From contig NZ_MRDL01000054.1 of the NCBI RefSeq assembly GCF_002008365.1, positions 1 through 64,000 of the forward strand: a stretch of DNA of 64,000 nt, given 5' to 3'. Source of the stretch: Rhizobium leguminosarum bv. viciae USDA 2370 (GTDB lineage Bacteria > Pseudomonadota > Alphaproteobacteria > Rhizobiales > Rhizobiaceae). The notes below the pieces were generated by a model. That model made no database searches. It was not told where the DNA came from and saw nothing but the letters and a program-made list of their open reading frames with translations. Each line of letters opens with the position of its first letter. Within the stretch, counting starts at the first letter, position 1. The position numbers and the translations under genes were made by a program. Positions 1 to 64,000 of the stretch are shown piece after piece.

Positions 1-297
1 GCAAAACCCCCGAAGGTGGATGTCCAACTTTCGGGGGTCAGTTCACTCCGGCGGGCTTTTTTGCGTCTAGTCTACGGTACACGCAGCAACAACCCTCAAT
101 GCAGGCGCGGGCGACGCCTCTCGCTGAGCGCCGGCCAAATTTCCAGCGGACGATGATCTAAAGAAAAGCCCGCCTCGTGCGGGCTTTGTGCGTTTGGTAA
201 CGGGGCGAGGTTAACGCCTCCTCAGGGCGTCGGCACGGTCCATCATCATACAAACGAGCCTCCGCTGCAGTACATAGCTAATCCCAGGTTAGCCTTA
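1..297. other. left flank of the bgs insertion with degenerate flank copies
   Basis: No gene is supported here. Bases 6-38 can form a GC-rich hairpin (CCCCCGAA pairing with TTCGGGGG). Bases 87-160 resemble 3785-3860, the 3' end of the GNAT-TPR gene, at clearly above-chance identity. Bases 167-197 are nearly identical to the hairpin region at 3734-3765 that follows the tRNA fragment. The stretch is therefore a degenerate second copy of the DNA to the right of the bgs genes. This is seen directly; how it arose is inference. Confidence 0.6.
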
Positions 298-423
298 TTG
301 CGACTTTTTACCGAACGTATCGAGTGCAGCCAGCTCGTCCCCTTGTCTATGGCCATGGTGCGCCTACATCTCTACAAGATATGGTTGCAGTTACGCAGGT
401 CTCACACGAGTGCCTTGCGGTTG

Positions 424-1674
424 ATGATTTTGGAATTGCCAATGATCTGGAACCACCGCATTACCCGCATTCTGATCGGCATATCACTGTTCGCGCTTGC
501 CATCGTACTTTTGCTGCCCGGCCTGACTGGCTTTACAAGTCTCGACGGTACAGTCAATGCGCGATTTGCGATCGTGAACGCTCCTATCGACGGCGAAGTC
601 GCAGAAACGCCCCCAAAAGTTGGTGCGCGCGTGTCGGCAGGAGCGCCGCTCGCCGTGATACACAATGCCCGCGTGAACCGCGCAATACTGACTTCGCTGC
701 AGGCCGACCACATGACTGCTGTCGAACATGTTGCGGCGCTAAAGCGGGAACGCGATGAGCTTGTACGGCTTCGTGATCAATTGGGCGCACGCATGGAAGT
801 CTTTACGCGCACAACCGTTGCCGACTTGGAGCGACAAGTTGAAATTCTAAACAAACGGGTCAAGGTTTCCAAGGCGCAGGACAATGTCGCGCAAGTCGAC
901 TTTGACCGGCGGCTCGCGCTTGAGGCGAAGGGTATCCTGTCCACCAAGATGGTCGAGTCCGCCCGAGCCGCCTGGGAAGCGGCGGGGGGCGAACTCGAAA
1001 TCAGTGGCTTGACCGTAGCCCAGCTCGAACAAAAGCTGGAAGCCGTTCGCAAGGGTGTTTTCGTTTTCGGTGACGGCCAGAACGACGTGCCCTATTCTCG
1101 CCAGCGACAGGATGAGGTCATCGTTCGGATCAACGATCTCAATACGCGCATCGCCGAAAACGAAACACGGGGCGCGCAGGTACAGATGCAGCTGATTGAG
1201 GAGGAAAACCGCGTCCGCAGTCTCACTTCGGCATCAGATCCATCACCTTTCGACGGAGTCGTGTGGAGTAGCAACATCGTCAACGGCTCGAACGTCATCC
1301 TCAATACCGAGCTGATGCGCATCCTCGATTGCAGCGATCTTTTCGTCGATATCCTTGTTCCGGAGGTCGATTACCAAGAGATTTATCCAGGCCTTGCTGC
1401 GGAGGTGCGCTTATTAGGCGGAGGCGAGGCCTTCAAAGGCGTTGTCCTATCGGTAAGAGGCAGTTCCGCGGTCGCCGAGAAGGACACGCTGGCAGCCAAT
1501 CAGCCCGAAACAACCAAACGCAACGATCGAATACGCGTCGGTCTGGCTCCCTCCGCTCTCAATACGGATTATGCGAACTTTTGTCAGGTGGGGCGTTCTG
1601 TTCAGGTGCGCCTTCCCAAACCTAACATCCACATATGGAACTGGGTAGAGAGCCTGTGGTTCAGTATCTCATAG
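424..1674 (+). CDS. bgsB: BgsB-like membrane fusion (HlyD-family) protein
   Basis: Inner-membrane periplasmic adaptor expected to pair with the downstream glycosyltransferase in beta-glucan synthesis and export. A short N-terminus is followed by one membrane helix (around ITRILIGISLFALAIVLLLP). Then comes a lipoyl-like half (VNAPIDGEVAE), a long charged coiled coil and the returning half (PFDGVVWSSNIVNGSNV). The last 40 bases overlap the next gene, which implies translational coupling. The frame is open back to a TTG at 298; ATGs at 349, 424 and 442 are alternatives, and none has a strong ribosome-binding site. I chose 424 because the helix then lies close to the N-terminus. The bgsBA assignment rests on the partner gene and recalled S. 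meliloti organisation. Confidence 0.78.
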   Translation: MILELPMIWNHRITRILIGISLFALAIVLLLPGLTGFTSLDGTVNARFAIVNAPIDGEVAETPPKVGARVSAGAPLAVIHNARVNRAILTSLQADHMTAVEHVAALKRERDELVRLRDQLGARMEVFTRTTVADLERQVEILNKRVKVSKAQDNVAQVDFDRRLALEAKGILSTKMVESARAAWEAAGGELEISGLTVAQLEQKLEAVRKGVFVFGDGQNDVPYSRQRQDEVIVRINDLNTRIAENETRGAQVQMQLIEEENRVRSLTSASDPSPFDGVVWSSNIVNGSNVILNTELMRILDCSDLFVDILVPEVDYQEIYPGLAAEVRLLGGGEAFKGVVLSVRGSSAVAEKDTLAANQPETTKRNDRIRVGLAPSALNTDYANFCQVGRSVQVRLPKPNIHIWNWVESLWFSIS

Positions 1675-3650
1675 CACTGGCTCCGACATTTTCGGTTTTG
1701 GCGTTCTTTTTGCTTGGGCCTTTCAACTGGTCGCGTAACTATAGCTCGACGCGCGCAATCACATGCGTGGTCGTTGGCGCCATTGCGTTGCGCTATATAC
1801 TCTGGCGGTTATTCGAGACTGTACTTCCCTATCCCAACAATGGCCTCAACTTCTACTGGGTCTGGTTTCTGTTCATCATAGAAATCCTCGCATTCTTCGA
1901 AGTCGTGCTCTTCCTGGTTTTGATGAGTCGATACGTGGACCGGAGCGCAGAAGCCGACAGGCTCGCGCCAGACTTCTTTAGAGGTGACGAGGATGAATTG
2001 CCCACGGTGGATGTGTTCATTCCTACCTATAACGAGCCGCTCGACGTCCTGGAACGGACGATCATAGGGGCGCTTGCGCTCGATTATCCGCAAGACAAGC
2101 TGAAAGTCTACGTGCTCGACGATCAGCGTCGTAATTGGCTCAAGGCCTACTGCGAGGAGAAGGGAGCAATCCACGTCACACGGCCCGACAACAGCCATGC
2201 CAAAGCCGGCAACATGAACAATGGTCTGAAGGTCAGCTCCGGCGACTTCATCGCGATATTCGATGCTGACTTCGTGCCCTATCGTCACTTCCTGCGCCGG
2301 ACGCTTCCCTTCTTTTCCGATGCGACCATCGGCATCGTTCAAACGCCACAGCATTTCTTCAATACCGATCCGGTGCAAACAAATCTCGGTCTCGAAAACA
2401 TCTGGCCGGACGAGCAGCGTTTGTTCTTTGATGAAATTGCACCGAGCCGAGATATCTGGGACGTCAGTTTCTGCTGTGGGTCTTGCTCAATCGCGCGACG
2501 CAAGGCGATCGATGAGATTGGGGGGTTTCCAACGGAATCCATCACAGAGGATCTGTTGACCACCCTTTCCATGCTCAACAAGGGCTACAAGACCCGTTAC
2601 CTGAATGAGCGCCTGTCGATGGGATTGGCCGCTGAGAATCTGACTGGCTATTTTGTACAGCGCGAGCGCTGGTGTCAGGGAGGAATTCAAACACTCTATC
2701 TTCACAACGGCCCACTGCGCGGACCTGGTCTGTCGCTTTTTCAACGCATCATGTTCCTTCCGCTGTCGTGGTTGGTGCAGTATCTGGTGCGCTTTACGAT
2801 ATTGATCATCCCGATCATATATCTCTGGTTCGGCTTGCTGCCGCTCTACTTCACCAACGCTGCAGACTATATCTCCCATCAGGTGCCGTTGCTGACGGCC
2901 TATTTCCTTTTGATGCTCTGGATAACACCGACCCGATATTTGCCTGTCGTATCGAGTGCCGTCGGGGCTTTTTCGACGTTTCGGATGTTGCCAACCGTTA
3001 TTTCCAGTGTGGTGCGTCCCTTCGGCAAGCCATTCAGGGTGACCCCGAAGGGCAGCGGCAACGAGGCGATCGGATTTGACGGATACAGCCTTGCCTGGAT
3101 AGCGGCGTTGATCGTGGCGACGGCCATCGGTCTTGTCATCAATATTGTCCCTGAGACCTCCCATATCGAGGCGCAGTTCTCGCCGATTGCGGTTTGCTGG
3201 TCGGGCATCAACATTCTCGTTCTCGCTATTGCGTCCTTGATCTGCTTCGAAAAACCGCGACGGCTCTTCGATGCGTTCAAACTTGACGAAGCGGTTCACG
3301 TCGACGGGGTTTCCGGCCGCATAGTCAGTCTGGCGCTCGACAAGGCAGTCGTTGCTGTGCCACCGGAGACGCGCTTTGCATCCGCCGATGTCACGCTGTC
3401 GCTCGAGGGGTTCTCGCCCTTCAAGACCGAACTAAGGACGGTCACCCAAAGACGAAGGAGCATTGCCCGCTCAGGCGACAAGGAGGCCTTCTACCTGCAC
3501 CTTTTTTTCAATCTTAGCGGTTCGCCCCGCGATAAAATGATCGTGAAACTTTATACCGGGCGTTACTCCCAGGACGTTCGTGACATTGACAAAGTCGCTG
3601 TCTCGATCAACCTTCTGCTTCGGACATTCGGTCGGACCCGGACGCTTTGA
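1635..3650 (+). CDS. bgsA: BgsA-like mixed-linkage beta-glucan synthase (GT2, cellulose-synthase fold)
   Basis: Processive membrane glycosyltransferase expected to polymerise UDP-glucose. Three N-terminal helices (about 11-31, 42-61, 74-98) precede a GT-A domain. The domain has TYNEP near 131, DD at 162-163, DAD at 210-212, TED at 304-306 and the QRERW signature at 342-346. More membrane helices and a cytosolic tail of about 120 residues follow. The tail occupies the PilZ position of BcsA but lacks a clear RxxxR...DxSxxG motif. That is what is recalled for S. meliloti BgsA, which responds to c-di-GMP without a canonical PilZ domain. The start overlaps bgsB by 40 bp. A curdlan or other beta-glucan synthase is the main alternative. 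Confidence 0.85.
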   Translation: MELGREPVVQYLIALAPTFSVLAFFLLGPFNWSRNYSSTRAITCVVVGAIALRYILWRLFETVLPYPNNGLNFYWVWFLFIIEILAFFEVVLFLVLMSRYVDRSAEADRLAPDFFRGDEDELPTVDVFIPTYNEPLDVLERTIIGALALDYPQDKLKVYVLDDQRRNWLKAYCEEKGAIHVTRPDNSHAKAGNMNNGLKVSSGDFIAIFDADFVPYRHFLRRTLPFFSDATIGIVQTPQHFFNTDPVQTNLGLENIWPDEQRLFFDEIAPSRDIWDVSFCCGSCSIARRKAIDEIGGFPTESITEDLLTTLSMLNKGYKTRYLNERLSMGLAAENLTGYFVQRERWCQGGIQTLYLHNGPLRGPGLSLFQRIMFLPLSWLVQYLVRFTILIIPIIYLWFGLLPLYFTNAADYISHQVPLLTAYFLLMLWITPTRYLPVVSSAVGAFSTFRMLPTVISSVVRPFGKPFRVTPKGSGNEAIGFDGYSLAWIAALIVATAIGLVINIVPETSHIEAQFSPIAVCWSGINILVLAIASLICFEKPRRLFDAFKLDEAVHVDGVSGRIVSLALDKAVVAVPPETRFASADVTLSLEGFSPFKTELRTVTQRRRSIARSGDKEAFYLHLFFNLSGSPRDKMIVKLYTGRYSQDVRDIDKVAVSINLLLRTFGRTRTL

Positions 3651-3696
3651 GCGAGGCGTTTACCGGCCCGGCAGCCGGCCAATCGCCAGGCCGGCC

Positions 3697-3724
3697 GCAG
3701 GTTCAAATCCTGCCCCCGCAACCA
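3697..3724 (+). pseudogene. 3' fragment of an initiator tRNA (tRNA-fMet) gene
   Basis: The 28 bases comprise the complete T-arm (GCAGG-TTCAAAT-CCTGC), the 3' acceptor strand CCCCGCA and an encoded ACCA, matching the end of an alphaproteobacterial initiator tRNA. No D-arm, anticodon arm or 5' acceptor strand (CGCGGGG) is found upstream; bgsA ends only 46 bases before it. It is therefore a fragment of the kind left where an element integrates at a tRNA 3' end. The intact gene may lie just left of the window. Confidence 0.7.
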
Positions 3725-3733
3725 GATACACAA

Positions 3734-3765
3734 AGTCCGCCTCGTGCGGGCTTTCGTGTGTTTGG
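3734..3765. terminator. hairpin after the tRNA-fMet fragment
   Basis: A CCGC/GCGG-cored hairpin followed by CTTT lies 10 bases after the encoded ACCA, where a tRNA terminator is expected. A nearly identical sequence is present at 167-197. Confidence 0.45.
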
Positions 3766-3795
3766 ACACTGGGCATCGCGCGTCCACAACAATCG

Positions 3796-5448
3796 TCAAT
3801 GCAGCCGCAGGCGGCGCCGCTCGCTCAGATGACGGCCGCGGCTCCAGCGGGCGAGGGTCTCCGGCACGACGTCCGTCTTGCGAGCGGCGGCCTCGGCACT
3901 CATGCGGATCCGTTCAAGGGCAACACGCGCCTTGGCGGCATAGTCGAGGGCGGCCGGATCGTCCGAATGCACCTCCTGGATCGCGGCGAAGACTGTCTCC
4001 GCCTCGGCCAGCCGTTTGCTGGCCGCAAGGGCGATACCGCGCTTGTAATGCGCCTGGATGAGATGCGGCCCGATCTCGCCAACCCGGCGGAAAGTCTCTG
4101 CGGCCTGCTCATATTGATGTAGCGCAAGCTGCGTGTCACCAAGCCGCATGTGGATCGGCGTCGGATCGGGCGCCTGCTCGACGAGGGCCTTGTAGGCAGC
4201 CAGTGCCTCCGTCAGCTTGCCCCGGTCGAACAGCAGATTGGCGAGCCCGAATTCCGCGCCGGTATGGCCTGGAGCCGATTGCAGGACCTGGTTGAAGGCG
4301 ATCTCCGCCTTGCTCCGGGCCCCATTGCGGTACATGTCGAGCGCCTGGTCATAGACGAAACGAATGCTGCGCGGGTTGAGCACGCCATGCAGATTCTGGC
4401 CATTGCGGGTGCGGAACAGGGTGCAGCTGATCCGCCTTTCCTCCACCCCGAACATGTACTTATAGGGTTCGTTTCCGCGCAGGAAGTCATAGGTCTTGAA
4501 GCCGTGCTCAATAGCTCGCCGGATGCAGTATCCATGCAGGATGAGGCCGGGAGACGGCGTCTTCCAATTCTCGTCGCGGCCGGTGATATAGAAGAGGATG
4601 GCCTTCCTCTGCCAGTCGACGATATTCGCCAACGCCCCGAGCGGCTGGTCGCCATGCCAAAAGACCGGCACCTCGAGATTGCCGCAGTGGAAGCTGTCCA
4701 TCAGCATCTCGCGCGTGGTGATGATCAGCCGCTCGGTCCGCTCTGCGCCTTTGCGGGCACTCCATTTGATCCGCCAGAGATTGAAGAGGATGTCCATGTC
4801 CCGATCGATGGTCTCGGGTGTTGCCATCGTGATCCGGTAAATATCGTCGCCTTCGACCTTGCGCAGGAACCGCCGGAGCTTTTGGCGTGTCTGACTGCTC
4901 ATCCGCTGCTCGAGATAGTCGTCGAAGCTGGCCGGCAGGGGGACGATGGGACAGATCGTATTGTCGATATTCTCGCTGTTCTTGGGCGAGCTGTCGCGAA
5001 ACATCACCTCCGGTCCCTGCAGCGCCTCGATCATCTTCTCGCGCCGGCCGGCAGGGCCGCTGAAATATTCGAGCTTCAGGTCGGTCCAGTTCTGATGTTT
5101 GAGAAACGAAGCAAAGCCGGCAATGGCATGATGCTCGTAATCCGGTCTGACGATGAGACCGGTATAATCGGCCGCAAAATTCCCGGCCATGATGATTTCG
5201 TCGTAGAAGAGCCCGGTCTTCTCGTTCAGATGCGTGATGAGGCGCAGCGGAAAGAAGGCGACATAAGGTGCTTCGGGGTCGCGTTCGCGCAGAGCAAGGA
5301 TGAACCAGCGGCGTCGGCGGGACAGATAATTCTTCAGCCAGATCCAGGAGAGGAAATGCTGCGCGTCGGGATCTTCCATGAAGACCTGATCCCAGTTGTC
5401 GCGTACCGCCTCGAGCCCGGCAATGGTGTCGATGATATCTATGCGCAT
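3796..5448 (-). CDS. GNAT (BioF2/CelD-like) acetyltransferase fused to TPR repeats
   Basis: About 550 residues. The N-terminal half matches the Acetyltransf_6/FemAB-like fold: the segment SSQTRQKLRRFLRKVEG, then a C-terminal acyl-CoA-binding part ending in YDFLRGNEPYKYMFG. From about residue 365 there are at least four TPR-like units (for example FGLANLLFDRGKLTEALAAY and KRGIALAASKRLAEAETVF). The start at 5448 is preferred over 5475 because a G-rich Shine-Dalgarno tract precedes it. Such acetyltransferases often sit beside polysaccharide loci, so acylation of a surface glycan is plausible. The substrate cannot be read from the sequence. It converges on bgsA. Confidence 0.8.
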   Translation of the reverse strand: MRIDIIDTIAGLEAVRDNWDQVFMEDPDAQHFLSWIWLKNYLSRRRRWFILALRERDPEAPYVAFFPLRLITHLNEKTGLFYDEIIMAGNFAADYTGLIVRPDYEHHAIAGFASFLKHQNWTDLKLEYFSGPAGRREKMIEALQGPEVMFRDSSPKNSENIDNTICPIVPLPASFDDYLEQRMSSQTRQKLRRFLRKVEGDDIYRITMATPETIDRDMDILFNLWRIKWSARKGAERTERLIITTREMLMDSFHCGNLEVPVFWHGDQPLGALANIVDWQRKAILFYITGRDENWKTPSPGLILHGYCIRRAIEHGFKTYDFLRGNEPYKYMFGVEERRISCTLFRTRNGQNLHGVLNPRSIRFVYDQALDMYRNGARSKAEIAFNQVLQSAPGHTGAEFGLANLLFDRGKLTEALAAYKALVEQAPDPTPIHMRLGDTQLALHQYEQAAETFRRVGEIGPHLIQAHYKRGIALAASKRLAEAETVFAAIQEVHSDDPAALDYAAKARVALERIRMSAEAAARKTDVVPETLARWSRGRHLSERRRLRLH

Positions 5449-5659
5449 GCCGCCCCCCACTACCCCATACGTCACTCGGGAGGTTTCATTCTAATGGCAA
5501 ACACCGATCTTCAAATAAACCGTCCGGATGATTTGCAGGACCTAAATGTGATTAGTCCGGAGCCGGCGTATAACCCAAAATCGCGACCGTTTTTGGTGAA
5601 AATCATGCATAGATTCAGAGTGATAGAGCGTACCGCCTCTTGGAGGACGGCGCGCTTCA

Positions 5660-5703
5660 ATGTACATCGCCCGAAAGTGTGCAGCGGTTTTGAGAACATG
5701 CAT
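5660..5703. repeat. degenerate copy of a Rhizobium intergenic palindromic element
   Basis: Contains the core AAGTGTGCAGCGGTTTTG bounded by ATGTACATCG and AACATGCAT. This is a worn version of the 49-bp palindromes at 58939 and 59783. The rest of 5449-5717 holds no supported gene. Confidence 0.5.
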
Positions 5704-5717
5704 ACATAAGGATTAGA

Positions 5718-6209
5718 TCAGAGCTCACCGGCGATCTGCGGGCTCGCATGGATGAAGGCCCAGAGCGTCCGGCTGATGGCGACGATTTCGGCGATCGACT
5801 TTTCCAGAAGGTCGATCTCGCGTGCGTCCATCTGCTCGATCTTGCCGTAACGGATCTCCTTGTCGTCCTCGACGAGCCGCATCAGCTGCGTGCTCGAGAT
5901 CTCTCCCTTATCGTCGAAGGAATAGATGCAGTGATTGTATTTGTTGCGTGTCTTGGATTCTTTCTTCAGCCGCGACATGGCCGAAAGGATCGCCTTGCGG
6001 TCGGAAGGAGATGTCGAAGCGAGTTTGGAAAGCCGTTCGATGAGGTCGATCCGGGCGCGCGTCGTGTTGAGCGTCAGGAACACGACGATTGCTGCTTCCT
6101 TTTCGACCCGGAGAAGATGGGCGATGATGTAGATCAGCAGGCTTTCGGTGTTCGTCCAGACATAGTTCAGCCGGCCGACCCGCAGCAGGACATCGGACAT
6201 CGCCGCCAT
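5718..6209 (-). CDS. hypothetical protein, 163 aa
   Basis: Not recognised. The protein is predicted largely alpha-helical, with a hydrophobic stretch near residues 20-35 (ESLLIYIIAHLLRVEKEA) and a charged helical middle (SRLKKESKTRNKYNHCIY). There is no signal peptide or known catalytic motif. AAAGGG lies a few bases upstream of the chosen ATG, which supports this start; Met4 is an alternative. It is co-oriented with the type I secretion operon 105 bases upstream and with the GNAT-TPR gene downstream, so it may belong to the same surface module. Codon use resembles its neighbours. Confidence 0.7.
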   Translation of the reverse strand: MAAMSDVLLRVGRLNYVWTNTESLLIYIIAHLLRVEKEAAIVVFLTLNTTRARIDLIERLSKLASTSPSDRKAILSAMSRLKKESKTRNKYNHCIYSFDDKGEISSTQLMRLVEDDKEIRYGKIEQMDAREIDLLEKSIAEIVAISRTLWAFIHASPQIAGEL

Positions 6210-6313
6210 GCTTGACCCTTTCTCCCCGGAGGGGATCCATCCATGAAGGATGGCATATGGACATTACATCAGAACAACGGGCAAGTCCGTCGCATCTACC
6301 GGATCGCGGGCGA

Positions 6314-7672
6314 TCAGCGTTCCTTGAAAGCCCGCGACATGCTGTCGGTAATTGGTTTGCTCAAATATTCGAAGAAGGTGCGTTCCGACGTCTGGATCAG
6401 CACTTCGGCCGGCATGCCGGGAACGGGATGGAAATTGTGCACCCGTGCAATCTCGGAATCGGGTATTCCGACGCGGACGATATAGACGTCCTTGACTGAA
6501 GCTCCCGAATTTTCCTCGATCGAATCAGCTGAGACATAGAAGACCTTGCCCTGCAGAACAGGGGTCGTGCGCCGATTGAGCGCCGTGAGGCGGATCGAGG
6601 CCGTTTCGCCCTCATGCAGCTGATCGATTGAGGTGCGCAGCACCTGCGCTTCCAGGATCAGCGGCACATGCGCCGGCAGGATCTCCATGATCGGCTTGCC
6701 CGTCGTGATGACGCCGCCGGCTGTGTGAAAATAGGAGCGCACGACCGTGCCCGACACCGGCGAACGGATGGTGGTGCGTTCGAGCACGCCGGCGGCCTCG
6801 CGCATCTGTTCGCGCACGCTGTCCAGATCGGTTTCGGCGGTCTCGAGCGCGTCGAGCGCCGCCTGCTTGTTGGAGTTGACGGCGATGACGGCTTCTTGTC
6901 GGAATTTGGCGATCTCCGCCTCGCTCTCGTTGAGCTCGCCGTTCAGTCGAGCAATGTCGCCCATCGCATCGGCGATCGCCCGTTCGATGGCCAGAAGATC
7001 CGTCTTGCGCATATAGCCGACCTTGACCAGTCGGGCCTTGGAATCGCGTTCCTCGGTCAGCAGCGACAATTGCCTTTCAAAGGATTCTCGTTGGCCCTTA
7101 TAGCCGGCGAAACGGTATTCCAGCGACTTGATGTTCTTCTCGATCAGATTGAGCTGCTCCTCGAGCTTGATCTGCTTGCTGTGGAAGACGACGTTCTGGC
7201 TCTGGATGATCGCGTTGATGTCGGGATCGCTTGCCTCTTTCATTACGATATCGGGAAGTTGGAATTCGCGCAGGCCCTGCGCTTCGGCGCGGAGCCTTGC
7301 GACGACAGCTTCCAGGCGCAGCCGGCGAAGCTGCAGCATCCGCTCGTTCGAGCGGGACGCTGTAGGGTCGAGGGTCAGCAGGATATCGCCTTCCTTGACC
7401 GTATCGCCCTCGCTGACGCGCATCTCCCTGATGATGCCGCCTTCCAGATGCTGGACGATCTTGTTGTTGCCGGTCGCGACGAAGCTTCCTTGCGCGATAA
7501 CAGCGGAAGCAAGCGGTGCCGTCGCCGCCCAGAAGCCGAAGCCTCCAAACGAGGTGAAGAGAACCGTCAGGCCGACGATGCTGTGCATCCGGATCGAGCG
7601 CGGCACGTCGCTATACCATTCGAGCTGCACCGGACCGGTCGTCTCCTGCTTTTTCCGTCCCATGTCGTTCAT
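6314..7672 (-). CDS. type I secretion periplasmic adaptor (HlyD/PrsE family)
   Basis: Membrane fusion protein linking the ABC exporter to an outer-membrane TolC-type channel. At 452 aa it has the usual length for PrsE/PrtE. A short cytosolic N-terminus leads into one membrane helix (about 29-50). Next are the first lipoyl half (KIVQHLEGGIIREMRVSEGD), a long coiled coil (about 95-285), the second half (TIRSPVSGTVVRSYFHTAGG) and a beta-barrel end. The start overlaps the ABC gene stop by 4 bases, so the two are translationally coupled. No outer-membrane channel gene is present in the window. Confidence 0.9.
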   Translation of the reverse strand: MNDMGRKKQETTGPVQLEWYSDVPRSIRMHSIVGLTVLFTSFGGFGFWAATAPLASAVIAQGSFVATGNNKIVQHLEGGIIREMRVSEGDTVKEGDILLTLDPTASRSNERMLQLRRLRLEAVVARLRAEAQGLREFQLPDIVMKEASDPDINAIIQSQNVVFHSKQIKLEEQLNLIEKNIKSLEYRFAGYKGQRESFERQLSLLTEERDSKARLVKVGYMRKTDLLAIERAIADAMGDIARLNGELNESEAEIAKFRQEAVIAVNSNKQAALDALETAETDLDSVREQMREAAGVLERTTIRSPVSGTVVRSYFHTAGGVITTGKPIMEILPAHVPLILEAQVLRTSIDQLHEGETASIRLTALNRRTTPVLQGKVFYVSADSIEENSGASVKDVYIVRVGIPDSEIARVHNFHPVPGMPAEVLIQTSERTFFEYLSKPITDSMSRAFKER

Positions 7673-9969
7673 CCTTCGATGCGTGGTGCTTGTTGACCGT
7701 TATTGCCGTTGTTCTTGGAAAGCGCCGTCAGCACCTCGATCCTTTCCCCGAACATGGCGACAGTGCCCTCCTTGAGCACGAGGATCTTGTCGACGCATTG
7801 GAGAAGGGCTGGGCGCTGGGTGATAGTGACGGTGGTGATGCCCTGCTTCTTGGCATGGATCAGCGCCCTGGCAAGCGCTGCCTCGCCCTGGGTATCGAGG
7901 TTCGAATTCGGCTCGTCGAGGACGACGAATTTGGGATTGCCGAAGAAGGCGCGGGCCAGCGCGATGCGCTGCTTTTGGCCGCCCGAAAGCGGAGCGCCAT
8001 CGGCCGCCACGATGGTTTCGTAGCCCTGGGGAAAGCCTGCGATGAGCTCATGCACGTCGGCAAGCACTGCGGCTTCGTAGATCTGATGATCGTCGACGTC
8101 GTCGCGCATGCGGCAGATATTGGCCTTGATCGTACCGGGAAAGAGCTGCACGTCCTGCGGCAGATAGCCGATGCTTTCGCCGAACTGGCGCTGGTCCCAG
8201 TTGCGCAGATCCATCAGGTCGAGGCGAACATTTCCCGATGTCGGGACGATCGAGCCGACGAGCATCTTGCCGAGCGTCGTCTTGCCGGACCCGGAATTGC
8301 CGATAATCGCAAGCGATTCCCCCTTCCTGAGCGAGAAGGAGATGCCGTTGAGAATGACCTTCTTCTGCGGCGGCGGCACGAAGAGAATGCGTTCGACATC
8401 GAGCCGGCCTTCGGGATTGGGAAGGCGCAGGCGCGGGAAGTTCAACGGCGAGTTCAAGAGCAGGCTCTTGATCCTGCCATAGGCGGCGGCCGACCGGTTG
8501 AACTGGTGCCAGCCTTCGATGGCGCCTTCGATCGGCGCCAGCGCGCGTCCCGATATGATCGAGGAGGCGATCACCATGCCGCCCGTCAGCTCGCCCGAAA
8601 GCGACAGGTGCGCGCCCCAGCCGAGCAGGGTGACCTGGGTGATCATGCGGCAGGCCTTCGATATGCCGGAGAAGATGATGTTGCGGTCCTGCGCCTCGAC
8701 TTGCGATTTCAGCGAGCCCGCCGTTTCCCGGCCCCACATCTTCACCGCTTCGGGGATCATCGCCATTGCGTTGATGATCTGCGAATTGCGCGACATGGAA
8801 TCGAGGTGGAAATTTGCCCGGCTGAGATAGCCGTTGGATTCGGCAAATTGCCGGGCGGTGAATTTCTGGTTCAGGTAGGCGATCACGAAAAGCACCGCGC
8901 AGCAGGTCATGATGATGATGCCGAGATGCGGATGCACGAAATAGACGACGACCACGAAGAACGGCATCAGCGGCGCATCGAGAAACGCGATCAGCGTGCC
9001 GGATGTCAGGAAGCCGCGCAGCAACTGCAGGTCCTGCAGTGTCTGATAGTCCTTGCCGCTGCCATGCAGCGATGCTCTCGCTGCCGCGCTGAGGATCGGC
9101 GCGCCGAGCTGCACTTCGAGTTCCACCGCGGTGCGCATCAAGATGAAGCGCCGCACCGAATCCATGAAGGCCTGCAGCAGCACGGCGCCGATCACGGCGA
9201 TCGAGAGCATGACGAGCGTATCGATGGAGCGGCTTGTCAGCACCCGGTCGGATATCTGGAAGAGATAGAGCGGGATCGCCAGCAGAAGGACGTTGATGGC
9301 GATCGTGAACATCATGACGACCACCATGTTGCGTCGCACCGCCGCCATGCCGCGCGAGAGGCTGGCGGCGAAATTCACAGGCTCGCTGCGCTTGTGAAAA
9401 CCGCCGCCACTTCCTCCGCCCCCGCCCCCGCCGCCCCCGGGATCGGAATCCTTGCCGTTTCCGCCGCCGCCGGTGCGCAGCCGCCTGTCACTCTCGCTGA
9501 TCGGGCCACTTTCGCCTTCGATGGTCTTGCCGAAGGGCATCGTCGGGCTCGATTTGAGCTCGGTCTTCTCTTTCGGCAGTTCGGGGGGCACCCGCGCTTC
9601 GATCCGCGGCTGGGCGAGTGCTTCCACCGGTTCTGCTGTCGCCGGGCTCTGCGCCACTGCGGCAGGAGGCGCCGTTTTCACATTCGAGGCTTCCGCCGGC
9701 ACTGTTTTCTGCGTCAGGGGCGGCTGAGTTGCACTTGCGCCTCCGATATCGGCAGCCTCGCGCGCCGCGATTTCGATCGTCTCCTTGCTGCCATCGGGAG
9801 ACGAAGCAACGGCGCCACTGAGCCTGCGAAGATTCTCGACCGCCTGGTCGATAGCGGAGATGCACACCTCGCTCATCGCAGCGTCCGAGGGGGCAGCGGA
9901 AGGAATATTACCCGACCTCAGATCGAGGGCGCTGCCTGCCGCAAAGATTTGTTTTGAAATCTGGTTCAT
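7669..9969 (-). CDS. type I secretion ABC exporter (PrtD/PrsD family) with long Gly-rich N-terminal extension
   Basis: 766 aa, roughly 190 longer than a typical PrtD. Residues 1-200 are a low-complexity Ala/Pro/Glu segment with Gly-rich tracts at 167-189. Membrane helices start near 213. The nucleotide-binding domain has Walker A GNSGSGKTT (about 556-564), signature LSGGQ (660-664) and Walker B VVLDEP (681-686). The H-loop position reads ITQRPA, with Gln where His is normal. GGAGGAACCACG precedes the ATG, fixing the start. It lies directly downstream of two candidate cargo genes and overlaps the adaptor gene by 4 bp. Confidence 0.92.
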   Translation of the reverse strand: MNQISKQIFAAGSALDLRSGNIPSAAPSDAAMSEVCISAIDQAVENLRRLSGAVASSPDGSKETIEIAAREAADIGGASATQPPLTQKTVPAEASNVKTAPPAAVAQSPATAEPVEALAQPRIEARVPPELPKEKTELKSSPTMPFGKTIEGESGPISESDRRLRTGGGGNGKDSDPGGGGGGGGGSGGGFHKRSEPVNFAASLSRGMAAVRRNMVVVMMFTIAINVLLLAIPLYLFQISDRVLTSRSIDTLVMLSIAVIGAVLLQAFMDSVRRFILMRTAVELEVQLGAPILSAAARASLHGSGKDYQTLQDLQLLRGFLTSGTLIAFLDAPLMPFFVVVVYFVHPHLGIIIMTCCAVLFVIAYLNQKFTARQFAESNGYLSRANFHLDSMSRNSQIINAMAMIPEAVKMWGRETAGSLKSQVEAQDRNIIFSGISKACRMITQVTLLGWGAHLSLSGELTGGMVIASSIISGRALAPIEGAIEGWHQFNRSAAAYGRIKSLLLNSPLNFPRLRLPNPEGRLDVERILFVPPPQKKVILNGISFSLRKGESLAIIGNSGSGKTTLGKMLVGSIVPTSGNVRLDLMDLRNWDQRQFGESIGYLPQDVQLFPGTIKANICRMRDDVDDHQIYEAAVLADVHELIAGFPQGYETIVAADGAPLSGGQKQRIALARAFFGNPKFVVLDEPNSNLDTQGEAALARALIHAKKQGITTVTITQRPALLQCVDKILVLKEGTVAMFGERIEVLTALSKNNGNNGQQAPRIEG

Positions 9970-9994
9970 CGTGGTTCCTCCGCAATACTCAAGG

Positions 9995-12034
9995 TCACGC
10001 GACCATGGCTTGCATTACGTCGGCGGGGTGCGCCGACGACCATGAAAAATCATGTCCGGCATTGATGACGCCGTCCGCAGAATCGCTGCCCGCCGGATCG
10101 TCGTTGTCGAGAAAGGCAATAACTTCGTTGGCGAGCCTGTCGTCGGCCGGCTGCGGCTGCGTCGTGTCATGCTCCACCAGCCCGCCCTGAATGAGGATGG
10201 CGTCTGAATAGAGCTGGCCCGCCAGATAGGTCGTCTGGCCGAAACTGTCGTAGTCGACGATCTCGGCGATGTTGATGACCGCATTGCTGCCTGTGTCGAT
10301 CGTAACCGTTGCATCGGGATTGTTGTCGAGGATGGTCGATGCCGCCTGAGTCACATCATCGGAATCGCCGAGAATGCTGACCTGTTTTATGATCGTCATG
10401 TCGTAGAGATTGCCGGTGATATAGAGCACGTTGAGGCCGGCATATCCCTGGAAATTCACGTCGAACGACAGCCCTTCGGGCATATTGGGATCGCGATCTT
10501 CGATCGCCTTCTGCGCCTCGACCATATAGTCCGGCATGGCCGCGAAGGGGCTGTCCGTCCCGACATTGTGGATCGAGGCGAAATTCCAGATCAGGTTGTT
10601 GCCGGTCTGGATGTCGGCGCCGGGATCGACGCCGTCTTCCGCCCGCACCCAGTCATTGTCGTAGAGCAGCGAGATCTGCGTGATGCTGTTGATGTCGAGC
10701 ACATTGCCGCCGATGATCACCAGATCATACTGCATGCCCATCCCGAAAAAGGAGGAGAAGTTGATGGAGGTATTGCCGCCCGTCAGAACCGTGGCTTCGG
10801 ATCCCGAGGTGGTTACCGTCATCGTGTCGTTGTCGCTGACGAAGTGATATTGCTCGATCCACTGTACGAAGGAGACGTCGCCATCGATGACGCTGACGCG
10901 CCAGCTGTTCGGGAACGTCGGCTCGGCAGCATCGCTGTCGGCGTGGCTCGATGCTTCGAAGGTGCTGTGTTCGAAGATGGCGATATTCTTGGCGACCGTT
11001 CCCGCCTCCTCGGCCGAATGGCCGGATGAGCGCAGCGCCGAGGCGATCTCGTCGTGATCGCTGTAGACGAAGGCCTGGGAGATCGCGTCGATCTGGTGGT
11101 AGTTGCCCATTACCGCGGTGACCGAAGTAATGACGCCGGTGTTGATCACCGAGGCGACGTTGACAAGGAGATTTGCACCGGCGGTCACATCAAGGCTACT
11201 GCCGCTGGGATCTGTCTGTTCGACGGACGAATTGCTGTCGTCGGGTTCTTCCTGGAGCTTGGCGAGACCGCGGTCGGGCAGGAAGTCGTCGAGGACGGGT
11301 ATATCGGTCTCGGCCTTGCCATTGACGTAGACGATGGGGCCGTCGCCCGCGGGATGGGTGGTGACAAAATGATGCGTCGCGTCGGTGCTGGGCGAGGTTG
11401 TCCCGCTGTCCTCGGTATTCTGGGCATTCTGGATATAGCTTTCGAGATCCTGGGCGATCTTCAGCGCGCCATCATAGGTGTCGGTTCTGTGGAGGCTCGA
11501 AAAAGGCGTGAAGATCTCGGCCTTGGTGCTGAAGTCCGCGAGCTTTTCGATGACAAAAGTCGTGTCTCGCGGCGCATGGACGCCGTTCGTCATGTCGAGA
11601 TAATCGTCGTCGTAGAGGACGTTGACCTGGAGGACATGACTGATCGTCGAGCCAGGCCCGGCAAAGACGGTCAGTTCCGGCTCATCCATGAGCACGATAT
11701 CCGTCGGATCGCCGAAATGCGGTAACGGGATGTCCTTTGCGGCAATCGCCGCCAGCTTCTCGAGGCTCTCTTCGAAGACGCGGCCTAAATGGCGCGCCGG
11801 ACCATATTCGATCTCGTAGCTGCCGCTTTTGTAAATGACGCCTGGATCGTAATCCTTGAGCTGAAGATCGGAAGAGAAGGCAGCCGTATAGGCATCCTGA
11901 TCCGGCAGAACGGGTCCATCCGCGCCCGGTCCTGCGCCTTCAGCATAGTTGGTGCGCAACCGCATCTCGTCGGTCGTCATCTCGAAGAGACCGATGAAGT
12001 GCGCGATGATTTCCGAAATCTTCTCGATATGCAT
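9995..12034 (-). CDS. repeat-containing acidic protein, candidate type I secretion cargo
   Basis: 679 aa, no N-terminal signal peptide and very few Cys. A recurring pair of motifs is visible. One is GxNxxxNxAxI-like (about 285-301, 419-433, 477-493, 581-597). The other is GNLYDMTIIKQVSILGDSDD-like (about 310-330, 443-463, 541-561, 606-623; weaker at 133-145 and 389-405). There are no RTX GGxGxD nonapeptides. The C-terminus ends hydrophobic (DVMQAMVA). The start at 12034 is chosen over 12124 because GGGAGGGCC lies just upstream. It ends 25 bases before the exporter gene, which makes it the likely substrate. The family was not identified, and the function (adhesin or matrix protein) is inference. 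Confidence 0.82.
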   Translation of the reverse strand: MHIEKISEIIAHFIGLFEMTTDEMRLRTNYAEGAGPGADGPVLPDQDAYTAAFSSDLQLKDYDPGVIYKSGSYEIEYGPARHLGRVFEESLEKLAAIAAKDIPLPHFGDPTDIVLMDEPELTVFAGPGSTISHVLQVNVLYDDDYLDMTNGVHAPRDTTFVIEKLADFSTKAEIFTPFSSLHRTDTYDGALKIAQDLESYIQNAQNTEDSGTTSPSTDATHHFVTTHPAGDGPIVYVNGKAETDIPVLDDFLPDRGLAKLQEEPDDSNSSVEQTDPSGSSLDVTAGANLLVNVASVINTGVITSVTAVMGNYHQIDAISQAFVYSDHDEIASALRSSGHSAEEAGTVAKNIAIFEHSTFEASSHADSDAAEPTFPNSWRVSVIDGDVSFVQWIEQYHFVSDNDTMTVTTSGSEATVLTGGNTSINFSSFFGMGMQYDLVIIGGNVLDINSITQISLLYDNDWVRAEDGVDPGADIQTGNNLIWNFASIHNVGTDSPFAAMPDYMVEAQKAIEDRDPNMPEGLSFDVNFQGYAGLNVLYITGNLYDMTIIKQVSILGDSDDVTQAASTILDNNPDATVTIDTGSNAVINIAEIVDYDSFGQTTYLAGQLYSDAILIQGGLVEHDTTQPQPADDRLANEVIAFLDNDDPAGSDSADGVINAGHDFSWSSAHPADVMQAMVA

Positions 12035-12179
12035 GGTTCGGCCCTCCCATTCGAAATGACGATCGGCCTTCTGGGCGCCCCTCGCTGGGAGCTGCGGTGT
12101 GGTCGTCAAACCGTTTTCAAGCAATCAAGCTGCACCGGCCGGGGCCGGTGCAGCTCGTCTTGGTCGTTGGAGGTCCGTG

Positions 12180-13121
12180 TCAGGTGCTGGTATCCTCGCC
12201 GACGTCGGAAACATGAGAATTGCCGCCGATGACGCTGGAGTCGATTGTGTTGCTGAGCAGGTTAGCACCCTGAACAAGCTCGAGGTGGAAGCCGGAATTG
12301 GCAAGGATGGCCGAAGCGTCGGCCGTGCTCGAGCCATTGGCATCGTCGCCAGCCTTGAGATCCCAGCCCTTGCCGTCCATCTCAATGCCTTCTGCACTAT
12401 CGGCGTGGCCGCCATCGGCCTTCAGATGGTTGTCGGCCCCGCCATTGTCCATCTTGATGTTCCAGGCCTGGTCCTGGTCAGCCAGATGGTTCGCCTGGAC
12501 GGCGCTGAAGCCGCTGTCGTTGCCCTCGCCGGACAGCGAATTGTTGAGGATGCTGTCAACGTCGAGAGTGAAGGAGAAGTCGTCGCCGAGGTTGAAGGTG
12601 AGGTCGTGGCCGGCAACGCCGAGATTGTCGAAGTCCTTGACGTCTTCGATAACGGCGAAGTCGGTATCCGTCTTGTTGAAGCTGTCGGCCGTGTTGTTGC
12701 TGTCGGAGACCGTCTTGGTATCCGTATCCGTAATGGTCTTGATGTCGGTGTCTGTCACGGTCTTCGTATCGGTGTCCGTGATCGTCTTGGTGTCGGTGTC
12801 GTTGTCGCTGTACGACTTGCTGTCATAGCTCCAGTCGTAGTCGTTATTGGAGTCGGTGATCGTCGTGGTCTTGGTGCTCGTATCGTCGTCGGACTTGTAG
12901 CTCCAGTCATATTCGTTGTCGCGGTTGTCGCCATTATTTGCGGAGAGCTCGGCCTTGACGTCCACATCTACGCTGTTGTCGGTATTGTCGCGATTGTCGC
13001 CATTGGCGACGCCGCCGACATAACCGGTCGAGCCGTCGTCAACTTCAGTTGAATTGATAGCGCTGTTGGCAAAGCCGTCGGCAAGCGCCCCGACCTTCGT
13101 GATTTCGATGTCGTCAGACAT
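12180..13121 (-). CDS. Asp-rich repeat protein, second candidate type I secretion cargo
   Basis: 313 aa, extremely rich in Asp, Asn, Ser and Thr. Visible repeats are two copies of NGDNRDN (N-terminal quarter), two of YDWSY followed by an acidic run, and about six tandem TDTDTKT(I/V) units near the middle. The C-terminal half holds a less repetitive acidic region (HDLTFNLGDDFSFTLDVDS). There is no signal peptide, membrane segment or RTX nonapeptide. CTGGAGAAACTTGA before the ATG supports the start. As first gene of the secretion operon it is probably exported, perhaps binding Ca2+ through its acidic runs; that is inference only. Confidence 0.75.
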   Translation of the reverse strand: MSDDIEITKVGALADGFANSAINSTEVDDGSTGYVGGVANGDNRDNTDNSVDVDVKAELSANNGDNRDNEYDWSYKSDDDTSTKTTTITDSNNDYDWSYDSKSYSDNDTDTKTITDTDTKTVTDTDIKTITDTDTKTVSDSNNTADSFNKTDTDFAVIEDVKDFDNLGVAGHDLTFNLGDDFSFTLDVDSILNNSLSGEGNDSGFSAVQANHLADQDQAWNIKMDNGGADNHLKADGGHADSAEGIEMDGKGWDLKAGDDANGSSTADASAILANSGFHLELVQGANLLSNTIDSSVIGGNSHVSDVGEDTST

Positions 13122-13967
13122 TCAAGTTTCTCCAGAAAAAAACCGGAGCAGCTTTTCGAAATCCCTCTCATCTCAAATGGGATTTTACTCGCGCTCGCTC
13201 CGATGCGGTTAACATCGGCAGATGTATTCGGTACTAGTCATCTGCGGCTTCTTCGCGATTTGTTGATCAAACCGTTGGTATTGGGAACGTACGTACTCAG
13301 TACAAGGCCGCACATATCCGGCTCCGAATCCTGAAATGGATAAGGAGTAGTCAGGTCTTCTTTTCGTTGAGTTGCCCTAAATGGAGGCCATGTATCAAAA
13401 CGCTAAACAGTACATGGGTTTTCCATGTCGCCACTTGGACGACGATCACAGATTGCTGGAAAAAATGCGGATCCGATAGACATCAATTCGGGCTAAGGCG
13501 GATCTGCCATGCCCGGCTAGCCCTGGATAGCCCCTGTCGTTGGAGCGTTAAGATCTCTTCGGCGGGAGCGTCGGCGGGCAATGAGAATTCGGGGCTCTCG
13601 GCATTCGCTGCCGGGTTGAGGGGCACCTCTCGATGTTTCCCCGTCCTGTATCCGGCCACCACCCTGCATGACGAAATTATGACAATCTGTACTGAAATAT
13701 TACATTAAGCTGTTCAGCTATAGTCAGAGCAAATATAACCTTGAAGTATCTATCGAAGTGAAAATACAACCAAGGCTTTGTATCGTATCGTTTTTCCCCC
13801 GCTAAAACTAATCACTTTGGGCCATTTCCTTCCTTCTCAATCCGTATTAACATAATTAAGAAATGTCTAAAAAATAAGGCGATGACATTCGGGATCGACA
13901 TTTCATACTATTTAATACCCGCCATCGCTCCACGTTTGAGTAAAGTGTAACGCTAGGGGAGGCGTAT
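13122..13967. other. long intergenic region between divergent units
   Basis: 846 bases separate the secretion operon (leftward) from the LuxR-type gene (rightward). The DNA is AT-richer than its surroundings, especially 13670-13960. A 113-codon open frame at 13367-13708 has atypical composition and no recognisable domain, so I do not call it. The region should hold promoters and regulatory sites for both sides, but no specific operator can be defended. Confidence 0.6.
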
Positions 13968-14750
13968 ATGTTCATGACAGGGTCTGGAATGGAGAATGCG
14001 GACCAAGGAAGGAAGTTGAGTTCGTCTGGAGATACTATACTAGTGGTAGCCAAGGCGGATCTGTTTTCGGAATGCATGGTAGAAGCACTGGCGAAGAAAT
14101 TTCCGAACTGTGAAGTAGCAAGCATAACGAGCACAAAGCCGATGCTGGAAAAAGATACCAGCGATATGAAGCTCGTTTTATTCTATCATATACCTGGCCC
14201 TGAGCTTCAAGAAGCGCTGCAGGCTGCCCGCGAAAACCACCCTGAAACCTCGATCGGACTTGTCGTCGAAGCTATCGACATGCTCGAGCCCTATGTCAGC
14301 CGGCTGGTGGAGGCAAGGATCATCGATGGCGTCCTGCCGCTCAACCTCCGGCTCGACGTCTTCATGGCCGCTGTGGATCTACTGATGAAGGGCGGCGAAC
14401 ATTTTCCGTCAGCACTTCTAAACCGTCTCAACAACAAGAACACCCAGCTGGAACCTTCGCTCTATCAGACAAAATCGGTCGATGCGGCGCGCAACAATGC
14501 GCTCAAGCTGAGACGCGACAGTATCTCCGCTTTGACCACCCGGGAGGTTCAGATCTTGGATCTCATATGCAAGGGGACGCAGAACAAGATCATCGCCGAC
14601 AAGCTGCATCTTTCCGAAAACACCGTGAAGGTTCACGTCCGCAACATCTACAAGAAGATGAATGTCCGAAACCGCACGGAAGCGGCTTCCCGTTTCTTCA
14701 ATGAACACCCTGCCGGCGAAGACGATATGTCCGGTCGGTGGCGCAATTGA
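13968..14750 (+). CDS. LuxR/NarL-type regulator with degenerate receiver domain
   Basis: 260 aa. The C-terminal HTH (about 186-248) has the classic LuxR form: LTTREVQILDLICKGTQNKI, then HLSENTVKVHVRNIYKKM. The N-terminal part (about 22-140) follows the receiver fold, but where the phosphorylated Asp should precede the xxxPG turn the sequence reads LVLFYHIPG, leaving Phe72. The acidic pair after strand 1 is also missing. It probably acts without phosphorylation. GGGGAGG lies 7 bases before the ATG. It lies between the secretion operon and the polysaccharide operon, so control of one or both is plausible. Confidence 0.85.
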   Translation: MFMTGSGMENADQGRKLSSSGDTILVVAKADLFSECMVEALAKKFPNCEVASITSTKPMLEKDTSDMKLVLFYHIPGPELQEALQAARENHPETSIGLVVEAIDMLEPYVSRLVEARIIDGVLPLNLRLDVFMAAVDLLMKGGEHFPSALLNRLNNKNTQLEPSLYQTKSVDAARNNALKLRRDSISALTTREVQILDLICKGTQNKIIADKLHLSENTVKVHVRNIYKKMNVRNRTEAASRFFNEHPAGEDDMSGRWRN

Positions 14751-14769
14751 TGTAACGATCAGTTTTGCT

Positions 14770-15084
14770 TCAGATAGAGGGACGCGCAAAGCAGCGCGAC
14801 TTCTGTCCGAAGCCGCTTGGGGAGCAGATATAAGGCGCTGAGCCGTGATAGGCGACAGTGCGGGCCGTGACCCCGGCCGGGCGCCCGGCGCGATTTTCCG
14901 GATAGGCATAGGCCTTGGAGACGCGCGGCGCCTCGACGATACTCTTCTTCGCGACGACCGCGATGTCGTCATCAACGACCGTGCAGGCCGTCTGTCCGAT
15001 CGCCATAAGCGCCGTTCCCCAGACGAACATCGCCAAGCGAAGACGCCGGCCTTTCAGCTGCGCTGCATCTTGTTTTTTCAACAT
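14770..15084 (-). CDS. small membrane-anchored or exported protein, 104 aa
   Basis: Not recognised. The positively charged N-terminus (KGRRLR) and one hydrophobic segment (about 17-32, AMFVWGTALMAIGQTA) suggest a signal anchor or exported protein. A Cys follows (QTAC), which only weakly resembles a lipobox. The tail contains two further Cys in APYICSPSGFGQKSRCF. The start at 15084 is preferred because GAGGGG precedes that ATG by about 9 bases. It converges with the LuxR-type gene and diverges from the polysaccharide operon. Confidence 0.6.
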   Translation of the reverse strand: MLKKQDAAQLKGRRLRLAMFVWGTALMAIGQTACTVVDDDIAVVAKKSIVEAPRVSKAYAYPENRAGRPAGVTARTVAYHGSAPYICSPSGFGQKSRCFARPSI

Positions 15085-15470
15085 AGCCCAAACCCCTCGC
15101 ATATGGCGCTTCCGGATGCAAGATCGGCCTTGCCGTTGAGCGCGGCCGATCACCCGACTTCCCTCGTATATTAGCTGCATTGAGTGAAGCTTGAGAGGCG
15201 GATGAGAGGCGTATTGGTGGTAAAGCGTTGAAAGTGATTAATCATTTGTTACTTTGAAGAATACTTGCGTAATTATTTTGGATAGCTGGAATTTTTCAAG
15301 TTGACCTTGGCGGAAGTCGTTGTATTGTTTTAATAGTAATTCGGTATCTGGAGAGTAACTACAAAGTTATTCATGTATGGACGCTCAGTTTCATGAATAT
15401 CCAGAGCGGATAACGGAGGCATGCAGTGCATAAATAATCAAAAGACTAAATACATGGGAAGGAGTTTGTA
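15085..15470. promoter_or_regulatory. AT-rich promoter region of the polysaccharide operon
   Basis: 386 bases without a supported gene. Bases 15230-15450 are markedly AT-rich and precede the five-gene plus-strand operon by a typical distance; GGAAGGAG lies just before its first ATG. In S. meliloti the equivalent promoter is, from memory, activated by the AraC-type c-di-GMP receptor CuxR. No such gene is in this window, and no binding site can be named. Confidence 0.45.
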
Positions 15471-16493
15471 ATGCGTAGTTTCGTTCCCAACGAAGGTTAT
15501 TCTGAAGTGTCAGGCATACCGGTGCTCCAAGGGCGACGCACCGTTCTTGTGAATGGCGGGGGCGGCTTCCTCGGTTCACATCTCTGCGAAAGGCTCCTGC
15601 AGCGCGGCCACAGCGTCATATGCCTCGACAATTTTTCGACCGGCCGCCGTGCGAATGTCGATCATCTCACATCGAACACCCGCTTCCGCATCGTCGAGCA
15701 CGATGTTAGGCAGCCCTTCGATATCGACGCGTCGCTCATCTTCAATTTCGCCTCCCCAGCCTCTCCGCCCGATTATCAGCGGGATCCGGTGGGAACGCTG
15801 CTAACCAATGTGCTCGGCGCCGTCAACACCTTGGACTGCGCGCGAAAGACCGGTGCGATCGTCGTCCAGTCGTCGACGTCGGAGGTCTATGGCGACCCGA
15901 GCCAGAGCCCGCAGCACGAATCCTATTGCGGCAATGTCAACCCGATCGGACCGCGCGGCTGTTACGACGAAGGCAAGCGCAGCGCTGAAACGCTGTTCTT
16001 CGATTACCACCGGACTTACGGCGTCGACATTAAGGTCGGCCGCATCTTCAATACCTACGGGCCGCGCATGCGCCTGGACGACGGGCGGGTGGTTTCCAAT
16101 TTCATCGTGCAGGCTCTGCGCAATGCCGATCTGACGATCTATGGTGATGGCCAGCAGACCCGTTCCTTTTGCTACGTCGACGATCTCGTCGACGGTTTCC
16201 TGCGTTTTTCGGCTGCCGGCAGTGCTTGCAACGGCCCGATCAACCTCGGCAATCCAGCCGAAATGACCGTTCGCCGCCTGGCGGAAATCATTCGGGACCT
16301 GACGAACTCGCGTTCCCGGATCGTCCACCTGCCTGCGGTCACCGACGACCCCCGTCAGCGGCGGCCGGATATTTCCCGGGCCATGGCCGAGCTGGGCTGG
16401 GAGCCCCGCATCGGGCTCGAAACCGGCCTGGCTCGCACCGTCGAATATTTCGACGGCCTGCTGGCCGGCACAGAGAAGGCGGAGGTCGTATGA
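15471..16493 (+). CDS. uxs1: UDP-glucuronate decarboxylase (UDP-xylose synthase)
   Basis: Extended SDR enzyme that converts UDP-glucuronate to UDP-xylose in the cytosol. The NAD site is GGGGFLG (29-35), preceded by Asn where TGGAGFIG usually has Thr-Gly. The catalytic set includes SSTSEVYGDP (about 134-143) and Tyr165/Lys169 in CYDEGKR. VGRIFNTYGPRM and GDGQQTRSFCYVDDLV are hallmark UXS segments. It is first in an operon with the 4-epimerase, which starts 1 base after its stop. UDP-xylose followed by 4-epimerisation gives UDP-arabinose, consistent with an arabinose-containing polymer. Confidence 0.88.
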   Translation: MRSFVPNEGYSEVSGIPVLQGRRTVLVNGGGGFLGSHLCERLLQRGHSVICLDNFSTGRRANVDHLTSNTRFRIVEHDVRQPFDIDASLIFNFASPASPPDYQRDPVGTLLTNVLGAVNTLDCARKTGAIVVQSSTSEVYGDPSQSPQHESYCGNVNPIGPRGCYDEGKRSAETLFFDYHRTYGVDIKVGRIFNTYGPRMRLDDGRVVSNFIVQALRNADLTIYGDGQQTRSFCYVDDLVDGFLRFSAAGSACNGPINLGNPAEMTVRRLAEIIRDLTNSRSRIVHLPAVTDDPRQRRPDISRAMAELGWEPRIGLETGLARTVEYFDGLLAGTEKAEVV

Positions 16494-16494
16494 G

Positions 16495-17478
16495 ATGCCC
16501 CGCTACATTCTCGTCACCGGCGGCGCCGGTTTCATAGGCAGTCATATCTGCAAAACGCTGTCGCGTGCCGGCATGATCCCTGTCACCTACGACAATCTCT
16601 CGACGGGACATGCCGACAGCGTCCGCTGGGGCCCGCTCATCCGGGCAGAGATTGCCGACGCCGCCGCGCTGCGCCGGACTCTTGCAGAGTTTTCGCCCGA
16701 TTGCGTCATCCATTGTGGTGCCAATGCCTATGTCGGCGAATCCGTCGACATGCCCAGGAAATATTACCGGAATAATGTCGTTGGCAGCCTGACCCTGCTC
16801 GAGGCCTGCCTCGATCAGGATATCGACCGGATCGTCTTTTCGAGCAGCTGCGCCATCTATGGCGTTCCCGCCTCGTTGCCGATACGGGAGGAAAGCCCGC
16901 AGCACCCGGTCAATCCCTATGGGCGTACCAAGCTGATCTTCGAGATGGCGCTCGAGGATTTTGCCGCTGCCTATGGCATCCGCTTTGCCGCACTGCGTTA
17001 TTTCAATGCCGCCGGCGCCGATCCTGATGGCGAGCTTGCCGAACGGCATCACCCCGAGACCCATCTCATCCCTCGGGCCCTTCTTGCCGCCGCCGGCAGG
17101 CTGGAGCGGCTCGATATCTTCGGCACCGATTATGCGACCGAGGATGGAACCTGTGTTCGCGATTATGTTCACGTCAGCGATCTGGCGCAGGCGCATCTCG
17201 CCGCCGTCAATCATCTGATGGCGGGCGGCGGCTCGCTCAGCGTCAATCTCGGCTCTGGCCGGGGCACCTCGGTGCGCGAGATTCTCGAGGCGATCTATCG
17301 CGCGAGCGGCCGTGAAGTCCCCGTGAATTATCGCGCTCGCCGCGCTGGCGATCCGCCGGTCCTCTTTGCCAACACCGCAAGGGCGAAGGCGGAGCTCGGT
17401 TTCTCGCCGGTTTTCTCGGATATCGATACGATCATCCGCACCGCCGGCCCCACCTTCGGACTGGAGCTGACGGCATGA
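16495..17478 (+). CDS. uxe: UDP-sugar 4-epimerase (GalE family; UDP-xylose/UDP-glucose)
   Basis: 327-aa GalE-family SDR: TGGAGFIG (8-15), FSSSCAIYG with the catalytic Ser/Thr region near 117, Tyr142/Lys146 in NPYGRTK, then LRYFNAAGADPDGELAE and GTCVRDYVHVSDLA. Members interconvert UDP-glucose/UDP-galactose or UDP-xylose/UDP-arabinose. Placement directly after the UDP-xylose synthase argues for UDP-arabinose supply. From memory, the S. meliloti equivalent was reported as bifunctional. The stop overlaps the glycosyltransferase start by 4 bases. Confidence 0.88.
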   Translation: MPRYILVTGGAGFIGSHICKTLSRAGMIPVTYDNLSTGHADSVRWGPLIRAEIADAAALRRTLAEFSPDCVIHCGANAYVGESVDMPRKYYRNNVVGSLTLLEACLDQDIDRIVFSSSCAIYGVPASLPIREESPQHPVNPYGRTKLIFEMALEDFAAAYGIRFAALRYFNAAGADPDGELAERHHPETHLIPRALLAAAGRLERLDIFGTDYATEDGTCVRDYVHVSDLAQAHLAAVNHLMAGGGSLSVNLGSGRGTSVREILEAIYRASGREVPVNYRARRAGDPPVLFANTARAKAELGFSPVFSDIDTIIRTAGPTFGLELTA

Positions 17479-19343
17479 GCGACGCACTGCAAGTCGGTCA
17501 CAGCGCCAGGACGGCGAAGGCCGCCGCAGCTGAGGCATTCGATCCTGTTTTCGCTGGCTGGAACCGCGTCGCCTATGGCTTCGGCATCCTCTGCTGGCTG
17601 ACAGCACTCGGTTATTTCTGGATCTGGTGGTGCCAGTCCGCCCATATCATTTCCTGGGCCGCCTTCGTGCTTATCACCCTCGTGCTTGCCTGGATCACGC
17701 TCGTGCCGGCCTATTTCATCCTGATCTTCCTCGATGCGAGGACGGTCAATCCTGCGGCACGGCTGCCGGAAGGGCGGGTGGCAATGGTCGTCACCAAGGC
17801 GCCGTCCGAGCCCTTTGCCGTCGTCCGCGCCACGCTGCAGGCGATGCTTGACCAGATCGGCGTCGATTTCGATGTCTGGCTGGCCGACGAGGACCCTTCG
17901 GAGGAAACCAGGCGCTGGTGTGCGGCGCACGGCGTGCTGATCTCCACCCGAAAGGGCGTGGCGGAGTATCATCGCACCACCTGGCCGCGCCGGACGCGTT
18001 GCAAGGAAGGCAACCTCGCCTATTTCTACGACCATTCCGGCTATGCGCGCTACGATTTCGTCGCCCAGTTCGATGCCGACCATGTGCCGACGCCGACCTA
18101 CCTCCGTGAAATCCTGCGCCCCTTCGCCGACCCTAAGATCGGCTATGTCTCCGCTCCCAGCATCTGCGATGCCAATGCCGGCGAAAGCTGGGCGGCGCGT
18201 GGCAGGCTCTATGCCGAGGCAAGCCTGCACGGTTCGCTGCAGACGGGTTACAATAGTGGCTGGGCGCCTCTTTGCATCGGTTCTCATTATGCGGTTCGCA
18301 CGGCGGCCCTTCGTCAGATCGGCGGCCTCGGCCCGGAACTTGCGGAAGACCATTCGACAACGCTGATGATGAATGCCGGCGGCTGGCGTGGCGTGCATGC
18401 CGTCGATGCGATCGCTCATGGCGACGGACCGGCAAACTTCACCGATCTCGTCGTCCAGGAATTCCAGTGGTCGCGCAGCCTCGTCACGATCCTGCTGCAA
18501 CATTCTCGCCGTCACATCATGCACCTGCCTTGGCGACTGAGATTTCAGTTCGTGTTCTCGCAGCTGTGGTATCCGCTCTTCTCCGCCTTCATGGCCGTGA
18601 TGTTCCTGCTGCCGGTTGCCGCCTTGATGACGGGCCAAGTCTTCGTCAATGTGACCTATCCGGATTTCCTGCTGCATTTTACGCCGATATCGGTCGTGCT
18701 GACGCTGTTTGCCTTCTTCTGGCGGGCCACGGGAACCTTCAGGCCGCACGATGCGAAACTGTTCGGCTGGGAAGGGCTTGCTTTTATCTTCCTGCGCTGG
18801 CCGTGGTCGCTTGCCGGCAGCCTCGCTGCGCTTCGCGACTATATCAGTGGCTCCTTCGTCGATTTCCGCATCACGCCGAAGGGAAGGCAGCAGCAGCGGT
18901 CTTTGCCGTTGCGCGTCATCGCGCCCTATATCGCGCTCGCCGGACTGTGCGCAGCCGCCATGGCACTGGCCAGTGAGGCCGCTGCCGCCCAAGGCTTTTA
19001 TATTTTCGCGGCGATGAATCTCTCGATCTATCTGTCGCTGACGGTGCTGATCGTCATTCGCCATGCGATCGAGAACGATCTGCCGCGGCTGCCGCAATCA
19101 CGCGGGCTGTGGCTTGCGACGGCCACGGGGCTTGCGATCTGCATCACCGGCGGCATGCAGGCGGGCAGCCATGGTCTGCATAGCCTCGAGGCCCTTTCCC
19201 ACGGCCAGACGTTCATCAGTTTCAGCCAATCACAGTTTGCCGTAGCCGGTGCCGGTGTCGGCGGCGGCAAGACCAGGATCGTGAAGTTCCGCCTCAGATG
19301 GAATGGGTTCGGAAGCACGGGGCGGGACGAACAAGGTGTCTGA
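17475..19343 (+). CDS. membrane glycosyltransferase (GT2, cellulose-synthase-like)
   Basis: 622 aa. Two helices near 33-52 and 58-86 precede a GT-A domain with DED (138-140), DAD (200-202), ED (291-292) and a variant QxxQW motif (QEFQW, 328-332) in place of QxxRW. C-terminal helices follow (about 350-380, 395-415, 480-530, 540-560). It is the probable polymerase of the operon and corresponds by position to the synthase of the S. meliloti arabinose-containing polysaccharide locus. The donor specificity is inferred only from the neighbouring nucleotide-sugar enzymes. No PilZ motif is visible. Confidence 0.85.
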   Translation: MSDALQVGHSARTAKAAAAEAFDPVFAGWNRVAYGFGILCWLTALGYFWIWWCQSAHIISWAAFVLITLVLAWITLVPAYFILIFLDARTVNPAARLPEGRVAMVVTKAPSEPFAVVRATLQAMLDQIGVDFDVWLADEDPSEETRRWCAAHGVLISTRKGVAEYHRTTWPRRTRCKEGNLAYFYDHSGYARYDFVAQFDADHVPTPTYLREILRPFADPKIGYVSAPSICDANAGESWAARGRLYAEASLHGSLQTGYNSGWAPLCIGSHYAVRTAALRQIGGLGPELAEDHSTTLMMNAGGWRGVHAVDAIAHGDGPANFTDLVVQEFQWSRSLVTILLQHSRRHIMHLPWRLRFQFVFSQLWYPLFSAFMAVMFLLPVAALMTGQVFVNVTYPDFLLHFTPISVVLTLFAFFWRATGTFRPHDAKLFGWEGLAFIFLRWPWSLAGSLAALRDYISGSFVDFRITPKGRQQQRSLPLRVIAPYIALAGLCAAAMALASEAAAAQGFYIFAAMNLSIYLSLTVLIVIRHAIENDLPRLPQSRGLWLATATGLAICITGGMQAGSHGLHSLEALSHGQTFISFSQSQFAVAGAGVGGGKTRIVKFRLRWNGFGSTGRDEQGV

Positions 19344-19380
19344 GCCGGCGGAACCGGCAAGTGTCGAGTAGGAGGATGTA

Positions 19381-19902
19381 ATGAGTATCGGATCGAGACT
19401 ATACGGAGCGGCCCTCGCTCTCAGCCTGTGTCTGCCCATGGCGGCACACGGCGCCGAGGTCGCCAAACAGAAAGCGCCGACGCCGGTCAGCGCCTATGAG
19501 CTCTATCGTATCTATGGCGACAAGACCTGGACCTGGAACACCGGCGGCGGCCGTTTTTTCGATGACGGCCGGCGATTTATCGCCTGGAGCAATGACAAGG
19601 GGAAGCCGTCCTTCGCCGAAGGCAGATGGGTGGTCGACGATCTCGGCCAGCTCTGCATGCGTGCCACCTGGACGAATGCCGAGGGTGCGGCCCGCGCCAG
19701 CACCTGTTTCGGTCACCGCAAGATCGGCAACACGATCTATCAGCGGCGCCAGCCGGACGGCAAGTGGTACGTCTTCCGTCATGCATCGGTGCTCCCGGAT
19801 GACGAGTTCCGCAAGCTCGTTCCCGTCGATACGGTCAGCGCGAAGGCGCGCGAACTGAAGCAGGTCCTGCTGAGCCAGGAAATAGCCCGAAAAGGAGGGT
19901 GA
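19381..19902 (+). CDS. DUF995 exported protein
   Basis: 173 aa with a signal peptide (LYGAALALSLCLPMAAHGAE, cleavage near Ala24/25). The mature part has the DUF995 pattern: LYGDKTW-like (YRIYGDKTWTWNTGGGRFF), EGRWVVDDLGQLCMRATW with one Cys, and CFGHRKIGNTIYQRR with a second, probably forming a disulfide. AGTAGGAGG precedes the ATG. It sits between the synthase and the hydrolase genes, so a periplasmic role in polysaccharide export or modification is likely; the biochemical role is unknown. Confidence 0.82.
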   Translation: MSIGSRLYGAALALSLCLPMAAHGAEVAKQKAPTPVSAYELYRIYGDKTWTWNTGGGRFFDDGRRFIAWSNDKGKPSFAEGRWVVDDLGQLCMRATWTNAEGAARASTCFGHRKIGNTIYQRRQPDGKWYVFRHASVLPDDEFRKLVPVDTVSAKARELKQVLLSQEIARKGG

Positions 19903-19906
19903 AGCC

Positions 19907-20878
19907 ATGAAGAAGCTAATGAAAAACAACCTCTCGACCACCGCGATTGCGCTGCTGTTGTTGTGTCTCGCGGATCTTCCGGGCCGAAGCGAAGTGCAAT
20001 ATGCGGGCATTGCGCCAAACCCGGCGGCGGCCGTGCAGACGATTATCGACAAGCGCCCCGTCCTTCATGCCGACGGAATCAAGTTCGGGGCCTACGATCC
20101 GCACGGCGATTTCGGCGCGCAGGCGAATGTCGCGACCGAAGCCCTGTTCCTGCCGTGGGAGGACGTCGACCTCGAAACGTTGCGCGTCGCCGATGCCTAT
20201 GCGCTGGCTAGAGGCCGCAACCTGCTGATCACTGTGGAGCCATGGTCCTGGGACGTCGATTGGCGGCTCACCTCGGCACAGCTTCGCGCCAAGGTTTTGC
20301 GCGGTGACTACGATGTCAACATGCGTTCGATCGCGCATATGATATCCGAGCTGAAAAGCCCGGTGATCGTCCGCTGGGGACAGGAGATGGAGGACAAGTC
20401 AGGGCGGTTCTCATGGTCCGGCTGGAGCCCGCAGGACTATATCACGGCCTACAAGCGGATGATGGACATTGTCCGCCAGGAGGCGCCCGGCACAGAGCTC
20501 ATGTGGTCGCCGAAGGGAGAGCCTGGTCTCCAGGCCTATTATCCCGGCGACGATTATGTCGATCTCATCGGGCTCTCGGTCTTCGGTCTGCAGCGCTACG
20601 ACGAGCTTGCCTACAATGAGCACCGGACGTTCTCGGAAGCATTGAAGCAGGGGTATGATCTCGTCGCCGGTTACGGAAAGCCCATCTGGGTGGCGGAGCT
20701 CGGCTATGAAGGCGGCGACGCCTATATCAGGCCGTGGATCGAAACTGCCACGTTGAAGCAGAGCGCCTTCCCGAATCTGCAGGAAGTCGTCTATTTCAAC
20801 GACCGGGATGTGCACGCATGGCCGTTCGATCTCGGCCGGCCGGACTGGCGCGTGGTCGAAAACCTGGACAGCAACTGA
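19907..20878 (+). CDS. GH26-like glycoside hydrolase, exported
   Basis: 323 aa with a short signal peptide (about 1-28). The TIM-barrel glycosidase layout is visible. The candidate general acid is Glu160 in VRWGQEME and the candidate nucleophile Glu264 in WVAELGYEGG. Aromatic subsites include EPWSWDVDW. Spacing and motifs fit GH26 (mannanases, xylanases) and related endo-hydrolases. Polysaccharide operons often carry such an enzyme to trim or release chains. It follows the DUF995 gene by 4 bases and ends the operon before the hairpin at 20907. The true substrate is unknown. Confidence 0.82.
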   Translation: MKKLMKNNLSTTAIALLLLCLADLPGRSEVQYAGIAPNPAAAVQTIIDKRPVLHADGIKFGAYDPHGDFGAQANVATEALFLPWEDVDLETLRVADAYALARGRNLLITVEPWSWDVDWRLTSAQLRAKVLRGDYDVNMRSIAHMISELKSPVIVRWGQEMEDKSGRFSWSGWSPQDYITAYKRMMDIVRQEAPGTELMWSPKGEPGLQAYYPGDDYVDLIGLSVFGLQRYDELAYNEHRTFSEALKQGYDLVAGYGKPIWVAELGYEGGDAYIRPWIETATLKQSAFPNLQEVVYFNDRDVHAWPFDLGRPDWRVVENLDSN

Positions 20879-20906
20879 TAGTCCGGAAAACAGAGGCCTG
20901 AAAAAC

Positions 20907-20939
20907 GGAGAGGCCCGCCGGGGTGTTGCGGGCCTCTCC
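20907..20939. terminator. bidirectional terminator hairpin
   Basis: Perfect 12-bp stem (20907-20918 with 20928-20939) and 9-nt loop between convergent genes. On the minus strand the stem is followed within 2 bases by TTTTT, so it is intrinsic for the solute-binding-protein gene. Confidence 0.85.
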
Positions 20940-20956
20940 TCATGTCGGGCGACCGA

Positions 20957-22243
20957 TCATCCCTTGATCGTTGCCTTACCCTCTTCGATGAGCCGGGTCG
21001 CCGCATCGGCGGGCGATATCCGTTCGAAGGCGAGTTCGTCACAAATCGGGCGCAGCACGCGCTGGTCGAATTGGGTTGCGCCCATCGGCACCGGCGGCGG
21101 ATACTCGCCGACCTGATCCTTGAGCAGGTTCACGTATTTGACCGTTTCCTGCTCCGTCGGGTTGAGTTGCGGCAGGATGGCTTCACGGACGGTAGGCGAC
21201 ATTGGCACGCCGCGTTCCACACCGAGAATCTTGCCGGCTTCGGGATCATTGACAAAGAAGCTGATGAACTTCGCGGCAGCTTCGCCCTGCTTGGTCGTAG
21301 CGCCCACACTCCAGATCAGTGCCGGACGGTAATAATGGCCGGATGGTCCGCCCTTCTTTTCACGCGGCAGCATGGTGATGCCAAGCTTGTTCTTGATGAT
21401 CAGCTGATAGCCGACCATCTGGTTTGAATAGGCCATGCCGATCACCGATTTGCCGAGACCAAGGCAATTGGTGTCGATGGTGTTTTGATCGAGGGTCTGC
21501 ACGTCGGCAGCAACGGTGCCGCCCGCCTTACGCAGTTTCTCCCAGTAGTCGAACCATTCCCTGGCATCGTCGGCCGTGAAGCCGAGCCCCACGCTTTCCC
21601 TCGCAAAGAGGCTCTTGCCGCGCTGGCGCAGCCAGGCATCGAACACATAGTTGTAGCGCGCCGCATAGGGGCCGCCGCCCTTGCCGGAAGACTTGGCGAG
21701 TTCTACGGCGAGCTTGGCGTACTCATCCCAGGTGAGGTCGGGCGTCGGCAACGGGATGCCTGCCTTTTCGAATTCGACTGTGTCGAAGAACATCGAGAAG
21801 GAGTTGAGGCCGAGGCCAACACCATAGAGCTTGCCGTCAATGGTGGTCAGTTTCAGCATGTCGGCGCCAAAGGACTGAACGTTCAGCGTCGAGGGGACGA
21901 ATTCATCGAGCGGCAGGCAGGCGCCGCGCTTCGAATAGTCTGAGATTGTTCCTGGCTCGAGTTGGAAGATGTCGGCGATCGAGCGGCCGGCCATCTGCGT
22001 TGCGAGTTTCGTCCAGTAGCCGTCGCCCGACAGCGATTCGCCGACCAGAGTGACGCCAGGCGTCTTCGACTGATAAAGCTTGGCAACATCGAGCGTACGC
22101 TTGGCGCGGTCGTTGGACCCCCACCACATGGCACGCAGCTGTGCGTCTTCGGCAAAGGCCGGAATGGCGCTTCCGGCACCGAGGGCGAGACCGGCGGCCG
22201 CACCGGCTGAACCCATCAGAAATGAACGGCGATTGACCTGCAT
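20957..22243 (-). CDS. ABC sugar-binding protein (family 1), Tat signal, orphan
   Basis: 428 aa periplasmic solute-binding protein. The N-terminus has a twin-Arg signal (NRRSFLMGSAGAA). The mature protein has the MalE-like fold with segments shared with the second binding protein at 31937 (WWGSNDRAKRT versus WWGSQPRADRT; later ATQMAGRS versus ATQVAGRN). GGAGGAATATC fixes the start at 22243. No permease or ATPase gene is adjacent, so it may use the importer at 33.2-37.3 kb. It diverges from the LacI-type regulator, whose probable operator lies in between. Confidence 0.88.
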   Translation of the reverse strand: MQVNRRSFLMGSAGAAAGLALGAGSAIPAFAEDAQLRAMWWGSNDRAKRTLDVAKLYQSKTPGVTLVGESLSGDGYWTKLATQMAGRSIADIFQLEPGTISDYSKRGACLPLDEFVPSTLNVQSFGADMLKLTTIDGKLYGVGLGLNSFSMFFDTVEFEKAGIPLPTPDLTWDEYAKLAVELAKSSGKGGGPYAARYNYVFDAWLRQRGKSLFARESVGLGFTADDAREWFDYWEKLRKAGGTVAADVQTLDQNTIDTNCLGLGKSVIGMAYSNQMVGYQLIIKNKLGITMLPREKKGGPSGHYYRPALIWSVGATTKQGEAAAKFISFFVNDPEAGKILGVERGVPMSPTVREAILPQLNPTEQETVKYVNLLKDQVGEYPPPVPMGATQFDQRVLRPICDELAFERISPADAATRLIEEGKATIKG

Positions 22244-22332
22244 GATATTCCTCCTTGTCCCAACTGCCCGCTGCCATCCTCCAACGGCATTATCGAGCAC
22301 TTCGGCAAACAGATTACGCAAAAAAAATTTTA

Positions 22333-22359
22333 TTGCAAGAAGCAACCATTTTCTTGCAA
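22333..22359. promoter_or_regulatory. candidate LacI-type operator in divergent promoter region
   Basis: Perfect 9-bp inverted repeat TTGCAAGAA / TTCTTGCAA with a 9-base spacer, followed by the direct repeat TTTGCATTATTTGCAT (22360-22375). It lies between the divergent binding-protein and LacI-family genes, about 90 and 29 bases from their starts. Confidence 0.55.
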
Positions 22360-22387
22360 ATTTGCATTATTTGCATAATGTTTGCCT

Positions 22388-23416
22388 ATGAACGACCAAA
22401 AGATCAGACGGCCGCGTCAGGCCGATATAGCCACATTGGCCGGCGTTTCCGTTTCCACGGTGTCGCGCGTGCTCGCCAACGAACCTGGTATCAGCGATAC
22501 CGTCCGGCGCCAGATATTGAAGGTGGCAGCCGAGAACGGCTATCCCGTCAAACCGGCTTCCGAAGCCGTTGCCGGCGGGCTGGCGTTGATTGCCAGCGAC
22601 GGCGTCACCGGCACTCTCAGCGTCTTCTATGAAGCGATCGTCGACGGCCTGCGCGCCGGCGCTGCGGAAGCGGGCATGCCCTTCGACGTCCGGCTGGTCC
22701 GCGAAGATCGTATCACGCCGGATGCCGTGCGCGACTATATGCAGACCGCGGGAGCTGAAGGTCTCTTTCTCGTCGGTATCGATCCGAACGAGACGTTGCG
22801 TGGCTGGCTGCAAGCCAGCATGACACCGACCGTTCTTGTCAACGGCACCGATCCAAGGATGCAGTTTGACGGCGTTTCGCCGGCTAATTTCTTTGGCGCC
22901 TACGAGGCCACCCGCCGGCTGACCGAGGCCGGCCATCGTCGGATCCTGCATCTGAGTGGCTCCCACCGCCACACGATCCGGGAGCGCGTGCGCGGCTTCG
23001 AGGCGGCGATCGCCGCCGTCCCCGGCGCAGAGGGCCGTCTCGTGTCCCTGACCCTTGACGGCAGCGCCAGCCGGGAGGCGCATGAACGCACCGCCGCCGC
23101 ACTTGCCGAGGATGCCGGTTTTACCGCCGCTTTCTGTATGAATGATTTTATCGCCGTCGGCGTGCTCGAAGCCGTCACCGAGGCCGGGCTGCGTGTGCCG
23201 GAGGATTTCGCGATTGTCGGTTTCGACGATCTGCCCTGCGCGCTGATGACAAGTCCGCAGCTTTCCACCATGCGCGTCGACCGCGCTGCCCTCGGGCGCG
23301 AAGCCGTTTCGCTGATGCTGTCCCGCTTCCGCAACAGGACGGCCGCTGCGCGCCATATCTGCCAGGCGGTCATTCCCATTCCGGGAGGAACCGTTCCGAA
23401 CATCGAAAACCCGTGA
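22388..23416 (+). CDS. LacI/GalR-family transcriptional regulator
   Basis: 342 aa from the ATG at 22388; an in-frame TTG at 22382 is the alternative. The N-terminal HTH is typical (ADIATLAGVSVSTVSRVLAN), with hinge and periplasmic-binding-like effector domain (GVTGTLSVFYEAIVDGLRAG, AFCMNDFIAVGVLEA, IVGFDDLPCA). It is adjacent (0-base gap) to the DUF2264 gene and divergent from the binding-protein gene, so it most likely represses both in response to a sugar. The ligand cannot be assigned from sequence. Confidence 0.9.
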   Translation: MNDQKIRRPRQADIATLAGVSVSTVSRVLANEPGISDTVRRQILKVAAENGYPVKPASEAVAGGLALIASDGVTGTLSVFYEAIVDGLRAGAAEAGMPFDVRLVREDRITPDAVRDYMQTAGAEGLFLVGIDPNETLRGWLQASMTPTVLVNGTDPRMQFDGVSPANFFGAYEATRRLTEAGHRRILHLSGSHRHTIRERVRGFEAAIAAVPGAEGRLVSLTLDGSASREAHERTAAALAEDAGFTAAFCMNDFIAVGVLEAVTEAGLRVPEDFAIVGFDDLPCALMTSPQLSTMRVDRAALGREAVSLMLSRFRNRTAAARHICQAVIPIPGGTVPNIENP

Positions 23417-25282
23417 GTGATGCCGATGACCTATGATCCCGCCAGCGCCAACCCGCTCGCAGGCAATCCGCTGGAAACCCGCGCCGATATGAGCCGTGCG
23501 CTGCTTGCGCTCTTTGATCCGCTGCTTGCCTGTTTCTCGAACGGCAATGCCCGCGTCACCCTCAATGGCGGCGGCGCCCATTTCGACCGGGCAGCGGCCG
23601 ATCTCGAAGGGTTCGCCCGCCCGCTCTGGGGATTAGCGCCGCTTGGCGCAGGCAAGGGCGACTTCGCCCATTGGCATCGTTTCGCCGAGGGTCTCGCAAA
23701 TGGCACCGATCCCGCCCATCCGGAATATTGGGGAACGGTCAATGGCCGCGATCAGCGGATGGTTGAGCTTGCCGCTCTCGGTTTTGCCCTGGCGCTGGTG
23801 CCCGAAAAAATCTGGGAACCGCTCGATGCGCGCGCCCGCAGCAATGTCGTCGCCTATCTCAAGCATGTCAGGCAGTTCGATTATGCTGACAACAACTGGA
23901 AATTCTTCCGGATCTTCGTCGATATCGCGCTCGATCGTCTCGGCGCCGATTTCGACCGCAGCCTGACGCGGCAATATCTTGAGGAGCTCGAAGGCTTTTA
24001 TATCGGCGACGGCTGGTATCGCGACGGAAACGTGCGCCGTATCGACCACTACATTCCCTTCGCCATGCATTTCTATGGCCTGATCTATTCGAAGCTCGTC
24101 GATGACGATTATGCAAAGCGCTACCGCGAGCGCGCGGTCCTCTTCGCCCGGGATTTCCGGCACTGGTTTGCCGCTGACGGGGCGACGATCCCCTTCGGCC
24201 GCAGCCTGACCTATCGTTTTGCCTGCGCCGGCTTCTGGTCCGCGCTCGCCTTTGCCGATGTCGAGGCTCTGCCCTGGGGCGAGGTCAAGCATCTCTGCCT
24301 GCAGCATCTGCGCTGGTGGAAGGACAAGCCGATTGCCGATCGCGACGGCGTGCTGTCGATCGGCTTCGGCTATCCGAACCTGCTGATGTCGGAGAGTTAC
24401 AATTCCGCCGGCTCGCCCTACTGGGCCTTCAAGGCCTTCCTGCCGCTGGCGATCGCTGAGGATCACCCATTCTGGACGGCGAAGGAAAAAGTGCCGGAGC
24501 AGGCGCCTGACATCGTTCCCCAGCGTCATCCCGGCATGGTGATCATGCGGGCGGGCGGCGATGTCGTGGCGCTGTCTTCCGGCCAGGAAAACCTGCAGAT
24601 GCGGTGCGGCACGGAAAAATATGCGAAGTTTGCTTATTCCGCTCGATACGGCTTCAGTGTCGAGGCCGATGAGCGTGCCTTTGCGCTTGCCGCCTTCGAT
24701 TCAGCGCTTGCCTTCAGCGATGACGGCCTTCACTACCGCGTGCGCGAAACGAACGAGGAAGCCAGGCTCGCAGGTGACGTGCTCTATGCGAAGTGGTCGC
24801 CTTTCCCAGATGTCGACGTCGAAACCTGGCTCGTGCCGGTCGCACCCTGGCACATCCGCTTCCACCGGATCAGGACAAGCCGGCCGTTGCGGATTGCCGA
24901 AGGCGGATTTGCCATCGGCCGCCGGGATTTCGAGCTGGATACGCTATCCGCGTCGAATGGGGTTGCCTATGCGATCGGCGAAGCCGATTTCACCGGCATT
25001 CTCGATCTCGGCTCTTCGGTCAAACGTTCGGGGCTTGTCCAGAAGGCAATGCCCAACACCAATGTGATCGTCGCGAAAACCCTCGTGCCGCAGCTGCGCG
25101 GGCAGATTTCGGCCGGTGAAACCATCCTGGTGACGGCAGTGCTGGCACTTGACGATCCCGCTGCTGTCTCGTCTGTCTGGACGAACCCGCCGAAAGCGCC
25201 TGACATTGCAGCGCTGGAGGCCCTAGTGAAGGAAAAGGGCGTGACAGTCAGCGCCATCGAAGCGCCGGGACAGATGCCATGA
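23417..25282 (+). CDS. DUF2264 family protein (putative glycan-processing)
   Basis: 621 aa, no signal peptide, so cytosolic. The DUF2264 pattern is clear: NPLETRADMSRALLALFDPL, HWHRFAEGLANGTDPAHPEY, NNWKFFRIFVDIALDRLGA and DGWYRDGNVRRIDHYIPFA. These fit an (alpha/alpha)6-barrel N-terminal half followed by a beta-rich half. Such genes are commonly found near pectin or uronate utilisation genes, but the activity is not established to my knowledge. The start may be GTG 23417 or ATG 23420 or 23426. The stop overlaps the next gene by 4 bases. Confidence 0.85.
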   Translation: MMPMTYDPASANPLAGNPLETRADMSRALLALFDPLLACFSNGNARVTLNGGGAHFDRAAADLEGFARPLWGLAPLGAGKGDFAHWHRFAEGLANGTDPAHPEYWGTVNGRDQRMVELAALGFALALVPEKIWEPLDARARSNVVAYLKHVRQFDYADNNWKFFRIFVDIALDRLGADFDRSLTRQYLEELEGFYIGDGWYRDGNVRRIDHYIPFAMHFYGLIYSKLVDDDYAKRYRERAVLFARDFRHWFAADGATIPFGRSLTYRFACAGFWSALAFADVEALPWGEVKHLCLQHLRWWKDKPIADRDGVLSIGFGYPNLLMSESYNSAGSPYWAFKAFLPLAIAEDHPFWTAKEKVPEQAPDIVPQRHPGMVIMRAGGDVVALSSGQENLQMRCGTEKYAKFAYSARYGFSVEADERAFALAAFDSALAFSDDGLHYRVRETNEEARLAGDVLYAKWSPFPDVDVETWLVPVAPWHIRFHRIRTSRPLRIAEGGFAIGRRDFELDTLSASNGVAYAIGEADFTGILDLGSSVKRSGLVQKAMPNTNVIVAKTLVPQLRGQISAGETILVTAVLALDDPAAVSSVWTNPPKAPDIAALEALVKEKGVTVSAIEAPGQMP

Positions 25283-26289
25283 GCCAGCCGGCCATCGTCT
25301 TTGCCATGCAACCGTCGCGCACGGAGCATGTGCTGCCGGATGAGGTCCTGCGCCGGCTGAGTGGCATCGGTCGCCTGCTGGATCCCAAACCGCTGCAGCG
25401 CTTCGACGACGAGCGTGCGAGACGTCTGCTGGCCCAAGCCGAAATCCTGATCACCGGCTGGGGCGGGCCCTATGTCGGGCCCGAAATCCTCGCCGCCGCG
25501 CCGCATCTTAAGCTCATCGTCCATGCGGCGGGCACGGTCAAAGGCGTCATAGACGACGCCATCTTCGAAGCCGGTATCCCGGTCAGCCATTCGGCCGAGG
25601 CCAATGCCGTGCCGGTGGCCGAATTCACGCTGGCGGCGATCATCTTCGCCGGCAAGCGCGTTTTCCGTTTCCGCGATCTCTACGTCGCCGATCGAAACCG
25701 CAACCGCACCCATCCGATGCAGCGCGAAGCGATCGGAAATTACCGCCGCACCGTTGGCATCGTCGGCGCTTCGCGCATCGGCCGGCGCGTCATCGAGCTC
25801 TTGAAACCCTTTGATTATAGACTGCTGCTCGCCGATCCGACGCTTGATGCCGCCGAGGCAGCCGGCCTCGGAACGGAAAAGGTCGATCTCGACGAACTGA
25901 TGCGGCAAGCGGACATCGTTTCCCTGCATGCGCCGTCGCTGCCGTCGACGCGGCATATGATCGATGCGCGAAGGCTGTCGCTGATGAAGGACGGCGCGAC
26001 GCTCGTCAACACGGCGCGCGGCATTCTCATCGATGAGGCCGCGCTGCTTTCGACGCTCAAGACCGGCCGTATCGACGCGGTCCTCGATGTCACCGATCCG
26101 GAGATCCCGGAGGCGGGTTCTGCTTTCTACGATCTGCCGAACGTCTTTCTGACACCGCATATTGCCGGCGCTATCGGATTGGAACGGGCGCGCCTCGGCG
26201 AGATGGCCGTGGACGAGATCGAGCGCTTCGTGACCGGTCAGCCGCTGCTCTACCAGATCCATCAGGCAAATCTCGAAAACATCGCCTGA
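25279..26289 (+). CDS. D-2-hydroxyacid dehydrogenase family protein
   Basis: 336 aa NAD(P)-dependent dehydrogenase. The Rossmann loop is GIVGASRIGRRV, with Ala-Ser in place of the second and third Gly-containing positions of GxGxxG. The catalytic triad is seen as Arg in NTARGILIDE, Glu in DVTDPEIPE and His in TPHIAGA. It overlaps the DUF2264 gene by 4 bases, so the products probably act in one route on a sugar-acid intermediate. The substrate is unknown. It converges with the minus-strand oxidoreductase at 26319. Confidence 0.85.
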   Translation: MSQPAIVFAMQPSRTEHVLPDEVLRRLSGIGRLLDPKPLQRFDDERARRLLAQAEILITGWGGPYVGPEILAAAPHLKLIVHAAGTVKGVIDDAIFEAGIPVSHSAEANAVPVAEFTLAAIIFAGKRVFRFRDLYVADRNRNRTHPMQREAIGNYRRTVGIVGASRIGRRVIELLKPFDYRLLLADPTLDAAEAAGLGTEKVDLDELMRQADIVSLHAPSLPSTRHMIDARRLSLMKDGATLVNTARGILIDEAALLSTLKTGRIDAVLDVTDPEIPEAGSAFYDLPNVFLTPHIAGAIGLERARLGEMAVDEIERFVTGQPLLYQIHQANLENIA

Positions 26290-26318
26290 GGCGCGTCAAG
26301 GGGCTTAGGCAACAGGTA

Positions 26319-27596
26319 TCAGCGCGACGTCCTCAGCGAATTTGGCGAACCGTCATTGGCAAGTTCGGGCATGAGATCGGCAATGTTGACCAACTTGCCG
26401 GTGCGCGAACTCGTCAGCGCGGCAATGCCGCAAAGCACGGACATGGCGCCCGCCCGCGTGCCGGCGCGCTGGGCGAGCCTGTCTTCAATATCGGGTTTGA
26501 AAATCATATTGCGCATCCGGTCGTCGCCGCCGTAGTGGCCGCCTGTGAAATGCGGAACGACGATGCGCTCCACCGCCTCTTTGCCGTTCGGGAAATTGCG
26601 GATGAGGAGGATGGTGTCCTCCTTCGGCTCTTCCCAGGGCTGGGCCTCATATTGACGAAGCTCAATGCGCCCTTTGGTGCCGTTGAAGGCAAGGTGATGG
26701 CCTTCGATCGGTTGGAAGGTGTTCAGCGAATAAGAGACATGGACGTTGTTGCGGTAACGGAGCGACACCACCATCGTATCAGGAATGTCGATGTCCTCGC
26801 GGAAGACGCAGCCGTCTCGGAAGTAGCCGTCGATCTTCGAGGGATCCTCGTAGAGTGAATCGAGGAAGGGATCTGCCTCGAGATCGAGGTAGTAGTCGCA
26901 TTCATGCGTGTGCGGACAGAGCTTGCAGCGCGGGCCGCGGAACGGGCCCTTGCGACCGTAATTCTGCAAGTCGGCGAAGGAGGTGACGGCGTCGGGATCG
27001 CTGTCGAGATACCAATTCAGCAGATCGAAATGATGGGTCGCCTTGTGGACGAACAGACTGCCGGAATTTTCCGTATAGGCATGCCAGCGGCGGAAGTAGT
27101 CGGCGCCGTGCTTGGAGTTCAGATACCAGTGGAAGTCGACCGAGGTGACCCGGCCGATTTCGCCGGCATTCAGCAGTTCCTTGATCTTCGCAGCCGTCGG
27201 CGCATAGCGATAGTTGAAGGACACGTCGACCCGGCGACCCGTGCGCTTTTCGGCATCCAGAATCCGGCGAATCTTTTCGACCGAGGTCGTCATTGGCTTT
27301 TCGGTAATGACGTCGATGCCGGACTCCAGCGCCCGCACGACAATGTCGTCATGCGTATGGTCGGGCGTACAGACGATGACCAGATCCGGCTTCTGCTCGT
27401 TGAGCATCGAATCGATGTTTTCGTAGAGCGGTGCATTGCTGCCGATCATGTTACGCGCGCGTTCCCCGCGCAGCGAATTCTTCTCGACGATCGCGGTCAG
27501 GTCGACATGCTCGCGCCAGCCGGCAAGCAGATCCTTGCCCCACATGGTGGTGCCGCGGTTTCCCGTACCGATCAGGGCAAAACGGCGTTTTTCCAT
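26319..27596 (-). CDS. Gfo/Idh/MocA-family oxidoreductase (first copy)
   Basis: 425 aa. The N-terminal NAD(P) site is ALIGTGNRGTTMWG; EKPMTTSVEKIRR holds the family EKP Lys; the second domain includes VDFHWYLNSKHGADYFRRWH. An unusual Cys/His set, CKLCPHTHECDY, may bind a metal. The start at 27596 follows GGAGGATCATTCG and is preferred over 27614. The 154-base gap to the isomerase gene contains a palindromic element, so it may be a separate transcript. The substrate is unknown; members oxidise or epimerise sugars, inositols or glycosides. Confidence 0.87.
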   Translation of the reverse strand: MEKRRFALIGTGNRGTTMWGKDLLAGWREHVDLTAIVEKNSLRGERARNMIGSNAPLYENIDSMLNEQKPDLVIVCTPDHTHDDIVVRALESGIDVITEKPMTTSVEKIRRILDAEKRTGRRVDVSFNYRYAPTAAKIKELLNAGEIGRVTSVDFHWYLNSKHGADYFRRWHAYTENSGSLFVHKATHHFDLLNWYLDSDPDAVTSFADLQNYGRKGPFRGPRCKLCPHTHECDYYLDLEADPFLDSLYEDPSKIDGYFRDGCVFREDIDIPDTMVVSLRYRNNVHVSYSLNTFQPIEGHHLAFNGTKGRIELRQYEAQPWEEPKEDTILLIRNFPNGKEAVERIVVPHFTGGHYGGDDRMRNMIFKPDIEDRLAQRAGTRAGAMSVLCGIAALTSSRTGKLVNIADLMPELANDGSPNSLRTSR

Positions 27597-27644
27597 CGAA
27601 TGATCCTCCTGCATGCGTGATGAAACAAATACTGAAAATCAGGC

Positions 27645-27754
27645 CTAAAGCGCGTCGCGATCTTTCAGATTCGCGTGGCCCGCGCTTCAGGTCTTTGGTT
27701 TTTCGCACATCATGGTCGCAAAACCGCTGCACACTTTTGTGCGACACGCTTTAG
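27645..27754. repeat. intergenic palindromic mosaic element
   Basis: Flanked by a 13-base inverted repeat (CTAAAGCGCGTCG at 27645; CGACACGCTTTAG at 27742; 12 of 13 pairing). Inside are a hairpin around 27655-27677 and the GTCGCAAAACCGCTGCACAC core at 27715-27745. Its right end supplies the TAA stop of the isomerase gene. Confidence 0.7.
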
Positions 27755-28575
27755 CAGCAGCTCCTGAAGCGCTCGACGCAGGTGGCGATCACTTCCTCGG
27801 CCGGGCGTTTCCACCAGTTTTCGGCCGAAAAGATTTCCACCTCCTGCGCGCCGAAGAAACCGGCGGTCTCCACCATCCGTCTTATGCCTTTGAGGTCGAT
27901 CACACCATCGCCCATCATGCCGCGGTCGAGCAGCATGTCCTTTGTCGGCACCAGCCAGTCGCAGATATGATGGGCAAAGATGCGTTTCATGCGCCCGGCG
28001 CGGGCAATCTGGTTGGCAAGATCGGGGTCCCACCAGACGTGATAGACATCGACAGCAACGCCGACATCCTCCCCGAGCTGCTCGCACATGTCGAGCGCCT
28101 GGCCGAGTGTATTCACGCAGGCACGGTCGGCGGCATACATTGGATGCAGCGGCTCGATAGCGAGCTTTACACCCGAGGCCTGCGCATGCGGCATTACGGC
28201 GGCGATGCCGTCGAACACCATCTGGCGGGCGGCGACGATGTCCTTCGAACTGCCCGGCAGGCCGCCGACGACGAGCACGAGGCAATCGGCTGAAAATGCC
28301 GCCGCTTCGTCGATGGCACGCCTGTTGTCGTCGAGATTTTTCTGCCAGTCGGCATCGTTTGCCGCCGGGAAGAAGCCGCCGCGGCAAAGCCCGGTCAGCT
28401 TGATGCCGTTGGATTTGACGATACGCACCGCTTCATCGAGACCGACCTTGGCAACCTGGTCGCGCCAGGGCGCGATCGCGGTGATGCCGTGTTTCAGGCA
28501 GATATCGACGGCCTGGGCAAAGCCGCACTGTTCGCGGATCGTCGCCAGATTGATCGAAAGCCCTTCGACCTGCAT
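27751..28575 (-). CDS. sugar phosphate isomerase/epimerase (TIM barrel, IolE-like)
   Basis: 274 aa xylose-isomerase-like TIM barrel. Metal-site residues fit the family: Glu in LAIEPLHPMYAADRA, Asp in VAVDVYHVWWDPDLA, His in IFAHHICDW and Glu in EVEIFSAENWW. Such enzymes epimerise or dehydrate keto-sugars and often pair with Gfo/Idh/MocA dehydrogenases, as here. It lies 28 bases after the DUF993 gene in a minus-strand operon headed by the oxidoreductase at 30919. Its stop codon lies within the palindromic element. Confidence 0.87.
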   Translation of the reverse strand: MQVEGLSINLATIREQCGFAQAVDICLKHGITAIAPWRDQVAKVGLDEAVRIVKSNGIKLTGLCRGGFFPAANDADWQKNLDDNRRAIDEAAAFSADCLVLVVGGLPGSSKDIVAARQMVFDGIAAVMPHAQASGVKLAIEPLHPMYAADRACVNTLGQALDMCEQLGEDVGVAVDVYHVWWDPDLANQIARAGRMKRIFAHHICDWLVPTKDMLLDRGMMGDGVIDLKGIRRMVETAGFFGAQEVEIFSAENWWKRPAEEVIATCVERFRSCC

Positions 28576-28603
28576 GTCATTCTCCTCCCATCACCTCAGC
28601 GCT

Positions 28604-29767
28604 TCAGTTGACGCCGTGGACGGCGAGCACTTGACGCATGCGGCTTGCAGCAAGTTCGGGATCTGCCAGAACCCGTGCCTTGTCGGCCAGGCGGAAGAGT
28701 TCGGCCAGATGCGTCAGCGAGCGGGTGCTCTGCTGGCCGCCGACCATGACAAAATGGTCCTGCAGGCCGTTGAGATAGGCGAGGAAGACGACGCCGGTCT
28801 TGTAGAAGCGGGTCGGCGCCTTGAAGATGTGGCGCGACAGCGGCACGGTCGGCTCCAGCAGATCGAAGAATTCATGGTTGCTTTTGCGGCCGAGCGCTTC
28901 GAGGGCTGCCGAGGCTGCCGGCGCGATCGCATCGAAAATGCCGAGCAGCGCGTCGGAATGGCCTTCTTCGTCGCCGGCAATCAGTTCGGCATAGTTGAAA
29001 TCGTCGCCGGTATACATGCGCACGCCTTTCGGCAACCGGCGGCGCATCGCCACTTCCTTCTCCTTGGAGAGCAGCGAGATCTTGATGCCGTCGACCTTGT
29101 CGGCATGGGCTTCGATCACCTCAAGGCAGGTGGACATGGCTTGGATATGATCACCATTGCCCCAATAACCCTCGAGTGCCGGATCGAACATTTCCCCGAG
29201 CCAATGGATGATGACGGGTTCCCTGACCTGGCGGAGGATGCGGTCATAGACGCTTACATAGTCGTCCGGTCCTTTGGCGGCGGCGGCAAGCGCCCGGCTT
29301 GCCATCAGGATGATGCGGCCGCCGGCCGCCTCCACCGTTTCGATCTGCTCCTCATAGGCCCTGAGGATCGTGTCGATAGTGACGTCAGGTCCCGGCGTCA
29401 GATGGTCGGTGCCGGCGCCGCAGGCGATCAGCGCGTCCTTGCGGCCGGCCGCCTCACTGAGCGCCCGGCGGATGAGGTCGCGCGCATCCGGCCAGCCGAG
29501 GCCCATGCCGCGCTGCGCCGTATCCATCGCTTCGGCAACGCCGAGGCCGAGATCCCAGAGCCGATGGCGGAAGGCGAGCGTCCGCTCCCAATCGATCGCC
29601 GGTGTCAGCCACGGATCGTTGTCGGCGAGCGGATCGGCGACGACATGGGCCGCGGCAAAGGCGATGCGTGGAAAGGCCTTGGCGTCGCGCTTGGCGAGCG
29701 CGATCGGCGTGCCTGTCAGCGTGTAGGGAACGATCTTGCCGTCAAGAGGGAGATTGATCGTCGTCAC
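28604..29767 (-). CDS. DUF993 family protein (dihydrodipicolinate-synthase-like aldolase)
   Basis: 387 aa. The DUF993 family has a DapA-type barrel. Visible segments include GTDHLTPGPDVTIDTILRAYEEQI, shown here only in part as GAGTDHLTPGPDVT, then VIIHWLGEMFDPALEGYWG and VDGIKISLLSKEKE, where Lys in GIKIS is the candidate Schiff-base residue. It starts 3 bases after the oxidoreductase gene. An aldolase or retro-aldol step on a dehydrogenated sugar is plausible; the reaction is not known to me. Confidence 0.84.
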   Translation of the reverse strand: MTTINLPLDGKIVPYTLTGTPIALAKRDAKAFPRIAFAAAHVVADPLADNDPWLTPAIDWERTLAFRHRLWDLGLGVAEAMDTAQRGMGLGWPDARDLIRRALSEAAGRKDALIACGAGTDHLTPGPDVTIDTILRAYEEQIETVEAAGGRIILMASRALAAAAKGPDDYVSVYDRILRQVREPVIIHWLGEMFDPALEGYWGNGDHIQAMSTCLEVIEAHADKVDGIKISLLSKEKEVAMRRRLPKGVRMYTGDDFNYAELIAGDEEGHSDALLGIFDAIAPAASAALEALGRKSNHEFFDLLEPTVPLSRHIFKAPTRFYKTGVVFLAYLNGLQDHFVMVGGQQSTRSLTHLAELFRLADKARVLADPELAASRMRQVLAVHGVN

Positions 29768-29770
29768 GGC

Positions 29771-30919
29771 TCAGAACTCCAGTGCGGGAACATCGAGCCA
29801 GCGGCGCTCGGCCCATGATTTCAGGCCGAGTTCGGCAAGCTGTACGCCCTTGGCGCCGGCTTCCAGGCCATAGGGCCACGGCGCATCTTCGACGACATGG
29901 CGGATGAACATTTCCCACTGGGCCTTGAAGCCGTTGTCGAATGGCTGCGTGTCAGGAACCTCGTCCCAGGTCTTGTAGAAGTCGATCGTTTGCGGCTGGT
30001 CCGGGTTCCAGACTGGCTTCGGCGTGTTGACGCGGTGCTGGCTCCAGCATTTCGTCAGGCCGGCGACGGCCGAACCATGTGTGCCGTCGACCTGGAAGGT
30101 GACGAGGTCGTCGCGGCGGACGCGAACGGCCCAGGAGGAATTGATCTGCGCGATCGCGCCGCCTTCGAGCTCGAAGGTCGCATAGGCCGCATCGTCCGTG
30201 TCGCAATCATAGGGCTTGCCCTGCTCGTCGATGCGCTGGCCGATATGAGTGGCGCCGAGGCAGGAGACAGCCTTGACCTCCCCGAACAGATTGTCGAGCA
30301 CGTAGCGCCAGTGGCAGAGCATGTCGAGAATGATGCCGCCGCCGTCGCCTTTACGGTAGTTCCAGGACGGGCGCTGAGCCGGCACGCCCCAATCGCCTTC
30401 GAAAACCCAGTAGCCGAATTCGCCGCGCACCGAGAGGATCTTGCCGAAGAAGCCGGAATCCCTGAGCAGCGCCAGCTTGCGCAGGCCGGGCAGGAAGAGC
30501 TTGTCCTGCACGACGCCGTGCTTGAGGCCGGAGCCGCGCGCCTTGCGCGCAAGGTCGAGTGCCACCTGCAGATCGTCGGAGATCGGCTTTTCGCAATAGA
30601 CATGCTTGCCGGCATCGAGCGCCTTGGACAGCAGCTCGGCTCGCATCAGCGTCGTGCCTGCGTCGAAGAAGATCGTGTCGTCGGGATTGGCAAGAGCCGC
30701 ATCGAGATCGGTCGACCAGCGCTTGATGCCGTGCTTCTTCGCCAGCTCGTCCATCTTGGCGCCGTTGCGGCCGACGATGATCGGGTCGATCTCGAGTTTC
30801 TCGCCCGATTTGAGCGTGATGCCGCCCTGGTCGCGGAAAGCGAGAATCGAACGCACCAGGTGCTGATTGTACCCCATGCGGCCGGTGACGCCGTGCAAGA
30901 TGATCCCCAAGCGTGCCAT
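29771..30919 (-). CDS. Gfo/Idh/MocA-family oxidoreductase (second copy)
   Basis: 382 aa. The start at 30919 follows GGGAGGAAAAA and gives MARLGIILHGVTGRMGYN with the nucleotide-binding loop. YCEKPISDDLQVALDLA carries the family EKP motif. First gene of the minus-strand operon 30919-27751. It is preceded by a perfect 16-bp palindrome at 30982-30997 that closely resembles one upstream of the divergent transporter operon, which suggests control by the TetR-family protein at 31062. Confidence 0.88.
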   Translation of the reverse strand: MARLGIILHGVTGRMGYNQHLVRSILAFRDQGGITLKSGEKLEIDPIIVGRNGAKMDELAKKHGIKRWSTDLDAALANPDDTIFFDAGTTLMRAELLSKALDAGKHVYCEKPISDDLQVALDLARKARGSGLKHGVVQDKLFLPGLRKLALLRDSGFFGKILSVRGEFGYWVFEGDWGVPAQRPSWNYRKGDGGGIILDMLCHWRYVLDNLFGEVKAVSCLGATHIGQRIDEQGKPYDCDTDDAAYATFELEGGAIAQINSSWAVRVRRDDLVTFQVDGTHGSAVAGLTKCWSQHRVNTPKPVWNPDQPQTIDFYKTWDEVPDTQPFDNGFKAQWEMFIRHVVEDAPWPYGLEAGAKGVQLAELGLKSWAERRWLDVPALEF

Positions 30920-30981
30920 TTTTTCCTCCCAGCAATCTTTTGCGGCGGGAGCGGGCATCCTGGCCCGGCCCTCCCAAGCCG

Positions 30982-30997
30982 GTAACTAAACAGTTAC
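30982..30997. promoter_or_regulatory. palindromic operator of the minus-strand arm
   Basis: GTAACTAAACAGTTAC has perfect 6-bp arms around AAAC. On the minus strand a TTGACA (31027-31022), an 18-base spacer and CATCAA end exactly where the palindrome begins. A binding protein would therefore block initiation. Confidence 0.7.
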
Positions 30998-31061
30998 TTG
31001 ATGGCAGAAGATCGGAGCGGCTGTCAAGAGTCAAATCCGATTTTCGAGATCAGGAAAGGCT

Positions 31062-31739
31062 CTAGCGCTTGATCGAGGCGAGCGTGACGTGGACGATATG
31101 CCTCTCCCAGGCATTGAGATGGGTCGGCTCGATCAGGTCGCGGCCGAAGATCGTCGACAGCGTGTACTGGTTGGAAAGGTAGAAATAACCGAGCGAGGCG
31201 ATCGTGAGGTAGACATGCAGGGGATCGGCGGTCTGGATGAAGACGCCCTGCTTCTTTCCCTGCTCGAGCACTTGAGAAAGCTCGCCGATCAAATGCGAAT
31301 GCAGTTCCTTGAGCCGGACGGACTGACGCAGCCAGCGGGCGCGATGCAGATTTTCCGTGCCGAGCAGGCTGAGAAATTCCGGATGCTGGAGAAAATAACG
31401 CCAGGTGAAGAGTGCCAGTTCGCCGATGCCTTCCTCCGGGCTGCGGTCGCCGATATGAAGCGCGCGCTCGGCGGTGCGGATGCCGACATAGGCTTCTTCG
31501 AGCACCTTGAGGTAGAGCTGCTCCTTGTCGCCGAAATAATGATAGAGCATCCGCTTGTTGGTGCCAGCGCGCTCGGCGATCGCATCGACGCGAGCCCCAC
31601 CCATGCCGTTTTCAGCGAATTCCCGGGTTGCCGCTTCGAGGATCGCAGCGCGTGTCCGCTCCGGATCGCGGTGGGCCGCCCGTTCCGCGACCGGGCGTCG
31701 AGACCGTTTCTTTGCCCCCTTCTCCCCGCTGTCGTTCAT
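31062..31739 (-). CDS. TetR-family transcriptional regulator
   Basis: 225 aa. The HTH is canonical (ILEAATREFAENGMGGARVD, then IAERAGTNKRMLYHYFGDKE). The larger C-terminal domain is ligand-binding. GGAGGTGGAGAG precedes the ATG at 31739. The gene sits between the oxidoreductase operon and the ABC importer operon. Matching palindromes before each (30982, 31860) make it the best candidate for their common repressor, responding to the imported sugar or a metabolite. The basic N-terminal run KKRSRR is normal for the family. Confidence 0.9.
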   Translation of the reverse strand: MNDSGEKGAKKRSRRPVAERAAHRDPERTRAAILEAATREFAENGMGGARVDAIAERAGTNKRMLYHYFGDKEQLYLKVLEEAYVGIRTAERALHIGDRSPEEGIGELALFTWRYFLQHPEFLSLLGTENLHRARWLRQSVRLKELHSHLIGELSQVLEQGKKQGVFIQTADPLHVYLTIASLGYFYLSNQYTLSTIFGRDLIEPTHLNAWERHIVHVTLASIKR

Positions 31740-31829
31740 CTCTCCACCTCCGTCTTCACATGTTGCGCTCATAAGCCTTCGGTGCGAAATTGTAAAAACC
31801 GAATTTGAACGGCCCGCGAGCGACACCGC

Positions 31830-31859
31830 TTGACACGCTCGCCGCTTTGCCCGTAGCTT
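31830..31859 (+). promoter_or_regulatory. candidate promoter of the ABC importer operon
   Basis: TTGACA (31830-31835), an 18-base spacer and TAGCTT (31854-31859), immediately followed by the palindrome at 31860. Spacing and order are the same as on the minus-strand arm. Confidence 0.55.
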
Positions 31860-31875
31860 GTAACCAATTAGTTAT
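31860..31875. promoter_or_regulatory. palindromic operator of the importer arm
   Basis: GTAACCAATTAGTTAT matches the 30982 palindrome at 12 of 16 positions and keeps the GTAAC/GTTA arms. A further half-site, GTAACTAGGTT, starts at 31886. Confidence 0.6.
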
Positions 31876-31936
31876 TTATGCAAGGGTAACTAGGTTCGGA
31901 AGCGTGTGGAGGCGCTTCCCTTTGGAGGAGGAAAAA

Positions 31937-33223
31937 ATGAGCCTACGTGTAAGCAGACGTAATTTCGTTGCGGGAGGAGCGACGCTTCTTTCGCTCTCGG
32001 CGCTGGGAACCAGCGCTTTGGCACAGGAAACGCGCCTGCGTCTCCTGTGGTGGGGCTCGCAGCCGCGCGCCGATCGCACCAACAAGGTATCGCAGCTCTA
32101 TCAGACGAAGAAGCCGGGCACGTCGATCACCGGCGAATTCCTCGGCTGGGGCGACTACTGGCCGCGCCTTGCGACCCAGGTCGCCGGCCGCAACGCGCCC
32201 GATGTCATCCAGATGGACTATCGCTATATCGTCCAGTATGCGCGGCGCGGCGCGCTCGCCCCGCTCGAATCCTATATGCCGGCCAAGCTCAACCTCGACG
32301 ATTTCGACAAGGCGCAGATCGAAGGCGGCAGTGTCGACGGCCACCTCTACGGCGTCAGCCTCGGGGCGAATTCGGCGGCCACGGTCCTGAACACCACTGC
32401 CTTCAAGGAGGCCGGCGTCGATCTGCCGACCCAGGCAACCACCTGGGAAGAATTCGGCCGCATCGGTGCGGAGATCACCAAGGCGGGCAAACGCAAGGGC
32501 ATGTTCGGCATGGCCGACGGCAGCGGCGGTGAACCACTGTTCGAAAATTGGCTGCGTCAGCGCGGCAAGGCGCTTTATACTGCCGACGGCAAGATCGCCT
32601 TCGGCGTGGACGATGCCTCGGAATGGTACGACATGTGGGCCAAGTTCCGGGCTGCCGGCGCCTGCGTTCCTGCCGATGTCCAGGCCCTCGATAAGAACGA
32701 TATCGAAACCAACACGATATCGCTCGGCAAGTCGGCCGCTGGTTTCGCCCATTCCAACCAGTTCGTCGCCTATCAGGCAATGAACAAGGACAAGCTGGCG
32801 CTGACCAACTACATGCGGGTCAAGGCGGATTCGAAGGGCGGCCACTACCGCAAGCCGTCGATGTTCTTCTCGGTCTCCGCCCAGTCGAAAGCTGTGGACC
32901 TGGCCGTGGACTACGTCAATTTCTTCGTCAAGGACCCTGAGGCAGCGCTGCTTCTGGATGTCGAACGCGGCATTCCCGAATCGAGCGCCATGCGTGAGGT
33001 CGTCGCGGCGAAGCTCGACGAGAACGGCAAGATTGCGCTGGCCTATGTCAGCGGCCTTGGCGAACTCGCCGGCAAATTGCCGCCGCCACCGCCCGCCGGC
33101 GCCGGTGAAGGCGAGCTGACCCTACGCAACATCGCCGAACAAGTGGCCTTTGGACAGGTATCTCCTTCCGATGGCGGCAAACAGCTTGTCGATGAAATCA
33201 CGCAGATTCTCGCACGAGGCTGA
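31937..33223 (+). CDS. ABC sugar-binding protein (family 1), Tat signal
   Basis: 428 aa. Twin-Arg signal SRRNFVAGGATLLSLSALGT with cleavage after ALA near residue 29. The mature protein is similar along its length to the orphan binding protein at 20957 and has the same length. AGGAGGAAAAA fixes the ATG at 31937, upstream of which the frame remains open to 31805. First gene of an operon with two permeases, an oxidoreductase and an ATPase. An oligosaccharide or modified sugar is the likely ligand. Confidence 0.92.
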   Translation: MSLRVSRRNFVAGGATLLSLSALGTSALAQETRLRLLWWGSQPRADRTNKVSQLYQTKKPGTSITGEFLGWGDYWPRLATQVAGRNAPDVIQMDYRYIVQYARRGALAPLESYMPAKLNLDDFDKAQIEGGSVDGHLYGVSLGANSAATVLNTTAFKEAGVDLPTQATTWEEFGRIGAEITKAGKRKGMFGMADGSGGEPLFENWLRQRGKALYTADGKIAFGVDDASEWYDMWAKFRAAGACVPADVQALDKNDIETNTISLGKSAAGFAHSNQFVAYQAMNKDKLALTNYMRVKADSKGGHYRKPSMFFSVSAQSKAVDLAVDYVNFFVKDPEAALLLDVERGIPESSAMREVVAAKLDENGKIALAYVSGLGELAGKLPPPPPAGAGEGELTLRNIAEQVAFGQVSPSDGGKQLVDEITQILARG

Positions 33224-33229
33224 TCCCGT

Positions 33230-34189
33230 ATGAGCAATGCGATGCGCACGCCCGCAGGGGCCATAAATGTGGAAAGATATCAGGGGGCCGTGGCCGAAGG
33301 ACGCTTCAGGCGTCTCTGGAATGCCAATGCTCCCGGCTATCTCTTCCTTCTTCCGTGGCTCATCGGCTTTTTCGGGCTGACGCTCGGGCCGGCCCTGATT
33401 TCGCTCTACCTCTCCTTCACCGACTTCGACATGCTGCAGTCGCCGAGGTGGGTGGGAATGGCGAATTATGTGCGCATCGCCACGGCCGATCCGAAATTCT
33501 CGGCCGCCATGCACGTCACTCTGACTTATGTCGTCTTCTCGGTGCCGTTCAAACTGACCTTCGCCTTGCTGGTCGCCATGGCCCTGAACCGCGGCCTGCG
33601 TGGGCTGTCGATCTACCGCGCCATCTTCTATCTCCCCTCATTGCTGGGCGGCAGCGTGGCGATCGCCGTGCTCTGGCGTCAGCTTTTCGCCAGCGATGGC
33701 CTCGTCAATGCCGCACTCTCGCATTTCGGCATCGAAGGCCCAAGCTGGATCTCGCATCCGAACTATTCGATCTACACGCTGGTGGCTCTGTCCGTCTGGC
33801 AGTTCGGCTCGCCGATGATTATTTTCCTGGCCGGCCTGCGCCAGATCCCGCAGGATATGTATGAGGCCGCCAGCCTCGACGGCGCCTCGAAGTTCCGGCA
33901 ATTCTACAAGATCACGCTGCCACTTCTGACCCCGGTGATCTTCTTCAACGCCGTCGTCCAGACGATTGAAGCCTTCAAGGCATTCACACCAGCCTTCATC
34001 ATCTCCGGCGGCACGGGCGGTCCGATCAATTCGACGCTCTTCTACACGCTCTACCTCTATCAGGAAGCCTTCGGCAATTTCCGCATGGGCTACGCCTCGG
34101 CACTCGCCTGGATCCTGGTGGTGATCATCGCGATCTTCACCGCCTTCTCCTTCCTGACCTCACGTTATTGGGTGCACTACGATGACTGA
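33230..34189 (+). CDS. ABC sugar permease, MalF-type
   Basis: 319 aa, six predicted helices starting at LFLLPWLIGFFGLTLGPAL. The EAA loop (YEAASLDGASKFRQFYKITL) that contacts the ATPase is present near residue 220. It starts 6 bases after the binding-protein gene and overlaps the second permease by 8 bases. Confidence 0.93.
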   Translation: MSNAMRTPAGAINVERYQGAVAEGRFRRLWNANAPGYLFLLPWLIGFFGLTLGPALISLYLSFTDFDMLQSPRWVGMANYVRIATADPKFSAAMHVTLTYVVFSVPFKLTFALLVAMALNRGLRGLSIYRAIFYLPSLLGGSVAIAVLWRQLFASDGLVNAALSHFGIEGPSWISHPNYSIYTLVALSVWQFGSPMIIFLAGLRQIPQDMYEAASLDGASKFRQFYKITLPLLTPVIFFNAVVQTIEAFKAFTPAFIISGGTGGPINSTLFYTLYLYQEAFGNFRMGYASALAWILVVIIAIFTAFSFLTSRYWVHYDD

Positions 34190-35069
34190 GATGACCGCTT
34201 CCGTCACTGCGGCCAGGCCGCCATCCGACATCACCAAACGCAGCCTGCCTGCGTCGCTCATCATCCACGCCCTGCTGATCGCCGCTTCACTTCTCATGCT
34301 CTATCCGCTGTTGTGGATGGTTTCGGCATCGGTAAGGCCGGAAAACGAGATCTTCTCGTCGACCTCGCTCATCCCGTCGTCGATCGATCTCTCCTCCTAT
34401 GCGCGCGGTTGGGTCGGTCTCGATGTCAGCTTCGGCCGGTTCTTCTGGAATTCGCTCGTCATTTCGCTGCTGGTGGTGACGGGTAATGTCATCGCCTGTT
34501 CGCTGACCGCCTTCGCCTTCGCGCGGCTGCGTTTTGCCGGCCGGAACTTCTGGTTCGCGATCATGCTCGGCACGTTGATGATCCCCTACCATGTGACGCT
34601 GATCCCGCAATATGTACTCTTCCTCAACCTCGGCTGGGTGAACACCATCCTGCCGCTTGTTGTGCCGAAGTTCCTGGCAAGCGATGCCTTCTTCATCTTC
34701 CTCATGGTGCAGTTCTTCCGCGGCATCCCGCGCGAACTCGATGAGGCGGCGATGATGGATGGCTGCAGCGCTTGGCGCATCTATTGGAAGATCATGCTGC
34801 CGCTATCGCTGCCGGTTTTGGCAACGGCCGCCATCTTCTCCTTCATCTGGACCTGGGACGATTTCTTCGGTCCGCTGATCTACCTGAACGATATGAACAC
34901 CTACACGATCCAGCTCGGCCTGCGCACTTTCGTGGATTCCACCAGTGCATCGGATTGGGGCGGTTTGTTCGCCATGTCGACCCTGACGCTCGTGCCGGTC
35001 TTCTTCTTCTTCCTGTTCTTCCAGCGCCTGCTGATCGAGGGCATCGCCACAACGGGCATGAAGCGTTGA
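34182..35069 (+). CDS. ABC sugar permease, MalG-type
   Basis: 295 aa, six helices. The EAA motif is DEAAMMDGCSAWRIYWKIML near residue 186. A basic N-terminus (TKRSLPASL) leads into the first helix (about 26-47). It forms the heterodimeric channel with the product of 33230. Its TGA shares one base with the ATG of the next gene. Confidence 0.93.
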   Translation: MTEMTASVTAARPPSDITKRSLPASLIIHALLIAASLLMLYPLLWMVSASVRPENEIFSSTSLIPSSIDLSSYARGWVGLDVSFGRFFWNSLVISLLVVTGNVIACSLTAFAFARLRFAGRNFWFAIMLGTLMIPYHVTLIPQYVLFLNLGWVNTILPLVVPKFLASDAFFIFLMVQFFRGIPRELDEAAMMDGCSAWRIYWKIMLPLSLPVLATAAIFSFIWTWDDFFGPLIYLNDMNTYTIQLGLRTFVDSTSASDWGGLFAMSTLTLVPVFFFFLFFQRLLIEGIATTGMKR

Positions 35070-36166
35070 TGGCGATAACGGGAAAGAGCGACATGAGCAT
35101 CAGGACGGTCGCGATCGTTGGTTGCGGTATCGGCCGCTCCCATATCGTCGAGGGTTACCTGCCGCATTCCGACAAGTTCAAGGTCGTGGCGATCTGCGAC
35201 CTGAACGAGCAGCGCATGGCAGCGGTCGGCGACGAGTTCGGCATCGAACGACGCACGACTTCCTTCGCGGAACTGCTGGCCGACGACACGATCGACATCA
35301 TCGATATCTGCACTCCTCCCGGCATCCATCTGGAACAGGTGGTCGCAGCCCTGGCTGCCGGTAAAAATGTCGTCTGCGAAAAGCCGCTGACGGGCTCGCT
35401 TGCCGCTGTCGATACCATCATGGCAGCGGAAAAGACCGCCAAAGGCGTGCTGATGCCGATCTTCCAGTACCGTTACGGCGACGGCATCCAGAAGGCCAAG
35501 CGGATCATCGACGCCGGTATTGCTGGCAAGCCCTATACCGCTTCGGTCGAAACCTTCTGGCTGCGCAAGCCGGAATATTACGCAGTGCCTTGGCGCGGCA
35601 AATGGGCGACGGAGCTCGGCGGCGTTCTCGTCACCCATGCGCTGCATCTGCACGACATGCTGATGCATCTGATGGGGCCTGCGGCAAGGGTCTTCGGCCG
35701 CGTCGCCACCCGTGTCAATGATATCGAGGTCGAGGATTGTGCCTCCGCCAGCCTGCTGATGGAAAACGGCGCCTTTGTCTCGCTTTCCTGCACCCTTGGT
35801 TCGCAGGAGCAGATTAGCCGGCTCAGGCTGCATTTCGAGAATGTCACTTTCGAAAGCAGCCACGAGCCCTATGCGCCAGGTAAGGATCCCTGGAAGATCA
35901 TCGCCGCGAATGACGACGTCCGGGAACAGATCGACAAGGTGGTTGGCGACTGGCAGCCGGTTGCGCCGCGTTTCACCACCCAGATGGGCCAGTTCCACGC
36001 CTTCCTCAGCGGCCATGCGCCGCTGCCGGTGACGACGGTCGATGCCCGCCGTGCGCTGGAACTCGTCACCGCCATCTACCAGTCTTCCGACAGCGGCGCT
36101 GACGTGCCGCTGCCGGTCGGCCCCGACAGTCCGAAATACGCCGATTGGCGCGCAAGAACGAAGTAA
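35069..36166 (+). CDS. Gfo/Idh/MocA-family oxidoreductase (third copy)
   Basis: 365 aa from ATG 35069; ATG 35093, with GGGAAAGAGC upstream, is the alternative. VAIVGCGIGRSHIVEG is the NAD(P) loop and CEKPLTGSLAAVD the EKP motif. TELGGVLVTHALHLHDM matches the family His-containing substrate segment. Embedded between the permease and ATPase genes, so it probably acts on the imported compound, in concert with the oxidoreductase of the divergent operon. Confidence 0.88.
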   Translation: MAITGKSDMSIRTVAIVGCGIGRSHIVEGYLPHSDKFKVVAICDLNEQRMAAVGDEFGIERRTTSFAELLADDTIDIIDICTPPGIHLEQVVAALAAGKNVVCEKPLTGSLAAVDTIMAAEKTAKGVLMPIFQYRYGDGIQKAKRIIDAGIAGKPYTASVETFWLRKPEYYAVPWRGKWATELGGVLVTHALHLHDMLMHLMGPAARVFGRVATRVNDIEVEDCASASLLMENGAFVSLSCTLGSQEQISRLRLHFENVTFESSHEPYAPGKDPWKIIAANDDVREQIDKVVGDWQPVAPRFTTQMGQFHAFLSGHAPLPVTTVDARRALELVTAIYQSSDSGADVPLPVGPDSPKYADWRARTK

Positions 36167-36198
36167 CCGACAAAATAAAAAGAGAGGGTTTTGAGAAG

Positions 36199-37275
36199 AT
36201 GGCAACCAGTGTCGTTCTTCAGAAGGTCGAGAAGCGCTACGGCGCGATGGATGTGATCCATGGCATCGACCTGACGATCGATCCCGGCGAATTCGTCGTT
36301 TTTGTCGGCCCCTCCGGCTGCGGAAAATCGACCCTTCTGCGCATGATCGCCGGTCTCGAGGAGATATCGGGCGGCGCGCTTTTGCTCGACAGCGAGCGCA
36401 TGAACGAGGTGGCGCCCGCCAAGCGCGGCATCGCCATGGTCTTCCAGTCCTATGCTCTCTATCCCCATATGTCGGTTTACAAGAACCTCGCCTTCGGCCT
36501 GGAGACGGCGGGTTACAAGAAGGCCGAGATCCAGCCGAAGGTGAAGCGCGCCGCCGAGATCCTGCAGATCGAGAAGCTGTTGGAGCGCAAGCCGAAGGCG
36601 CTCTCCGGCGGCCAGCGCCAGCGTGTCGCGATCGGCCGCGCCATCGTACGCGAGCCGCGGATATTCCTGTTCGACGAGCCGCTGTCGAACCTCGATGCCG
36701 AACTGCGCGTGCAGATGCGCGTCGAGATCTCCCGCCTGCACCGCAGCCTCGGCAATACGATGATCTATGTCACCCATGACCAGGTCGAAGCCATGACGAT
36801 GGCGGACAAGATCGTGGTGTTGAATTCCGGCCGTATCGAGCAGGTCGGCGCGCCGCTCGATCTCTATAACAATCCGGCCAACCGGTTCGTCGCCGGTTTC
36901 ATCGGCAGCCCGAAGATGAATTTCCTGAAGGCCCGCATCGAGCAGGTCGGCGAGGCCGAAACCAGCATCCATGTCTGCGGCAATTCCGTCCGCCTGCCGC
37001 GCCGCCTGAACGGCGGGGCGGGAGAGGACGTCACCTTCGGCATCCGTCCCGAGCATCTTTCGCTGGCCGAAGGTGCAATCGCGCTCTCGACCGTCAACGT
37101 CGATCTCGTTGAAAATCTCGGCGGCGCCACCATGCTCTACACCACCACGCCGGATAACCAGCTCCTGACCGTCGCGCTTGACGGCCAGCAGAAGGTGGAG
37201 CGCGGCGCCAATGTGAAGGCTTCCTTCGATCCGGCCCGCTGCCACGTCTTCGATGCCGCCGGCAAGACGATCTAA
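36199..37275 (+). CDS. ABC importer ATPase, MsmK/UgpC type
   Basis: 358 aa. Walker A GPSGCGKST, Q-loop VFQSYALYPHMSV, signature LSGGQRQR, Walker B FLFDEP and H-loop VTHDQ are all intact. The C-terminal TOBE/OB region (FGIRPEHLSLAEGAI) is typical of carbohydrate importers. The start at 36199 is preceded by GAGAGGG at a slightly long distance. Last gene of the importer operon; two palindromic elements follow at 37334 and 37397. It could also serve the orphan binding protein at 20957. Confidence 0.93.
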   Translation: MATSVVLQKVEKRYGAMDVIHGIDLTIDPGEFVVFVGPSGCGKSTLLRMIAGLEEISGGALLLDSERMNEVAPAKRGIAMVFQSYALYPHMSVYKNLAFGLETAGYKKAEIQPKVKRAAEILQIEKLLERKPKALSGGQRQRVAIGRAIVREPRIFLFDEPLSNLDAELRVQMRVEISRLHRSLGNTMIYVTHDQVEAMTMADKIVVLNSGRIEQVGAPLDLYNNPANRFVAGFIGSPKMNFLKARIEQVGEAETSIHVCGNSVRLPRRLNGGAGEDVTFGIRPEHLSLAEGAIALSTVNVDLVENLGGATMLYTTTPDNQLLTVALDGQQKVERGANVKASFDPARCHVFDAAGKTI

Positions 37276-37333
37276 GCGTACCGCTGCTTGACATCAGATC
37301 CTCCTCTGCCCCATCATTTCGACAGGGGTCGCT

Positions 37334-37383
37334 AGAACAGGATGATTTTAGGCCGGGTCGGCCTAAAATCTGAATCCTGTTCT
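37334..37383. repeat. 50-bp palindromic intergenic element
   Basis: AGAACAGGATGATTTTAGG pairs with the inverted right arm ending CCTGTTCT around a GGTC centre. It can act as a strong hairpin after the importer operon. Rhizobium intergenic mosaic type. Confidence 0.75.
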
Positions 37384-37396
37384 AAGTTAAATAGTT

Positions 37397-37446
37397 AGAG
37401 CATGATGTCGTCCGAAAACCGCTCACACTTTTCGGCATCATGCTCT
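37397..37446. repeat. 50-bp palindromic intergenic element
   Basis: AGAGCATGATG...CATCATGCTCT with core CGAAAACCGCT. Near-identical in length and sequence to 59064-59113. Confidence 0.8.
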
Positions 37447-37457
37447 GGGGGATAAGC

Positions 37458-38333
37458 ATGACGCCTGAAGATAGGATTCATGCGCTTGGTATCTGGCAGG
37501 GCCCGATCGAAATCTCGCCGATAGCAGGCGGCATCACCAACAGGAATTATCTGGTCAGCGACGCCGTCGCGCGCTGCGTGGTTAGGCTCGGCACCGATAT
37601 TCCGATCCACCACATCAGCCGGCAGAACGAGCTTGCCGCAAGCCGTGCCGCCCATGCAGCCGGTATTTCGCCGGCGGTCATCCACCATTCGCCGGGCGTC
37701 CTGGTGCTCGAATATATCGAGGCGAGAGCGCTTTCGCCGGAGGATATCAGGAGGCCGCAAATGCTGGCCCAGGTCGTGCCGCTGGTCCGCGCTTGCCATC
37801 GCGACATCGCCCGGCATTTCCGGGGCCAGGCGATGATCTTCTGGGTCTTCCACGTCATCCGCGACTACGCCGCCAATCTGAAGGCGTCGAAGAGCGCCTA
37901 TCTTCCGTTGCTGCCGGGGCTCGTCGGCAGGGCTGATATGTTGGAAGAAGCGGCAGGACCTTTCGAGATCGCCTTCGGCCACAACGATCTGCTGGCCGCC
38001 AACTTTCTCGATGACGGCAAGCGGCTCTGGCTGATCGACTGGGACTATGCCGGTTTCAACACGCCGCTTTTCGATCTTGGCGGATTGGCCTCCAACAACG
38101 AACTCCCGGAAGCGGCCGAGCGCGCGATGCTGGAGATCTATTTCGACCAGCCGCTGACCGATAATCTCAGCAGGCGCTATGCCGCGATGAAATGCGCCTC
38201 GCTGCTGCGCGAGGCGCTCTGGAGCATGATTTCGGAAATTCATTCCACCATTGATTTCGATTACGCCGGCTACACCGCCGAAAATATCGCGCGCTTCGAG
38301 CGCGCCTATCAAGCCTTTGAACGGGATCAATAA
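37458..38333 (+). CDS. choline/ethanolamine-kinase-like phosphotransferase
   Basis: 291 aa from ATG 37458 (GGGGGATAAGC upstream; the frame opens at 37440). APH-type kinase fold. Brenner-type catalytic loop FGHNDLLAANFL, with Asp and Asn, and the Mg-binding DWDYAG. PIAGGITNRNYLV is the nucleotide loop seen in choline kinases. Adjacent to (0-base gap) the dimethylglycine-dehydrogenase-like gene, which suggests methylated-amine metabolism rather than antibiotic resistance. The substrate is unproven. Confidence 0.82.
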   Translation: MTPEDRIHALGIWQGPIEISPIAGGITNRNYLVSDAVARCVVRLGTDIPIHHISRQNELAASRAAHAAGISPAVIHHSPGVLVLEYIEARALSPEDIRRPQMLAQVVPLVRACHRDIARHFRGQAMIFWVFHVIRDYAANLKASKSAYLPLLPGLVGRADMLEEAAGPFEIAFGHNDLLAANFLDDGKRLWLIDWDYAGFNTPLFDLGGLASNNELPEAAERAMLEIYFDQPLTDNLSRRYAAMKCASLLREALWSMISEIHSTIDFDYAGYTAENIARFERAYQAFERDQ

Positions 38334-40784
38334 ATGACGAAGGAATTACCGAAGACGGCGAAGGCCGTGGTCATCGGCGGTGGCATCATCGGCTGCTCGA
38401 CGGCCTATCATCTCGGCAAGCTTGGCTGGACCGATACCGTCCTGCTGGAGCGCAAGAAGCTTACGTCGGGCACCACCTTCCACGCCGCCGGCCTCGTCGG
38501 CCAGCTGCGCACCAGCGCCAACATCACCCAGCTTCTTGGCTATTCGGTCGATCTCTACAAGCGGCTGGAGGCGGAAACGGGTCTCGGCACCGGCTGGAAG
38601 ATGAATGGCGGCCTGCGCCTTGCCTGCAACGAGGAACGCTGGACCGAGGTCAGGCGCCAGGCGACTACCGCCCAGTCCTTCGGCCTCGAAATGCAGTTGC
38701 TGACCCCGCAGGAAGCCTTCGATCTCTGGCCGCTAATGACAACAGACGATCTCGTCGGCGCCGCCTTCCTCCCAACCGACGGCCAGGCCAATCCCTCCGA
38801 CATCACCCAGGCGCTGGCAAAGGGCGCCCGCATGTCAGGCGTTTCGATCTTCGAGGATATGGAAGTCCTCGACCTTGAAATCGACAAGGGAAAGATCCGC
38901 GCCGTCGTCACGGCGCAAGGGCGCATCGAATGCGAGCGCGTCGTCGTCTGCGCCGGCCAATGGACGCGCGCCTTCGCCGCCCGCTTCGGCGTCAACGTAC
39001 CGCTGGTCTCCGTCGAACATCAATACATCATCACCGAATCCTTCGGCGTGCCCTCCAACCTGCCGACGCTGCGCGATCCCGATCGCCTGACCTACTATAA
39101 GGAGGAGGTCGGGGGCATCGTCATGGGCGGCTACGAGCCGAACCCCATTCCCTGGGCAAAGAGCGGCATCCCCGAGGGTTTCCACTACACGCTGCTCGAC
39201 AGCAATTTCGACCATTTCGAACAGATCATGGAACAGGCACTCGGCCGCGTCCCGGCGCTGGAAAATGTCGGCGTCAAGCAGCTGCTGAACGGCCCGGAAA
39301 GCTTCACGCCGGATGGTAACTTCATTCTCGGCGAGGCCCCGGAGCTGAAGAATTTCTTCGTCGGCGCTGGTTTCAACGCCTTCGGCATCGCCTCGGCTGG
39401 CGGCGCCGGCATGGCGCTTGCCGAATGGGTGACAAAGGGCGAACCGCCTTATGATCTCTGGCCGGTCGATATCCGCCGTTTCGGCCGGCCGCATTTCGAT
39501 ACCGACTGGGTGCGGACACGCACGCTCGAAGCCTATGGCAAACATTACACCATGGCCTGGCCGTTCGAGGAACATTCGAGCGGCCGCCCCTGCCGCAAAT
39601 CGCCGCTCTATGACCGGCTGAAGGCGCAGGGCGCCTGTTTCGGCGAAAAGCTTGGCTGGGAAAGGCCGAACTGGTTTGCCGATCTCTTCGCCAACGAGGA
39701 GCCGAAGGATATCTACAGCTACACCAGGCAGAACTGGTTCGACGCCGTCGGCCGCGAGCATAAGGCCGTGCGCGAAGCGGCCGTCATCTTCGACCAGACC
39801 TCCTTTGCCAAATTCGTGCTGAAGGGCAGGGATGCCGAGGCAGCGCTGTCCTGGATCGCCGCCAACGATGTCGCAAGGCCTGTGGGATCGCTTGTCTACA
39901 CGCAGATGCTGAACGACAAGGGCGGCATCGAATGCGACGTGACGGTCGCCCGCATCGCCGAGAACGAATATTACATCGTCACCGGTACCGGCTTCGCCAC
40001 CCATGACTTCGACTGGATCGCACGCAATATCCCGGCGGCAATGCATGCCGAGCTGGTCGACGTCACCTCAGCCTATTCCGTGCTGTCGCTGATGGGACCG
40101 AATTCGCGCGCCGTGCTGGAAAAGGTAACGGGCAGCGATGTCTCGAATGCTGCCTTCCCCTTCGGCAAGGTCAGGACCATCGGCATATCGGGCTGCCCGG
40201 TGCGGGCGCTGCGCATCACCTATGTCGGCGAGCTCGGCTACGAACTGCATGTTCCCATCGAGTATGCGACCACGGTCTATGACGTGCTGATGGCATCAGG
40301 CGGCGAGCTCGGCCTCGTCAATGCCGGCTACCGCGCCATTGAGAGCTGCCGCCTGGAAAAGGGTTATCGCGCCTGGGGACCAGACATCGGTCCCGACCAT
40401 ACGCCTGTTGAAGCCGGTCTCGGCTGGGCGGTGAAGATGCGAAAGAATATTCCGTTCCGCGGCCGTGAGGCGATCGAACGGCAGCTTGCGGGCGGGGTAA
40501 AGAAGCGCCTCGCCTGCTTCATTCCGGAGGATGCCGATGCCGTGCTGCTCGGCCGCGAAACGATTTATCGCGACGGCAAGCGCGTCGGCTGGCTGTCGAG
40601 CGGCGGCTTCGGTTATACGCTGGGCAAGCCGATCGGCTACGGCTACGTCCGCAATCCCGACGGCGTGACCGAGGATTTCGTCCTCTCCGGCACCTATGAG
40701 CTTGATGTCGCGCGGGAACGCATCCCCTGCAAGGTGTCGCTGTCGCCGCTCTACGATCCGGATATGGCGCGCATCAAGGCGTAG
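38334..40784 (+). CDS. FAD oxidoreductase fused to GCV_T domain (dimethylglycine/sarcosine dehydrogenase-like)
   Basis: 816 aa. The N-terminal DAO domain (VVIGGGIIGCSTAYHLG, FAD site; HAAGLVGQLRTSANITQLL near the covalent-FAD region) spans about 1-400. A linker (FAO_M-like) follows. The C-terminal aminomethyltransferase-like folate domain (about 430-810) has YVGELGYELHVPIEYATT and YRAIESCRLEKGYRAWG. Such enzymes demethylate dimethylglycine or sarcosine and pass the C1 unit to tetrahydrofolate. Length and domain order match the family. It may oxidise another N-methyl compound. Confidence 0.87.
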   Translation: MTKELPKTAKAVVIGGGIIGCSTAYHLGKLGWTDTVLLERKKLTSGTTFHAAGLVGQLRTSANITQLLGYSVDLYKRLEAETGLGTGWKMNGGLRLACNEERWTEVRRQATTAQSFGLEMQLLTPQEAFDLWPLMTTDDLVGAAFLPTDGQANPSDITQALAKGARMSGVSIFEDMEVLDLEIDKGKIRAVVTAQGRIECERVVVCAGQWTRAFAARFGVNVPLVSVEHQYIITESFGVPSNLPTLRDPDRLTYYKEEVGGIVMGGYEPNPIPWAKSGIPEGFHYTLLDSNFDHFEQIMEQALGRVPALENVGVKQLLNGPESFTPDGNFILGEAPELKNFFVGAGFNAFGIASAGGAGMALAEWVTKGEPPYDLWPVDIRRFGRPHFDTDWVRTRTLEAYGKHYTMAWPFEEHSSGRPCRKSPLYDRLKAQGACFGEKLGWERPNWFADLFANEEPKDIYSYTRQNWFDAVGREHKAVREAAVIFDQTSFAKFVLKGRDAEAALSWIAANDVARPVGSLVYTQMLNDKGGIECDVTVARIAENEYYIVTGTGFATHDFDWIARNIPAAMHAELVDVTSAYSVLSLMGPNSRAVLEKVTGSDVSNAAFPFGKVRTIGISGCPVRALRITYVGELGYELHVPIEYATTVYDVLMASGGELGLVNAGYRAIESCRLEKGYRAWGPDIGPDHTPVEAGLGWAVKMRKNIPFRGREAIERQLAGGVKKRLACFIPEDADAVLLGRETIYRDGKRVGWLSSGGFGYTLGKPIGYGYVRNPDGVTEDFVLSGTYELDVARERIPCKVSLSPLYDPDMARIKA

Positions 40785-40790
40785 CCGGGT

Positions 40791-42245
40791 CTAGAACAGC
40801 GGCAGCCGGTCGTCCTGAATCAGGATCTCCAGCTTGTCGGAGACGTCCTGCGTCCACGCGCGGTGTCCTGTCAAAGCTGCCGGGAAGAGTCCGGGAAGGG
40901 TGAAAAGAGCCGCCGAGATCGCCAGGCCGGTGCGCGGGACATCGGCGATGAGAGCGGCGATTTCGCCTGCACGGGGATCGCGCAGTTCATAGCGCTCGCC
41001 GTTGCCGTGCTCGCCGATCGCATAGCGCATCCATGCCGCAACGGCGATCGCATAGGTCTCCGCCTTGTCGCCATGCGCCAGTGCCTCGGTTGCCGGTTCC
41101 AGCAGCCGCTGCGGCAGTTTCTGCGTGCCGTCCATGGCAATCTGATAGGTGCGATGCGCAATCGCCTTGTTTGCAAAGCGCGCTATCAATTCGCTGGCAT
41201 AGTCATCGAGGTCGATGCCGGGAACCGCATCGAGCGTTCTTGCGGCCGCATGCATGTGGCGGTAGGCAAGGGCCGCCAGGCCGGCATCATCCATCACGTC
41301 GCGGATGAATTCATAGCCACCGATATAACCGAGATAGGCGAGCAGCGAATGCGCGCCATTCAGCATCCGGAGCTTCATCTTCTCATAGGCCGAAACATCC
41401 GTGACCATCAAGGCGCCGGCCTTCTCCCAGGCCGGCCGGCCATTGGCGAAATGATCTTCGATCACCCATTGCGTGAAGGGTTCGGTCTCGATCGCCGCCA
41501 GATCCTGCCGTCCGGTCAGCCGTTCGGCATCCTGGTAGGTCGCCTCGGTGCTCGCCGGCGTGATGCGGTCGACCATGGTCGAGGGGAAGGGCACATTTGC
41601 CTCGATCCATTGACGAAGTGAGGGGTCGACGCGTTCGGCGAAATCGAGAACCAGTCGTTTCAGAACGGCGCCGTTGCTCGGAAGATTGTCACAGCTGAGC
41701 AGTGTGAAGGGGGCGAGGCCCTTCGCCCGGCGCCGGGAAAGTCCCTCGACCAGATAGCCGATGACGCCGCGCGGCGCATGACGGTTGGCAAGGTCAGCCG
41801 CCACATCGGCATGGTTGAGGTCGAGCCCTCCCGTCGCGGAATCCATGCCATAGGCCTTTTCCGTCACCGTCAGGCTGACGATGCGGATCGCCGGATCTTC
41901 CAGCCGATCGAGCAGTCCTGCCGGATCACGTGTCGCCACATGCGCCCGTAAAATGGGGCCGATCACCTGCGCTACCGTGCCCGACGTATCGCGGATCAGC
42001 ATCGTATAGAGGCCGTTCTGCTCGTTGAGGTGATCGGCGACATCGGCAGTGCGCAGGCTCGCCACTTCGATGCCCCAGTCTCCGCCGCTTGTCGCAAGTG
42101 CGGCATCGGTAAACGGCGCGAAATGCGCGCGGAAGAAAGCGCCCGGCCCGAGATGCAGGATGCCGCTTTTCAGCTGGTTACGGTCATAGGCGGGAAGCTT
42201 CGCCGTCGGGGCGAGGCCGGAAAGGGTCTGCAGTCGTTCGGTCAC
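40791..42245 (-). CDS. uxuB: mannitol dehydrogenase family protein, probably fructuronate reductase
   Basis: 484 aa polyol-specific long-chain dehydrogenase. HLGPGAFFRAHFAPF is the N-terminal nucleotide motif; SCDNLPSNGAVLKRLV and KMKLRMLNGAHSLLAYLG (with the catalytic Lys/Asn/His set) are characteristic. Overlap of 4 bases with uxaC favours D-mannonate oxidoreductase/fructuronate reductase in hexuronate catabolism over mannitol dehydrogenase. Converges with the FAD oxidoreductase, with a 6-base gap. Confidence 0.82.
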   Translation of the reverse strand: MTERLQTLSGLAPTAKLPAYDRNQLKSGILHLGPGAFFRAHFAPFTDAALATSGGDWGIEVASLRTADVADHLNEQNGLYTMLIRDTSGTVAQVIGPILRAHVATRDPAGLLDRLEDPAIRIVSLTVTEKAYGMDSATGGLDLNHADVAADLANRHAPRGVIGYLVEGLSRRRAKGLAPFTLLSCDNLPSNGAVLKRLVLDFAERVDPSLRQWIEANVPFPSTMVDRITPASTEATYQDAERLTGRQDLAAIETEPFTQWVIEDHFANGRPAWEKAGALMVTDVSAYEKMKLRMLNGAHSLLAYLGYIGGYEFIRDVMDDAGLAALAYRHMHAAARTLDAVPGIDLDDYASELIARFANKAIAHRTYQIAMDGTQKLPQRLLEPATEALAHGDKAETYAIAVAAWMRYAIGEHGNGERYELRDPRAGEIAALIADVPRTGLAISAALFTLPGLFPAALTGHRAWTQDVSDKLEILIQDDRLPLF

Positions 42246-43657
42246 AGCTTGTAGGCCTTCTTCGCATTGCCATAGGAGAGCTCACCTGCAACGATCTCGG
42301 CTTCCCGCTTGGAAATCCGGTGCTCGGCGGCGAGCTGGGCGAGGAAACGGCAGACTTCGCGACGCCAGACGTCATGCCGGGCCGGAATCGAAAGCAGCGC
42401 ACGCGTATCGTCGTTGAAACCCGCCATATTGGCAAAGCCGGCCGTCTCGACGACCTGGTCGAGGTAGCGGCGGATGCCATTCGGGCTGTCGTGGAACCAC
42501 CAGGGCGGGCCGATCATCAGGCAGGGCCAATGGCCGACCATTGGCGCCATCTCGCGCGCATAGGTCGTCTCGTCGAGCGTGAAGAGCAGCACGCGCAGCC
42601 CCGGCGCATGGCCGTATCTGGAAAGCAGGGCATTCAGGCCGCCGACCCAGTCGGTGCTTGTCGGGATATCGGCGCCCATATTGGGGCCTCGGGTCGAGAA
42701 AAGTCCGCGGTCGGTGTTGCGTCTGGAGCCGGCATGGATCTGCATCACCATGCCGTCCTCAGCCGAAAGCCCGGCCATCTCGGTCATCATCTGGCCACGG
42801 AAGAGCTCGGCCTCCCCGGCCGAAAGCGGACCCTTCAGCGCCTTCTCGAGCAACGCCTGCTTTTCCGCAAGCGGCAGATCTGATGTAAAGGCTGTGGGCA
42901 CGCCGTGATCGGTCGCGGTGGCGCCGAACTGGCGGAAATAGGCGCGTCGGCGCCGATGTGCCTCGATAAGACCGTCCCAGCGCGTCACGTCGGTGCCGGT
43001 GATCTCTCCGAACTTGACAAGATTGTCGCGGAAGCCGACGGCGTCGGGATCGGTGACACTGTCCGGCCTGTAGGTGGTGCGCACCTTGCCGATCCATCCG
43101 TCGGCCGCCATCTTCTGGTGATGCGCCAGAGGATCGAGCGCCCCATCCGTCGTCGCGATCGTTTCGATGCCGAATCGCTGATGCAGCGCCCGCGGGCGGA
43201 ATTCGGGAAGGGCAAGCTGGGCATTGATATGATCGTAGAGCGCATCGGCATTGTCAGCCGTCAGCGGCTCGGTGCAGCCGAGTACGGCCGACATGGCGTG
43301 GTCGACCCAGAGGCTCGAAGGCGTTCCGCGGAAGAGATGATAATGTGCGGCAAATGTCCGCCAGATCGCCCGCCCCTCAGCCACCGGCTTGCCGTCGAGC
43401 CGCGGCACGCCGAGTTCGTCCAAAGTGACGCCGACGCTGTGCAGCATGCGGAAGAGATAGTGATCGGGAATGACCAGCAGCGAGGCCGCGTCTTCAAAGG
43501 GCTTGTCGTCGGCGAACCAGGAAGGTTCAGTATGCCCGTGCGGACTGACGATCGGAAGATTGCGCACTGTCTCGTAGAGGTCTCGCGCGATGGTCCGTGT
43601 TGCCGGATCAGCCGGGAAAAGCCGGTCCGGATGAAGAAAGCCGTTTCCTGCATCCAT
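42242..43657 (-). CDS. uxaC: glucuronate/galacturonate isomerase
   Basis: 471 aa, the usual length of UxaC. It converts D-glucuronate to D-fructuronate or D-galacturonate to D-tagaturonate. Metal-binding SPHGHTEPSWF near residue 38 and downstream motifs (FRGTPSSLWVDHAMS, MQIHAGSRRNTDRG, GGLNALLSRYG) identify the amidohydrolase-related family. AGGGAGGAATACTG precedes the ATG. First gene of a two-gene operon with the fructuronate-reductase-like gene. A degenerate copy of the TetR-type palindrome lies 62 bases upstream of the start. Confidence 0.92.
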   Translation of the reverse strand: MDAGNGFLHPDRLFPADPATRTIARDLYETVRNLPIVSPHGHTEPSWFADDKPFEDAASLLVIPDHYLFRMLHSVGVTLDELGVPRLDGKPVAEGRAIWRTFAAHYHLFRGTPSSLWVDHAMSAVLGCTEPLTADNADALYDHINAQLALPEFRPRALHQRFGIETIATTDGALDPLAHHQKMAADGWIGKVRTTYRPDSVTDPDAVGFRDNLVKFGEITGTDVTRWDGLIEAHRRRRAYFRQFGATATDHGVPTAFTSDLPLAEKQALLEKALKGPLSAGEAELFRGQMMTEMAGLSAEDGMVMQIHAGSRRNTDRGLFSTRGPNMGADIPTSTDWVGGLNALLSRYGHAPGLRVLLFTLDETTYAREMAPMVGHWPCLMIGPPWWFHDSPNGIRRYLDQVVETAGFANMAGFNDDTRALLSIPARHDVWRREVCRFLAQLAAEHRISKREAEIVAGELSYGNAKKAYKL

Positions 43658-43719
43658 CAGTATTCCTCCCTGATGGCTAAGGGCCTACCCCACAACATCA
43701 GGCACGGCAAGGTCTTTTA

Positions 43720-43735
43720 GTAACCAAACGGTACA
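43720..43735. promoter_or_regulatory. possible third copy of the TetR-type palindrome, upstream of uxaC
   Basis: GTAACCAAACGGTACA matches the first 13 positions of the consensus GTAACYAAACRGTTAC and then lacks one T in the right arm. Weaker than the other two; no matching -35/-10 pair was seen. Confidence 0.4.
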
Positions 43736-43835
43736 GTTTTGCGCATGGCTGCGCCGGGTAGGGAAAGCATTGACGCGGCGGCCTATTTCCGCTTTGCAGA
43801 ACCATCTGTTCTGCCGGTTTCGGCAAAGGAGGGTC

Positions 43836-44107
43836 TAGAGCCTTTCCGGGTTAGATTGTAGCATTCTGTTGGCTCAAACGGAGTCGGATGGTCGACCGGC
43901 CGGCGCGCGTCGTAGCCCAGCTCTACGGCCAAGCCGGCCGGTCGATCAGCCGGCCCGTTTCAGCCAACCTGAAGGGCCGGGCATCTATGCGCCAGGGCAA
44001 AGGCGATCGGCTCGGACGTACCAAGAGGTATGCCCTTCGCCAATCGCCTTTGCCCTGACGAAAATCTGCTCCGGCAGAATGCTGCAATTTAACCCGGAAA
44101 GGCTCTA
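43836..44107. repeat. 272-bp nested palindromic mosaic element upstream of slyX
   Basis: Terminal inverted repeats of 33 bases (43836-43868 and 44075-44107, starting TAGAGCCTTTCCGGGTTA) enclose two internal palindromes. One is GACCGGCCGGC/GCCGGCCGGTC near 43894 and 43962. The other is AGGGCAAAGGCGAT/ATCGCCTTTGCCCT near 43995 and 44043. No protein is encoded. The right end supplies GGAAAGG just before the slyX ATG. The element resembles a composite of Rhizobium intergenic units. Confidence 0.75.
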
Positions 44108-44317
44108 ATGTCCGACGAGACGAACCGCATCACCCAGCTGGAAGAAATGCTGGCCCACCAGGCAAAGACGATCGAAGAGCTTTCCGATCAGCTCGCCGAG
44201 CAATGGAAAACGGTCGAGCAGATGCGCACCAAGCTCGACCGGCTCACCGAACGCTTCCTGTCGCTCGAGGAGCAGTCGCTGGAAGCTCCTGGCATCACCC
44301 GCCCGCCGCATTATTGA
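44108..44317 (+). CDS. slyX: SlyX family protein
   Basis: 69 aa. Short coiled-coil protein with the SlyX pattern: RITQLEEMLAHQAKTIEELS, LAEQWKTVEQM, and the C-terminal PPHY that ends nearly all members. The function is unknown. Its ribosome-binding site, GGAAAGG, is part of the upstream palindromic element, so element and gene are fused in expression. Confidence 0.9.
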   Translation: MSDETNRITQLEEMLAHQAKTIEELSDQLAEQWKTVEQMRTKLDRLTERFLSLEEQSLEAPGITRPPHY

Positions 44318-44363
44318 CGGCACGCGGCGCAATGCCGCGTGCCTGTCTCATTAGGATGGTGAA

Positions 44364-45845
44364 TCAGACGCCGCCGATGCAGAGATATTTCATTTCCAGA
44401 TAGTCGTCGGCGCCGTGCCGCGAGCCTTCGCGGCCGAGGCCGGATTGCTTGATGCCGCCGAAGGGCGCCGTCTCGGAGGACATCAGGCCGGTATTGATGC
44501 CGATCATGCCGTATTCCAGCGCTTCCGCCACCCGCCAGACCTTTTTCAGATCGCCGGCGTAGAAATAGGCGGCGAGGCCGAACTCCGTGTCGTTGGCCTG
44601 TTGAATGACATCCTCGACCGTGCCGAAGCGAAAGAGCGGCGCCACCGGCCCGAAGGTCTCCTCGCGCGCCACCTTCATGCCGCGCGCAACGCCGGTCAGC
44701 ACCGTCGGCGTGAAGAAAGTGCCGGCGCCGTCGATGCGCTTGCCGCCGATCAGCACCTTGGCGCCCTTGGCAAGCGCGTCGCTGACATGATCTTCCACCT
44801 TGGCAAGGCCTTGCTCGTCGATCAGCGGCCCGATCACGACACCCGGCTTGAAGCCGTCGCCGACCGACATCTCGGCGACCTTGGCGGCAAGCTTGGCTGC
44901 GAAGGCGTCATAGACGTTCGACTGGACATAGAGACGGTTGGCACAGACGCAGGTCTGGCCGGCATTGCGGTATTTGGAGGCGATCGCGCCTTCGACGGCA
45001 GCGTCGAGATCGGCATCGTCAAAGACGATGAAGGGCGCGTTGCCGCCGAGCTCCAGGCTCACCTTTTTGATCTGGTCGGCGCACTGCCGCATCAGGATGC
45101 GGCCGACCTCCGTCGAACCGGTGAAGCTGATCTTGCGCACCTTTTCGTTGCCACAGAGCTCGCGGCCGATTGCCGGGCCGTCGACCCCGACGATGACGTT
45201 GAAGACGCCTGCCGGAATGCCGGCCTGCTCGGCGAGTACGGCAAGCGCGATCGCCGTCAGCGGCGTCTGTTCTGCGGGCTTCGAGACCACGGTGCAGCCG
45301 ACGGCAAGCGCCGGAGCGATCTTGCGGGTGATCATCGCCGCCGGGAAATTCCACGGCGTGATCGTGCCGACGACGCCGACCGGCTGCCGGATGACGATCA
45401 TCCGTTTATCGTCGGAAGGCGCGGGGATCGTCTCGCCATAGATGCGTTTGGCTTCTTCCGCATACCATTCGATATAGGCCGCGGCATAGAGGATCTCGCC
45501 GCGCGCTTCCGGGAACGGCTTGCCCATTTCGGCGGTCAGGATTGCGGCGAGTTCGTCGGCATTGGCGACCATCAGGTCGAACCATTTGCGCAGGATCGCG
45601 CTGCGCTCCTTGGCCGGACGGGCTGCCCAGGCCGGCTGGGCGGCATGAGCCGCATCGATCGCCGCCCGCGTCTCGGCCGCACCCATATCGGGCAGCGAGG
45701 CGAGCAGCTCACCGGTTGCCGGGTTCAGAACGTCGAATGTCCGAGTGGCATCGCCTGATGTCCAGACCCCGCCGATATAGCCGGCATCGCGCAGCAGGGG
45801 CGAGGAGAAGGGAACGTGCTTGGTCAGTGCGGTGGTGAAAGCCAT
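44364..45845 (-). CDS. gabD: NAD(P)-dependent succinate-semialdehyde dehydrogenase
   Basis: 493 aa aldehyde dehydrogenase. It oxidises succinate semialdehyde from GABA to succinate. Catalytic Glu in LELGGNAPF, Cys in NAGQTCVCANR, cofactor loop FTGSTEVGR and the C-terminal GMIGINTGLMSSETAPFGGI typical of GabD. The second Cys two residues after the catalytic Cys is usual in SSADH. Downstream of gabT (67-base gap) on the same strand. Confidence 0.93.
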   Translation of the reverse strand: MAFTTALTKHVPFSSPLLRDAGYIGGVWTSGDATRTFDVLNPATGELLASLPDMGAAETRAAIDAAHAAQPAWAARPAKERSAILRKWFDLMVANADELAAILTAEMGKPFPEARGEILYAAAYIEWYAEEAKRIYGETIPAPSDDKRMIVIRQPVGVVGTITPWNFPAAMITRKIAPALAVGCTVVSKPAEQTPLTAIALAVLAEQAGIPAGVFNVIVGVDGPAIGRELCGNEKVRKISFTGSTEVGRILMRQCADQIKKVSLELGGNAPFIVFDDADLDAAVEGAIASKYRNAGQTCVCANRLYVQSNVYDAFAAKLAAKVAEMSVGDGFKPGVVIGPLIDEQGLAKVEDHVSDALAKGAKVLIGGKRIDGAGTFFTPTVLTGVARGMKVAREETFGPVAPLFRFGTVEDVIQQANDTEFGLAAYFYAGDLKKVWRVAEALEYGMIGINTGLMSSETAPFGGIKQSGLGREGSRHGADDYLEMKYLCIGGV

Positions 45846-45912
45846 GTCATATCCTCCTTGGGAGTGCGGCTGCCGGTTGCCGGCAGCCCGCTGAAATCCG
45901 GGTTCGGTGCGG

Positions 45913-47193
45913 TCACTTGCCCGCGCTCGCCTCCAGCATTGAGGCTTCGAGAATATCGAGCGCCTCGCCGAGGACCTCGTCCTGGATGGTGATCGGTGCG
46001 AGGAAGCGGATGACGTTTCCGTGGGTGCCGCAGGTGAGCAGGATCAGACCCTTGTCGAGCGCGATCAGCCGCACCCGGTTGGCAAATTCCGCGCTCGGCA
46101 GTCCCGTCGTCCGGTCGTTGAATTCGACCGCGTTCATGAAACCCGGCCCGCGGATGTCGACGATCTCCGGCACCGTCTCGCGCAACGATTCCAGCCGCTG
46201 CTTCAGCCGCCCGCCGAGCTGGTTGGCCCGGTTGCAGAGATCCTCGTCGACAATGACGTCGAGCACGGCATGGGCGGCCGCGATACCGAGCGGATTGCCG
46301 CCATAGGTGCCGCCGAGCCCGCCCGGTCCCGGCGCATCCATGATTTCGGCGCGGCCGGTGACGGCGGCGAGCGGAAAGCCGCCGGCCAGGCTCTTTGCCA
46401 TCGTTGTCAGGTCAGGCGCCACCTCGTGGTGATCCATTGCGAACATCCTGCCGGTGCGGGCAAAACCGGTCTGCACCTCGTCGGCGATCAGCAGGATGCC
46501 GTGCTGGTCGCAGAGCTCGCGCAGCGCCTTCATGAAGGCGGCGGGGGCCGCATAGAAGCCGCCTTCGCCCTGCACCGGCTCGATGATGATGGCGGCGACG
46601 CGCTGCGGATCGACATCGGCGGCGAAGAGCTTCTTCAGCGCCGCCAGCGACTGATCGGCAGTGACGCCGTGCAGCTCGATCGGGAAGGGAACGTGGAACA
46701 CATCGCCCGGCATCGCGCCGAAACCGACCTTGTAGGGCACGACCTTGCCGGTCAGCGCCATGCCCATGAAGGTGCGGCCATGGAAGCCGCCGCCAAAGGC
46801 GATGACGGCCGAGCGGCCGGTTGCGGCGCGCGCGATCTTGACGGCGTTCTCGACCGCTTCGGCGCCTGTCGTCACGAAGATCGTCTTCTTCTCGAAGTCG
46901 CCGGGCACCAGCACGTTCAGCCGTTCGGCCAGATGGACGTAGCTTTCATAGGGCACCACCTGATGGCAGGTATGGGTGAAGCGGTCGAGCTGATCCTTGA
47001 CCGCTGCGATGACCCGGGGATGGCGGTGGCCGGTGTTGAGAACGGCGATGCCGGCGGCAAAATCGATGTAGCGGCGGCCCTCCTTGTCCCAGATCTCCGC
47101 ATTCTCTGCGCGATCCGCATAAATCTGTGTCGTCATGCCGACGCCGCGTGAAATAGCAGCGTTCTTCCGGTCCGTAAGGTTGATCGCGTTCAT
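45913..47193 (-). CDS. gabT: 4-aminobutyrate aminotransferase
   Basis: 426 aa class III PLP transaminase. It transfers the GABA amino group to 2-oxoglutarate. VTTGAEAVENAVKIARAATG, GFHGRTFMGMALTGK, IIEPVQGEGGFY, LIADEVQTGFARTGRMFA, and MAKSLAGGFPLAAVTGR with the PLP Lys are all present. The start at 47193 follows CAGGAGCGCATCG and gives MNAINLTDR; the frame extends to 47238. Divergent from the MerR-XRE-cupin regulator, with a palindrome in the gap. Confidence 0.94.
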   Translation of the reverse strand: MNAINLTDRKNAAISRGVGMTTQIYADRAENAEIWDKEGRRYIDFAAGIAVLNTGHRHPRVIAAVKDQLDRFTHTCHQVVPYESYVHLAERLNVLVPGDFEKKTIFVTTGAEAVENAVKIARAATGRSAVIAFGGGFHGRTFMGMALTGKVVPYKVGFGAMPGDVFHVPFPIELHGVTADQSLAALKKLFAADVDPQRVAAIIIEPVQGEGGFYAAPAAFMKALRELCDQHGILLIADEVQTGFARTGRMFAMDHHEVAPDLTTMAKSLAGGFPLAAVTGRAEIMDAPGPGGLGGTYGGNPLGIAAAHAVLDVIVDEDLCNRANQLGGRLKQRLESLRETVPEIVDIRGPGFMNAVEFNDRTTGLPSAEFANRVRLIALDKGLILLTCGTHGNVIRFLAPITIQDEVLGEALDILEASMLEASAGK

Positions 47194-47230
47194 CGATGCG
47201 CTCCTGCGCTGAAAAGGGGCTTCAGAACTA

Positions 47231-47251
47231 TCTTGCATAAGTTCTGCAAGA
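47231..47251. promoter_or_regulatory. candidate operator between gabT and its divergent regulator
   Basis: Perfect 7-bp inverted repeat TCTTGCA / TGCAAGA with a 7-base spacer. A related half-site, CCTGCAAGAA, is at 47276-47285. Both lie 40-90 bases upstream of gabT. Confidence 0.55.
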
Positions 47252-47364
47252 TCTATAGAAAGTTCCTACATTTTTCCTGCAAGAAATCAAGCGGCATTTT
47301 TTGCTTCAAACATCACGCTTTTTGATGAAGGCTCTGGGGCGATTGGAATCGGGGATACTTTCGG

Positions 47365-48174
47365 ATGAACGATAATGGACCTGTACGCTACAAGGTGGCG
47401 GAAGCCGCGCGGCTGGCTGGCGTTTCGGCCTCGACGCTACGCCTCTGGGAAAGCCAGGGTCTGGTGGTTCCCGGCCGTTCGGAAACCGGCCATCGGCAAT
47501 ACAGCGCCGACGATGTGGCGCGGTTGAAGCGCATCTCCTGGTATCGTGTCGAGCGTGGCCTCAATCCCGCGGCAATCCGCGAGGCGCTGGAGGGCGAGGA
47601 GCCCTCCGCTGATAGCGCCGAGGCAAGCCAGGACAACGGCCTCGGCCGCAAGCTGCGCAGCCTGCGCCATGCGAGCGGCAAGACGCTCGATCAGGTGGCC
47701 GGCGACATCGGCGTCACCTCGTCGACGCTCTCGACGCTGGAGCGCACCTCGCAGGGCGTCAGTTTCAAGACGCTGCATGATCTTGCCGAATATTACGGCA
47801 CCACCGTCTCCCGCCTTTCCGGCGAAGAAAATGGGGACGTGCCGGTGCTGGTGCGCGCCGGCGAATGGCACAAGTGGCCGGAAACAACGCCGGGTGTCAC
47901 GGTGCAGCTCCTTGCCGAAGGCCGCAGGATGATGGATTGCCATCGTTTCGTGCTGGCGCCGGGTGCTGCCAGCGAAGGCGCCTATCGCCACGAGGGCGAG
48001 GAATTCATGCATGTTCTGTCCGGCCGGCTCGAACTGGTGCTCGACAGCGATCAATTCTTCGATCTCGGGCCTGGCGATTCACTTTATTTCGAAAGCCGCC
48101 GCGACCATTCCTGGCGCAATCGCCACGATGGCGAAACCGTGCTTCTCTGGATTAACACGCCGCCGACTTTCTGA
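47365..48174 (+). CDS. MerR-XRE-cupin three-domain regulator
   Basis: 269 aa. Residues about 8-75 form a MerR-type winged HTH (KVAEAARLAGVSASTLRLWE, RQYSADDVARLKRI). Residues about 90-150 form an XRE/Cro HTH (LRSLRHASGKTLDQVAGDIG, STLSTLERTSQGVS). Residues about 165-269 form a cupin (YRHEGEEFMHVLSGRLELVL, GPGDSLYFESRRDHSWRN) whose His/Glu may bind metal or ligand. It is divergent from gabT, so regulation of GABA catabolism is likely. Two DNA-binding domains in one chain is unusual, and nothing indicates a frameshift or cloning junction. Confidence 0.88.
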   Translation: MNDNGPVRYKVAEAARLAGVSASTLRLWESQGLVVPGRSETGHRQYSADDVARLKRISWYRVERGLNPAAIREALEGEEPSADSAEASQDNGLGRKLRSLRHASGKTLDQVAGDIGVTSSTLSTLERTSQGVSFKTLHDLAEYYGTTVSRLSGEENGDVPVLVRAGEWHKWPETTPGVTVQLLAEGRRMMDCHRFVLAPGAASEGAYRHEGEEFMHVLSGRLELVLDSDQFFDLGPGDSLYFESRRDHSWRNRHDGETVLLWINTPPTF

Positions 48175-48295
48175 ACCGCCAGCACGATGCGAAGATTAAG
48201 AGAGGTAGAGCGTCCTAAATCCGTCCGAGAGGACGCACGGCACTCTAGTGGCAGGAAAGCGGTTTCGCATTCTGCGCCTTTGCGCTATAGCGCTG

Positions 48296-48343
48296 CTGCA
48301 TAATTCCTTAAATCGGAATCGATTTGAGGATAAAATTATGCAG
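48296..48343. repeat. palindromic intergenic element
   Basis: CTGCATAATT...AATTATGCAG flanks an imperfect inner palindrome CCTTAAATCGGAATCGATTT. Part of a mosaic filling 48200-48400; no gene is supported there. Confidence 0.7.
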
Positions 48344-48355
48344 CCATTCAAAGTG

Positions 48356-48400
48356 CTACAGCGTCCTTTGCGGCTCTCGAAAAGACGCGCGGCGCTGTAG
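48356..48400. repeat. palindromic intergenic element
   Basis: CTACAGCG...CGCTGTAG ends around GTCCTTTGCGG and GACGCGCGGC arms. Directly follows the element at 48296 and precedes the ribonuclease D gene by 28 bases. Confidence 0.6.
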
Positions 48401-48428
48401 GGGATGCATTCGAACGAAAGACAGTCTC

Positions 48429-49055
48429 ATGGCGGCGACCATACGTTTTCACGAAGGCGATATTTCCGCGGCCGATGCCGCCCGCTACACCGGCGCGATA
48501 GCAATCGACACCGAAACGCTCGGCCTGGTGCCGCGCCGCGATCGGCTCTGCGTCGTCCAGCTTTCGCCGGGTGACGGCACCGCCGATATCATCCGCATCG
48601 CCGCCGGCCAGAAGCAGGCGCCAAATCTTGTCGCCCTGCTCGAAGACCCCACCCATCAGAAGATCTTTCATTACGGCCGCTTCGATATTGCCGTGCTCTT
48701 CCATACTTTCGGCGTCACGACGACCCCGGTTTTCTGCACCAAGATCGCCTCGCGCCTGATCCGGACCTATACGGATCGTCACGGCCTCAAGGATAATCTC
48801 AAGGAGATGCTCGACGTCGATGTCTCCAAGGCGCAGCAATCTTCCGATTGGGCGGCCGAGACGCTGTCTCCGGCCCAGCTCGAATATGCCGCGTCCGACG
48901 TGCTTTATCTGCATGCGTTGCGCGATAAGCTGACGGAACGCCTGATCCGCGACTGCCGCTACGATCATGCGACGGCCTGCTTCGAATTCCTGCCGACCCG
49001 CGCCAAGCTCGACCTGCTCGGCTGGGAAGAGGCCGATATCTTCGCCCACAGCTGA
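48429..49055 (+). CDS. rnd: ribonuclease D-type 3'-5' exonuclease
   Basis: 208 aa from ATG 48429. DEDDy exonuclease: AIDTETLG (Asp, Glu), HYGRFDIAVL (Asp) and YAASDVLYL (Tyr and Asp). It lacks the HRDC domains of E. coli RNase D, as is usual for the short alphaproteobacterial form. It probably trims tRNA or other RNA 3' ends. The ribosome-binding site is weak. The frame continues upstream to 48324, but that part lies in palindromic elements. Confidence 0.88.
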   Translation: MAATIRFHEGDISAADAARYTGAIAIDTETLGLVPRRDRLCVVQLSPGDGTADIIRIAAGQKQAPNLVALLEDPTHQKIFHYGRFDIAVLFHTFGVTTTPVFCTKIASRLIRTYTDRHGLKDNLKEMLDVDVSKAQQSSDWAAETLSPAQLEYAASDVLYLHALRDKLTERLIRDCRYDHATACFEFLPTRAKLDLLGWEEADIFAHS

Positions 49056-49285
49056 GCGAATTGCTTTCATTCTGCGTTTGCTAATAACCGTGCGGCAGAC
49101 TTGTCCGCGGCCGTTAGCGATTCATTAACGCCTGTTTATTAACATTCCTGTTAATTTTTATGCATTCGATGACGCCGAAACTGCGTCATGCGGACAGGAG
49201 GATCTGCTGGGATGCAAGGGGGCCGGATGAGCGCGGTCCTTTTCTAGAGCCTGCTTTCATCGTCACTTTACGAAAGGAGCATGCC

Positions 49286-50830
49286 ATGTTGACTCCCGTT
49301 CGTGCAGCGTCCAATGCAAGCTTTTCGTCCCAGGGTCAGACAGCGGCGATCGTCGCCAGCGGTCTCGGCCACTCCGTGATTGCCCCCCCGCCTGTCAACG
49401 CCGTCGAAGCCGCAGACCTCAATTCCGCCATTGCCGGCAAACTGAATATTCTGCTCCTTGCGGCGCGCGAGCGCATGGTCGAAGCCCTTTTCGATGTCAT
49501 CGATGCGGCAGGCCGCTCGATCTCGCTGGATCGTGGCGAGGACGAGAGCAATCTTGCCTTCGCCTCTCGGCTGGCCGATGCCATCCGGCAGCTGCCAACC
49601 GCTAGGATCGACGAGGTTGAGCGCCAGCTCACCGAGCAGGGGCATAGCGTGCCGCTCCGAACAATCGCCGAGGCCCTGAAGAACCCGACAGGCCCTGAAG
49701 CCGCCCGCATCGTCGCCTATCTGGAAATCGTCCGCTACAAGGATCGCGACCTCGCCGCCCGCGCCGTCGTCCGCTCCTATGGCCAGAATGACGCTTCGCC
49801 GATGCGCGCCGAAGCTCGCCCCGAGATCCGGCTGCATGAGGACAGCCTGCCTGCCGCCATGCGCCAGCCGGTAGACAAGGTGCCCGCGCCGGCCGATTCG
49901 CTGATCGAGGCCGCAGCTCTGATGACCACCGAGGACGCGCTTATCGCCGAAGCCGCGGAAGCTGCCGATCCGGAAACGCCGCATGCTGAAAACCGGGCTC
50001 AGTCCACCCCGGCGACGGCAAGGGAGGTCGCCCCGGAAATGTCTGCGTCGAAGGAGATCGAAACCCGGCAAGCCTCGTCGACGGAAGCCGCAGCGGCCGA
50101 CGATACGCAGGAAACGCCGGAGCCGCCTGCCATCCAACCTCACGCGACGTCGGAAAAGGTCGATCCTGTCATTCCCAGGAACTGGGCAGGAATCGTTGCC
50201 TCCATGACCGAAGAAGTCTCCGAGCTGATCGCCACGATCATCCGCGAGCAAGACGTCGAAACCGTGCTGGAGGATGTTGCCGTCGAGGCGGCAGTGGAGA
50301 TAGATGCGATCCTCGACGACGCCGTCATCAGCGATGCGACCGAGACCTTGAGGCAGCCGGCCGAATTCACAGCACCCGATCCCCGCCAATCAGCAGCACT
50401 ACGCCCACCGCAGATGGATATTGAGGCCGCGGCGGCGGCAGCCCGTCAGCCGAAAGAAATCTCCGCGCAACCGCAGATGATGCCGATCCCCGAGACGGCC
50501 GAGGCCTCCTATGTGCCGCTGGCGGCAAAGATGCCGGAGGGCCTTGCCTATAGCCAGCTGCCCTACCAATTCGCCAAGGATACGCCATCGAACGAGAAGG
50601 CGGGCGAAACGCACCACCAGCATCAGCACCACCGCGACGACGCGTCCGAGGATCAGCAGCAGGCACAGTCCGGTGGCGAGGATGCCGAGCCCGATGCCGA
50701 TACGACCGACGCGGCACCCGAGCGGAGGACGCCGAGGATGATTGATACCGAACCGTCGGCTTATCAGCCCGGCCGCCCGGCCGACGACCCGGTCTATGCG
50801 CTCTATCAGCGTATGGTCGGCTGGGAATAA
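49286..50830 (+). CDS. hypothetical Ala/Glu-rich low-complexity protein, 514 aa
   Basis: Not recognised. The N-terminal third (about 35-170) looks folded and helical (LNSAIAGKLNILLLAARERM, RLADAIRQLPTARIDEVERQ). From about 175 onward it is acidic and Ala/Pro/Glu-rich, probably disordered. Near 450 a His-rich tract (HHQHQHH) precedes an acidic tail that ends in a short conserved-looking segment, DPVYALYQRMVGWE. AAAGGAG sets the start at 49286. No signal peptide. Convergent with rpsA across the hairpin at 50852. Confidence 0.75.
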   Translation: MLTPVRAASNASFSSQGQTAAIVASGLGHSVIAPPPVNAVEAADLNSAIAGKLNILLLAARERMVEALFDVIDAAGRSISLDRGEDESNLAFASRLADAIRQLPTARIDEVERQLTEQGHSVPLRTIAEALKNPTGPEAARIVAYLEIVRYKDRDLAARAVVRSYGQNDASPMRAEARPEIRLHEDSLPAAMRQPVDKVPAPADSLIEAAALMTTEDALIAEAAEAADPETPHAENRAQSTPATAREVAPEMSASKEIETRQASSTEAAAADDTQETPEPPAIQPHATSEKVDPVIPRNWAGIVASMTEEVSELIATIIREQDVETVLEDVAVEAAVEIDAILDDAVISDATETLRQPAEFTAPDPRQSAALRPPQMDIEAAAAAARQPKEISAQPQMMPIPETAEASYVPLAAKMPEGLAYSQLPYQFAKDTPSNEKAGETHHQHQHHRDDASEDQQQAQSGGEDAEPDADTTDAAPERRTPRMIDTEPSAYQPGRPADDPVYALYQRMVGWE

Positions 50831-50851
50831 CACGTTGATTGCCTGAAAATG

Positions 50852-50885
50852 AAGAACCCGCCGGATCGCTCCGGCGGGTTCTTCA
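50852..50885. terminator. bidirectional terminator hairpin (rpsA)
   Basis: Perfect 15-bp stem GAAGAACCCGCCGGA (50852-50866) with its complement at 50871-50885, loop TCGC. On the plus strand TTC follows; on the minus strand the stem is followed by ATTTTC. Confidence 0.85.
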
Positions 50886-50906
50886 ATTCAAAGGCGGATG
50901 CGAGGC

Positions 50907-52610
50907 TTATTCGCCGCCGCGGTTCTTCAGGGCTGCGCCCAGGATGTCGCCGAGCGAAGCGCCGCTGTCGGACGAACCGAACTGGGCAACGGCTTCCTTC
51001 TCTTCCGCAATCTCCAGAGCCTTGATGGACAGCATGATCTTGCGGTCCTTCTTGGAGAAGTTGGTGACGCGGGCGTCGAAGACCTGGCCGACCGAGAAGC
51101 GCTCAGGGCGCTGTTCGTCGCGGTCGCGGGCGAGGTCGGCGCGACGGATGAAGGAAGTGATGTCTTCGTGGTTGACGAGCTTCACTTCGACACCGCCGTC
51201 GTTGACTGCGATGACTTCGCAGGAAACGACTGCATTCTTGCGCAGGTCGCCAGAAGCAGCGGCGTCGCCGACTGCATCCTTGCCGAGCTGCTTGATGCCG
51301 AGCGAGATGCGTTCCTTCTCGACATCGACGTCGAGAACGACGGCCTTGACGACGTCACCCTTGTTGAACTCCTCGATGACCTGTTCGCCTGGACGGTTCC
51401 AGTCGAGGTCGGAGAGGTGCACCATGCCGTCGACATCGCCGTCGAGGCCGATGAACAGGCCGAATTCGGTCTTGTTCTTGACTTCGCCTTCGACTTCAGT
51501 GCCGGCCGGATGGCTGCGGGCGAATGCTGCCCACGGGTTTTCCAGCGTCTGCTTGAGGCCGAGCGAAATACGGCGCTTGGACGGGTCGACTTCGAGAACG
51601 ACGACTTCGACTTCCTGGCTCGTGGACAGGATCTTGCCGGGGTGAACGTTCTTCTTGGTCCAGGACATTTCCGAGATGTGGATCAGGCCTTCGATGCCCG
51701 GCTCCAGCTCGACGAATGCACCATAGTCGGTGATATTCGTAACGGTACCGGAAATCTTCTTGCCTTCCGGATACTTGGCCTGGATGCCATCCCACGGATC
51801 GCTCTCGAGCTGCTTCATGCCGAGCGAGATACGGTGGGTTTCCTGGTTGATACGGATGATCTGAACCTTGACCTGCTGGCCGATGTTCAGGATTTCCGAC
51901 GGATGGTTCACACGGCGCCATGCCATGTCGGTGACGTGCAGCAGGCCGTCGATGCCGCCGAGGTCAACGAACGCACCGTAATCGGTGATGTTCTTGACGA
52001 CGCCGTCAACAACCTGGCCTTCTTCGAGGTTCTGGACGATTTCAGAACGCTGCTCGGCACGGGACTCTTCCAGAACCGTACGGCGCGAAACCACGATGTT
52101 GCCGCGGCGCTTGTCCATCTTGAGGATTTCGAAGGGCTGCGGATTGTGCATCAGCGGGGTCACGTCGCGGATCGGGCGAATATCGACCTGAGAACGCGGC
52201 AGGAAGGCGATCGCACCGTCGAGGTCGACCGTGAAGCCGCCCTTGACCTGGTTGAAGATCACGCCTTCGACGCGCTCGCCAGCTTCGAACTTGGCTTCGA
52301 GCTTGACCCAGCTTTCTTCGCGGCGAGCCTTCTCGCGCGACAGAACGGCTTCGCCAAGCGCGTTTTCGATGCGCTCGACATAAACTTCGACTTCGTCGCC
52401 GACCTTCAACAGGCCGTCCTTGGCGCGCGCGCCGAATTCCTTGAGCGCGATGCGGCCTTCAACCTTCAGGCCGACGTCGACAACGGCGACGTCCTTCTCG
52501 ATGCCCGTGACGATGCCCTTGGTGACATAGCCTTCGGCCAGGTCGTTCTTGGCAAAGGACTCTTCGAGAAGAGCCGCGAAATCCTCGCGGGAGGGGGTAG
52601 CTACTGACAT
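50907..52610 (-). CDS. rpsA: 30S ribosomal protein S1
   Basis: 567 aa with six S1 (OB-fold) domains; for example GYVTKGIVTGIEKDVAVVDV begins domain 1 and GVVKNITDYGAFVDLGGIDG domain 3. It promotes mRNA binding to the small subunit. CAGGAGATTTT precedes the ATG. Codon use is strongly biased to preferred codons, as expected for a highly expressed gene. Downstream of cmk and aroA on the same strand, a conserved alphaproteobacterial arrangement. Confidence 0.97.
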   Translation of the reverse strand: MSVATPSREDFAALLEESFAKNDLAEGYVTKGIVTGIEKDVAVVDVGLKVEGRIALKEFGARAKDGLLKVGDEVEVYVERIENALGEAVLSREKARREESWVKLEAKFEAGERVEGVIFNQVKGGFTVDLDGAIAFLPRSQVDIRPIRDVTPLMHNPQPFEILKMDKRRGNIVVSRRTVLEESRAEQRSEIVQNLEEGQVVDGVVKNITDYGAFVDLGGIDGLLHVTDMAWRRVNHPSEILNIGQQVKVQIIRINQETHRISLGMKQLESDPWDGIQAKYPEGKKISGTVTNITDYGAFVELEPGIEGLIHISEMSWTKKNVHPGKILSTSQEVEVVVLEVDPSKRRISLGLKQTLENPWAAFARSHPAGTEVEGEVKNKTEFGLFIGLDGDVDGMVHLSDLDWNRPGEQVIEEFNKGDVVKAVVLDVDVEKERISLGIKQLGKDAVGDAAASGDLRKNAVVSCEVIAVNDGGVEVKLVNHEDITSFIRRADLARDRDEQRPERFSVGQVFDARVTNFSKKDRKIMLSIKALEIAEEKEAVAQFGSSDSGASLGDILGAALKNRGGE

Positions 52611-52784
52611 AAAATCTCCTGCGTGTCCTGAAACGGAAGCGGACACGTATGCGCCGGTTGGTTTGCGTTGAACGGGCCTGAACCCAGTCCGCCCTCTCAC
52701 GAAGGCAATCCGGCGCTTGGACGGAATTTCAGGCTTGCTATATTAGAAGCGATCCATGCTCAGAGCACGCAAAATCGCTTGAAT

Positions 52785-53432
52785 TTAGGCATTTCGGCTC
52801 AAGACCGCATCGATGATCGATTGAGCAGCTTGAAACGCGGCCTCTATACTCATTTCCGACGTATCAAGCAAGTGCGCATCGACCGCTGGTTTCAAAGGGC
52901 TGTCGGCCCGTCCCATGTCGCGTTCGTCGCGCCGCTTGACGTCCTCGAAGATCGCATCGAAATCTGCCGCAGCGCCCTTGCCGAGGATCTCGTCATAACG
53001 GCGCCTTGCGCGAACTTCCGGCGACGCCGTTACATAGAGTTTCACCGGCGCATCCGGGCAGACGACGGTGCCGATATCGCGCCCGTCGAGCACGGTTCCA
53101 GGCGCTTTCGCCGAAAACCGCCGTTGCGCCTCGACCAGAGCCCGGCGCACCGCCGGCATGACGGCAATCTTCGAGGCGGCTTCGCCGATCTCATGTTTGG
53201 AAAGTATATCGCGATCCAATCCAGCGAGTTCAACCTCTCTTGCGATCTTTTCCGCCACCGCCTCGTCGTCGAGCGGCAGGCCGGCATCGAGCAGCGCCTT
53301 GGCCGTGGCGCGATAGGTCAGGCCGGTATCCAGATGATGGAAGCCATATTGGTCGGCGATGCGGCGTGAGAGCGTGCCCTTGCCGGCTGCCGCCGGGCCA
53401 TCGATGGCGATAATGAAGGTCTTGGTTGTCAT
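52785..53432 (-). CDS. cmk: cytidylate kinase
   Basis: 215 aa. Phosphorylates CMP and dCMP. P-loop [14 protein letters not shown], then [36 protein letters not shown] and ARRRYDE are diagnostic. ATG 53432 has AGGA upstream; an in-frame TTG at 53435 is less likely. It lies between aroA and rpsA, with 72 bases to aroA. Confidence 0.96.
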
Positions 53433-53504
53433 CAAATTAGTCCTGCGGCACCGCGCCGAAACGGCGAATGAGTTTGTTTTCGCGGAATTGCCGCGGCGGG
53501 TAGA

Positions 53505-55118
<1,614 letters not shown>

Positions 55119-55138
55119 TCATTCACACGAGGCTTATA

Positions 55139-55522
55139 GTGGCGAAAGCGGAACTTGGAACCAAGCGTACCGATCCGGAAACCGGCAAGAAGTTTTATGA
55201 TCTGAACCGGGATCCGATCGTTTCTCCTTATACCGGCAAGTCCTATCCTCTGTCCTTCTTCGAAGAAACCTCGGCGATCGCCGAAGTTGCCGAGGAAGAC
55301 GAGGTCGCGGAAGTCGATACTGAAAACACCGAAGTCGAACTGGTTTCGCTGGAAGATGCCGATGAAGCCGCCGGCGGCGACGACATTCCCGATATCGGCG
55401 ATGACGATGTTGAAATCGAAGGCGACGACGACGACGATACCTTCCTCACACCGGACGAAGACGACGACGATGACGACATGAGCGACATCATTGGCGTGAC
55501 CGGCGACGACGACGAAGTCTGA
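55139..55522 (+). CDS. FYDLN-acid (TIGR02300) family protein
   Basis: 127 aa from GTG 55139 (GAGG about 8 bases upstream). The N-terminus has the defining KAELGTKRTDPETGKKFYDLN motif (quoted in part: GKKFYDLNRDPIVSPYTGKS). The rest is highly acidic, with runs of Asp up to seven. A conserved alphaproteobacterial protein of unknown function, commonly found beside aroA as here. Divergent from aroA. Confidence 0.9.
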   Translation: MAKAELGTKRTDPETGKKFYDLNRDPIVSPYTGKSYPLSFFEETSAIAEVAEEDEVAEVDTENTEVELVSLEDADEAAGGDDIPDIGDDDVEIEGDDDDDTFLTPDEDDDDDDMSDIIGVTGDDDEV

Positions 55523-55533
55523 CGACTGCATTT

Positions 55534-55572
55534 CGGCCCGGCGAGGAAAAAATTCTCCGGGCCGCATTTTTT
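55534..55572 (+). terminator. intrinsic terminator after the FYDLN-acid gene
   Basis: Stem CGGCCCGG (55534-55541) with CCGGGCCG (55557-55564), extended by GAG/CTC inner pairing, followed by CATTTTTTTT. Confidence 0.85.
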
Positions 55573-55673
55573 TAGGCTTGCTATCTCTGAAAACCGGAAG
55601 TAATAAGCCGCCACTCCGCAGGGCACGCCTTGAGGAGTATCCCAGGACCGGCCTCGAGCCGGACCACCTTGAT

Positions 55674-55749
<76 letters not shown>

Positions 55750-55850
55750 CGCTTCGCCCTTACGGGCTTCGCGTGGCACCGCCGCGAGAAACCGTTAGGC
55801 CGAAGCAGTGCCCGGCATAGCCCGAAGGGCGACGACGGGCTGAAACGCTG

Positions 55851-56093
55851 ATGTGGTATGTTTATATTCTCCGCAGCGTTGATTTTCCCGATCAGGAATA
55901 TACCGGGTCTACCGCAGATCTGAAACAGCGGCTTGCGGCTCACAATGCCGGAAAATCCACCCACACTGCCAAATTCGTACCATGGAATTTGCTCTGGTAT
56001 TGTGCCTTTCCCGACAAGCACAAAGCCCTTGAATTCGAAAAATATCTGAAATCGCATTCTGGCAGGGCTTTTGCCAGCAAGAGATTAGTCTAG
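55851..56093 (+). CDS. GIY-YIG nuclease family protein
   Basis: 80 aa, a single GIY-YIG domain: WYVYILRS, then YTGSTADLKQRLAAHNAG (the YIG-equivalent and catalytic Arg), and Glu in ALEFEKYLKSHSGRAFA. It matches the short UPF0213-like class seen in many bacteria. It starts about 100 bases after tRNA-Ala. There are no neighbouring mobile genes, so a resident gene is as likely as a homing remnant. Confidence 0.88.
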   Translation: MWYVYILRSVDFPDQEYTGSTADLKQRLAAHNAGKSTHTAKFVPWNLLWYCAFPDKHKALEFEKYLKSHSGRAFASKRLV

Positions 56094-56277
56094 CTTGATT
56101 GGGATCCCGGTCGCCTGACCAATTAAAAGACCGATTCCGATTAAGCACCACATGCTGCCGTGCGAAAACCGAACAGCTAAATTCTGCGGATATGCTTGGC
56201 ACATTCGCAAAGAAAAGACTCTGATCGCCCCAGCCAACTCCGGCAGGCCGCCTGCGCAGCCCGCCGGCGCCTTGCGC

Positions 56278-56514
56278 TCACATCTCGACGATAACAGCCG
56301 TCACCCGCTTGACCACCGGCAGCACCAATAGCAGGACGGGAAAGGCGATCGCCCAGGAGAGCGCCCATGCGGAGGGCCACATGGCAAGTGCAGGCGCAGT
56401 CAGGCCTTGTGCTCTCACGATGCTGATCGCTGAGACGACTGAGGTCATCAACAGCGAGAGGATAAGCGGCATGACGATCGTATTGTAACGTTTGGGGAGT
56501 TTGCCTTTGGGCAT
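56278..56514 (-). CDS. DUF2798 small membrane protein
   Basis: 78 aa with two predicted helices (about 12-35, TIVMPLILSLLMTSVVSAIS, and 48-70, WALSWAIAFPVLLLVLPVV), the DUF2798 layout. ACGGAGATCAAA precedes ATG 56514; the frame continues to 56544. The function is unknown. Confidence 0.78.
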   Translation of the reverse strand: MPKGKLPKRYNTIVMPLILSLLMTSVVSAISIVRAQGLTAPALAMWPSAWALSWAIAFPVLLLVLPVVKRVTAVIVEM

Positions 56515-56704
56515 TTTGATCTCCGTAAGGTGCCGATCAGACAATTGCGCAGCGCCGATCGGCGGGTTGCGCGTTGATTGACGTAAACGCTTACGGAGCT
56601 TCGATCTGAAGCAACGCCGTTTCTATGGCCGAAAATGTGTTGCCATTCAAGTCCGCCCTCATCCGCTTCCGATCGCCTTTGCCAATTCCTCAATGAGAGG
56701 ATGT

Positions 56705-57475
56705 ATGTTCGTTGCTGGAATCTCAGCGATTCGGCTCCAGGACCCTCAGCCAATGACCAGATCAAGACGCCGTCGCATCATCCGGACCCGACGAACCCTG
56801 ACCGGGCTCGCCCTCGTCGGCTCGATCTCGTTTCTGGCTGGCATGACCGATGCGACCGGTCTTCTGCTGACCGGCGATTTCGTCTCCTTCATGACAGGCA
56901 ACACGACGCGGGCGGCACTGGCCTTGAGTGAGGGCAATCTTTATCACGCGGCGGTCCTGATCTCCGCCATCGTCGTTTTCGTGCTCGGCAACGCGGCTGG
57001 GGTCGTCATCGCTCATGTCTCCGAGCGCCGCATCTTCGTGGTGCTCGGCTGCGTCGGTCTCGTCCTGGCGCTCGCCTCGATGATGACGGTGCAGAACATG
57101 CTGTTCGCTCGGTTCTACATGATCGTTTTTTCCATGGGCATGGTGAACGCTGCCGTCGAACACATCGAAGGCCTGCCGATCGGCCTAACCTATGTGACCG
57201 GCGCCCTGTCGCGCTTCGGCCGCGGCATCGGCCGCTGGATCATCGGCGACCGCCATATCGAATGGACGATCCAGATTGTGCCCTGGGGGGGCATGATGCT
57301 TGGCGCGATCGTCGGCGCCGTCCTGACGCGGCTGACGGGCGCGCATGCACTGTGGCTGGTCTCCTTCTTCGCCATGGTGCTTGCACTTGCTGCCATGTTC
57401 ATCCCGCGGCCGCTTCAGCGGCGCTTCAACCAGAAGATCGCGCCACATCGATCGGCCGCTGCGCGCGTGAAATAG
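56705..57475 (+). CDS. YoaK/DUF1275 family membrane protein
   Basis: 256 aa with about six helices. The family opening is clear: LVGSISFLAGMTDATGLLL, then GDFVSFMTGNTTRAALAL. LTYVTGALSRFGRG contains the second conserved TG. Start uncertain: ATG 56705 has AGAGGA directly upstream, ATG 56693 has none, and 56753 would also keep all helices. The transport substrate is unknown. It stands alone. Confidence 0.83.
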   Translation: MFVAGISAIRLQDPQPMTRSRRRRIIRTRRTLTGLALVGSISFLAGMTDATGLLLTGDFVSFMTGNTTRAALALSEGNLYHAAVLISAIVVFVLGNAAGVVIAHVSERRIFVVLGCVGLVLALASMMTVQNMLFARFYMIVFSMGMVNAAVEHIEGLPIGLTYVTGALSRFGRGIGRWIIGDRHIEWTIQIVPWGGMMLGAIVGAVLTRLTGAHALWLVSFFAMVLALAAMFIPRPLQRRFNQKIAPHRSAAARVK

Positions 57476-57543
57476 AACCGTCGCATTCCTGTTACCGTCG
57501 AATCGGATAGAAAGGACCGCCGCCAATCCCCAAGGAGTGGGTC

Positions 57544-58332
57544 TTGTTCCTGATTTCGAAGCTTGTCTGGATTTTCGCTCAACCGCTGTCGCTGGCATTC
57601 TTCCTCGTCTTTTTTGCCCTGCTTGCCGGTCTTCTGCGCTGGCGTACCTTAAGTATCCTCGGCGCAACGGGTGCGGCCCTCATCCTTTTCGTCACGCTCT
57701 ACACCACGGCCGGCAACCTTCTGATGCAGGGTCTCGAGCAGCGCTTCGCAAAGCCCGCCGCTGATCCGGGTCGCCTGCAATGCATGATCGTGCTCGGCGG
57801 CGCCTTCGAAAATGAGGTGAACACGGCGCGCCACGGCATAGAATTAAACGGCGGGGCCGACCGCTTCATCGAAGCCTTGCGGCTTGCGCAGAAATTTCCG
57901 CAGTCGCGCATTCTGGTATCGGGCGGCGACGGCTCCATTTCGGGCATCTACGAAGGCGATGCGGCGGCATCCGAGCGCTTCTTCCCGCTCTTCGGCGTTG
58001 GCAGGGATCGCCTGATCGAAGAGAGGCAATCGCGCACGACCTTTGAAAACGCCGTTAACACCAAGGAATTCCTGGCAAGCCAGGGGCTTTCCAATTGCCT
58101 GCTGATCACGTCGGGTTTCCACATGCCGCGGTCCGTCGGCATCTTCCGCAAGCTCGGCATCGATATCGTGCCCTGGCCGACCGATTATCGCACCGATGGC
58201 CAGGTGAGGCTCGGGCTCGATTTCACCCAGCCGAACCTCAACGCGCAGAACCTGGCGACGGCGATCCGCGAATGGTACGGCTTGGTGGGATATTATCTCG
58301 CCGGTCGCACGTCGGAACTTTATCCGCAATAG
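57544..58332 (+). CDS. YdcF/ElyC-like DUF218 membrane protein
   Basis: 262 aa. Two N-terminal helices (about 5-30, 36-56) are followed by the DUF218 domain: IVLGGAFENE, LVSGGDGSISGIYEGDAAAS, ERQSRTTFENAVNTKEFL and LITSGFHMPRSVGIFRKLG. The start is TTG 57544 with AAGGAG 8 bases upstream; no in-frame ATG keeps the first helix. Members such as ElyC and SanA act in envelope or peptidoglycan maintenance; the role here is inference. Confidence 0.84.
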   Translation: MFLISKLVWIFAQPLSLAFFLVFFALLAGLLRWRTLSILGATGAALILFVTLYTTAGNLLMQGLEQRFAKPAADPGRLQCMIVLGGAFENEVNTARHGIELNGGADRFIEALRLAQKFPQSRILVSGGDGSISGIYEGDAAASERFFPLFGVGRDRLIEERQSRTTFENAVNTKEFLASQGLSNCLLITSGFHMPRSVGIFRKLGIDIVPWPTDYRTDGQVRLGLDFTQPNLNAQNLATAIREWYGLVGYYLAGRTSELYPQ

Positions 58333-58371
58333 AGCGCCGCGCGTCCAGCAGGACGCGCCAAGGACGCTCTA
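58330..58371. repeat. palindromic intergenic element
   Basis: TAGAGCG...CGCTCTA ends enclose GCGCGTCC-AGCA-GGACGCGC. It overlaps the TAG stop of the DUF218 gene and may terminate it. Confidence 0.65.
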
Positions 58372-58429
58372 TCACTTTGAATTTGCGAATGACTCGAAAA
58401 TCGATTCCGATTTCGGGTCTTGCGCTGAG

Positions 58430-58903
58430 CTATTTCTTCGAGATGGTGACGAATTTCGTGCCGCGGACGCGGGCCGTCACGATGCAGGGATCACCTTCGG
58501 TGCGGTCGCAGAAACGCGGATGCATCTTCATCGCCAGCACCATGTTGCCGAAGCGCTGGACGAAATCGTAGCCATAGATCTGCGCCGTCGCGATCATGAA
58601 ATAACCGCCTTCGGCAACCTGGAGGTAGAAATTATAGGTGCAGCCGTCGTCATTGCATTGCGGCCCCTTCTGCCCGTCACAGGTCAGCTGGCCCTCGTTG
58701 ACCACCGCGTCGATCAGGCCATCATTATTGATGTCCTGCCGGATGATGAAGCCATCGGCAAATTCCGCCGTCTTGCACTGCTCCTGGAAATGTTTCTTCT
58801 CGTAGATCTCAGGATCGGAAATCAGCGATTGCTGGCCGAAGGCGACAGCCGGCATGGCAAGCAGCAGGACGATATTCAGAACGGCGAGCACCAGCGTTTT
58901 CAC
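58430..58903 (-). CDS. exported protein with EF-hand-like loop, 157 aa
   Basis: Unrecognised. The GTG start at 58903 has AGAGGAAAGCC upstream and opens directly into a signal peptide (TLVLAVLNIVLLLAMPAVAF, cleavage near GQQ). The mature part contains RQDINNDGLIDAVVNEG, a D-x-N-x-D-G-x-I-D loop of the EF-hand or dockerin type. It also has six Cys (CKTAEF, TCDG, QCNDDGC, RFCD, DPCIV), implying disulfides. Probably periplasmic. Flanked by palindromic elements; function unknown. Confidence 0.75.
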   Translation of the reverse strand: MKTLVLAVLNIVLLLAMPAVAFGQQSLISDPEIYEKKHFQEQCKTAEFADGFIIRQDINNDGLIDAVVNEGQLTCDGQKGPQCNDDGCTYNFYLQVAEGGYFMIATAQIYGYDFVQRFGNMVLAMKMHPRFCDRTEGDPCIVTARVRGTKFVTISKK

Positions 58904-58938
58904 GGCTTTCCTCTTTTGGATGAAGGCTCTGTAGCCCA

Positions 58939-58987
58939 ATGCATGTCGTCTAGAAGTGTGCAGCGGTTTTGGGACAACGACATGCAT
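58939..58987. repeat. 49-bp palindromic intergenic element
   Basis: ATGCATGTCGT...ACGACATGCAT around GTGTGCAGCGGTTTTGGGA. Homologous to 59783-59831 and 5660-5703. Confidence 0.8.
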
Positions 58988-59063
58988 CAAATAAAGACCT
59001 TCGCTTTATGACGCCGCCGCCTTGCGCCGCCCTTGCCGCCGTGGTTCTTTCCCGAGAACAGGT

Positions 59064-59113
59064 AGAGCATGATGTCGTCCGAAAACCGCTGACACTTTTC
59101 GGCATCATGCTCT
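59064..59113. repeat. 50-bp palindromic intergenic element
   Basis: AGAGCATGATG...CATCATGCTCT. Differs from 37397-37446 at only one visible position (CGCTGACAC versus CGCTCACAC). Lies 27 bases before the next gene. Confidence 0.85.
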
Positions 59114-59140
59114 GAAACTTCTGCCGGTTCCGAGGTTCGC

Positions 59141-59776
59141 ATGTCCTTGCTCGTCTATCTCGATTATGCCGGCATTGCGCTGTTTGCCGCGACGGGCGCG
59201 CTCGCCGCCTCGCGCAAGCAGCTGGACCTGATTGGTTTTCTGTTTTTCGCCATGGTGACGGGAACGGGCGGCGGCACGGTGCGCGATATCGTGCTCGGCC
59301 GCGTGCCGGTCTTCTGGGTTCTGAACCCGGCCTATATCCTCGTCTGCTGCGTCATGGGCGTCATCGTTTTCTTCACCGCCCACCTGCTGGAATCGCGCTA
59401 TCGCCTGCTGATCTGGCTAGATGCGATCGGCCTTGCCGCCTATTGCGTGATCGGCGCCGCCAAGGGCCTCGCCGCCACCGGCTCGCCGACCATCGCGATC
59501 GTCACCGGCACGCTGACGGCGACCTTCGGTGGCATCCTGCGCGATCTGATGGCAAACGAGCCTTCGGTGCTGTTGAGGCCGGAAATCTACGTGACCGCAG
59601 CCCTCATCGGCGCCGGCGTGTTCACGCTCGCCAATGCGCTCGGAATGCAGCTCTATCTGGCGTCTGCCTGCGGCGTCGTGGCGGCCTTTGCGGTGCGCGG
59701 TGGAGCCCTGTGGTTCGGCTGGACCTTCCCCACCTACAGGCACAAGCCTGGCCGGCATCCGGACGATGTCATGTGA
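59141..59776 (+). CDS. TRIC-type (UPF0126/YicG) membrane protein
   Basis: 211 aa with about seven helices and two homologous halves. Each half has the signature glycine/arginine motif: GTGGGTVRDIVLG near 42-54 and TATFGGILRDLMANE near 127-141. These are the trimeric intracellular cation channel repeats; bacterial members conduct K+ or transport small metabolites. It stands alone between palindromic elements. Confidence 0.88.
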   Translation: MSLLVYLDYAGIALFAATGALAASRKQLDLIGFLFFAMVTGTGGGTVRDIVLGRVPVFWVLNPAYILVCCVMGVIVFFTAHLLESRYRLLIWLDAIGLAAYCVIGAAKGLAATGSPTIAIVTGTLTATFGGILRDLMANEPSVLLRPEIYVTAALIGAGVFTLANALGMQLYLASACGVVAAFAVRGGALWFGWTFPTYRHKPGRHPDDVM

Positions 59777-59782
59777 AGCCTA

Positions 59783-59831
59783 ATGCGTGTCGCCCAAAAG
59801 TGCGCAGCGGTTTTGGGACACCGACATGCAT
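59783..59831. repeat. 49-bp palindromic intergenic element
   Basis: ATGCGTGTCG...CGACATGCAT around AGTGCGCAGCGGTTTTGGGA. Same family as 58939-58987. Begins 7 bases after the TRIC gene. Confidence 0.8.
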
Positions 59832-59889
59832 AAAAAAAGATCTAAAGGGCGTCGCATGAGGCCGATCCGGCGCGGCTCTAGAGGCGTCG

Positions 59890-60309
59890 TCAGCCCTGCT
59901 TCGCGCGCAGGCGGATCACCACGTCGACATGGGCGATCTCCATGCCTTCAGGCGGTTCCGGCAGATTGGCGATCGTCAGGTTGCTGACGGGAATGTCGAG
60001 CACCTCGTTTTCGCCTTCGACGAAGAAATGGTGATGGTCGGAAACATTGGTGTCGAAATAGGTCTTGGCGCTCTCGACGGCGAGAACCCGGATGAGACCG
60101 GCTTCCGTGAACTGGTGCAGCGTGTTGTAGACGGTTGCCAACGACACTGGCACGCCGGCGGCAACCGCCTCCTCATGCAGTTCCTCGACGGTCAAATGCC
60201 GGTCGCCCTTGGCAAACAGGAGGTCGCCGAGCGCGACACGCTGGCGAGTAGGGCGCAGGCCCGCACCGCGCAGCCTTACCTCTATTGCGATCGGGAGTGC
60301 ACCCGTCAT
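59890..60309 (-). CDS. irr: iron response regulator Irr (Fur family)
   Basis: 139 aa. Fur-type winged HTH (LRPTRQRVALGDLLF, PVSLATVYNTLHQFTEAGL) and the Irr His cluster SDHHHFFVEGENEVLDI. It represses or activates heme- and iron-related genes in rhizobia. No N-terminal GCP heme regulatory motif is present, so heme sensing would rely on the HHH site, as reported for R. leguminosarum Irr. ATG 60309 is preferred over the upstream TTG. Divergent from fabA, a conserved arrangement. Confidence 0.93.
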   Translation of the reverse strand: MTGALPIAIEVRLRGAGLRPTRQRVALGDLLFAKGDRHLTVEELHEEAVAAGVPVSLATVYNTLHQFTEAGLIRVLAVESAKTYFDTNVSDHHHFFVEGENEVLDIPVSNLTIANLPEPPEGMEIAHVDVVIRLRAKQG

Positions 60310-60609
60310 CAAAACCAACTCCGGTTATTCTGGCATAAAGCAATCATGTTTCTTTAAGGGGTATAACTTTTGCATCGGAGCCTTTCAATAGTTCAATGGG
60401 GACAGGAGCCTGATAAACGCGGCAAAAACGGGCTTTTGACGCAAATAGGTCTGGTCCCGGCCCTAGCCTTCCTGTATGCGACCACCAAATAATGGCGCAA
60501 GCCTGGTCCGGGGAGATGAATGAAGCTGCCTTGCTTGTGCTTCATTTTCTGAAGAACTTGGACTACACGTTCACATCCATTGGCTTGATGCGGGGGGAAA
60601 AGAAACTTT
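60310..60609. other. irr-fabA divergent promoter region
   Basis: 300 bases with no supported gene. AT-rich around 60340-60400, where the irr promoter probably lies. A G-rich stretch directly precedes the fabA ATG. I could not define a specific Irr, RirA or Fur-type box. Confidence 0.5.
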
Positions 60610-61125
60610 ATGACGACCAGACAGTCCAGCTTCTCGTATGAAGAACTCATTGCTTGCGCACATGGCGAGCTGTTCGGCCCCGGCAATGCGCAGCTGCCCC
60701 TGCCGCCTATGCTGATGGTTCACCGCATCACGGATATTTCCGAAACGGGCGGCACCTTCGATAAGGGCTACCTCCGGGCCGAATATGACGTTCGCCCCGA
60801 CGACTGGTATTTTCCCTGCCATTTCGAAGGCAATCCGATCATGCCGGGCTGCCTCGGTCTCGACGGCATGTGGCAGTTGACCGGTTTCTTTCTGGGTTGG
60901 CTCGGCGAGGCAGGCCGTGGCATGGCGCTTTCAACAGGCGAAGTGAAATTCAAGGGCATGGTCCGGCCGCAGACGAAGCTGATCGAATATGGCATCGACT
61001 TCAAGCGTGTCATGCGCGGCCGTCTGGTCCTCGGCACGGCCGACGGCTGGCTGAAGGCGGACGGCGAGACCATATATCAGGCGGCCGACCTTCGCGTCGG
61101 TCTATCGAAAGAAAAGACGGCCTGA
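60610..61125 (+). CDS. fabA: 3-hydroxydecanoyl-ACP dehydratase/isomerase
   Basis: 171 aa. Makes trans-2-decenoyl-ACP and isomerises it to cis-3, starting unsaturated fatty acid synthesis. The hot-dog fold motif [20 protein letters not shown] carries the catalytic His and Asp; [10 protein letters not shown] and [16 protein letters not shown] are conserved. Followed 45 bases later by fabB, then fabI, an operon typical of Rhizobiales. Confidence 0.96.
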
Positions 61126-61170
61126 AACCGCATTTCGAGCGGCTGACGAAAACAACAAAGGTTTGATCAG

Positions 61171-62406
61171 ATGAGACGGGTAGTTGTCACGGGTCTGGGT
61201 GTCGTGTCCTCGATCGGAAACGACGCGGCCGAAGTCACCGAATCCTTGCGGCAGGCAAAGTCGGGTATCTCCTTTTCGAGCGATTTCGCCGAACATGGAT
61301 TCAAGTGCCAGGTTTGGGGCAGTCCGAAGCTCGGTTCGGCGGAACTTGCCGAACTGGTCGACCGCCGCGCCATGCGCTTCCTGTCGCAGGGCGGTGCCTG
61401 GAACCATGTCGCCATGAAGCAGGCGATTGCCGATTCCGGTCTCGAGGACAAGGACATCGGCAACAACGAACGCACCGGTATCATCATGGGCTCCGGCGGC
61501 CCGTCCACCCGCACCCTCATCGAGGCTGCCGAAATCACTGTGAAGAACAACAGCCCGAAGCGTATCGGCCCCTTCGCCGTGCCGAAGGCGATGTCCTCGA
61601 CCGCATCGGCCACACTCGCCACCTGGTTCAAGATCCACGGCGTCAATTATTCGATCTCGTCGGCCTGCTCGACGTCTGCGCATTGCATCGGCAACGCCGC
61701 CGAGATGATCCAGTGGGGCAAGCAGGACGTGATGTTCGCTGGCGGCCACGAGGACCTCGACTGGACGATGTCCAATCTCTTCGACGCCATGGGCGCCATG
61801 TCCTCCAAATATAACGACACGCCGGACAGCGCTTCGCGCGCCTATGACGTCAACCGCGACGGTTTCGTCATCGCCGGCGGCGCCGGCGTGCTGGTGCTCG
61901 AGGAGCTGGAGCGTGCCAAGGCCCGCGGTGCAAAGATCTATGCCGAAATCGTCGGCTACGGCGCAACCTCGGACGGCTACGACATGGTTGCCCCCTCGGG
62001 CGAGGGCGCTATCCGCTGCATGCGCCAGGCGCTCGCCACCGTCAAAGGTGACGTCGACTATATCAACACCCACGGCACGTCGACGCCGGTCGGCGACAGC
62101 AAGGAAATCGGCGCCATCCGCGAGGTATTCGGCTCGAAGATTCCGCATGTCCAGTCGACCAAGTCGCTGACCGGCCATTCGCTTGGCGCTGCCGGCGTGC
62201 AGGAATCGATCTATTCCCTGCTGATGATGCAGCAAGGCTTCATTGGCGAAAGCGCTCATATCACCGAGCTTGATCCCGAATTCGAAGGTGTCCCGATCGT
62301 GCGCAAGCGCATCGACGACGCCAAGATCGATATTGCCCTCTCCAATTCCTTCGGCTTCGGCGGCACCAACGCCACGCTCGTCTTCCAGCGCTATAACGGA
62401 CAATAA
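61171..62406 (+). CDS. fabB: beta-ketoacyl-ACP synthase I
   Basis: 411 aa. Elongates the cis-3-decenoyl-ACP made by FabA. The catalytic Cys is in [12 protein letters not shown], with His in [11 protein letters not shown] and His in [21 protein letters not shown] is the C-terminal Gly-Phe loop. The start codon context (GGTTTGATCAG) is modest, which is consistent with coupling to fabA. Its stop precedes the fabI ATG by one base. Confidence 0.96.
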
Positions 62407-62407
62407 T

Positions 62408-63214
62408 ATGACGGGAATTATGCAGGGTGCGCGCGGGCTCATCATGGGCGTCGCCAACAACCACTCGATCGCCTGGGGGATTTCAAAAGCTCTCGCCGCA
62501 CAGGGTGCGGAACTCGCCTTCACCTATCAGGGCGATGCGCTCGGCAAGCGCGTCAAGCCGCTTGCTGCCGAGGTCAGCTCGGATTTCGTGCTGCCCTGCG
62601 ACGTCGAGGACACCGCCTCGGTCGATGCCGTGGTCGACGCGATCAAGGAGCGCTGGGGCAAACTCGATTTCATCGTCCATGCCATCGGCTTTTCCGACAA
62701 GAATGAGCTCAAGGGTCTCTACGCCGATACGACGCGTGAGAATTTCAGCCGCACAATGGTCATTTCCTGTTTCTCCTTCACCGAGATCGCCAAGCGCTGC
62801 GCGCCGTTGATGGAAGATGGTGGTGCGATGCTGACGCTGACCTACAATGGCTCGACGCGCGTCATCCCGAATTACAACGTCATGGGGGTTGCCAAGGCAG
62901 CGCTTGAGGCTTCGGTGCGCTATCTCGCCGCCGACTACGGCCCGCGCGGCATCCGCGTCAATGCCATTTCCGCCGGCCCGATCCGTACGCTTGCCGGCGC
63001 CGGCATCTCGGATGCGCGCGCGATCCTCTCCTGGAACCAGCGCAATGCACCGCTGCGCAAGACTGTGACCATCGATCAGGTCGGCAACTCGGCTCTCTAC
63101 CTGCTCTCCGACCTTTCCTCCGGCGTCACCGGCGAAATCCACTTCGTCGACGCCGGCTTCAACGTCACCTCCATGCCGACGCTGGAAACGCTGCGCAAAG
63201 CGGACGTCGAATAA
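62408..63214 (+). CDS. fabI: enoyl-ACP reductase (NADH)
   Basis: 268 aa SDR. Performs the last reduction of each fatty acid cycle. GVANNHSIAWGISKALAAQG is the NAD loop. The Tyr-x6-Lys catalytic pair lies in NYNVMGVAKAALEASVRYLA. AISAGPIRTLAGAGI is typical FabI. ATG 62408 starts 2 bases after fabB ends; 62420 is an alternative. Terminated by the hairpin at 63235. Confidence 0.95.
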   Translation: MTGIMQGARGLIMGVANNHSIAWGISKALAAQGAELAFTYQGDALGKRVKPLAAEVSSDFVLPCDVEDTASVDAVVDAIKERWGKLDFIVHAIGFSDKNELKGLYADTTRENFSRTMVISCFSFTEIAKRCAPLMEDGGAMLTLTYNGSTRVIPNYNVMGVAKAALEASVRYLAADYGPRGIRVNAISAGPIRTLAGAGISDARAILSWNQRNAPLRKTVTIDQVGNSALYLLSDLSSGVTGEIHFVDAGFNVTSMPTLETLRKADVE

Positions 63215-63234
63215 ACATTATTCGATCGAAACTC

Positions 63235-63269
63235 AAAGGCCGTGCGCAGATGATGCGCACGGCCTTTTT
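63235..63269 (+). terminator. intrinsic terminator of fabA-fabB-fabI
   Basis: Perfect 14-bp stem AAAGGCCGTGCGCA (63235-63248) with TGCGCACGGCCTTT (63254-63267), loop GATGA, then TTC. The AAA on the other side also permits minus-strand use by the convergent methyltransferase gene. Confidence 0.9.
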
Positions 63270-63307
63270 CTATCGATAAGAATGATCGGATCGAGGCTGC
63301 TTGAGCC

Positions 63308-64000
63308 CTATTTCTTCGCCCACAGCACCTTGAAGCGGGCGTTGCGGCAGGTTTCCCCGCTTTCCCTGAAATTCGCCGCCAGAACCGGTTCGTAAGGCAG
63401 GCCGCGATTGGCGACGAGCATCAGGCGGCCGCCGCCGCGAAGGGCGGATGCGGCAGTCTTGATCATTGCCTGGCCGAGTGCCGGCTCGGCTGCGTGCCCC
63501 TCGTGGAAGGGCGGGTTCATGATGACGAGATCGTATTTGTCCTTGACCGGCTCACCCGCCAGATCGTGCCAGTAGAAGCGCGCAGGCGCGTTCGGGCAGT
63601 TCTCCGCCAGATTATCCCTGGCAGCCTCCAGAGCCGCGTGATCGGCCTCGTAGAGGTCGAGGCGCGTCAGTCCACGCGACTTCTGGGCCAGCTCGACGGA
63701 GAGATAGCCCCATCCGGCGCCAAAATCCGCAACGTCGCCGGTGAAATCCTGCGGTAGGCGCGAGGCCAGCAGTTCCGATCCGGCATCGATGCGGTCATGC
63801 GAGAACATGCCGGCGGTTGCATTGAAACGGCCGTCGACACGCACCGGCGCCTTTGCCAGCTTGGAGACAATCTCATCGGCATCCGCCGGCCGGCCGAACC
63901 AGAAGGCGACGCCGTGATATTTCGGCATATGATCGACTGCGAGATTGAAACCTTCCATCCGCTTGCGCAGCGGCTGGATGCCGTCTTCCTTCGCGCCGGC
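63308..64000 (-). CDS. class I SAM methyltransferase, RsmC-like (5' end beyond window)
   Basis: Partial: the frame runs open through position 64000, reading AKEDGIQPLRKR before the internal Met at 63958, so the true start is outside. The small-subunit-methyltransferase domain is clear: VADFGAGWGYLSVELA (SAM loop), YEADHAALEAARDNLAE (acidic residue binding ribose) and the NPPFHEG catalytic motif typical of N2-guanine rRNA methyltransferases. RsmC or RlmG are the best relatives. Confidence 0.85.
   Translation of the reverse strand, partial: AGAKEDGIQPLRKRMEGFNLAVDHMPKYHGVAFWFGRPADADEIVSKLAKAPVRVDGRFNATAGMFSHDRIDAGSELLASRLPQDFTGDVADFGAGWGYLSVELAQKSRGLTRLDLYEADHAALEAARDNLAENCPNAPARFYWHDLAGEPVKDKYDLVIMNPPFHEGHAAEPALGQAMIKTAASALRGGGRLMLVANRGLPYEPVLAANFRESGETCRNARFKVLWAKK

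Follow-up and report, generated by a model that had tools for sequence, protein, structure and literature searches.

Equally spaced promoter-operator composites on both sides of a tetR gene of Rhizobium leguminosarum suggest one repressor for divergent uptake and breakdown operons

Does a single TetR-family repressor switch the two operons that are transcribed away from each other around its gene in Rhizobium leguminosarum bv. viciae USDA 2370? The question arises from a stretch of 64,000 nucleotides of this genome (contig NZ_MRDL01000054.1 of assembly GCF_002008365.1, positions 1 to 64,000; hereafter the window), for which an earlier note had pointed to two palindromes at either side of a tetR gene, each of them preceded by TTGACA, an 18-base spacer and a -10-like hexamer with the same geometry in both directions, and had proposed a divergon under the control of the TetR protein. 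Both palindromes do flank the gene (Table 1). The left one, GTAACTAAACAGTTAC in plus-strand letters, reads GTAACTGTTTAGTTAC on the minus strand, the right one is GTAACCAATTAGTTAT, and the two share a 16-bp form, RTAACY-N4-RGTTAY. The like geometry was confirmed as well, since TTGACA stands exactly 24 nt before each palindrome on opposite strands, which defines an uptake-side composite spanning 31830-31875 (+) and a breakdown-side composite spanning 31027-30982 (-). On the other hand, the -10-like hexamers with zero gap need some qualification: hexamers flush with both operators exist, but they are weak, and a promoter scan of the window reports neither TAGCTT nor CATCAA. Over the relatives, the operator-flush hexamer typically matches TATAAT at three of six positions, against a background mean of 1.13.

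Table 1. Features of the tetR locus, in positions of the window.
Feature	Coordinates	Strand	Evidence
Further Gfo/Idh/MocA oxidoreductase, probable end of breakdown arm	26319..27599	-	domain search; S. meliloti Ak57 order
Xylose-isomerase-like TIM barrel	27751..28575	-	PF01261
DUF993 protein	28604..29767	-	PF06187, 623 bits; relative's annotation 'dihydrodipicolinate synthase family'
Gfo/Idh/MocA oxidoreductase, first gene of breakdown arm	29771..30919	-	domain search
Operator, breakdown (oxidoreductase) arm, GTAACTGTTTAGTTAC on minus strand	30982..30997	-	site <600 nt of tetR in 72/80 loci (best 80 of 570 relatives)
Weak -10-like hexamer CATCAA, flush with breakdown-arm operator	30998..31003	-	sequence; 3/6 vs TATAAT
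Putative -35 box TTGACA, breakdown arm, 24 nt before operator	31022..31027	-	genome-wide scan; TTGAC spacing in relatives
TetR-family regulator, 225 aa	31062..31739	-	PF00440 HTH and PF17938 TetR_C_29
Putative tetR promoter: TTTACA 31796-31791, 16 nt, TTATGA 31774-31769	31769..31796	-	alignment, conservation only
Putative -35 box TTGACA, uptake arm, 24 nt before operator	31830..31835	+	genome-wide scan; TTGAC spacing in relatives
Weak -10-like hexamer TAGCTT, flush with uptake-arm operator	31854..31859	+	sequence; 3/6 vs TATAAT
Operator, uptake (ABC) arm, GTAACCAATTAGTTAT	31860..31875	+	sequence; site <400 nt of tetR in 70/80 loci (best 80 of 570 relatives)
Uptake-arm leader hairpin GGAAGCG[TGTGGAGG]CGCTTCC	31898..31919	+	folding, relatives' loop motif, pair counts
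Solute-binding protein, sugar-type ABC importer	31937..33223	+	PF01547/PF13416
ABC permease 1	33230..34189	+	PF00528
ABC permease 2	34182..35069	+	PF00528
Gfo/Idh/MocA oxidoreductase, uptake arm	35066..36166	+	domain search; under every NCBIfam cut-off
ABC ATPase, MalK/UgpC type	36199..37275	+	PF00005, PF17912, PF08402

How particular this arrangement is can be seen from a motif scan of the whole genome (7,807,522 bases), one of the checks that the earlier note had proposed. TTGACA-N24-RTAACYNNNNRGTTAY occurs perfectly at two places, both of them flanking tetR, against about 1e-4 expected composites in the genome (a first-order Markov estimate from the window). No place in the 7.8-Mb genome carries the composite with one or two mismatches, and with three there are 10 further places, the reversed control giving 11 at up to three. 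The palindrome by itself behaves differently. Its exact form GTAACYNNNNAGTTAY is found at three places in the genome, all inside the window (reversed control, 0), whereas with two mismatches it is no richer than the control, with 258 places (138+120) versus 749 (366+383), and in a survey of 90 genomes the exact form GTAACYNNNNRGTTAY often fails to outnumber its control. The distinctive element is the composite, and less so the palindrome alone.

Loci keeping both sites range from Rhizobium and Sinorhizobium to Burkholderiales. A search with the TetR protein in 150 related genomes, its own included, gave matches at E<=1e-30 in 104 of them. In a first set of 74 loci, made up of its own locus, 29 others from this search, 40 chosen stretches and 4 plasmid records (L001-L003, which repeat the window, were left out), 65 carried both sites, 4 one and 5 none. 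A second set, that of the named loci, comprised the best 80 of the 570 relatives found, with both sites in 68, one in 6 and none in 6, and extended as far as Pararobbsia alpina and a Burkholderiales MAG. With species in common, the two sets do not count as independent. Within the best 80 of 570 relatives, a site was located less than 400 nt from tetR on the uptake side in 70 loci, and less than 600 nt on the breakdown side in 72. TTGAC precedes the operator by 23 or 24 nt in 69 of those 70 uptake-side loci and by 21, 23, 24 or 25 nt in all 72 of the breakdown-side ones (24 in 61 of them), so that, with both arms pooled, 141 of 142 palindromes have TTGAC 21-25 nt ahead of them. As much of the stretch between TTGAC and the palindrome varies, the spacing accounts for a good deal of what is conserved. 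Eight more distant homologues (L066-L073, 45-54% identity) depart from this pattern, with a single site nearby in four and none in the other four. A further locus of 57% identity (L064) shows no site, although its contig runs out about 210 nt past the gene.

The protein encoded between the two composites has the N-terminal HTH of the TetR family (PF00440, 59.7 bits against a cut-off of 24) and an all-helical C-terminal ligand-binding domain (PF17938, 129 bits), with which the predicted fold (mean pLDDT 89.9), a match to TetR proteins, agrees. Its recognition helix would comprise approximately residues 62-69, KRMLYHYF, and residues N61-Y68 of the HTH are invariant over 31 aligned proteins, as expected if the operator is fixed. 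The closest folds to this model are RutR (structures 4xk4 and 4jyk, with TM-scores of 0.73-0.84 to the predicted fold and 27% identity) and the C. diphtheriae protein 3npi, both of them ordinary TetR proteins. RutR, the E. coli TetR-family repressor of pyrimidine use, also provides the best NCBIfam name, although the score is far from its curated cut-off (TIGR03613, 58 of 368 bits) and the targets here are a sugar-type importer and oxidoreductases. Moreover, the RutR operator, TTGACCA..TGGTCAA, differs from the palindromes of this locus.

We consider it very likely, from the sequence comparisons, that one TetR repressor controls both arms by covering the transcription start at two divergent operators. 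With TTGACA as the -35 box and a -10 region ending just before the palindrome, the start would fall inside the palindrome; the operator, beginning 24 nt after TTGACA, would thus lie from just behind the -10 region across the expected transcription start. We infer that a dimer of the regulator binds the two divergent promoters flanking its own gene and that the sign of control is repression, the bound protein blocking RNA polymerase at both of them. Without inducer, the rightward ABC importer operon and the leftward operon of oxidoreductase, DUF993 and TIM-barrel genes would both be off. The repressor would be released by the imported, sugar-like substrate or by one of its early products, and both arms would go on together. 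The tetR gene, for its part, would be expressed from a separate promoter left uncovered by the operator. The window shares the corresponding pair of hexamers with 31 of 33 relatives of >83% identity (L131 and L132 lack it). The distance between this pair and the operator is about 63 nt in the window and variable in these relatives, which argues that the operator does not cover the tetR promoter. With such a conserved, operator-free promoter, autoregulation is not indicated. In this regard, the divergon of the earlier note holds with a qualification: the same operator occurs at two divergent promoters, and two divergent target operons would be switched, but tetR itself appears to fall outside the operator cover, and no operator was found overlapping the regulator promoter, which is assigned by conservation only. 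The design looks like that of an independently made repressor switching two target operons, and not like a classic self-regulating divergon.

A promoter covered by the palindromic operator of a TetR repressor is a familiar arrangement, and so both the family and the logic are ordinary here. As in the local switches of TetR/AcrR regulators, we find the regulator between divergent targets and a short palindrome over the expected start. The differences lie in the two separate and equally spaced target operons, in the uncovered promoter of the regulator and in an uptake and breakdown regulon in place of efflux, the usual theme of TetR proteins. In contrast with the logic, the regulon and its substrate look undescribed. 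The two target operons are transcribed divergently, with tetR on the strand of the left, breakdown one, and a similar gene order is found in the annotation of S. meliloti Ak57, where the left arm has one gene more, for a mandelate racemase, and the right arm includes a second oxidoreductase. All three oxidoreductases, scanned against NCBIfam, fall below every curated cut-off, including those of levoglucosan and inositol dehydrogenase (the uptake-arm one with, for example, 101 of 355 and 88 of 650 bits). The NCBIfam names (inositol dehydrogenase, levoglucosan dehydrogenase, RutR) are so far under their cut-offs that they point to no particular substrate. The clusters of myo-inositol and levoglucosan dehydrogenases resemble this locus in their Gfo/Idh oxidoreductases, TIM barrel and sugar ABC importer and give the top NCBIfam names, yet well under the cut-offs, and DUF993 is extra here. 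In a full-text search of a partial library, from which most subscription-journal papers are missing, DUF993/PF06187 was named nowhere, and neither these operator letters nor guessed locus names of R. johnstonii 3841 were found. Farther to the left, the region 20957-26286 holds another solute-binding protein gene, 40% identical in its product to the protein encoded at 31937, with LacI, DUF2264 and 2-hydroxyacid dehydrogenase genes as neighbours and no permease gene seen adjoining it; this protein may borrow the permeases and the ATPase of the TetR-controlled operon.

Control of the uptake arm could have a second level. Its leader contains a hairpin that is a possible small-RNA or ribosome standby site, and this leader folds better than its shuffles (z -2.56, with 3 of 200 as good); an Rfam scan of 30700-32100 gave no match at E<=1. 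The loop motif TGTGGAGG, with its GGAGG, is kept in 38 of 70 named loci from the best 80 of 570 relatives. All 38 belong to the 40 loci whose TetR identity is 72% or more, the other two of these (L123 and L145) having a changed loop, and none to the 30 below, and a stem of six or more pairs accompanies it in 36 of the 38 loop-bearing loci. The hairpin core CGTGTGGAGGCG is unique in the genome. Covariation was analysed in 19 of the 43 distinct leader sequences, leaving out 19 near copies and five loop-less leaders (L054, L055, L057, L058 and L075) and shortening L077. Two of the seven pairs are changed on both sides, in 9 cells, a cell count reached by 0 of 500 shuffles, as are the paired cells and the covariation score; on the other hand, 99 of 500 shuffles have as many both-side-changed pairs, and 500 of 500 as many pair types, and in this alignment the Sinorhizobium rows stand one base out of register. 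As described in one publication, rhizobial small RNAs inhibit the translation of ABC transporter mRNAs, and AbcR1/2 of S. meliloti carry an anti-Shine-Dalgarno motif, CUCCUCCC, in a loop (PMC8844928). The genome studied here has three ar15 (AbcR) copies. One may then ask whether the hairpin shows its GGAGG to an AbcR (ar15)-type small RNA with an anti-Shine-Dalgarno motif, as a control added to that of TetR and as important. The nearly invariant loop in closer relatives, the covarying stem and the three ar15 copies speak in its favour, whereas the 30 more distant loci (from the best 80 of 570 relatives) do not have the hairpin. We judge a role of this weight unlikely and take the AbcR link as a lead only; with AbcR1/2 riboregulation the locus shares a GGAGG-rich leader in a binding-protein mRNA and the presence of ar15 copies in the genome. 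A possible hairpin of the breakdown-arm leader was discarded, as it folds no better than its shuffles (z -0.25, with 79 of 200 as good); many close relatives show its pattern, and L044-L048 are among those that do not.

Coming back to a single repressor for both operators, is TetR the protein that the sites belong to, or the mere neighbour of palindromes bound by a different regulator? Candidates for the latter could be the LacI-type protein encoded at 22382-23413, some 8 kb away from the tetR locus, or a ROK-type one, in view of the regulator-like ORF, different from TetR and ROK-type by eye only, that diverges from the paralogous oxidoreductase-DUF993 operons at L102, L103 and L104. TetR-type proteins, however, bind short palindromes, 68 of the best 80 of 570 relatives have tetR between the two sites, and the presence of composite and TetR goes together. 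A loose composite, TTGAC-N(21-26)-RTAACYNNNNRGTTAY, is present in 87 of 90 genomes of the genus, the own one included. It is missing from G030, G037 and G057, and these same three genomes, and no others of the 90, have no TetR match at E<=1e-30. The reversed control finds nothing in 89 of the 90 genomes and two places in G033, and some congener counts include matches at a conserved coding start. One of these three, G057, has neither TetR nor composite, yet keeps one bare palindrome. Six named loci of the best 80 of 570 have no site near tetR, and in five of them the target genes are also absent within about 4 kb. A whole-genome search for composites covered the genomes of L149, L156, L158, L161, L168, L175 and L185 and the three TetR-less congeners: nine composites appeared in five genomes (Chelativorans, Pelagibacterium) whose tetR has no site beside it, all nine preceding, and pointing at, an orthologue of the binding-protein or first-oxidoreductase gene. 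Where the targets no longer adjoin tetR, the sites thus track the target genes and not the neighbourhood of the regulator. No composite was detected in the genomes of L175 and L185, nor in G030, G037 and G057; the L175 genome keeps TetR and target genes, yet lacks a composite, and at L185 a bare palindrome, with no TTGAC before it, lies 19 nt from tetR. Moreover, three genomes in which just one TetR reaches E<=1e-30 (G008, G001 and G052) have on another contig a paralogous oxidoreductase-DUF993 operon that lacks a TetR of its own and bears the same composite, its spacing of 24 nt included. Many congeners have two or three TetR homologues, which makes the binder uncertain there, and the own genome has one. 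With these data, a regulator other than TetR seems very improbable to us. We give slightly less credit still to a TetR protein that binds and activates, as some members of the family do, or that acts mainly as an architectural factor, because an operator downstream of TTGACA and over the expected start, as in 141 of the 142 sites of the best 80 of 570 relatives, is in a blocking position. Chance palindromes next to ordinary promoters, which might be invoked from the 15 TTGACA of the window (both strands) and from a bare palindrome that with mismatches is no richer than its control, can be dismissed, given two composites where about 1e-4 were expected per genome, and are already contradicted by the conservation in relatives and the joint absence with TetR.

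That one repressor controls both arms, as the earlier note had suggested, thus finds comparative support in the conservation of the sites, their joint absence with TetR, their tracking of the target genes and the paralogous operon that lacks its own TetR, to which the sites themselves, their spacing and their rarity in the genome can be added, all of them read directly in the DNA. These operators offer a sharp, testable putative target for a TetR clade without an assigned function, and tie the DUF993 family to a regulated pathway of sugar-type import and breakdown that recurs in root-nodule bacteria; the identity of the inducer would name the nutrient, and the near-fixed spacing suggests that the promoter-operator pair could serve as a regulated promoter in rhizobia. 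A wider picture is conceivable, although we would bet rather against it than for it as a whole. This TetR clade of alpha- and some beta-proteobacteria would travel as a unit with a rigid promoter cassette (TTGACA, 21-25 nt and the 16-bp operator) and the DUF993 pathway, would define a catabolic route, so far undescribed, for a sugar from plants or soil and would regulate in trans a second, paralogous operon in some species, the Rhizobium/Sinorhizobium branch having gained RNA-level control through the GGAGG hairpin.

Some other matches and arrangements deserve a mention. Near a contig end of G010 (L196:4781-5003), two composites face apart with 131 nt between them, and no known target gene was found near them in the fetched stretch. 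At L197:10726-11972, two tetR homologues, 52% and 64% identical to that of the window, face each other at about 4 kb from an operator-bearing operon. A third loose composite of the genome (C64:122928), whose letters recur in congeners, spans the start codon of an ORF that is LysR-like by eye and was put down to chance. The same holds for GTAACTTTCGAGTTAT, present in several congeners, as it overlaps the stop codon of a 406-aa ORF, which we take to be elongation factor Tu. Finally, the third exact 16-mer of the window (15355-15370), before an epimerase/glycosyltransferase operon, was judged to be probably outside the regulon: the nearest TTGAC (TTGACC) lies 48 nt away, versus 24 at the composites. 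This site is matched in 25 of the 60 genus genomes searched, and an alignment of 20 sequences, among them that of the window, shows the GTAACTACAAAGTTAT form in 3, a GAATAACT beginning in 12 and GAATAACTCAAAAGTTATTC in 7. In many relatives it is a longer palindrome beginning with GAATAACT, at a different promoter spacing, to which some other regulator may bind, for instance the LuxR-type protein encoded at 13968.
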